A stretch of 26,040 bases of DNA, taken from IMG/VR virus record IMGVR_UViG_3300005466_000066, positions 1 through 26,040 of that record, one strand, 5' to 3'. The number at the start of each line of letters is the position of its first letter. Within the stretch, counting starts at the first letter, position 1. This stretch comes from a virus. A program made the translations under genes and the position numbers. Positions 1-26,040 of this stretch are shown piece by piece. The notes under the pieces are model-generated. The model saw only the letters and a program-made list of their open reading frames with translations, was not told where the DNA came from and did not search any database.

Positions 1-16
1 GACGGGAGTATTCTAA
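1..16 (+). CDS. C-terminal tail of an upstream late gene (partial)
   Basis: The first bases read in one frame as Thr-Gly-Val-Phe followed by TAA at 14-16, and the A of that stop is the first base of the next ATG. The same GGAG-ATTCTAATG layout recurs at the next gene junction (1011-1025), which suggests this is the end of a translationally coupled upstream gene. Only a few codons are visible, so nothing can be said about its product. Confidence 0.35.
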
Positions 17-1023
17 TGTTCCCTGCACTGCTAGGTGCATTCGCCAACGTCGTAGGCGCTGGTCTCGGTGCGTCCGCTGCTTCGAAGGCTGATGACACCA
101 ATTGGGACATCAACCTGCTGAATTACTATCAGCGGGAACGTGAGCGCAATGACGCAATCCAGCAGGGTCGTCACCAAGAGCACGACACGAAGCTCGGAGC
201 GACGGATGCTGCGGGCAATCGGACGTACTTCAAGCCGGGAGTGGGTTGGGTCACCGATCTTGCCCCTCAACAGAAGACGTTGCAGGACGCGTACCAGCGC
301 GAAGAAGAGCAGCAGCTACTCAACGATCTTCCGAAGAAGCGTGGCGTACTGAATGCCAACGTCAAGCGGCAGCGTGGGGAAGATGTTGACGCGTCTGCCC
401 TACGTGATGCATTCGGGAGGTTGCATCGCACTGATCCCGCGCAGACCGAAGCGCTGATGAATGCGGCCTCGGTTCGAGGGATCAATGAGGGTTACGACAC
501 CACGCTTGCTGACGCGATGCGCAGTTCGATCAGAACTGGAGCCTCCAACAGCGGCAAAGTGGCGGCTGCAATTGGTGAACAGAAGTCGAAGGCTCTCGTT
601 GATGCGTTCCTCAACAACAAGATCAATGCACAGGGGCAAGCGTCACAGGAGTACGACGCCGCACGCAGCAACCTCGCCAATCTGTACAACATGTTCGCGT
701 CTCGTGCGTCGGCCATGCCAGATGTCGCCTACAATCCCCGTAACATCGAGGGACTTGCAGCGCAGCAGCTCGGACAGACGAAGGGATCGGCTGATCAGGC
801 TGCGGGAGCGCTACTCAATGCATTCGCGAAGCAGGGCGGGACCATGATGCCCGTCGAACCGAACTACGGTCCCGCGAATGCCTTCATCACTGGCGGCAAT
901 GCGTTGGCACAGGCGTTCGATAGCAGCAATGCTGACGCACAACGCCGTGCTGCGTTCGAGAACTACGGCAAGTACACAGGACTTGATCCGTCCATGTACA
1001 AGTTGAACTCAGGAGCATTCTAA
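16..1023 (+). CDS. Putative internal virion / DNA-ejection protein
   Basis: A 335-aa protein with a small hydrophobic, Gly/Ala-rich N-terminus (about residues 3-22) followed by a long polar, Ala/Gln/Asn-rich, probably helical region and no recognisable enzyme motif. The start follows GGGAG with 7 nt spacing and overlaps the preceding TAA. It is the first of three consecutive + strand genes, the next two being a transglycosylase-bearing protein and a giant protein. That order resembles the small, medium and large internal virion (ejection) proteins of T7-like podoviruses (gp14, gp15, gp16). The family assignment is inferred from context and composition. A tail or structural protein of another type is possible. 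Confidence 0.5.
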   Translation: MFPALLGAFANVVGAGLGASAASKADDTNWDINLLNYYQRERERNDAIQQGRHQEHDTKLGATDAAGNRTYFKPGVGWVTDLAPQQKTLQDAYQREEEQQLLNDLPKKRGVLNANVKRQRGEDVDASALRDAFGRLHRTDPAQTEALMNAASVRGINEGYDTTLADAMRSSIRTGASNSGKVAAAIGEQKSKALVDAFLNNKINAQGQASQEYDAARSNLANLYNMFASRASAMPDVAYNPRNIEGLAAQQLGQTKGSADQAAGALLNAFAKQGGTMMPVEPNYGPANAFITGGNALAQAFDSSNADAQRRAAFENYGKYTGLDPSMYKLNSGAF

Positions 1024-2372
1024 TGCCGATGCGTGAACCGTGGGATTTGGCTTCCGCGTTCATTCAACAGCAGGCGGGAGCCGCACAGCAAGCACGCGCG
1101 TCTGCGGATACCGCGTTGCTGCGCATGTTTGCTACGCAGGCTGCGCGCACTGATGCTGCGACTGGACAGGGATACGCGCTCGACACGCTTGCGAAGCGGA
1201 ATGAGTACGCGACGGAAGCGGATACGACTGCATTCGGTCGGCAGAAGGAACTCGGTGCCATTACTCACGGCTACGATGTCGAGAACCAAGGTGTCGCACA
1301 GCGCAATCGTCTCGAAGTCCAAGGCTCCGAAGATGCGGCGATGATGGAACGCCTCAAGTACGAGCAGGAGCAGGCGAACAAACGCGCGGGGATGCAGTAC
1401 GGCGACAACACTGGTGGTATGCGCCGCTTCGGTGCGTTCACTCCGACCGACGCCAAGATCATCCAGATCGAGAGTGGCGGCAATCCCAATGCACAGAACC
1501 CACTGTCGTCTGCGGGAGGTCTCGCACAGTTCACTGACACTACGTGGGCGAGTGTCATGCGTGCGCACCCGGAACTCAACCTGACTCCCAACGGGAAGAA
1601 AGACCCGGAACAGGCCAAGAGAGCGCTCGTTGCGTTCCGGCAGGACAACCAATCGTATCTCGCGAAGCATGGCGTTCCGATCAACGACGCGACCACGTAC
1701 GCGGCACACTTCCTCGGTGCTGGTGGAGCAGTACAAGCGCTTCGCAACCCTGATGGAGCTGCAATGGTCGATGTCGTTGGTCCCGGAGTGATCCAAGCCA
1801 ACCCACAGCTCAGGAGCATGACCGTTGGAGACTTCAAACAGTGGCTCAGTAACAAGATGGGAGGCGCAGGTAATACGTCTGCGTCCACTTCTGCGGATAC
1901 TGGGGCGGCTACCAGAAGATACGTCGGTGACGTGCCTGATCCGACCGCAAGCAGTACGGGTGCGGTGCAGAATTCGGCCTCGGCAGGAGCAGTTGACGAC
2001 GGCAGCACGAATATACCAGTTTCCAAGCCGTTCCAAGAATGGCTGGATGCCAACAATATGGAGGCCGTGCAACGCATCCCTCTGACAGAAGCACAGTTGG
2101 ACCTACTGCCGGATGAGATGAAGAACCAACTCGTCCCGGATATGTATGATACCACTGGTGACAACAGCGGGAAGCAGAAGAAGACTGCGTACATCGTCGT
2201 GCGCTCGCGTGCGGAGGCGGACGGTACACAGCCACCCGCAGTACCGCTACAGCCCAAGTCGGCAACGACGGAAGCTACGCCGCTGAAAGTCCAGACCACT
2301 GAACGTCCGGTGTTCAAGGACGGACGGCGTTGGGTGATGAAGAACGGAACCGAAGTACAGCTACCGGATTAA
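1023..2372 (+). CDS. Virion protein with lytic transglycosylase (SLT) domain
   Basis: A 449-aa protein. Residues 1-135 are Ala/Gln-rich and helical. Residues about 139-280 form a soluble lytic transglycosylase-like domain with the signature IESGGNPNA (catalytic Glu about 150), then GLAQFTDTTW at 166-175, a Tyr-Ala-Ala-His-Phe-Leu-Gly segment near 226-232, and a downstream helix. The tail after 280 is low-complexity, Ser/Thr/Ala-rich. Such domains cleave the glycan strands of peptidoglycan. In virions they open the cell wall locally during DNA ejection, as known for T7 gp16. The gene starts at an ATG sharing its A with the upstream TAA, behind AGGAG. The enzyme domain is clear, and the ejection role is inferred from the neighbours. 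Confidence 0.82.
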   Translation: MPMREPWDLASAFIQQQAGAAQQARASADTALLRMFATQAARTDAATGQGYALDTLAKRNEYATEADTTAFGRQKELGAITHGYDVENQGVAQRNRLEVQGSEDAAMMERLKYEQEQANKRAGMQYGDNTGGMRRFGAFTPTDAKIIQIESGGNPNAQNPLSSAGGLAQFTDTTWASVMRAHPELNLTPNGKKDPEQAKRALVAFRQDNQSYLAKHGVPINDATTYAAHFLGAGGAVQALRNPDGAAMVDVVGPGVIQANPQLRSMTVGDFKQWLSNKMGGAGNTSASTSADTGAATRRYVGDVPDPTASSTGAVQNSASAGAVDDGSTNIPVSKPFQEWLDANNMEAVQRIPLTEAQLDLLPDEMKNQLVPDMYDTTGDNSGKQKKTAYIVVRSRAEADGTQPPAVPLQPKSATTEATPLKVQTTERPVFKDGRRWVMKNGTEVQLPD

Positions 2373-2374
2373 TC

Positions 2375-5300
2375 ATGGCACAAGTCGGCCGTCAGCAGCA
2401 ACTCGACGCTCAGTACACAGAGGAACAGAAGCGTCGTGTTGTACAATCAGGTGAGAAACCCCCAGAGATGGGGTCGGTTCGTCGCTTCGTTACGAATGCG
2501 GTGGCAGGCATTCCTCGCTCTCTTACTGATATGCTTACTCTTGGCGGTATGGCGCTTCCTGCTGCTGCTACTGCTATTGGAAATGTCGGTTCCAGTCTTG
2601 GTATCACTGACGATCCTGACTTGGCTACGCAGATGTACGGACAAGAGGGGATGGCGAAGATACAGGACGCCATCACAACGCGTGCGAAGGCTGAGTTCGA
2701 TCGTCTACCGCCTGAGAGACAGACGGAGAATAACTTCCGTGCGCTCGCTGATACAATCGGATCGAGCGATGAAGTCCGCGACATCATCATCGAGCAGTCT
2801 CCTGCACTCGCCCGTTGGGGAATGAAAGCAGGGAATGCTATCAACTCAACTCTCGGATTGAATAGGGTGGAAGATGAGACTACGACTGACGACCTCGCGC
2901 AGATTGTCGGTAGCTCACTGGTATCTTACGGAGCCTTGGGCGAGGCGAAGGCTGGCGCGGGTATTGGGTCGAAGGCAATTCGTCGTTTTGCGGAAGCTGC
3001 TCTCCCCGGAGTACCCGAACTCACAGCCAAGAACGTTGCCGTCAACGTTGGAACACAAGCCGCTCTCGGACAAGGGCTTCGAGCCGCCACTGATCAGCCC
3101 TCCGTTCTCACCGGCGATGCCTTTGCAGCCGATAATGGTGTCGGACCTGCCTATACTCCCGCTCCCGATGATCCCGAAGGAGGGATGAACGGCGAGCAGA
3201 AGGCTGCAATGTGGTCGGGAGTTGGTGCTGCTGCTGTAGCGACTGCTGTGTTGTCCGGTAAGGTCAACAAGGCCATGTCGAAGCAGGTGATCGAGTCACT
3301 CGAAATCCCGACTCCGGGTTCGAGAGCTGTCGATCCTGACCAGAAGCTCGCACCGACACTCACGAAGGGACAGCGGATCAAATCAGAGTTCGTTGACCAG
3401 TCCGCCCCCGCGCGTGATGCAGCTTCGAATGCTGGAGCCTCAATTGCCGATGTCGACAACATCGAGCGCGTAGTCACGGAGACTGCGAACGTCAATCTCG
3501 CTGGTCGCCACGCTAATGCGATGGAATTCGGTGACTTGCCGGGACTGGATCGCAAGACGTATCCACTCTCACGTCTACAAGCAGCCATGTCGCAGCTTCC
3601 GGAAGAGGACGTGAAGCTATTCAGCGATGCATTGACCGCCAAGACGTTGATGGATGAGCGTCAACTGCGGATCAAGTCGTTGGAAGACGAGATGCTTGAG
3701 GCGTCGATGGGTGTGAAGGGTTCGAAGACGCAGGGAACGATGGCGCGTCTCGAAGCTGTACGCACGAAGCTCAAGGATGAGAAGGCGGACACTGCGAACA
3801 TCAAAGAAGACCTGACTGTTGCTGACGCCAAGACGCTGATCGCGAAGTTCGACGCCAATCCCAAGCTCACGATGATGGAGAAGGCGTTCCGTCAGATCAA
3901 CAATGACATCCTCGACGCCAAGGTTGCAGATGGGCAGCTCACAAAGGATGCTGCTGACAAGATGCGGAAGGCGCACCCCAACTACATGACTTTGCAGGAG
4001 CAGAGTGATGAAGCATGGTGGCAGCGCTGGCTCAGGAGTTTCAAAGGTACGGAGCCTGCCTCGCTGTACAGCAACGTGCGTGGTCCGTTGATGGCGCGTG
4101 CGAAGGACACCAATGTCGTCAATCCGATGTCGCCCATCGACGCGATGAAGCACTACATCTACGACCATATCCAGTACACGATCATGAATGACGCAACGCG
4201 TACGTTCGTCAACACGATCAAGCAGACGCCTGATTACGGACGAGTGATCCGCAAGCTGGAGGAAGTACCTGTCCTCAACTTCGAGCGTGCTGGACATGAC
4301 GGCAAGTATCGTGGCCGCAGTGATGTGTTCGCGTACACAGAGGACGGGAAGATACACTACTATGAAGCCGCCGATAAGGAACTCGCTCGCTCACTGCGAT
4401 ACAACGCCCCCGCAACAGCGACCTTCTGGAACGCTATGCGGAAGTTCTACACTCAGTTTACAACTGGCGTGTTCGCACCCGTATTCGCCCCCGTCGCCGC
4501 ACTTTACGAAGACGCTATCGCTCGCTCCACTCGACGGCCGGGACGCTCGTATGGAGTATTCGATGCGACTCTCCGACGCGCTTTCCCGAATAGTACAGCG
4601 CTCTCAAGAACGCTAGACAAGATTGGCGGCACTCCGTTCGCGCCGCTGAACACATCGTGGTTGCAGATGCTTGCAGGTGTATTCATGCAAGTACACTACG
4701 ATGAACTCCGTCGCATGGGCGTCGGTATCGCGGACCAGTTGGCAAATGACAGCGGCATCATCGCCTCAATTACGTCTTCCGTCGGCGGTCGGGAGCTAGT
4801 TGAGAAGTTGGGTGAAGCGATGGTGCGTTCCTATAACGAGAGCCGCTATGCGGTGTTCGTGAATGAAGGAGTGCGTCATCCCAACTTGCTCGGCGATCCA
4901 CTGAAAGGCGTGCGACAGGGCTTCGATGCGGTAGCGTATGCTGCGAAGGGGAAGGGTATCGTATCCCAATTCGTAGATCGCTACCGCTCGATGCTCGATG
5001 CTGTTCACAACACGAGTAAGTACGCGTTCTTTGCACAGAATTACGCTGCACTGGAGCGGAAGTACAACGGGAAGGTGCCGAAGCCTGAGTTGAATAAGCT
5101 CGTACACGAGACGCGCACTCTCTCTGGTGACATGACGCGCTCCGTAGGCAATACAACGTTCGGCAAGACGTTGAGTGCGTTCCCGTATGGACAGATCGCC
5201 ATCAACTCGACATACCATCTGGCGTCGGAGATACATCGTGATCCGCAGAACGTCGGTGCTCGCATCTTGACGGGTCATCTCGGCCCCAAGATCGCTGCAA

Positions 5301-6436
5301 TCGCACTTATGTCATCGACACCAGAGGTCGCGGACTGGTACTGGAATGATATCCCTGCGTGGCAGCGGTTTTCGCGCATACCTGTGATCGGTCCTGACTG
5401 GTGGATGGACTTCGTGAACGGGAAACAGCGCCCGCTCACACCGGCTGACGTGTACATGATGCCAGAAGCACCGGAGCTGTCATTCCTGACAAATCCAGTG
5501 ATCACGGTGTTGCGTGGATTGGGTGCATTCGGAGAACAGCAGGCCGACAACACTTCGTGGGCGAAGGAATTCGCAGAAGGTGTGCGGCAGATCACGTCAG
5601 TTGCAACGCCACCGCCTGTTGCAGCGGCTCTCGGTGGCGCGAAGCTTGATCTTGGCAACTTGGCGACGGGATGGGCGACGGGGGATCCTGTCGTGCAGGA
5701 AGGATACATCGCGAACCCTCATCAAGGGTTCAATGACAGCGGGATCAACTCGGACAGCTCGTTCTCACGAGACTTCTCGAATATGATCACGTCGCTGTTG
5801 GGGATCAGTGCAGGGAACATCATCGGCTCAACTGACGTAGCTGCACAGGCCATGTCTAGTGGTGATGACTTCGGTACTGCGATAGAGAAGGCGCTGAAGT
5901 ATCAGGGTCTCGCTGACGAACGCCGCTTCCCTGAGCTTCCCGGCACGCGTGAAGGAGGTATGTACCTCTACACTGGCGGGCAGCGTCGATACTATGCCGG
6001 CACACAGCGTCGTGATCGTGTCGTGGAGACGATGACGAAGTTCGATGCTGTGCGTCGTCAGCTCGCTACGGAGAAAGATCGTTCCGGAGCATCGGCGTGG
6101 GCCAAGAAGCAGGGACTTGATCCCTTCGACACGATTGCCGATCCGAAGGTGAAGCAGCTCGCTCAACAGATCAACACTGTGTTGGGCAAGGGCAAGATGA
6201 AGAAGCTCATTGAGCAGCGCAGTGAGTTGAATAAGCGTCTGGCGATCCTCGACAAGAACAAAGAGAACCTTGAGCCAGACGCCTACCACTCGAAATCCAA
6301 TGACGTGATGCGTGACATACACGCTGTGGACAAGTCACAGGACGAGATCATTCAACTCCTGACGGATCAACTGCGTCGTCAACACGGTATCAGCATTGAC
6401 GACGCAATCGATATCATCGGCGGTAACTTGCAGTAG
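2375..6436 (+). CDS. Giant internal virion protein (about 1353 aa)
   Basis: The frame is open from an ATG at 2330, but that would overlap the previous gene by 43 nt. The ATG at 2375, two bases after the previous TAA, fits better and gives 1353 aa. The N-terminus (about residues 30-100) has Gly/Ala-rich hydrophobic stretches. A long helical middle contains Lys/Asp/Glu-rich coiled-coil-like segments. A mostly ordered region around residues 530-1000 includes a Phe/Ala/Pro-rich semi-hydrophobic stretch near 690-710, resembling the central part of large polyvalent-type (LPD38-like) phage proteins. The C-terminus is charged and coiled-coil-like. Size, position after the transglycosylase protein and the end of the late operon support a T7 gp16-like ejection protein lacking its own lysozyme domain. 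The exact family is uncertain. Confidence 0.65.
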   Translation: MAQVGRQQQLDAQYTEEQKRRVVQSGEKPPEMGSVRRFVTNAVAGIPRSLTDMLTLGGMALPAAATAIGNVGSSLGITDDPDLATQMYGQEGMAKIQDAITTRAKAEFDRLPPERQTENNFRALADTIGSSDEVRDIIIEQSPALARWGMKAGNAINSTLGLNRVEDETTTDDLAQIVGSSLVSYGALGEAKAGAGIGSKAIRRFAEAALPGVPELTAKNVAVNVGTQAALGQGLRAATDQPSVLTGDAFAADNGVGPAYTPAPDDPEGGMNGEQKAAMWSGVGAAAVATAVLSGKVNKAMSKQVIESLEIPTPGSRAVDPDQKLAPTLTKGQRIKSEFVDQSAPARDAASNAGASIADVDNIERVVTETANVNLAGRHANAMEFGDLPGLDRKTYPLSRLQAAMSQLPEEDVKLFSDALTAKTLMDERQLRIKSLEDEMLEASMGVKGSKTQGTMARLEAVRTKLKDEKADTANIKEDLTVADAKTLIAKFDANPKLTMMEKAFRQINNDILDAKVADGQLTKDAADKMRKAHPNYMTLQEQSDEAWWQRWLRSFKGTEPASLYSNVRGPLMARAKDTNVVNPMSPIDAMKHYIYDHIQYTIMNDATRTFVNTIKQTPDYGRVIRKLEEVPVLNFERAGHDGKYRGRSDVFAYTEDGKIHYYEAADKELARSLRYNAPATATFWNAMRKFYTQFTTGVFAPVFAPVAALYEDAIARSTRRPGRSYGVFDATLRRAFPNSTALSRTLDKIGGTPFAPLNTSWLQMLAGVFMQVHYDELRRMGVGIADQLANDSGIIASITSSVGGRELVEKLGEAMVRSYNESRYAVFVNEGVRHPNLLGDPLKGVRQGFDAVAYAAKGKGIVSQFVDRYRSMLDAVHNTSKYAFFAQNYAALERKYNGKVPKPELNKLVHETRTLSGDMTRSVGNTTFGKTLSAFPYGQIAINSTYHLASEIHRDPQNVGARILTGHLGPKIAAIALMSSTPEVADWYWNDIPAWQRFSRIPVIGPDWWMDFVNGKQRPLTPADVYMMPEAPELSFLTNPVITVLRGLGAFGEQQADNTSWAKEFAEGVRQITSVATPPPVAAALGGAKLDLGNLATGWATGDPVVQEGYIANPHQGFNDSGINSDSSFSRDFSNMITSLLGISAGNIIGSTDVAAQAMSSGDDFGTAIEKALKYQGLADERRFPELPGTREGGMYLYTGGQRRYYAGTQRRDRVVETMTKFDAVRRQLATEKDRSGASAWAKKQGLDPFDTIADPKVKQLAQQINTVLGKGKMKKLIEQRSELNKRLAILDKNKENLEPDAYHSKSNDVMRDIHAVDKSQDEIIQLLTDQLRRQHGISIDDAIDIIGGNLQ

Positions 6437-6446
6437 TTACCGCTGA
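6417..6446. terminator. Hairpin spanning convergent stop codons
   Basis: The arms 6420-6428 and 6435-6443 are a perfect 9-bp inverted repeat (GCGGTAACT / AGTTACCGC) with a 6-nt loop. A G-T wobble and two more pairs extend it to 12 bp. It contains the TAG of the giant virion gene (6434-6436) and the TAA of the leftward gene (6437-6439). No T-run follows on either strand, so it may be a bidirectional terminator of modest strength or an mRNA 3'-end stabiliser. Confidence 0.6.
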
Positions 6447-6976
6447 CGGCTGGCACGCATCGCGCCGAGGCGTGCCTCAGTTTCCTGACGACGCTTGATC
6501 GCTTCCGCGTCGGGTATCCGTCCGCTGATGGTGCTCTTCATTCCACCAAGACCATCATTGAACATCTCGTCAGCAGACAGTGCGGGACGTGTTTGGGCCT
6601 CTTTGTCTCGTGACACATCTGGTGCGTTGGGTGCAGACTGCCCCACTGCATTCTGATACGTGTCGACCTTCTCTGTTTCCTTGTATGGTGCAGGTAGTCC
6701 CTGTGAGAAGCACCATTCCTGATACTCGCGTGGGCTGAGAGGGACGAGTATACGCAGCAGATCGTATAGCGTCTCGTGTTCAGTCAACTCCTTCCGACAC
6801 CGATCGATACCAAGGTCAATGTCGACCTCTTCTTCAATCGATTGAGCGTGCAGACTAGTGGCTGTCAACACATCAATGTGACGTGCTGCACTCCTGATGC
6901 TGAATGCGACACCCACGAGATTGTCAGCAGTCGGCTGCGTGATAAACATCCAGCTATATTTCAGTACCAAGCTCAT
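6437..6976 (-). CDS. Hypothetical protein, last gene of the leftward operon
   Basis: 179 aa. The start at 6976 is chosen because AAAGGAGAACTAGC precedes it directly; the longer reading from 7102 overlaps the neighbour and has no ribosome site. About residues 1-90 look folded, with a hydrophobic N-terminus followed by an acidic helix containing three consecutive Glu. Residues about 100-130 contain Pro-Arg-Glu-Tyr-Gln-Glu-Trp-Cys, and the C-terminus is polar and probably disordered. I do not recognise a family. It ends one base from the + strand late operon, so its transcript may reach into antisense of the virion genes. Confidence 0.7.
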   Translation of the reverse strand: MSLVLKYSWMFITQPTADNLVGVAFSIRSAARHIDVLTATSLHAQSIEEEVDIDLGIDRCRKELTEHETLYDLLRILVPLSPREYQEWCFSQGLPAPYKETEKVDTYQNAVGQSAPNAPDVSRDKEAQTRPALSADEMFNDGLGGMKSTISGRIPDAEAIKRRQETEARLGAMRASRQR

Positions 6977-6989
6977 GCTAGTTCTCCTT

Positions 6990-7340
6990 TCAGAACTTCT
7001 TGCCACCAGCCTTGCGGCGTGCTTCGTGGCTGTGATCGGGACGGGTGAGATTGAAGAAGCGCTTGTCCCTGAATGCTCCATCAATGTCGATCCCATACGC
7101 ACCGCAATAGTCGAGCAACCGGATCAACAAGTCGGCTGCTTCGACATCTTCATTCCTGCGGTGCGGAATGTGTTCATCCATCTTGTCCTTGCGGACGCCT
7201 TCAAGCATCTCGGAAAGTTCCGAGTGCATGAGAGCGATCAATTCGCCCTTGTTGCGCTTGAGAGGTTTGCCTGTCTTCGGATGGGTCCACCACTTCATGT
7301 TGTCGTGGTGGCAGAGAGCGGCCAGCTCGTTGAGCCTCAC
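6990..7340 (-). CDS. MazG-like nucleotide pyrophosphohydrolase
   Basis: A 116-aa all-alpha NTP pyrophosphohydrolase-like protein. The metal-binding pattern is visible as E41-x2-E44 in HSELSEMLEG and E67-x2-D70 in NEDVEAADLL, followed by the typical C-terminal segment with Lys-Arg-Phe-Phe-Asn and His-Glu-Ala-Arg. The family hydrolyses (d)NTPs to monophosphates and pyrophosphate. Phage members may cleanse nucleotide pools or affect host alarmone signalling. I chose GTG at 7340, shortly after the upstream TAA at 7358, because it aligns with the usual family N-terminus (LNELAALCH). The ribosome site there is weak, so coupling to the upstream gene is likely. ATG at 7298 is the alternative. Confidence 0.8.
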   Translation of the reverse strand: MRLNELAALCHHDNMKWWTHPKTGKPLKRNKGELIALMHSELSEMLEGVRKDKMDEHIPHRRNEDVEAADLLIRLLDYCGAYGIDIDGAFRDKRFFNLTRPDHSHEARRKAGGKKF

Positions 7341-7357
7341 GTAGAGTTTGTGTATCT

Positions 7358-7576
7358 TTACGCGAGGCCGAACTCCGCTGCTTTCTGATCGGTTATTATG
7401 AACTGACACGTTCCGTCTTCCAGATCGCGGTACTCCACGAGTGCGCTTTTGGGTATCCACTGTTCACCTCCATCTTCTAGCTCAACAAAGATTGCTTTAT
7501 CAGTTTCGTTGATGAGGTTGAGCGTGTACTCAGCAACGTCCTGATTGAGACCTCTACTTCGTTTTCCGAGCATCAA
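7358..7576 (-). CDS. Small hypothetical protein (72 aa)
   Basis: Starts at tandem ATGs (7576) behind CAGGAGTTCCTTG. The N-terminal 12 residues are basic, followed by a beta-rich core and the segment Gln-Trp-Ile-Pro-Lys-Ser-Ala-Leu-Val. This Trp-Ile-Pro-Lys-Ser pattern is common in small phage proteins of unknown function placed among replication genes. It overlaps the upstream gene by 23 nt. No function can be assigned. Confidence 0.7.
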   Translation of the reverse strand: MMLGKRSRGLNQDVAEYTLNLINETDKAIFVELEDGGEQWIPKSALVEYRDLEDGTCQFIITDQKAAEFGLA

Positions 7577-7766
7577 GGAACTCCTGATAGTTCGAGGTCG
7601 CGTTTGCCTTCGCGATTATCTCCTTCCCTTCCTTCTGTTGTACGTCGGTCATGATGACATACGTATCATCATCTTCTCGTGAAGCACGCGCCCAATAGAA
7701 CGTCGTGCCGTGCTTCACAATTACATACTCACGCTTTCGACTTGGATCGGTTTGAGCTGCGACCAT
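7554..7766 (-). CDS. Small hypothetical protein (70 aa)
   Basis: Starts at 7766 behind AAGGAGTTCACAG. It overlaps the 3' end of the DNA polymerase gene by 46 nt and the next gene by 23 nt. The predicted fold is a small beta-rich domain (residues about 12-45, with Trp-Ala-Arg-Ala-Ser) and a C-terminal helix. The overlaps and strong ribosome site make it a genuine gene. No family is recognised. Confidence 0.68.
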   Translation of the reverse strand: MVAAQTDPSRKREYVIVKHGTTFYWARASREDDDTYVIMTDVQQKEGKEIIAKANATSNYQEFLDARKTK

Positions 7767-10246
7767 CTGTGAACTCCTTGGTCATCGGGGTAGCTGATCT
7801 TACAGTCGGCCGGGATAATCAACTCTCGCCCCCCGACCATGAGCGGTTCCTCGGCGTAATACTTGAGGATACTCAAGCACTGCTCCAAGTCTACCAGCGG
7901 TGCGAGACAGATCACCGCATCGTGGATGTTGAGTGCAACCCGCGCCCTACGAGGCCAGCGTGGGTGATCCTCCGACATGTAGATGACGCGGCACACCTTA
8001 TCACCAATGGTAGATTGCGGCTTGAAGGCCACAATACTTTCAAGAGCCTCTGGACTTGGGCGCTCCATTAGGATAAAACGGCGACCGTACGCGTTGTAGA
8101 GGCAACCGTTCCTCTTGAGTTCCGTTTCGAGGGAGGCCCACCAAACACGCAACTCAGGAGTGAGCCGATGATAGTCTCTGTAAGCCTTGTCCGCGACTAT
8201 GAGGGAGAGTTTCGCTGTGGTGGCGAGACGGTCCGGACCCATTCGATAGTTCAGTCCATGGCGGCACCGTTTCGCGATGTAGCGAATAGTAACGTCCCCG
8301 TCTCGTTTCCCTTCCGGCGGGAGCTTACCGGGCTTGGAACTGTCGTAGTGGTCGAAGGACGGAACCTCGTCGTACGGGATCTTGAAGAGATCGGATGCTA
8401 GAGCGCGGTGCGCGTCGTAACCACCTACGAGGCGCGCCCGCTCGAACTGTTCGATCCACTTCTCGATGTTTGCAGCCCATCCCACGTATCGGGCCTCCGC
8501 TTGACTAAGATCAAAGTATCCGAACCCGTAACCAGCATCAGCAACGTACATAGGATACGCTCGCTGAGGCTGGTTTTGTAGATTGCCGCCGCTACCCCAT
8601 AGAGTTTGGCTACTAGATAGTCGGCCCGGAGCCTCTTGAGTTCCGGTCTGGTTGTATGTACAGCGAAAACGACCATCCTCGTCGGCTGCGGCTTTGACAT
8701 AGGTTCCATAGAACTTACTCTCTTCTGCCCATCGGTTGTGGAGGTTGATGATTTCACGCGCAGCCTCCGATGTGCGTGGATGTTTGAACATCCGATCGCG
8801 GTTCTCTTTGTCAGTCGATGTTCCGCGACCGACGAGCTTCAGTTTCGAGAAGTAGAGTTCCGACATCTGCTTCGGTGAGGCGGGATTGTACCACAGCTCC
8901 TCACCGAGTGTATCAACGATCTTGTGCTGGAACTCCATGAGCAGTTTGGCGACTGTCTCACCGACTGTTAGGTTCAATTCCTCCTTCATCTTCATGTCCA
9001 TCTTCAAGCCGCCTACACACATACGTACGAGGTGTGGTTGCAGACGCATGACGTGGTTCATGAAGAAGTCCCATAGTCCCTGATCCTTGAGTTCGCCTAC
9101 CATTCGATTGTCGATGGCGATCAGGTTAGCACTGTCCTTGCCATTGTACCTCCAGAAGTCATCGATGTCACCATCGTCACGCCATTCATCCTTCTCTCCC
9201 TTGTAATAGGGATTGTCGGTGTACTGCGTGGTAAGGAAGCCCAAGTTGTGTGGCAAGACGGGATACAAGGTATGATGTCCGAGCATGGTGTCGCGCAGTA
9301 GTCTCGGGATGCGTAGTTTATCCTTGTACCACTGCCACGTCATATCGAACATGCCGTTCTGTGCTAGGAGCTGCGGCTTCTCGGCTTGGTGATCGTAGAA
9401 CCTTTGTAGCCGACGCCGAATGTGGCGCTCTTCCTCGATGGAGTAGACTTGATCGGTCTGGGTACGCAGTGCAATACAGATCGCTGTTGTGGGTGTATCC
9501 GCGAAGCCAAAACATGCAGTTTCGCCACTGATACTCTCGATATCATGTCCAATTGTATCACCTGACCGAATTGCGTCATCGAGGAAATTATCAATGCGCT
9601 GTATCGAGGGATATATTTCTGTCGAGATTTCGTACGGCGTATGCGAACCATTGAGTACTCTCCCAAGACAGGCGATGTCGCGGTTCAGAACTACTTCTAG
9701 CCGAGGATCGTGGATGGCTGCGGCGGCATTGTTACATACAACAACACGAACAGAGCGAGTACCGCCCCGGATAAAATCAGGAATATCAACACTAACAACA
9801 CTGCCTCGCCAACTAGTGATCCCTGTGTGGCCTGTAAGCGCCTCAAGTGCGTAATTACCCATCGCGAGAATGTAATGCACGTTAGGAAGATGACCAAGCT
9901 CCCAACGAAGCAACTCAGTCCAAAGACCAAGCTCATGTTTGTTCACTCCCTTCTTCCGATCAGCGAGCGAGACTTGCCGCTTGATGACGTTAGTGATGTA
10001 GAAGTCCTTACGCGACAGCTTGTTGCGCTTGAGCATGATGTTCCAGAGCAGTGACCCTGATCCACCAACTAGAGGCAACTTCTGCTGCACCTCGCGTTCA
10101 CCCGGAGCTTCCGCGATGATTACCTTGTCCGAAAAGAAAGTCCCGTCCATCGGACACTCGACCTCAAGACGGGAGTTGACTGCGCGCTCGGTGAATGCAG
10201 CGCGCATGGTGGACAGGTTACTGATCAGGGCTGTACTGGTGTCCAT
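7721..10246 (-). CDS. DNA polymerase family A with N-terminal UDG-like domain
   Basis: 841 aa in three parts. Residues about 38-195 match the UDG family 4 fold of the SPO1-polymerase type (EAPGE near 46-50, PLVGGSG at 58-64). Residues about 225-385 are a 3'-5' exonuclease with D235/E237, D301 and Y367-x3-D371, so proofreading should be active. Residues 395-841 are the polymerase: GRLSSS...NLQNQPQ at 541-561, motif A with D579 in YFDLSQAEAR, motif B K659...N666-Y667, motif C H775-D776-A777. Oddities: motif C has Ala where most family A enzymes have Glu, and the glycosylase His-Pro motif reads as Asn-Asn. It overlaps the upstream kinase gene by 22 nt. It is the phage replicative polymerase. Confidence 0.95.
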   Translation of the reverse strand: MDTSTALISNLSTMRAAFTERAVNSRLEVECPMDGTFFSDKVIIAEAPGEREVQQKLPLVGGSGSLLWNIMLKRNKLSRKDFYITNVIKRQVSLADRKKGVNKHELGLWTELLRWELGHLPNVHYILAMGNYALEALTGHTGITSWRGSVVSVDIPDFIRGGTRSVRVVVCNNAAAAIHDPRLEVVLNRDIACLGRVLNGSHTPYEISTEIYPSIQRIDNFLDDAIRSGDTIGHDIESISGETACFGFADTPTTAICIALRTQTDQVYSIEEERHIRRRLQRFYDHQAEKPQLLAQNGMFDMTWQWYKDKLRIPRLLRDTMLGHHTLYPVLPHNLGFLTTQYTDNPYYKGEKDEWRDDGDIDDFWRYNGKDSANLIAIDNRMVGELKDQGLWDFFMNHVMRLQPHLVRMCVGGLKMDMKMKEELNLTVGETVAKLLMEFQHKIVDTLGEELWYNPASPKQMSELYFSKLKLVGRGTSTDKENRDRMFKHPRTSEAAREIINLHNRWAEESKFYGTYVKAAADEDGRFRCTYNQTGTQEAPGRLSSSQTLWGSGGNLQNQPQRAYPMYVADAGYGFGYFDLSQAEARYVGWAANIEKWIEQFERARLVGGYDAHRALASDLFKIPYDEVPSFDHYDSSKPGKLPPEGKRDGDVTIRYIAKRCRHGLNYRMGPDRLATTAKLSLIVADKAYRDYHRLTPELRVWWASLETELKRNGCLYNAYGRRFILMERPSPEALESIVAFKPQSTIGDKVCRVIYMSEDHPRWPRRARVALNIHDAVICLAPLVDLEQCLSILKYYAEEPLMVGGRELIIPADCKISYPDDQGVHRWSQLKPIQVESVSM

Positions 10247-10851
10247 TGGCCTGCCTTGATGGCTGATTTGAGGAAGCGGATTACGCGATCTTCACATAGA
10301 CGAAGATCGCCGTCGTTGTAGATGTTCTCTTGGTAGATGCGTTGTGGCGGGTATATGTATGAGCGGCTGTCATTAGCGAATGTGTGACCGGGACGGACCA
10401 TACGCGCAATGGCATAGTTGTTTGGTGTCACCCAATCTATCAGACTGTCTTGCTCGTCCTTGAAGCCCGCATCCGAGATGATGAATACTGTCGCCGGAAC
10501 AATCTGCTGATTGGCGCGTAGGAAGTCCTCGAACTCCGCAATCGCCCATCTCGTGAATACATCATAGCCCCACAAAGGTTTGGCGTAGCTCTCTGAGAAG
10601 TCGATGTATGCTTGCCGGAATGTCACAGCGTTCGCCGGCCCTGACCAAGGGGTGAGCTTCTTCTTGAGTTCTTCGTGTGGCTGTTCCGGGTTCTCAACTC
10701 GGCAGAACCCATTGATCGCGACTTTCAACGGCTTCGACATCTTATAGTCGTAGCAGTTGTACCCTTCACCAGTCAGCCACCTGTACGCCATCGCGGCTGC
10801 TGTGTCCTTTCCTGATCCCGGAGGACCGTTGAATGCGACTACATACTTCAT
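10225..10851 (-). CDS. Deoxynucleoside monophosphate kinase-like P-loop protein
   Basis: 208 aa starting at 10851 behind a near-perfect AAAGGAGGTAATGAA site. The longer frame to 10950 is not supported. Residues 9-17 carry a P-loop, GPPGSGKDT, typical of nucleotide kinases and phage dNMP kinases. A basic Lys-Met-Ser-Lys-Pro-Leu-Lys segment follows near residue 38, and an Arg-rich region lies near 150-165. These enzymes phosphorylate dNMPs to dNDPs for DNA synthesis. It overlaps the zinc-ribbon gene upstream by 4 nt (ATGA) and the polymerase gene downstream by 22 nt, so it is probably co-translated with the replication set. The substrate cannot be read from the sequence. Confidence 0.82.
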   Translation of the reverse strand: MKYVVAFNGPPGSGKDTAAAMAYRWLTGEGYNCYDYKMSKPLKVAINGFCRVENPEQPHEELKKKLTPWSGPANAVTFRQAYIDFSESYAKPLWGYDVFTRWAIAEFEDFLRANQQIVPATVFIISDAGFKDEQDSLIDWVTPNNYAIARMVRPGHTFANDSRSYIYPPQRIYQENIYNDGDLRLCEDRVIRFLKSAIKAGQWTPVQP

Positions 10852-11039
10852 TTCATTACCTCCTTTAGAGACAGCCATAGTTTGGCGATAGTCTTGAACT
10901 GATCGGTACGCACTTCGACAGTGGAGAACCTGTGCCCACAGTTCGAGCACTTACGACGACGTGAGAAGCCTATAGGTCGCTCACGACTGTCGATCACACG
11001 TGCAGCTCCACCGCACTTCTCACACTTACGTATACTCAC
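10848..11039 (-). CDS. NrdR-type zinc-ribbon protein
   Basis: 63 aa with two Cys-x2-Cys knuckles (C6/C9 and C31/C34). The intervening sequence Val-Ile-Asp-Ser-Arg, Arg-Arg-Arg-Lys-Cys and a following Arg-Phe-Ser-Thr-x-Glu-Val closely resemble the N-terminal DNA-binding zinc ribbon of the ribonucleotide reductase repressor NrdR. The NrdR ATP-cone is absent. It starts with GTG inside a GTGA overlap with the helicase stop, behind AAGGAG. A role in binding host or phage DNA, perhaps NrdR boxes, is inferred from similarity only. It sits next to a nucleotide kinase. Confidence 0.78.
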   Translation of the reverse strand: MSIRKCEKCGGAARVIDSRERPIGFSRRRKCSNCGHRFSTVEVRTDQFKTIAKLWLSLKEVMK

Positions 11040-12424
11040 TTGATCAAGCTCTCCTTCGGAGCGGTCTTCCGCCGCTTATCAAGGACTTCTTGAGTTACGC
11101 GGATAGAGGTTGTCAGCGCTCGTTGATCCGTGATTAGAGTGCAACGCTTCCGTGCGCGAGTGAGCGCTGTATACATGTTCTCGCGACACAGCATGTAGAA
11201 CACGGAATTGTTGATCACGTAGATGACGTGTTGATACTCCGATCCTTGCGCCTTGTGGACGGTGAGAGCGTACGCAAGTTCGATCTGACGCTGCGGATAC
11301 TGATCGATGATGATGCCTTTCTTCTCCCACCACTCTTCGTACATCGAAGGTATCTCGACAATTCGGTCCCCGAAATCAATCTCAAATCCTCCATCTGGAT
11401 ATATCTCCAGAACCTTGCCCGTTTCGCCGTTGAGCATGTACTTGGTTTCCGGAGTAGGTATGAAGCTGGAGAAATCAGGGCGTCCATCAGCATCCCACTG
11501 GTGAAAACGCTCTGAATAATTACGCATGTCGTATGTGTTCTCAGTGCAGACAACTTTGTCGCCAACTGAGATGGTGACAGGGTTCTTTGAGTCCCAATCA
11601 TACCGCATGAGGGAAGTAGGATCACGACCATCGGGGTTGAGCAAGCCTTGAAGCATGACATTGAGCGGCCCCGTACCGATCCAACGCGTTCGAAGCGGCG
11701 TGAGGATTTGGTTGTCGATGGATGCATAGTCGATGCCTTCTTCTAGGCTCTCCATGACCTGTTCGCGCAACCGATCTACCGGATAGTCGCTCAAGATCAT
11801 CTTGAAGTCGTTGCCGCGACGTGGAAGCCCGCCTTTGCGTACCATTGTAGCAGCAATGAGCACGTCTGAACCTTCGGCCTGACGGAACACCTCCGTGAGT
11901 TCGAAGAAGCAGTTCACACGTGAGCAGTGTTCCTTGAATGGCGATCCATTGGCGTTCTGGATCACGTACTTCTCAATTGGGGGGAGCTGTGCGAGGTCAC
12001 CAAACATGATCAGACGCCCTTTGGGAGGTAGTGCGTCAATGATGTTGCGGTTCAGCTCGTGATTGATCATCGAGTACTCATCGATGAGGATCACGGACTG
12101 ATCGAACGGATTGAACCGTCCACGCTTCGGTGTGGTGATGTCGAGGGGTTCGCCAGTTGTCTTGTCGCGTTCACCGGGACGCCCGTATTCGAGCAACTTG
12201 TGTACGGTTATCGCACGCAGACCCGTAGCTTCACGGATGCGTTTCGCGGCCTTACCAGTCGGAGCCGCAACGGCAAAGTTGACGTGCTGTGCCGCTAGTT
12301 GTTCAGCTATGTGTTTGATGAGGGTTGTTTTGCCAGTACCGGCCTGTCCCGTCACCGCGAACAAACGCCGCGATGTATCGAGACAGGCTTCGGCACATGA
12401 CAACTGTTGCGCAGACAGTTGCAT
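11036..12424 (-). CDS. RecD/Dda-like SF1B DNA helicase
   Basis: 462 aa. Motif I (Walker A) GQAGTGKTT at 26-34, motif Ia with AAPTGKAAKR, motif II with Leu-Ile-Asp-Glu-Tyr-Ser-Met, motif III GDLAQLPPI, motif V LTVHKAQGSEY and motif VI YTALTRAR are all in order. This is the layout of RecD2/T4 Dda-type 5'-3' DNA helicases, complete for a short phage member. Expected roles are unwinding at forks and removing proteins during replication or recombination. I chose ATG at 12424 because GGAG lies 6 nt upstream; the frame is open to a GTG at 12436. It overlaps the zinc-ribbon gene by 4 nt. Confidence 0.93.
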   Translation of the reverse strand: MQLSAQQLSCAEACLDTSRRLFAVTGQAGTGKTTLIKHIAEQLAAQHVNFAVAAPTGKAAKRIREATGLRAITVHKLLEYGRPGERDKTTGEPLDITTPKRGRFNPFDQSVILIDEYSMINHELNRNIIDALPPKGRLIMFGDLAQLPPIEKYVIQNANGSPFKEHCSRVNCFFELTEVFRQAEGSDVLIAATMVRKGGLPRRGNDFKMILSDYPVDRLREQVMESLEEGIDYASIDNQILTPLRTRWIGTGPLNVMLQGLLNPDGRDPTSLMRYDWDSKNPVTISVGDKVVCTENTYDMRNYSERFHQWDADGRPDFSSFIPTPETKYMLNGETGKVLEIYPDGGFEIDFGDRIVEIPSMYEEWWEKKGIIIDQYPQRQIELAYALTVHKAQGSEYQHVIYVINNSVFYMLCRENMYTALTRARKRCTLITDQRALTTSIRVTQEVLDKRRKTAPKESLIK

Positions 12425-12445
12425 GTCATTCTCCACGAGGGGGTG

Positions 12446-12763
12446 TTAAGTCCAGCCTGTTGTGTCAACCGGCTTCGATGTCTTGGCGGACTGAAAGGTC
12501 TGCCTGTGTTGCTCGTTGGCGATCTCTACTGCCGCGAACGCTGCACACCAACGAACGAACTCAGAGAACGATACTCCGAGACTCTCACTAACGCGGCATA
12601 GGCGCACGAATTCCTCATCAGTAAACCGAATACTGCGAGGCTTCGTCGGTTCCGCACCTGAGACGAAGAACCCACGGTTCACATGCTGCGTGGGCTGTGG
12701 GAAGGGGATTTGCACCCACTTTGCGTCGGGATGCAGCTTCGGAAGCTTGGGCTTGTTAGACAT
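12446..12763 (-). CDS. Ribbon-helix-helix-like DNA-binding protein
   Basis: 105 aa starting at 12763 behind CGGAGCGGCAAC. Residues about 40-80 match a ribbon-helix-helix: a strand with Ser-Ile-Arg-Phe-Thr, a helix beginning Asp-Glu-Glu-Phe, a turn Leu-Gly-Val-Ser, and a second helix Phe-Ser-Glu-Phe-Val-Arg-Trp-Cys. The N-terminus is Pro/Lys-rich and the C-terminus polar. Such proteins usually dimerise and bind palindromic operators. A 16-bp perfect palindrome lies 49 bp upstream of its start (12812-12827), which suggests but does not prove autoregulation. Confidence 0.7.
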   Translation of the reverse strand: MSNKPKLPKLHPDAKWVQIPFPQPTQHVNRGFFVSGAEPTKPRSIRFTDEEFVRLCRVSESLGVSFSEFVRWCAAFAAVEIANEQHRQTFQSAKTSKPVDTTGWT

Positions 12764-12811
12764 GTTGCCGCTCCGAAATGGAACAGCGCCGCCGTGGCTC
12801 AACTGGACACC

Positions 12812-12827
12812 ACGACAGCGCTGTCGT
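12812..12827. repeat. 16-bp perfect palindrome, possible operator
   Basis: ACGACAGCGCTGTCGT is its own reverse complement. It sits between the small basic gene and the ribbon-helix-helix gene. A second hairpin lies beside it (ACGCATC at 12830-12836 and GATGCGT at 12845-12851), just after the stop of the basic-protein gene. It could be an operator for the adjacent DNA-binding protein or, together with the neighbouring hairpin, a terminator or RNA processing site. No T-run is present. Confidence 0.5.
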
Positions 12828-12854
12828 CAACGCATCAGGACACGGATGCGTCGA

Positions 12855-13073
12855 TTAGGCTTCCGGAGAGATGACCAGAAGCTGCTCGCCGTTCGCGGTC
12901 GCCGTGCTGAAGTACTCGGCCATCTTGCGGGGATCGCGGAACGAGGCGGACAGGGCAACCTTGTTGCTCTCATCGATCTTGACGAAAGCATACAGCGGCG
13001 AAGGCTTGCGCGGACCCTGCGGGGCACGGCGCTTCTTCGGCTCGGTCGTGGTGGTGGCGGCATCTGCGGGCAT
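12855..13073 (-). CDS. Small basic hypothetical protein (72 aa)
   Basis: Start at 13073 preferred because AAAGGAGCTACCTCA precedes it. An in-frame ATG at 13100 lacks a ribosome site. The first 30 residues are Thr/Ala-rich, then strongly basic (Lys-Lys-Arg-Arg, Pro-Arg-Lys-Pro), suggesting nucleic-acid contact. The rest looks like a small folded domain with Leu-Tyr-Ala-Phe-Val and Lys-Met-Ala-Glu-Tyr-Phe. It is flanked by the ssDNA-binding candidate and the ribbon-helix-helix gene. Function unknown. Confidence 0.7.
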   Translation of the reverse strand: MPADAATTTTEPKKRRAPQGPRKPSPLYAFVKIDESNKVALSASFRDPRKMAEYFSTATANGEQLLVISPEA

Positions 13074-13159
13074 TGAGGTAGCTCCTTTACGGGGTGCCAT
13101 CTGGCGGTTCCCTATGACAGTGGTTGAACGAAGTGATTGTCACACAGTCCTACGAACAA

Positions 13160-13187
13160 GTCAACGGGGATTTCGGCCCCCGTTGAC
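13160..13187 (-). terminator. Hairpin after the DUF669-like gene
   Basis: A perfect 10-bp inverted repeat, arms 13160-13169 and 13178-13187 (GTCAACGGGG / CCCCGTTGAC) with an 8-nt loop, 26 nt past the leftward gene's stop. On the minus strand it is followed by TTGTTCG, a weak U-rich tract. This is probably a partial transcription terminator that tunes expression between the abundant DNA-binding protein and the helicase segment. Confidence 0.6.
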
Positions 13188-13213
13188 GAATTCTTCATAC
13201 GTGTGAACGGTGG

Positions 13214-13636
13214 TTAGATCGACTTGAGAGCACCGATCTGAGCGCGGGGTTCGCCCTCATACCGCTCGTGCTTGATGCCGACCTTGCAGGCGAGACCGAT
13301 CCATTCGGAGGGATCAACCCGCTTGCCCATCTTCGCGCCGATGGCCTCGCAGAACTTCCGCATGTTGTAGCGGCTGCGTGCGGTGTCCTCGACAACGAGA
13401 CGGTTGTACTGGAGAACGACGCCCTCCGGGTACAGTTCCTTGTTCGGATCGAAGTCTGCCGGGAAGTCGTCGGGCGAGATACGCAGGTCCACCGACAAGT
13501 AATCCTTGCCAGAAGTCTGCGACTGCTTCTGCGTGATCGCCTCGATGACCGCCGGATATTCGCCGACTTTCAGAGGCGGCGGTGCCTCTGCCGACGTGAT
13601 GTCAGAGCTGTATTCCAAAATCGGAAGATCGGACAT
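13214..13636 (-). CDS. DUF669-like putative ssDNA-binding protein
   Basis: 140 aa starting at 13636 behind GAAAGGTCAATAC. The frame extends to 13726 without a ribosome site. The sequence has Pro-Pro-Leu-Lys-Val-Gly-Glu-Tyr, then an OB-like beta-rich region (Asp-Tyr-Leu-Ser-Val-Asp-Leu-Arg-Ile), then Cys-Lys-Val-Gly-Ile-Lys-His-Glu near the C-terminus. This is the pattern of DUF669-type phage proteins encoded beside Sak4-like ATPases, which are thought to bind single-stranded DNA. It lies two genes after the Sak4-like gene and is bounded by a hairpin on each side, suggesting separate control. Family call from pattern recognition only. Confidence 0.68.
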   Translation of the reverse strand: MSDLPILEYSSDITSAEAPPPLKVGEYPAVIEAITQKQSQTSGKDYLSVDLRISPDDFPADFDPNKELYPEGVVLQYNRLVVEDTARSRYNMRKFCEAIGAKMGKRVDPSEWIGLACKVGIKHERYEGEPRAQIGALKSI

Positions 13637-13696
13637 GTATTGACCTTTCAGGTTTTCAACGTTGAACGCCGTGGACTGTACTACATACGAATGTGC

Positions 13697-13721
13697 GACA
13701 CAAGCCACGACATCTTGTGTC
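13697..13721 (-). promoter_or_regulatory. Leader hairpin with possible weak promoter upstream of DUF669-like gene
   Basis: The 116 bases between the 99-aa gene and the DUF669-like gene contain a perfect 8-bp inverted repeat (GACACAAG 13697-13704, CTTGTGTC 13714-13721, 9-nt loop). On the minus strand, TTGTGT inside the repeat lies 17 bp before TACAGT, a poor match to sigma-70 boxes. Either an operator over a weak promoter or a terminator for the upstream gene is possible. Confidence 0.35.
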
Positions 13722-13752
13722 CACATAAGACAGCCAACACTATTAGTGGTGG

Positions 13753-14052
13753 CTATTTGGAGAGGATTACGGTCATCTCACCCTTGGTCTCGTTGTATTT
13801 CTCGGTGAGACACTGTTCGATCCACGCATGTAGATGTAGCCGCATAGTCTTCTCGGACATTTCTAATGCGCGTAAGATGTCGTTGCCTTGCCCGTAGTCT
13901 CTGAACTTGATGTGATCGATGACGCAGGGGCCGACAAGAGGATCGTTATTATCGGCTTGTTCGTAGAGCTTGAGCGTCTTCATTGCCACATCGATGTCTT
14001 TGAGCTTCTTGTTCAGCCGGACTACATCTTCGGCTTCTTCAACCGTCCTCAT
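13753..14052 (-). CDS. Hypothetical protein (99 aa)
   Basis: Starts at 14052 behind TAGGAGCGACAC, 9 bp after the Sak4-like gene's stop. The first 35 residues are a charged amphipathic helix (Glu-Glu-Ala-Glu, Lys-Lys-Leu-Lys-Asp), followed by a segment with Cys-Val-Ile-Asp-His-Ile-Lys-Phe and a C-terminal helix. It is placed between a recombinase-type ATPase and an ssDNA-binding candidate, so a role as accessory or loader is conceivable, but there is no direct evidence. Confidence 0.7.
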   Translation of the reverse strand: MRTVEEAEDVVRLNKKLKDIDVAMKTLKLYEQADNNDPLVGPCVIDHIKFRDYGQGNDILRALEMSEKTMRLHLHAWIEQCLTEKYNETKGEMTVILSK

Positions 14053-14061
14053 GTGTCGCTC

Positions 14062-14958
14062 CTACGAGTAGAGTGGATACGCGGGAAGTTCCTTCTCGAA
14101 CCGCTTCACCAAGTTCATGTACACCTGTGAACCGGGAAGAGGCAGCTTGTCGCCAGTCAACTCCCACAACTTCAACCAAGTGTCGATACGGTACGGAAGG
14201 TTCTTCTTGTTGAACCAGTCGTCAGGATCAAACTTCCAGTCGAACTCTGGTTCATCACCCTGCCGAAACATGCGCGTCTTCATGGGCTTACGGAGACGTG
14301 CGGGACGGATCATGATGCGGCGGTCAGCTCGGTTGTCTACTTGGTACATCGCCCAGAGTTCCGAGAAGTCGATCCCGATGTTCGATGGCAACTGCCCGCC
14401 AAGCGCGAGTGATATGTGAAGTATTGCTCCGGTTTTTTCGTCTTTGTCGGGCGCTCCCTCGTGCGCGATCCAGATGACGTTTTTCTTGTGGACTCCTGTG
14501 ATCTTGGCGACGTTCTTAATAGCTCGGATTGCAAGCGCGTTTCGAGTACCGTACGCACCCGGAGAAGGTCGCTCGACAGTTGCTCCAGTATTCGTCGATA
14601 TTCCGCGAGTGAGGGTCTTGTCAGTGAGATTAGTAATGCTGTCAAATATATATGTGTCAACTGCCTCGATCGTGCTCTTGATCCCGAATGGGTTGCCTTC
14701 GTTCTTGCACTCATCAGCGAGCTTGTCAGTGGACGCTTGTGAGAGGTCAACACGTATAATTCCCTCCTTCTCGCACACCTCGTCAGAGATGCTGTCTACT
14801 CCATCAGGATCGAACTGATACCAGAGCTTCCGCCCCGGTGCCGTGCCCGCAAGTGTGGTCTTACCGCAGCCAGCATCACCCCATATTGCTCCGTTGAAGC
14901 GCTTGGCCGCTGCGGTGACCTTCTGAACTGGTTGTCCAGCGATGATTATCTCAGTCAT
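14062..14958 (-). CDS. Sak4-like RecA-fold ATPase (recombinase)
   Basis: 298 aa from the ATG at 14958 (AGAAGGACA upstream; the longer frame to 15054 reads through the neighbour without support). Walker A GDAGCGKTT at 27-35 follows the typical Gly-Ala-Ile-Trp strand. A Walker B strand, Thr-Tyr-Ile-Phe-Asp-Ser, lies near 102-107, and a later strand, Val-Ile-Trp-Ile-Ala-His-Glu, is near 165-171. This matches the AAA_24/Sak4 group of phage ATPases, short RecA relatives that promote single-strand annealing with their cognate ssDNA-binding protein. It overlaps the upstream 101-aa gene by 8 nt. Together with the nuclease and the DUF669-like protein it forms a recombination set. Confidence 0.88.
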   Translation of the reverse strand: MTEIIIAGQPVQKVTAAAKRFNGAIWGDAGCGKTTLAGTAPGRKLWYQFDPDGVDSISDEVCEKEGIIRVDLSQASTDKLADECKNEGNPFGIKSTIEAVDTYIFDSITNLTDKTLTRGISTNTGATVERPSPGAYGTRNALAIRAIKNVAKITGVHKKNVIWIAHEGAPDKDEKTGAILHISLALGGQLPSNIGIDFSELWAMYQVDNRADRRIMIRPARLRKPMKTRMFRQGDEPEFDWKFDPDDWFNKKNLPYRIDTWLKLWELTGDKLPLPGSQVYMNLVKRFEKELPAYPLYS

Positions 14959-15256
14959 TGTCCTTCTTCTCAGCTCCGAGTAAGAGTTGCTGCTTCGGTG
15001 CGTCGAGTACAATCGCACCGCGCACGTCCGACGTACACAATCGGCCGTACGCATCCTTCAAGAGCGTCCCTTCCCACGTCAAGTGGTCAAGACGCATGTG
15101 AGGCTTGGTTGTCGCGCCGTCTTCATACAAACGAACGAAACCACCAGCAGTCTTAGCGTACAAATAGCCGTCGCGTGTGTACACGTCGCACTGTTTGTAT
15201 ACTCCGTTGATCACGACGACACAAGCCTCACCTTCGACTTGTACGAAGAGGCCCAT
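14951..15256 (-). CDS. Conserved-looking hypothetical protein (101 aa)
   Basis: Starts at 15256 within a TAATG overlap. It is beta-rich: Gly-Glu-Ala-Cys-Val-Val-Val, Gln-Cys-Asp-Val-Tyr-Thr-Arg-Asp-Gly-Tyr-Leu-Tyr-Ala-Lys and Gly-Gly-Phe-Val-Arg-Leu suggest a small beta barrel. The last 10 residues are charged. It precedes the Sak4-like gene with overlap, and similar short beta-rich proteins are common next to such ATPases in phages. No function is established. Confidence 0.72.
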   Translation of the reverse strand: MGLFVQVEGEACVVVINGVYKQCDVYTRDGYLYAKTAGGFVRLYEDGATTKPHMRLDHLTWEGTLLKDAYGRLCTSDVRGAIVLDAPKQQLLLGAEKKDND

Positions 15257-15462
15257 TAGTTTGCTATTCCTCTCTTCGCCTTCAAGAGTGCTGCTGAACG
15301 CTTCACCAACTCTGCGTCGAGCACAAAGAAGTTGTAATCGTTGACCTGAATGCCGATTTCCTCCATCACGAGGGTGTTTGCAGTCAGTATCTCGTTGACC
15401 GCTGCGACCAGATCGGGATCGGTGTTCGGTGGCGCGACGATATCAGTTTCGAGTTTCGTCAT
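15256..15462 (-). CDS. Small helical hypothetical protein (68 aa)
   Basis: ATG at 15462 overlaps the upstream TGA and is preceded by GGAGTTCGCGTG. The in-frame GTG at 15465 is less likely. Predicted helices are separated by a short Asn-Asp-Tyr-Asn-Phe-Phe-Val-Leu strand, with a basic C-terminus. No known motif. It is co-translated with both neighbours. Confidence 0.68.
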   Translation of the reverse strand: MTKLETDIVAPPNTDPDLVAAVNEILTANTLVMEEIGIQVNDYNFFVLDAELVKRSAALLKAKRGIAN

Positions 15463-15680
15463 CACGCGAACTCCAAAGTTGGGCCATCCAGCGGGCCGAG
15501 ACCACCGAAGTTCACATGTGCGAGGACCGTGACCTTATCGATGCCGACAACGAAGTCGAAGCTGTCGAAGAACCACTTATGGTCTAGTGTCTCCTTCGCC
15601 AGCGCGGCATACCGACCGTTATCATACGCGATGAGATACGTGTCGTTGTTCTTGAGGGTGATGCCGTTCTTGATCGCCAT
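15462..15680 (-). CDS. Small hypothetical protein (72 aa)
   Basis: ATG at 15680 directly follows the nuclease stop with no gap, with AAGGAAACGGTTA upstream. It is beta-rich at the N-terminus (Asp-Thr-Tyr-Leu-Ile-Ala-Tyr-Asp) and has an aromatic segment Lys-Trp-Phe-Phe-Asp-Ser-Phe-Asp-Phe. No family recognised. Placement suggests a replication or recombination accessory. Confidence 0.68.
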   Translation of the reverse strand: MAIKNGITLKNNDTYLIAYDNGRYAALAKETLDHKWFFDSFDFVVGIDKVTVLAHVNFGGLGPLDGPTLEFA

Positions 15681-16784
15681 TTAACCGTTTCCTTCTTCTA
15701 GTGGTGACCATTCCTGTACCTGCATCTCGTTGAGCATTGCAATCCGTTCATCATCCGGACTATCGCAGAATGGGATCAGCGGGCAGGAACGGAAGTACCG
15801 ATTGCATGAGTGAGTGAACTGCGGCGCGTCGTGAGGCGTCTCAAGATAGTCCTTCGTCGTCTCACACGTATATACAACCCACTTGGCCCAACGAATAAAG
15901 TGATCCTGATTGCGCAGGATTGGCTCGTTGACGATACCGCCGTAGTCGAACGATTTCGGGATCGGGATGGACATGCCGCGTATGACCGCGTGCTCGACAT
16001 CTACATTGAGCAACGCACCGATGGCGAAGCAGTATCCCGTAGGCTGATGACTGGTGATGAATGCGTTGCGCCACGCATCATCGAGACGTGCCGCAGTCTT
16101 GTTCTCTTCGACCGCTATCTCGGACAGTTTACGGTCAGTGAAGTGTACACCGTCAACGCGACCGGTGAAGTTGTATCGGTGCGTCGGCCCTTCGTCAGAG
16201 TCGATTTCCAGATACATGTTGATCGGAATTTCGACACCGACGAAGTAGCCGCCGGGATATCGGTCGTCTGGTAGGATGACGGGTAAGGTCTGTCCGAGTG
16301 GATAGCGTGATACATACGCGATCAGACTTTCTTCGATGTTGGCGATTGTTCGCTTCCGGTCTCCGGGATCGTCGTAGAAGCCGCTTGATCCGAGGATGTC
16401 GAGGGCTGCGAGCGTAATGGCACGCTCTTTATCCTCGCCTTCCCACAGTACTCGCAGCATACTATTTGTTCGATCTTCTCCGAAGAGCTGACGGGATCGT
16501 TGCTCACATATGGATTGGACGAGCGAAGGGGAATACCGTCCGGAGTAAAACTCCCCACCCGACCAGTGTAGATCGCAGAGCCGGACTGCTGCAAACGCCT
16601 GATGCGCCGCGCCTCCCGCTTCAAGAGCCATTGCTCTATTCCCTGACAGATAAGTTCGATGATGTTCATAGCGGATGATGCCCCATGTTGGACATGTGTT
16701 GAGAGCGACAAGCTTGGTGTTGTCAAACTTGCGCTCGACTTGCTGTCCCGCGTACGGGACCATGCGTATATGTGTGATGGTCAT
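15681..16784 (-). CDS. PD-(D/E)XK nuclease, RecB/Cas4-like, with 4-Cys cluster
   Basis: 367 aa. The nuclease core shows H61 (Gly-Gly-Ala-Ala-His), D211 in GRVDGV, E227-N-K229 as the (D/E)-x-K motif, and a Gln-x3-Tyr at 247-251, as in RecB-family exonucleases. Cys31 near the N-terminus plus Cys327, Cys334 and Cys340 at the C-terminus have the spacing of the iron-sulfur cluster of Cas4/AddB-type enzymes. Expected role is resecting DNA ends to make single strands for the Sak4-like annealing system. ATG at 16784 overlaps the upstream TGA by 4 nt, with GGAG 11 nt before. The family is clear, the substrate polarity is not. Confidence 0.88.
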   Translation of the reverse strand: MTITHIRMVPYAGQQVERKFDNTKLVALNTCPTWGIIRYEHHRTYLSGNRAMALEAGGAAHQAFAAVRLCDLHWSGGEFYSGRYSPSLVQSICEQRSRQLFGEDRTNSMLRVLWEGEDKERAITLAALDILGSSGFYDDPGDRKRTIANIEESLIAYVSRYPLGQTLPVILPDDRYPGGYFVGVEIPINMYLEIDSDEGPTHRYNFTGRVDGVHFTDRKLSEIAVEENKTAARLDDAWRNAFITSHQPTGYCFAIGALLNVDVEHAVIRGMSIPIPKSFDYGGIVNEPILRNQDHFIRWAKWVVYTCETTKDYLETPHDAPQFTHSCNRYFRSCPLIPFCDSPDDERIAMLNEMQVQEWSPLEEGNG

Positions 16785-17035
16785 GTCGGTTCGCTCTCCA
16801 CAATTGCTCGCGTGGCGCGGGGATCGTCATCCTTGCGATCCATCTGCTCTTTCATCTTGTCGAGCACACCGTTCTGCATAGTGCTGACGTTCGTGAGTGC
16901 GGCCATCACAGCGCCGATTTCCTTGAGCGTCTTCTGTATGTCTTCGATCTCTTCTGCGAGCTGCAAGACGACTTCCTGCATACCGCGCTCATGCCCACGG
17001 TTCTTGAGCATGATGATGATGTCATTGGCTCTCAT
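16781..17035 (-). CDS. Coiled-coil hypothetical protein (84 aa)
   Basis: Starts at 17035 immediately after the upstream TAA, behind TGGAGTTCTAA. Residues about 18-70 form a charged heptad-like helix (Leu-Gln-Leu-Ala-Glu-Glu-Ile-Glu, Thr-Leu-Lys-Glu-Ile), and the tail is acidic and basic. It is probably an oligomeric helical protein, possibly partnering the adjacent coiled-coil gene. No enzymatic motif. Confidence 0.7.
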   Translation of the reverse strand: MRANDIIIMLKNRGHERGMQEVVLQLAEEIEDIQKTLKEIGAVMAALTNVSTMQNGVLDKMKEQMDRKDDDPRATRAIVESEPT

Positions 17036-17428
17036 TTAGAACTCCAATCCAGCTTGCAGCCGCAATGCGCGCATCTCATTGACACGCAGTTCAAGTTTGT
17101 CGAGGTTCTTGAAGACCTTATCGAGTTCATTCCACACTTGTTCGGCCTTCTTCACGAGCGCATCACGAGCTTTCGTCTGAGCGATCTGCTCTTTCTCCTG
17201 CTTCGTGCGTTCGTATATAAGTGTGGAATGCATACGCCGCAGCCTGACCAAATTGAGCAATTGGTCGAGCTGCGGATCCGTCATCTCATTGATAGTTTGG
17301 GGGGTGATGAAGTCGGGGATCACGACACCATCTGAGGGAGGTTCTGGAGCGTCATGCAGCCGTTGCTTTCGACGTTCTGCAAGATTGATGACCTTGCGGC
17401 CACCTTCTACATGAGTAGATTGATCCAC
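17036..17428 (-). CDS. Coiled-coil hypothetical protein, first gene of the replication operon
   Basis: 130 aa from a GTG at 17428, chosen because CAGGAGCGACAAC lies directly upstream. The frame is open to an ATG at 17551, but that reading would start at or before the predicted transcription start and translate through a large RNA structure. The N-terminus is basic (Glu-Arg-Arg-Lys-Gln-Arg), then Pro-rich. Residues about 50-130 are strongly helical with Lys/Glu heptads and an Arg-Leu-Arg-Arg stretch. It is the first gene behind promoter 17557-17585 and a structured leader, so its translation may be regulated. Function unknown. Confidence 0.72.
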   Translation of the reverse strand: MDQSTHVEGGRKVINLAERRKQRLHDAPEPPSDGVVIPDFITPQTINEMTDPQLDQLLNLVRLRRMHSTLIYERTKQEKEQIAQTKARDALVKKAEQVWNELDKVFKNLDKLELRVNEMRALRLQAGLEF

Positions 17429-17460
17429 GTTGTCGCTCCTGTTGATATGTATGAAGGGTA

Positions 17461-17549
17461 GGCTTCTGAGGGGTGGGAGGAGGAACCACCGATGACAAGT
17501 GAGAAGGAAGTAACTTGCGATCGGCCCGATAAATCGGCCCTCAGAAGCC
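17461..17549 (-). promoter_or_regulatory. Structured 5' leader RNA of the replication operon
   Basis: The minus-strand transcript expected from the promoter at 17557-17585 begins at about 17550. Its first bases (17549-17538, GGCTTCTGAGGG) pair perfectly over 12 bp with 17472-17461 (CCCTCAGAAGCC). Inside are a short hairpin at 17537-17526 (CCGA, loop TTTA, TCGG) and a 12-bp hairpin, arms 17524-17513 and 17500-17489, with one mismatch and a 12-nt loop. The 3' part carries CCTCCTCCC, complementary to Shine-Dalgarno sequences, and the gene's own AGGAG follows 30 nt downstream. The shape is a closed multi-branch structure at the extreme 5' end, suited to mRNA stabilisation or control of translation. 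No known riboswitch class is recognised. Confidence 0.65.
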
Positions 17550-17556
17550 ATTCTTA

Positions 17557-17585
17557 ATAATACAACACTATTGCGGGTTTGTCAA
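17557..17585 (-). promoter_or_regulatory. Consensus sigma-70 promoter for the replication operon
   Basis: On the minus strand TTGACA (17585-17580) is followed after exactly 17 bp by TATTAT (17562-17557). The -35 box is a full match and the -10 matches 5 of 6. It overlaps the stop codon of the preceding gene (TGA at 17584-17582). Predicted start about 17550, giving a 120-nt leader before the GTG at 17428. Host RNA polymerase should read it. Confidence 0.88.
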
Positions 17586-18028
17586 GTGCGCTTTAGTGAA
17601 ACGTTGTACGTCTCAGCGGGCTTGTTTTTCTTCCGCGCGTTGTTGATCGCAGTTTCGATCTTGTCGGCGTTGAGTCCAGCCTTCACGAGTTCTACACGCA
17701 GCAAACTCTCGTCAAGTGTAGTGGACGGAGCCTTCAGTGCGACGATACACGTGAAGTCTTGAGTGTCCAACAATTGTACACTGCTTCCCATGTTGAGCTT
17801 CTTGACGTTCTCGATCTCGGTAGCGACGATGCCTTGTGTGTCGAGCTTCTTGATGTCTTCGAGCGCCTTCTTCCGCCGCTTGTCGAACATGCTGCGGCCC
17901 ATCTCAGCGACGTAGTATTCATGGAGTACTTTGTTGGCCTTGTCTTGTGAGTTCGATGGCTCGAAATCGCCCGTCACGCCCAATAGGCTGAGTGCAGTTT
18001 GAAGCTTTGAAGCAAATTGTAAGTCCAT
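17582..18028 (-). CDS. Hypothetical protein (148 aa)
   Basis: Starts at 18028 behind ACAGGAGACATGTAG. It is mostly helical and charged: Asp-Lys-Arg-Arg-Lys-Lys-Ala-Leu-Glu-Asp near 49-58, a central strand Asp-Phe-Thr-Cys-Ile-Val-Ala-Leu, then a C-terminal helix ending in a basic tail. It is the last gene of the early operon before the replication promoter, and its final codons contain the -35 box. No family recognised. Confidence 0.72.
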   Translation of the reverse strand: MDLQFASKLQTALSLLGVTGDFEPSNSQDKANKVLHEYYVAEMGRSMFDKRRKKALEDIKKLDTQGIVATEIENVKKLNMGSSVQLLDTQDFTCIVALKAPSTTLDESLLRVELVKAGLNADKIETAINNARKKNKPAETYNVSLKRT

Positions 18029-18119
18029 CTACATGTCTCCTGTGTACGAGTTTCGTTAGTGCGAATGCGGCGATCACACATATGAGTATGATCGCCGCGA
18101 TGCGTGCGCTGTCATCCAT
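17919..18119 (-). CDS. Possible small single-span membrane protein (66 aa)
   Basis: ATG at 18119 shares its A with the TAA of the upstream gene (TAATG). After a short polar N-terminus, residues about 6-25 are a clear transmembrane helix (Ala-Ile-Ile-Leu-Ile-Cys-Val-Ile-Ala-Ala-Phe-Ala-Leu) followed by a basic His-Arg-Arg-His stop-transfer. The C-terminal half overlaps the next gene by 110 nt in another frame, so that tail may be unselected. The gene is plausible because it fills the otherwise empty 90 bases between neighbours. Confidence 0.5.
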   Translation of the reverse strand: MDDSARIAAIILICVIAAFALTKLVHRRHVDGLTICFKASNCTQPIGRDGRFRAIELTRQGQQSTP

Positions 18120-18649
18120 TATTCAACGTCGTCGTAGCCTGACACACGCGCCTCATCGGTGAAGTCGTTGCCGATGTCCACGTTGCGCCTGCCCCGCGCA
18201 GTTATACCCTTCTTACTTAAGTCGCGGATGATCTTCTCGTAATCCGCGAGTTTCTTGTTCGCCTCTTCAGCAGAGACCAAACCCAAGTCACGATCGATCT
18301 GCAACGCGACACGCTGGTCGGCTGTGTGATCCCGAAAGTTCTTGAGCCGTTCAGCCGCCTCTTCCAGCAGACCAGCGTTCCACTCGACCTTGGCGAGGAT
18401 CGGTTTGTTCACGCGAGCCAGCGCGGTAGCGTCACGCGGCGGGATCAGTCGCATCACCTCCACAAGGCCGAAGTGCTCGCCGTTGTGTACGAATGCAAGG
18501 TCGCCGACCTTCAATCCGTGTACATCGAGATAATAGTACGGCTTCTCCTGCGCACGCGATAGCTTGTGGATGCTGTTCGCGACCATATTGCGGAAGCACA
18601 CAGCGGCGACCTGAATGTTGATAGCATTCGGGTTATCTTCGATGCTCAT
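18119..18649 (-). CDS. Hypothetical protein (176 aa)
   Basis: Starts at 18649 behind AAGGAGAAGTCGAA, overlapping the HNH gene's stop by 4 nt. Residues about 35-90 have a small beta-barrel look: Lys-Val-Gly-Asp-Leu-Ala-Phe-Val, Gly-Leu-Val-Glu-Val-Met and a later Ile-Leu-Ala-Lys-Val-Glu-Trp strand. Residues 95-150 are charged helices, and the C-terminus is basic then acidic. No family recognised with confidence. Confidence 0.74.
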   Translation of the reverse strand: MSIEDNPNAINIQVAAVCFRNMVANSIHKLSRAQEKPYYYLDVHGLKVGDLAFVHNGEHFGLVEVMRLIPPRDATALARVNKPILAKVEWNAGLLEEAAERLKNFRDHTADQRVALQIDRDLGLVSAEEANKKLADYEKIIRDLSKKGITARGRRNVDIGNDFTDEARVSGYDDVE

Positions 18650-19152
18650 TTCGACTTCTCCTTACGTGTCTTGATTGCTGCTGTCTGACGCGCACGTCGC
18701 GCCCCGTTGATGATGTCCGATACACGTTGCTGCGTCACGATGATACCGAACTGCTCCGTGACTAATGCAGCGATTGCATCTTGTGGCATTCCCTCATCGC
18801 CCCACTTGAGTACACGCTCAAGCAGTCGAGTAGGGAACCCGTATCGGTCACGGTCGTACTTGTCGTTCTCGTTGTCAGATTGTGTACCGACGACGAGATG
18901 ATAGGGATTGCAGCAGATGGGATTGTCGCACTTGTGACGAACCTTGTCATCTTCATGCAGCGGCCCATGCACGAGTACATATATGAGCCGATACGCCAAC
19001 CACTTCACACCTGCTACACTGAAGTAGCCGCGCTGATCATCTGCGCGGCCACCAACTGATCCTGTCCAAGGCCAGCACGGCTTGGGATCACCGTCTTCTG
19101 GCATATCGACAAACTTGAACACGTCGATAGGTTCATTTCTCATTCGGATCAT
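18646..19152 (-). CDS. HNH endonuclease with C-terminal helix-turn-helix
   Basis: 168 aa from the ATG at 19152 (AAAGGAACGCCCTCC upstream; ATG at 19143 is an alternative). The HNH core reads Cys26-Trp-Pro-Trp-Thr-Gly, then a Tyr-Arg-Leu-Ile-Tyr helix, then H73-Lys-Cys75-Asp-Asn-Pro-Ile-Cys80, then N82-Pro-Tyr-H85-Leu. This is the zinc-dependent HNH type seen in phage homing enzymes. Residues about 118-152 look like a helix-turn-helix that could read target DNA. It overlaps both neighbours by 4 and 20 nt, so it is integrated in the operon rather than a recent free-standing insertion. Homing, host DNA degradation or packaging-related nicking are possible. Confidence 0.83.
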   Translation of the reverse strand: MIRMRNEPIDVFKFVDMPEDGDPKPCWPWTGSVGGRADDQRGYFSVAGVKWLAYRLIYVLVHGPLHEDDKVRHKCDNPICCNPYHLVVGTQSDNENDKYDRDRYGFPTRLLERVLKWGDEGMPQDAIAALVTEQFGIIVTQQRVSDIINGARRARQTAAIKTRKEKSK

Positions 19153-19516
19153 GGAGGGCGTTCCTTTCCCGTACTTCCTTGAGGCGTTGATACATTTCGT
19201 TATCGATGAACAACGCTGTCTGGATACGCTCTCGGTGTTCCTTGGACAGAGTTTCCGTGAGTCGTTGCCGCATGAGTTGAACGCGCCCAATCGTCAGCTT
19301 CCTGAGCACTTCATCTCGGAGTTCGAGGTCGAGAGCTGACAACATGCAGTGAGCGTGAACGACCGAGCCTGATAACGTCAGCACATTCACGTTCACTACG
19401 AGGTTGCCAGCCTTCGACCAATAGATGTACGGCTTCGATCCCGGAATGAGTTCCGATGTACAGTTATGTAGTCTTCCTTCTGCCTCGCGTAGATCGGGCA
19501 GTATTCGCGGTGTCAT
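19133..19516 (-). CDS. Hypothetical protein (127 aa)
   Basis: Starts at 19516 behind CAGGAGGATAAGG; the longer frame to 19612 lies within the upstream gene and lacks a ribosome site. The N-terminal half is beta-rich (Pro-Tyr-Ile-Tyr-Trp-Ser, Leu-Val-Val-Asn-Val-Asn-Val), and the C-terminal half is an Arg/Glu-rich helix. It overlaps the GHKL-like gene by 53 nt and the HNH gene by 20 nt. No family recognised. Confidence 0.7.
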   Translation of the reverse strand: MTPRILPDLREAEGRLHNCTSELIPGSKPYIYWSKAGNLVVNVNVLTLSGSVVHAHCMLSALDLELRDEVLRKLTIGRVQLMRQRLTETLSKEHRERIQTALFIDNEMYQRLKEVRERNALHDPNEK

Positions 19517-20780
19517 CCTTATCCTCCTGTGCGAGCGAGCGGCGGTTGAAGTAACGGCGGTGGCTCTTGATCTGCACGATGATCTCGCGCAGCAAGTGAT
19601 CCTGTAGGTCACGCGTCTCGTCTTTGTGGCCTTCGGTTATATGTATGAACTCTTCGAGTAGCGTGCAGGCCAGACATTCAAGTCCATTCGTGAAGTTGGC
19701 AGCGGCGATGTACATCTTGCGTTCCTCTGCCATGCCGAGAGCATTACCGGGGAGCTGGCCGACGAAGATGATGTCGATATCCTCGTGCTTCTCGATGTCG
19801 TAGCCACCGAACTTGAGCAAGTCGAGTGCATCATCGAACATGTCGCGTTCATCGCCGACGATCTTGCGCGCCTTCTTCGCGTCGGATGCGATCTTGGCGT
19901 CACGACAGTGGTTCTTCAGTCGCTCATTCATGTAGCGGCCATCGGAGTATGCTCGCATGACCATTTCGCGGTGCGCCGGTGCCCAATCGTCAGCACTGAG
20001 CCAACTGAATGGGCAGGCATCCCACTCCGCAGCCTCCGAGTTGTTGAGCACGCGCGCGAGTGCTTCGGTGGGGCACTCCCTCATCAAGAACTTCTCCAGA
20101 CGCGTGCCCATTGTATACGTATCCTTGAGCGTGCGGTCCTCTGTGAGGTCCATCGTCTGAAGGAAGTTGTATGTGTTGGCGAACTGCTTCCCGCTCTTGA
20201 TCTGATAGACTTTGATGCCACGGTAGTAGACGAACGAGGTCGGAGTGGGCTTGTACTCCCACGTATTCGGGAGTTCTTTCGCCTCTCCCGGTGTCATCTC
20301 GAAGAACAACGTCGCGCGTGTCTCGTCAATGAACGAAGCGAATGGTCTATCGTTCACTTCACCTTCCACGATGATGCGGACGACGTTCTTCGTGATCTGT
20401 GGGTATATCTCATCGCGTTGTATGCCCCCGCCCTCGTCACGAGCGTTGCATTCGAGTTCGCGGATCACAGTCCACAGTCTCCAATTCTTGCCGAGTTCCG
20501 TAGTGAATGGGAGTTCAAGCACACGATTACCATTCACCAGCACGACGAATGCGAATTCCTTGGAGCGGAACTTGTCGTGCTTCACGCCGAGATGCCACAC
20601 TTCACCAGTGCCATCCTGAATGGTGACCTTCAGGCCATAACGTGCGCACACAGCGAGCGCATACTTGAAGCCCGTACCGAAGTATCCGATCGGACTGTTG
20701 GTATTGGGCTTATCGTTCACGCCCAAGACGGTAACGGAACGCATGTCGAGCGTGCCGGGGTTCTCAAACCAAACGTACAT
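19464..20780 (-). CDS. GHKL-like ATP-binding protein, apparently permuted
   Basis: 438 aa starting at 20780 behind AAGGAATACACAT. Near the N-terminus, Glu-Asn-Pro-Gly (6-9), Val-Leu-Gly-Val-Asn-Asp-Lys (18-24) and IGYFGTGFKYA (31-41) look like the G1 region and G2 box of GHKL (Bergerat-fold) ATPases. A segment like their N-box, RELECNARDEGG (107-118), comes after them instead of before. The C-terminal third has an Asp-Ile-Asp-Ile-Ile-Phe-Val strand and Leu-Leu-Glu-Glu-Phe-Ile-His-Ile-Thr-Glu-Gly, a partial metal-site look without a full His-Glu-x2-His. Similar ATP-binding proteins occur in phages, with no known role. Fold call is moderate, permutation is my inference. Confidence 0.72.
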   Translation of the reverse strand: MYVWFENPGTLDMRSVTVLGVNDKPNTNSPIGYFGTGFKYALAVCARYGLKVTIQDGTGEVWHLGVKHDKFRSKEFAFVVLVNGNRVLELPFTTELGKNWRLWTVIRELECNARDEGGGIQRDEIYPQITKNVVRIIVEGEVNDRPFASFIDETRATLFFEMTPGEAKELPNTWEYKPTPTSFVYYRGIKVYQIKSGKQFANTYNFLQTMDLTEDRTLKDTYTMGTRLEKFLMRECPTEALARVLNNSEAAEWDACPFSWLSADDWAPAHREMVMRAYSDGRYMNERLKNHCRDAKIASDAKKARKIVGDERDMFDDALDLLKFGGYDIEKHEDIDIIFVGQLPGNALGMAEERKMYIAAANFTNGLECLACTLLEEFIHITEGHKDETRDLQDHLLREIIVQIKSHRRYFNRRSLAQEDKDDTANTARSTRGRRKTT

Positions 20781-20802
20781 ATGTGTATTCCTTCTCGGTT
20801 CA

Positions 20803-20829
20803 GCGGACGGAGGTTCCGTCTCCGTCCGC
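20803..20829. repeat. 10-bp hairpin before the GHKL-like gene
   Basis: Arms 20803-20812 and 20820-20829 (GCGGACGGAG / CTCCGTCCGC) pair perfectly with a 7-nt loop. It fills most of the 64-bp gap between the acidic-protein gene and the GHKL-like gene and lies 22 nt before the latter's start. No U-tract follows on the minus strand, so it may be a processing or stability element rather than a terminator. Confidence 0.6.
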
Positions 20830-20844
20830 GTGTTGAAGTCACTG

Positions 20845-21213
20845 TCAGATGGTAGGCACTAGATCGAGAGCGTTACCGTTGTGCGAGACGAAGATGTTGC
20901 TATCGTCACTCGTCCAATACAGCTCCCAATTGTCGTCGAATGTGATGCTGAACGTACGATGTCCCTCATCATCCATCCGTGTGTCGAGCCGAGTGTTCCC
21001 CTCATCGAAGAACAGACTCAAGTCCATACCTGTAGCATCGCCATCGGGTATGGTGTAGACGAGTGCTTCGTCTGGAGTTCCGGGAGTATCCGGAGTGACG
21101 AGAACAGGATCGTCCGTGTCGGTATCAGTGTCCACGTCGATGATCGGCGTGTCAGTGGGGATCACGTCCACATGCATGATGTGTTCACCATGCGATCCGC
21201 TTTCAAGTGCCAT
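20845..21213 (-). CDS. Very acidic hypothetical protein (122 aa), DNA-mimic candidate
   Basis: Starts at 21213 behind AAAGGGACTACCAAC. It has roughly 28 Asp/Glu against 3 Arg and no Lys, including an Asp-Thr-Asp-Thr-Asp-Thr-Asp-Asp run near residues 27-34, then a Pro/Asp linker and an apparently folded C-terminal domain with Trp-Glu-Leu-Tyr-Trp-Thr. Strongly acidic small early phage proteins often mimic DNA to block restriction enzymes or other DNA-binding host proteins (T7 Ocr is the classic case). That role here is inferred from charge and position only. No homology is claimed. Confidence 0.72.
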   Translation of the reverse strand: MALESGSHGEHIMHVDVIPTDTPIIDVDTDTDTDDPVLVTPDTPGTPDEALVYTIPDGDATGMDLSLFFDEGNTRLDTRMDDEGHRTFSITFDDNWELYWTSDDSNIFVSHNGNALDLVPTI

Positions 21214-21385
21214 GTTGGTAGTCCCTTTGCTTGCGTTCCTCTCTCATGAGGCGCACGAGTTCTAGTCTCTGACTTTCGATTGCGACAAGTTGCTCGTCAA
21301 GTTCGAGGCGGCGTATATACACACCAAGAAAACGCTCCGCCATTTCCATGATCTGACCGAACTGTCGGTATTCCAAGCTTCCCAT
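21203..21385 (-). CDS. Small coiled-coil hypothetical protein (60 aa)
   Basis: Starts at 21385 behind GAGGTGAAAG. Almost the whole length is an amphipathic, Glu/Arg/Leu-rich helix (Met-Ala-Glu-Arg-Phe-Leu, Leu-Glu-Leu-Asp-Glu-Gln-Leu, Leu-Val-Arg-Leu-Met-Arg). It overlaps the acidic-protein start by 11 nt and the upstream Cys-rich gene by 89 nt in a different frame. The protein-like composition and ribosome site argue that it is real. Confidence 0.6.
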   Translation of the reverse strand: MGSLEYRQFGQIMEMAERFLGVYIRRLELDEQLVAIESQRLELVRLMREERKQRDYQHGT

Positions 21386-21521
21386 CTTTCACCTCTATCC
21401 AATGGGGCCACTTCTGGCCTTTGCATTTACCTTTCCAAGGGCACGTTGGGCAGTCGCATCCACTGCGATACTCCCAACGATACCCTTTGCGTGCTTTACG
21501 TGGTGGCCTGTTCGATAACAA
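21297..21521 (-). CDS. Small Cys-rich basic protein (74 aa, TTG start)
   Basis: The start is a TTG at 21521, 9 nt after AAGGAGG, which itself lies in the last codons of the DUF932 gene whose TAG is two bases upstream. The N-terminus is basic and Pro-rich (Pro-Pro-Arg-Lys-Ala-Arg-Lys). Residues 22-33 hold Cys-x-Cys-x2-Cys-x5-Cys within an Arg/Lys/Trp-rich stretch, likely a zinc knuckle. The last 29 residues overlap the next gene out of frame. Nucleic-acid binding is plausible. No family recognised. Confidence 0.6.
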   Translation of the reverse strand: MLSNRPPRKARKGYRWEYRSGCDCPTCPWKGKCKGQKWPHWIEVKDGKLGIPTVRSDHGNGGAFSWCVYTPPRT

Positions 21522-21522
21522 G

Positions 21523-22428
21523 CTATGCAGCCTCCTTCATGAGTTCATCCCATGCACCGCTGACGAGCTGCGAACGAACAGCAGCCTCACGACCAAGCAT
21601 TGTGGTCGCAGCGTGGTCGTTGCCAGTCTTGCGAAGGGTGAAGTCACCGTCCGCGTGCGATGCGTAGTATGTCAGAGCGGAGTACAGCGCCCAGAAGTTG
21701 GTGCCGCCGCGTGACTTCTGCTCGATCAAGTACTGACGATACAACTTCGCGCCGAGACGATCGCCAAACTTCTCGTTCAGCCACTTGATCACCTTCTCGT
21801 CGTCCTTGATGGTGGTCTGCCGCATCTCGGTCCATAGTTCGCGATCCTTCCAGAACACGTCGATGGATTTGCGGACTTGATCACCAAACTTGGCGAGCTG
21901 CAAGCCCGTTGTGTGTCGTCCGTACTCACGAGTGTACTCGCCGCGTATGACTCCGTTCATACAGAAGAAGTCGATAGCGCCGGCGATCACCTTGATGGCA
22001 CTGCCGCCGAAGCCATTGAGCGCAATGATGCGGAAGCAAATCTTGTCGCGCTCCGGACTGTCGACCTTGATGTCGGGAAAGCGATACTCACGGATACATG
22101 TGCGCCCTTCGTACGCGATCTGCTCGAAGATTTCCGCGTTGTCGAATGCTTGCGTACCGACGCCTTCGCAGATGTTGCGGTCGATCTGTTCGAACAGGTC
22201 TTTGTTCTGCACGACCTTGTACGAGTCCTGCACGACGTTGAGGCAGACAGGCTGACCGTCTTTCATACGTACGAGCGCCTTGTGTCCGCTGTTGTTGTAC
22301 TTCGTGCCAGTCGCGCCCTCATACCAGAGCGGACGCTCATAGGCAACGAAATCGAGCGGCGACGGCTTGGACGGCGCGGTCTGCCGTAGTGGACGGTGTG
22401 CTACACCGAGAGAGACAACGTTCGTCAT
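21523..22428 (-). CDS. DUF932-family protein
   Basis: 301 aa starting at 22428 behind GAGGTGAAGTAAC. The sequence has the features of DUF932 phage and plasmid proteins: a N-terminal region with Gln-Asp-Ser-Tyr-Lys-Val-Val-Gln-Asn-Lys, a central Phe-Arg-Ile-Ile-Ala-Leu-Asn-Gly-Phe-Gly-Gly-Ser, then Phe-Phe-Cys-Met-Asn-Gly-Val, and a late Asn-Phe-Trp-Ala-Leu-Tyr-Ser-Ala-Leu-Thr-Tyr-Tyr-Ala-Ser-His segment. Members are widespread on phages and plasmids, often early-expressed, and have no settled function. Length is near the family norm. One base separates it from the upstream stop. Confidence 0.82.
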   Translation of the reverse strand: MTNVVSLGVAHRPLRQTAPSKPSPLDFVAYERPLWYEGATGTKYNNSGHKALVRMKDGQPVCLNVVQDSYKVVQNKDLFEQIDRNICEGVGTQAFDNAEIFEQIAYEGRTCIREYRFPDIKVDSPERDKICFRIIALNGFGGSAIKVIAGAIDFFCMNGVIRGEYTREYGRHTTGLQLAKFGDQVRKSIDVFWKDRELWTEMRQTTIKDDEKVIKWLNEKFGDRLGAKLYRQYLIEQKSRGGTNFWALYSALTYYASHADGDFTLRKTGNDHAATTMLGREAAVRSQLVSGAWDELMKEAA

Positions 22429-22429
22429 G

Positions 22430-22798
22430 TTACTTCACCTCTTTGATTGTCGGCAGCTCGATCTCTACGAAGCCGAGACCACCGATGAATGTCACTTCCT
22501 GCGTCTTGAACTTGTGGTTCGGCAGGCCGAGCTGCTTCGGATACACACCAGCAACACAGTTGTTCCCTCTGCGCGTCAGTGCGTAGCCGTCGTCTGCTGC
22601 TACAAGACGGATCAAGCCTACATCACGCCCTGTGCCGAGCATGAGCTTGACCTTCGTAGTACCACGAAGATGTGCGTCAACGACATCCGCTGAAAGAGAG
22701 ACGCGGACATTCCTGCCGTTGTTGTTGGTCATCGTGATGCGCTGCTTTGACTTAACATGTGGGCTGAATGAGCCCTTCTTCACTTCCTCGAAACTCAT
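22430..22798 (-). CDS. Hypothetical protein (122 aa)
   Basis: Starts at 22798 behind GAAAGGATCCGACAC, overlapping the upstream TGA by 4 nt. It is beta-rich and basic in the first half (Lys-Ser-Lys-Gln-Arg-Ile-Thr-Met, Asn-Val-Arg-Val-Ser-Leu-Ser), with Leu-Met-Leu-Gly-Thr-Gly-Arg-Asp-Val-Gly-Leu-Ile and a C-terminal Glu-Ile-Glu-Leu-Pro. It is co-translated with DUF932. No family recognised. Confidence 0.72.
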   Translation of the reverse strand: MSFEEVKKGSFSPHVKSKQRITMTNNNGRNVRVSLSADVVDAHLRGTTKVKLMLGTGRDVGLIRLVAADDGYALTRRGNNCVAGVYPKQLGLPNHKFKTQEVTFIGGLGFVEIELPTIKEVK

Positions 22799-23034
22799 GT
22801 GTCGGATCCTTTCACATGTATGATGTCTTCGTGTCCGTCGTCGTAGATGGTGACACGATCGATACTTCCATCATCTTGTAACGACAAGTATGTACCCTGC
22901 CACTGTGAGTAGGGCAGGGATTGATTACGCACGGCTGTCCAAACATGCCAACAGCCGCGCCCCCGAAAGAGCGCGGCTAGTCGTGTGCCGATTGGAAGCC
23001 CGATGCGATCACGTATCAGGTCCAAGTAGTTCAT
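22795..23034 (-). CDS. Small hypothetical protein (79 aa)
   Basis: Starts at 23034, just after the upstream TAA. The ribosome site is weak, so coupling is likely. An N-terminal amphipathic helix is followed by Gly-Cys-Trp-His-Val-Trp-Thr-Ala and beta strands with Thr-Tyr-Leu-Ser-Leu and Val-Thr-Ile-Tyr. Four-base ATGA overlap with the following gene. Function unknown. Confidence 0.65.
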   Translation of the reverse strand: MNYLDLIRDRIGLPIGTRLAALFRGRGCWHVWTAVRNQSLPYSQWQGTYLSLQDDGSIDRVTIYDDGHEDIIHVKGSDT

Positions 23035-23037
23035 CAG

Positions 23038-23505
23038 TTACTCGCCTGAGTCGTCGAAGTCCGGCATCTCGAAGGTCGCCTCGTCAATCGACTCAGCCCA
23101 CTTGGCGATCTGAGCGAAGTCGTACTTACAAGTGTCATTCAGCTCGATCGCCTTCGACAAGAAACCGGGGCGGATGTTCAGCTTGGCCGCGATTAGATCG
23201 GGGATGCTGCCCGTCGTGACACAGTACTCGATATGACTGGAAGTATCATGCATGAATGCACGACGCCCATCAGTTGTGTGATCACGCTTCTCGTACTTGA
23301 GTTTCGTCGCGGCCAACATCTCTTCCCACTTGTCATGGAACTGTTTGTCCATGACCTCGCAGAACACACCGAGACAACAGAACCTCTCGTGAGTTTGTTC
23401 CTCCTCTGGATAATCTACTCCTATACTCGCGAGCGTGTTTCTGGCTTGTCGGTATTCCCCACTGCGTAGTGCAGTGAGCCATGCAGTCTTGTATTGCGTG
23501 TCCAT
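23038..23505 (-). CDS. Hypothetical phage protein (155 aa) with CCLGV motif
   Basis: Start at 23505 preferred (GGAGAGAAGTGAA upstream); a GTG at 23520 is possible. It begins with Trp-Leu-Thr-Ala-Leu-Arg-Ser-Gly-Glu-Tyr-Arg-Gln-Ala-Arg, and has Phe-Cys-Cys-Leu-Gly-Val-Phe-Cys-Glu-Val near 43-52 and Leu-Asn-Asp-x-Asp-like and Phe-Ala-Gln-Ile-Ala-Lys-Trp segments near the end. This Trp-x2-Ala-Leu-Arg-Ser-Gly / Cys-Cys-Leu-Gly-Val pattern recurs in many phage early proteins of unknown function. The C-terminus is acidic. Confidence 0.75.
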   Translation of the reverse strand: MDTQYKTAWLTALRSGEYRQARNTLASIGVDYPEEEQTHERFCCLGVFCEVMDKQFHDKWEEMLAATKLKYEKRDHTTDGRRAFMHDTSSHIEYCVTTGSIPDLIAAKLNIRPGFLSKAIELNDTCKYDFAQIAKWAESIDEATFEMPDFDDSGE

Positions 23506-23506
23506 T

Positions 23507-23587
23507 TCACTTCTCTCCACGTTGTGCTCTGCTGATTGCTATCAGCGCGGCTTCCCAAATGTCGTAGCAGTTGCCGGGGCCAGTCAT
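23507..23587 (-). CDS. Tiny ORF (26 aa) in the overlapping chain
   Basis: ATG at 23587 overlaps the upstream TGA by 4 nt (ATGA), and its own TGA ends 1 nt before the next ATG at 23505. The peptide reads Met-Thr-Gly-Pro-Gly-Asn-Cys-Tyr-Asp-Ile-Trp-Glu-Ala-Ala-Leu and ends basic. Its last codons supply the GGAG ribosome site for the next gene, so it may serve translational relay as much as encode a product. Real as a reading frame, uncertain as a protein. Confidence 0.45.
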   Translation of the reverse strand: MTGPGNCYDIWEAALIAISRAQRGEK

Positions 23588-23763
23588 GCGTCTCTCCCCA
23601 ACATCTTGCGTGTGAGGTGTATCTTCTTGAGTATGATACGGCCGCGAGTTTCCAACATCTCGCGCTCCATATGTATTTGTCTGAGCTGCAAGCGCAACTC
23701 TGCCAATCGAGTGAGCAAGTTATCGCGATTGGACTCATCGATCATTCTGTCGATGGGGTTCAT
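23584..23763 (-). CDS. Small coiled-coil protein (59 aa)
   Basis: Starts at 23763, 4 nt after the upstream 28-aa gene's stop, with GTGAAGCC as a weak ribosome site. The whole sequence is an Arg/Leu/Glu-rich amphipathic helix (Leu-Ala-Glu-Leu-Arg-Leu-Gln-Leu-Arg, Met-Glu-Arg-Glu-Met-Leu-Glu). It ends in an ATGA overlap with the following tiny ORF. The heptad pattern and gapless packing support a real gene. It resembles in style the 60-aa protein at 21203-21385. Confidence 0.6.
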   Translation of the reverse strand: MNPIDRMIDESNRDNLLTRLAELRLQLRQIHMEREMLETRGRIILKKIHLTRKMLGRDA

Positions 23764-23767
23764 GGCT

Positions 23768-23854
23768 TCACCACACGATGTAGGCGACGTACGCAGTGTA
23801 CGCGATGCCGATCCAGCAGCAGATGTCGATGATGTTGTGGCCGACGCGGTTCAT
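23768..23854 (-). CDS. Tiny membrane peptide (28 aa)
   Basis: ATG at 23854 overlaps the upstream TGA by 4 nt, and the stop is at 23770-23768. After eight polar residues the remainder is one hydrophobic segment rich in Ile, Cys, Trp, Ala, Tyr and Val, ending Ile-Val-Trp. That is enough for a single membrane span. GAGG lies about 10 nt upstream. Tiny hydrophobic early phage peptides can act on host membrane proteins, but no specific role is visible. Confidence 0.55.
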   Translation of the reverse strand: MNRVGHNIIDICCWIGIAYTAYVAYIVW

Positions 23855-24162
23855 TTCAGTACGTCCTCGTATTCCTTGTTGAGCGCGTTGAGTTTGACTG
23901 CATATGCAGCTCGACGCTCCAACACGTTGTCGATGGTGGTGAGTGTCACGTCGATATCTTTCACCTGCACGATAGTTGGCGGGACGACACCCTTGAACAC
24001 ACCCGACTCGATGTACATCGCCGCAGAGAGTGGAGTTACGAATTTATGCGCCTGCAAGAACGAGACTTCATGTGGATAACCACTGTCGATAGCTACCCAC
24101 TTCTGTCCACCGTACCACAAGTATACCTGTCCCGGTGTGACCTTGATCTGGTGCGTAGTCAT
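23851..24162 (-). CDS. Hypothetical protein (103 aa)
   Basis: Start at 24162 (CAGGTGATCAA upstream) overlaps the upstream TGA by 4 nt; the longer frame to 24219 is unsupported. N-terminal beta-rich part with Gly-Gln-Val-Tyr-Leu-Trp-Tyr and Lys-Trp-Val-Ala-Ile-Asp, a middle with Ile-Val-Gln-Val-Lys-Asp-Ile, and a C-terminal helix with Leu-Glu-Arg-Arg-Ala-Ala-Tyr-Ala-Val-Lys. Unknown function. Confidence 0.7.
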   Translation of the reverse strand: MTTHQIKVTPGQVYLWYGGQKWVAIDSGYPHEVSFLQAHKFVTPLSAAMYIESGVFKGVVPPTIVQVKDIDVTLTTIDNVLERRAAYAVKLNALNKEYEDVLK

Positions 24163-24440
24163 TTGATCACCTGTCCCTTCAAGAACGGTTGCAAGTGTTG
24201 ATGTGGAACGAGGAACCAACGCAGCGGCCCTTGAGCAAGCGCATTGACCTCAATCATGGTGATGTAGTCCACACATATGATGGCTTCTGGCCCGTATGGA
24301 CGTTTGACAGTGGCGACCCATACGCCATTGTCAGTCTTGTTGCTCTCAGGGCGTGTCGTGCGTACCTCAAGAGCGTAGCGCAGCAGGAATTCCAATATGC
24401 TGCCGTGCTTGGGGCGGACTGTGTAACGGAGGCGTGTCAC
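24159..24440 (-). CDS. Hypothetical protein (93 aa, GTG start)
   Basis: GTG at 24440 shares GTGA with the stop of the 42-aa gene, and GGAG lies 8 nt upstream. A GTG two codons earlier is too close to the ribosome site. The N-terminus is basic, followed by a helix Ser-Ile-Leu-Glu-Phe-Leu-Leu-Arg-Tyr-Ala-Leu, then strands with Val-Trp-Val-Ala-Thr-Val and Ala-Ile-Ile-Cys-Val-Asp-Tyr-Ile-Thr. No family recognised. Confidence 0.65.
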   Translation of the reverse strand: MTRLRYTVRPKHGSILEFLLRYALEVRTTRPESNKTDNGVWVATVKRPYGPEAIICVDYITMIEVNALAQGPLRWFLVPHQHLQPFLKGQVIK

Positions 24441-24565
24441 TTGCACTTCTCCTGCACAATAGCCTCGATGCGCTGACGCTCTGCGTTCTCGTGAGCGGGT
24501 GCAAGCACGAACCAACCAAAGAGAGCGCACACACCCCAGAATATCAGTATGTGTTTGTTGCTCAT
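24437..24565 (-). CDS. Small exported or membrane protein (42 aa)
   Basis: ATG at 24565 overlaps the upstream TGA by 4 nt, and its TGA overlaps the next GTG by 4 nt. Residues 5-22 form a hydrophobic helix (Ile-Leu-Ile-Phe-Trp-Gly-Val-Cys-Ala-Leu-Phe-Gly-Trp-Phe-Val-Leu) after a Lys-His start, then Ala-Pro-Ala, then a charged tail with one Cys near the end. It could be a signal-anchored peptide or have a cleaved signal sequence. Role unknown. Confidence 0.62.
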   Translation of the reverse strand: MSNKHILIFWGVCALFGWFVLAPAHENAERQRIEAIVQEKCK

Positions 24566-24753
24566 GACCGCACCCGCTTGATTTTACGCACACGTACGGT
24601 GCCGGTCACTGCATCGTTGCGCACAGTAGCGAGCGCCATCTTACGCGCCTCATCGGGATCGCTAGCCGTGCATGTGATGGTGTGATCGATTTCGAATTGA
24701 GGCGTGTTCTTGTTCACATATGAGAAGTGAACTCTGAAGATTGGCTTTGTCAT
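24562..24753 (-). CDS. Small hypothetical protein (63 aa)
   Basis: Starts at 24753 behind GGAGCGTGAG, one base after the upstream TGA. A beta strand (Phe-Arg-Val-His-Phe-Ser-Tyr-Val) precedes a helix beginning Asp-Pro-Asp-Glu-Ala-Arg-Lys-Met-Ala-Leu. The C-terminus is strongly basic (Val-Arg-Val-Arg-Lys-Ile-Lys-Arg-Val-Arg), which hints at nucleic-acid contact. Unknown family. Confidence 0.68.
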   Translation of the reverse strand: MTKPIFRVHFSYVNKNTPQFEIDHTITCTASDPDEARKMALATVRNDAVTGTVRVRKIKRVRS

Positions 24754-24754
24754 C

Positions 24755-25003
24755 TCACGCTCCCTCAGTCTCGGTGACGATGTAGCCGCAGAACAGGAGC
24801 TGATCGATCGCAGTGTCGAACTTCTTGAATACGTATTCGAGCTGCTTCCGTGAGTCAGCCTTGTCCTCGTACTTGGTGCATGTGTTGATCAAACGCACCG
24901 CACTGGCGACAGCACAATTCGGATCGTTGCTCAGCCTCGCATGTACGAACGCGAGCTGTGCTCGTAGCTTCGCATCGTGCAGCATTCTCATTCCCGTACG
25001 CAT
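24755..25003 (-). CDS. Hypothetical protein (82 aa), first gene of the early operon
   Basis: The frame is open to 25105, but that would place the start upstream of the -10 box. The ATG at 25003, preceded by TATGGAGATTACAC, is consistent with transcription from about 25066. The protein is helical: Leu-Arg-Ala-Gln-Leu-Ala-Phe-Val-His-Ala, Ser-Ala-Val-Arg-Leu-Ile-Asn-Thr-Cys, a Lys/Asp-rich middle, and a C-terminal helix with Leu-Leu-Phe-Cys-Gly-Tyr-Ile-Val. As first gene after a strong promoter it should be abundant early. No family recognised. Confidence 0.68.
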   Translation of the reverse strand: MRTGMRMLHDAKLRAQLAFVHARLSNDPNCAVASAVRLINTCTKYEDKADSRKQLEYVFKKFDTAIDQLLFCGYIVTETEGA

Positions 25004-25072
25004 GTGTAATCTCCATATGTGTGAATGCCCAAAGTCGAGAGCGTGTGAGTAGTACTCTTCACGCCCATTGTT

Positions 25073-25101
25073 AGTATAGCATAAGTTGTAGCAGTTGTCA
25101 A
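25073..25101 (-). promoter_or_regulatory. Consensus sigma-70 early promoter
   Basis: On the minus strand TTGACA (25101-25096) and TATACT (25078-25073) are separated by exactly 17 bp. The -35 is perfect and the -10 matches 5 of 6. Predicted start about 25066, giving a 60-nt leader to the ATG at 25003. It shares the extended -35 context (C-TTGACA-A) with the promoter at 17557-17585. It should drive the leftward early operon with host RNA polymerase. Confidence 0.9.
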
Positions 25102-25247
25102 GCAATCAGTGTAGCATTTGGGAGCGGCGCGTAGCGTACGCCTGCACTCATGTTGCTTCCACACATATGTTGTCGACTCATCGTGCGTCCTACATGTCAC
25201 CGCGCTAGGTATGTTGTTGTTTGGACGACGCGGTAGCGCACACGAAT

Positions 25248-25291
25248 AAGGGCCATGCATACATGTGTGTACACATGCATACATGGCCCTT
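25248..25291. repeat. 44-bp near-perfect palindrome
   Basis: The sequence is symmetric around 25269/25270 with only two mismatched pairs and a central G-T. The outer arms AAGGGCCATG (25248-25257) and CATGGCCCTT (25282-25291) are perfect. It also contains a 12-bp direct repeat, CATGCATACATG, at 25254-25265 and 25274-25285. On the + strand it is followed by TTTATTT and on the - strand by TTATT, so it could be a bidirectional terminator. An operator, RNase III-type processing site or origin element is also possible. Confidence 0.75.
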
Positions 25292-25303
25292 TATTTCAGG
25301 CAC

Positions 25304-25337
25304 AAAAAAACCCCCGAACCTTTCGGCTCGGGGGTTT
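25304..25337 (-). terminator. Strong intrinsic terminator
   Basis: On the minus strand a 13-bp stem (AAACCCCCGAGCC / GGTTCGGGGGTTT, one G-T wobble) closes on a GAAA tetraloop (25324-25321) and runs into seven consecutive T. It lies 17 nt after the stop of the gene at 25355. This is a textbook factor-independent terminator and the only one of this quality in the window. Confidence 0.95.
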
Positions 25338-25354
25338 GTGGTGGTGAGCTGCGA

Positions 25355-26040
25355 TCACGCGGCCTTGGTAACGGTGCGGTGACCAGCGGGAGCACGCGGC
25401 TTGCGCACTGCGGCGGGTTTGCCGTCATCGATGCGTACGCCCTGTAGCGCGTCAGACTTGCGCAGGAAGTCAACGATGTCGGAAACGTTGATCACGCCGT
25501 CACTGGCGAAGCGAGCGCGGGCGAACAGCGCCAGCGTCTTTTCGAAGTCGGGCGTCACCGAGACGTTGGCGCGGTCGGTGTCGGGCATGGCAGATACCGT
25601 CTCGGCCAACATCAGCGCCGTCTTCGAAACGGTATCCTTGGTATCCGTGGTGACGGCCGTGCCCGCGCCCGACTTGGCAGCAGTCGCTTTCTTGTCGAGA
25701 CCGCGCGAGATGGTCAGAGCGTGGCCGGAATTGTAGACGTTGGCGCGGGTATACAGATCGGTCTCACCGACCGCGACTTTCACGTCGGCCTCATCGATGT
25801 CACGCGTTGCACGCATCGTGACAGCGTTGCCGTTCAGCTTGGTGACGATGAAGCCGCCGGACTTCAGGAAGTACGCGCAGCGCAGCGCACGTTCGAACAT
25901 GCTGAGAGTTGCGCTGATAGCCTTCGCCATGGTCTCGGCCTCTGCGACTTTCTGATATTGAGCCATGGACTTCGCGGACTTCGCCTTGGGCGCGGCCTTA
26001 TGAGCCTTCACCTTGTCAGCGAACGCAGTCGAGTGCGCGG
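25355..26040 (-). CDS. Ala/Lys-rich hypothetical protein (partial, 5' end outside window)
   Basis: The frame is open to the right edge. A GTG at 26011 is an internal candidate start, but codons upstream (Ala-His-Ser-Thr-Ala-Phe-Ala-Asp-Lys) read in frame, so the gene probably begins beyond 26040. The visible N-terminal part is Lys/Ala-rich (Ala-Pro-Lys-Ala-Lys-Ser-Ala-Lys), followed by helices with Ala-Glu-Thr-Met-Ala-Lys and a beta segment with Asn-Ala-Val-Thr-Met-Arg-Ala-Thr. Later come a helical Phe-Glu-Lys-Thr-Leu-Ala-Leu-Phe-Ala-Arg domain and a basic tail (Arg-Lys-Pro-Arg-Ala-Pro). The basic ends suggest DNA binding. It forms its own unit, closed by the strong terminator. No family recognised. 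Confidence 0.72.
   Translation of the reverse strand, partial: AHSTAFADKVKAHKAAPKAKSAKSMAQYQKVAEAETMAKAISATLSMFERALRCAYFLKSGGFIVTKLNGNAVTMRATRDIDEADVKVAVGETDLYTRANVYNSGHALTISRGLDKKATAAKSGAGTAVTTDTKDTVSKTALMLAETVSAMPDTDRANVSVTPDFEKTLALFARARFASDGVINVSDIVDFLRKSDALQGVRIDDGKPAAVRKPRAPAGHRTVTKAA

What the first reader, a model, noticed from the sequence alone, without database searches (positions are those of the whole stretch)
17429..17585. Strong promoter feeding a closed, multi-hairpin 5' leader RNA
A consensus sigma-70 promoter starts transcription at about 17550, exactly where a 12-bp perfect inverted repeat begins (17549-17538 with 17472-17461). The enclosed RNA forms two further hairpins, one of 11 pairs over 12 positions, and carries CCTCCTCCC, an anti-Shine-Dalgarno-like tract that could pair with the downstream AGGAG at 17440-17436. 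The 5' end of the mRNA would be locked in a stem. This looks like a dedicated RNA element controlling stability or translation of the replication operon, and it matches no riboswitch class I know.
Basis: partly seen in the sequence, partly recalled or inferred. Interest (0 to 1): 0.65.

Follow-up and report, generated by a model that had tools for sequence, protein, structure and literature searches.

The report
Phage promoter with 5'-closed structured leader
In an uncultured soil phage, a strong promoter in front of the DNA-replication genes makes an mRNA whose first ~90 bases fold into a closed hairpin structure; close relatives build an equivalent structure from different sequence at the same spot, so it most likely works as a protective cap that keeps the mRNA from being degraded, a known kind of device.

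Summary
A near-consensus sigma-70 promoter (TTGACA-N17-TATTAT, 17585-17557, minus strand) is followed, at the predicted start, by a ~90-nt RNA closed by a perfect 12-bp stem. The 91-nt domain folds at -41.3 kcal/mol (z -5.8, 0 of 200 shuffles); a 5'-terminal helix this strong arose in none of 3000 shuffles. Rfam has no match.

The anti-Shine-Dalgarno idea fails: pairing probability 3e-7, and forcing it costs 9.4 kcal/mol.

In the two nearest relatives with the same gene order (L006 and L156), the orthologous spot has another consensus promoter and a 5'-closed domain of unrelated sequence (z -5.4 and -5.9). In-frame stops show it is non-coding there. L003 is similar but weaker. Other strong promoters of this phage branch, including the window's only other one (-35 at 25101), also tend to have a helix at the start site (KS p about 0.0005, group chosen after inspection); distant relatives show no clear excess.

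Most likely it is a 5'-terminal stem-loop leader of the ompA/papA or T7 gene-10 type, shielding the mRNA 5' end and leaving an open linker for the ribosome. It is not a riboswitch. Function is inferred; no transcript data exist.

The parts
17557..17585 (-). sigma-70-type promoter: TTGACA (17585-17580), 17-nt spacer, TATTAT (17562-17557); -35 overlaps the stop codon of the upstream gene
   Evidence: an equivalent promoter TTGACA-N17-TATTAT lies 15 nt after the orthologous stop codon in L006
17459..17549 (-). 5'-closed leader RNA domain (predicted transcript start about 17551-17549)
   Evidence: MFE -41.3, z -5.8, 0/200 shuffles; 5' helix 0/3000 shuffles
17538..17549 (-). 5' arm of the 12-bp closing stem
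17461..17472 (-). 3' arm of the 12-bp closing stem
17429..17460 (-). weakly structured linker with Shine-Dalgarno AGGAG (17440-17436)
17036..17428 (-). first gene of the transcript (130 aa, GTG start; conserved small protein 'SP', function unknown, no Pfam or PHROGs match)
17582..18028 (-). upstream gene 'P148' (148 aa, conserved, function unknown)
15681..16784 (-). downstream conserved gene of the replication block (367 aa; no database match, likely nuclease by context, my inference); followed by Sak4-like annealing protein 14062-15054, SSB 13214-13726, helicase 11036-12436, DNA polymerase 7721-10246
25073..25101 (-). the window's only other 11/12 sigma-70 promoter (TTGACA-N17-TATACT, extended -10)
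25037..25067 (-). hairpin at the predicted start of that second promoter
   Evidence: MFE -13.2, z -3.9, 0/200 shuffles

Best explanation
It is a 5'-terminal stem-loop leader on an internal host-sigma-70 promoter of the phage replication operon. Transcription starts at the base of the 12-bp stem, so the triphosphate 5' end is in or beside a stable helix with 0-2 unpaired bases. That should block 5'-end-dependent decay (RppH conversion then RNase E, or RNase J in a Gram-positive host). The ~32-nt linker carrying the SD keeps the ribosome site clear of the structure. The result would be a long-lived mRNA for SP, the 367-aa protein, Sak4, SSB, helicase and polymerase. Shown: promoter motif, fold, non-chance 5' helix, equivalent architecture at the orthologous place in relatives. 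Inferred: the actual start site, RNA protection, operon extent.
For: 5' helix at the predicted start, 0/3000 shuffles; domain z -5.8; 5' pairing holds for every tested start from 2 nt upstream to 5 nt downstream of 17550. L006 and L156 have a consensus promoter plus a 5'-closed domain (z -5.4, -5.9) and a weakly structured linker before the SD, with no sequence similarity to the window. In L156/L157 the promoter is 100% and the leader domain 95% identical, the linker 76%, the upstream gene 90%, and all pairs are kept. In the window plus G001-G006, 18 strong promoters show helix excess at the start site (KS p about 0.0005) and not 20 or 40 nt downstream. The intrinsic-terminator scan lists none at the closing stem. 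Precedent: a 5' hairpin stabilises bla mRNA and impedes RppH; the ompA and papA leaders work this way (PMC3997798 and its refs 92-95).
Against: No 5'-end mapping, decay or expression data; the host is unknown, so the decay pathway is unknown. The 'close branch' group was chosen after looking; distant relatives show no clear excess (KS 0.14-0.25), and the added genome G024 gives only Fisher p 0.07-0.14 on four promoters. The L003 leader is less clearly closed (z -2.8 with hand-chosen ends; p 0.16 for the closing helix). The two-hairpin interior is more elaborate than end protection requires. The SD is only partly open in the predicted ensembles (mean unpaired about 0.5 in the window and 0.66 in L006).
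Confidence: 0.5

Rival explanations
1. put-like antitermination RNA: the nascent leader binds host RNA polymerase and makes it ignore downstream terminators in the long replication operon.
For: Same place as HK022 putL (directly after an early promoter), similar size (~70-90 nt), hairpins only, no protein needed (PMC9378689).
Against: put is two side-by-side stem-loops and HK022 putL/putR share sequence; this one is a closed multibranch domain, and the leaders of the window, L006, L003, L043 and L049 share no sequence. An RNA recognised by polymerase should conserve sequence.
Confidence: 0.1
2. RNase III (double-strand) processing site, as in T7 early/late mRNAs: the long stem is cut to release monocistronic, hairpin-ended mRNAs from readthrough transcripts.
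For: 18 of 33 distinct relatives have a hairpin of 10 or more pairs within 75 nt after the upstream gene's stop codon, in most cases with no strong promoter before it, so a hairpin at this junction is a family habit.
Against: In the window and L006 the stem begins at the predicted start site, so primary transcripts gain nothing from a cut; the 12-bp uninterrupted stem is short for RNase III (about 20 bp usual, my knowledge).
Confidence: 0.12
3. Binding site for a phage protein (for example SP, SSB or polymerase) that autoregulates translation, as T4 gp32 and gp43 do.
For: Leader sits ahead of replication genes; T4 gp43 binds a hairpin about 40 nt upstream of its start codon (PMC3014915).
Against: No conserved loop or sequence between the window and L006; the structure lies outside the SD region.
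Confidence: 0.12
4. Anti-SD translational switch: CCTCCTCCC pairs with AGGAG.
For: Both tracts exist.
Against: P = 3e-7; forcing costs 9.4 kcal/mol; by inspection no equivalent in L006.
Confidence: 0.03
5. The region is coding: translation starts at ATG 17551 and makes a 171-aa N-terminally extended protein.
For: Open frame from 17551 through 17428.
Against: The frame has many stops in the L006 and L156 leaders; homology begins at the GTG-start protein; there is an SD before the GTG, and ATG 17551 would lie at the very 5' end of the predicted transcript.
Confidence: 0.04
6. Palindrome acts at DNA level (operator or looping site) and the RNA fold is a by-product.
For: Perfect 12-bp repeat adjoining the promoter.
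Against: Inner hairpins are also paired; L006 has different repeat sequence and spacing; no shared operator motif.
Confidence: 0.06

Closest known systems
E. coli ompA / papA 5'-terminal stem-loop mRNA stabilisers (PMC3997798, refs 92-95)
   Same: Hairpin at the extreme 5' end with few or no unpaired bases, followed by a less structured region with the SD
   Different: Larger, multibranch domain; phage replication operon; stabilisation not measured; no sequence relation expected or seen
T7 gene 10 leader (phi10; my own knowledge)
   Same: Promoter directly followed by a start-site hairpin, an AU-rich linker and a strong SD
   Different: Host sigma-70 promoter instead of T7 RNA polymerase promoter; longer closed domain; several relatives with unrelated sequences
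HK022 putL (PMC9378689)
   Same: Structured nascent RNA immediately after a phage early promoter, ~70 nt
   Different: putL is two adjacent stem-loops and shares sequence with putR; here one closed domain with no conserved sequence
T4 gene 43 / gene 32 translational operators (PMC3014915)
   Same: Leader structure ahead of replication genes in a phage
   Different: There the structure is next to or includes the ribosome site and binds its own product; here the SD is outside and no conserved motif exists

Membership tests
5'-terminal stem-loop mRNA stabiliser | Strong helix at the transcript 5' end | tested here: met
   Predicted start; 0/3000 shuffles; holds over 8 start positions
5'-terminal stem-loop mRNA stabiliser | Few or no unpaired 5' nucleotides | tested here: inconclusive
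   0-2 unpaired for starts 17549-17551, 3 at 17552, but the start is predicted, not mapped
5'-terminal stem-loop mRNA stabiliser | Longer mRNA half-life, lost when the stem is broken | not testable with these tools
   Needs decay assay
5'-terminal stem-loop mRNA stabiliser | Structure rather than sequence conserved | tested here: met
   Window vs L006/L156 vs L003 at the same locus: different sequences, all 5'-closed, L003 weaker
Riboswitch / Rfam leader family | Match to a known covariance model | tested here: not met
   No gathering hit in the window; at relaxed threshold only two snoRNA models on the other strand, E 0.55-0.8, far below cut-off
HK022 put antitermination RNA | Two adjacent stem-loops with conserved sequence | tested here: not met
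   One closed multibranch domain; no sequence shared between leaders
RNase III processing site | Cleavage in the stem by RNase III | not testable with these tools
   12-bp uninterrupted closing stem only
Anti-SD translational switch | Stable alternative pairing of the SD | tested here: not met
   P 3e-7, +9.4 kcal/mol
Intrinsic terminator / attenuator | GC hairpin followed by a U tract | tested here: not met
   3' arm is followed by TACCCTTCATAC; not listed

The most novel reading that the evidence does not exclude
One branch of uncultured ~43-47 kb soil phages puts a 5'-closed RNA structure at the start of most strong sigma-70 transcripts. The sequences are free to change but the 5' end must be paired, giving a genome-wide, structure-only mRNA capping strategy that replaces itself quickly, while a sister branch uses an unpaired purine-rich 5' leader instead.
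Probability: 0.25. Interest if true: 0.5.

Novelty: new member of a known kind. Interest (0 to 1): 0.3.

Why it matters
If right, it is a natural example of a phage protecting its replication mRNA with a 5'-terminal hairpin that is conserved in position and shape but not in sequence. Sequence-based RNA searches miss such elements, so they may be common in uncultured phages; it could also supply compact mRNA-stabilising leaders. It does not change the picture of phage gene control in principle.

Tried and rejected
Rfam scan at both thresholds: nothing. Phage-record search by DNA and protein: no relative of the leader, the 367-aa protein, the Sak4 protein or the 1368-aa protein (2330-6436); the polymerase only at about 26% identity to Desulfofustis, Microcystis and Caulobacter phages. 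Exact search for the inverted repeat in IMG/VR: only the near-identical contig, and L153, an unrelated contig with a repetitive CTTCTGAGG tract. Anti-SD pairing and leader-as-coding were tested and rejected. The L003 long-range closing helix alone is not significant (p 0.16). Family-wide start-site helix enrichment: clear in the near branch only; distant relatives not significant. Genome collection scan for hosts or prophages found no relative. A covariance model was not built because the leaders of different phages cannot be aligned. The fold given for L162 used wrong end points and is ignored; one search shows that leader from its start site.

Full report
Setting. The window is a 26,040-base IMG/VR virus record. 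Genes on the minus strand form a replication block: 148-aa gene P148 (17582-18028), then the leader, small protein SP (17036-17428), an 84-aa gene, a 367-aa protein, Sak4-like protein, SSB, Dda-like helicase and DNA polymerase. No cultured phage in the collection is close: no match for the 367-aa, Sak4 or 1368-aa proteins, and the polymerase matches only at about 26%. The 53 IMG/VR relatives found with the 367-aa protein mostly keep the order P148 - SP - 367-aa protein.

Observation. The fold is far more stable than shuffles: z -4.1 for 17429-17550 and z -5.8 for the core domain. The helix anchored at the predicted start was reached in 0 of 3000 shuffles. The promoter is one of two 11/12 matches in 7000-26040, while matches at the looser 9/12 threshold are no more frequent than in shuffles.

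Same place in relatives. In L006 (66% identical over the aligned 367-aa protein) the junction between P148 and SP carries TTGACA-N17-TATTAT and then ACAAG.ACCCCCCAA...TTGGGGGGT....CTTGT, a 5'-closed domain of about 82 nt, followed by an AU-rich linker, an SD and ATG. Its sequence is unrelated to the window's. L156, a 92%-identical cousin of L006 (L157 is the same contig as L006), keeps the promoter 100% and the leader domain 95%, against 90% in the upstream gene and 76% in the linker. The L156/L157 differences in the domain are two stem changes that keep pairing (U-A/U-G), one loop insertion and one insertion beside a stem; all compared pairs remain standard. This is consistent with a selected structure, but there is no both-sided change, so it is not proof. 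L003 (43%) has TTGACA-N17-TATACT and a roughly 190-nt leader ahead of SP; a 5'-closed fold is possible (z -2.8, ends chosen by hand) but its closing helix alone is not significant. L155 (SP 58% identical) has no promoter there; its promoter lies upstream of P148 and is followed by a hairpin close to the start site.

Other promoters. The window's second strong promoter (25101-25073) is followed by a hairpin at the start site (z -3.9). In L049 (two promoters), L043, L089, L093, L099, L100, L102 and L163 hairpins also sit at or near the predicted start. Over 18 promoters of the window and G001-G006, helices at the start site exceed shuffles (KS p about 0.0005), with no excess 20 or 40 nt downstream. 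For all 47 promoters scored as intergenic it is weaker (KS 0.01-0.03), and for the other genomes alone it is not significant. The near group was chosen after inspection, and the added genome G024 gives only a trend. Several distant relatives instead begin with an unpaired purine-rich ACAATGARRAAAGGA leader.

Junction hairpins. In 18 of 33 distinct relatives a hairpin of 10-16 pairs follows the P148 stop codon within 75 nt, mostly without a strong promoter before it and without a clear U tract. The junction is therefore a habitual site of structure; in the window and L006 it coincides with a promoter.

Mechanism. The SD lies outside the closed domain, and the proposed anti-SD pairing is negligible. 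The leader is not coding in relatives and is not a terminator. What is conserved is a paired 5' end and a linker ahead of the gene, not sequence. That is what a 5'-end protector needs and what a ligand- or polymerase-binding RNA would usually not show. Published precedent: appending a 5' hairpin stabilises bla mRNA and impedes RppH, and B. subtilis RppH needs at least two unpaired 5' nucleotides (PMC3997798). I put 0.5 on this reading. put-like antitermination (PMC9378689), RNase III processing and protein-mediated autoregulation (PMC3014915) remain open at about 0.1 each.

Verdict. A real, non-chance, positionally conserved structured leader; most likely an ordinary kind of device (5'-terminal stabilising stem-loop) in an undescribed phage lineage. 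The riboswitch-like and anti-SD readings are not supported.

Noticed in passing
window 25037-25101 (-) and 25308-25337 (-): Second strong extended -10 promoter with a hairpin at the start, placed downstream of a good intrinsic terminator (AAACCCCCGAGCCGAAAGGTTCGGGGGTTT followed by a T run) that ends the 25355-26011 gene.
   Followed up: partly
L009, L013, L014, L015, L020, L032, L033, L039 upstream of P148: Distant relatives start the P148 transcript with a conserved purine-rich motif, about ACAATGARRAAAGGA, directly at the predicted start site, unpaired in most; function unknown, perhaps a standby ribosome site.
   Followed up: partly
junction after P148 in 18 of 33 relatives (for example L022:2279+, L019:2236+, L009:4054+): Perfect or near-perfect 10-16-bp intercistronic hairpins of unrelated sequence, mostly without a U tract, followed by a small gene (~70-90 aa) absent from the window and L006.
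   Followed up: partly
L003:3940-3985: Very stable hairpin (GCGCGCCGACCTGTACACGTGTGCAGGTCGGTGTGCGC) between the upstream gene and the L003 leader promoter, without a T run.
   Followed up: no
window 21523-22428 (-): DUF932-family protein (Pfam E 2.6e-6); its L003 counterpart (2665-3606) sits between P148 and SP, so the gene moves around the junction.
   Followed up: no
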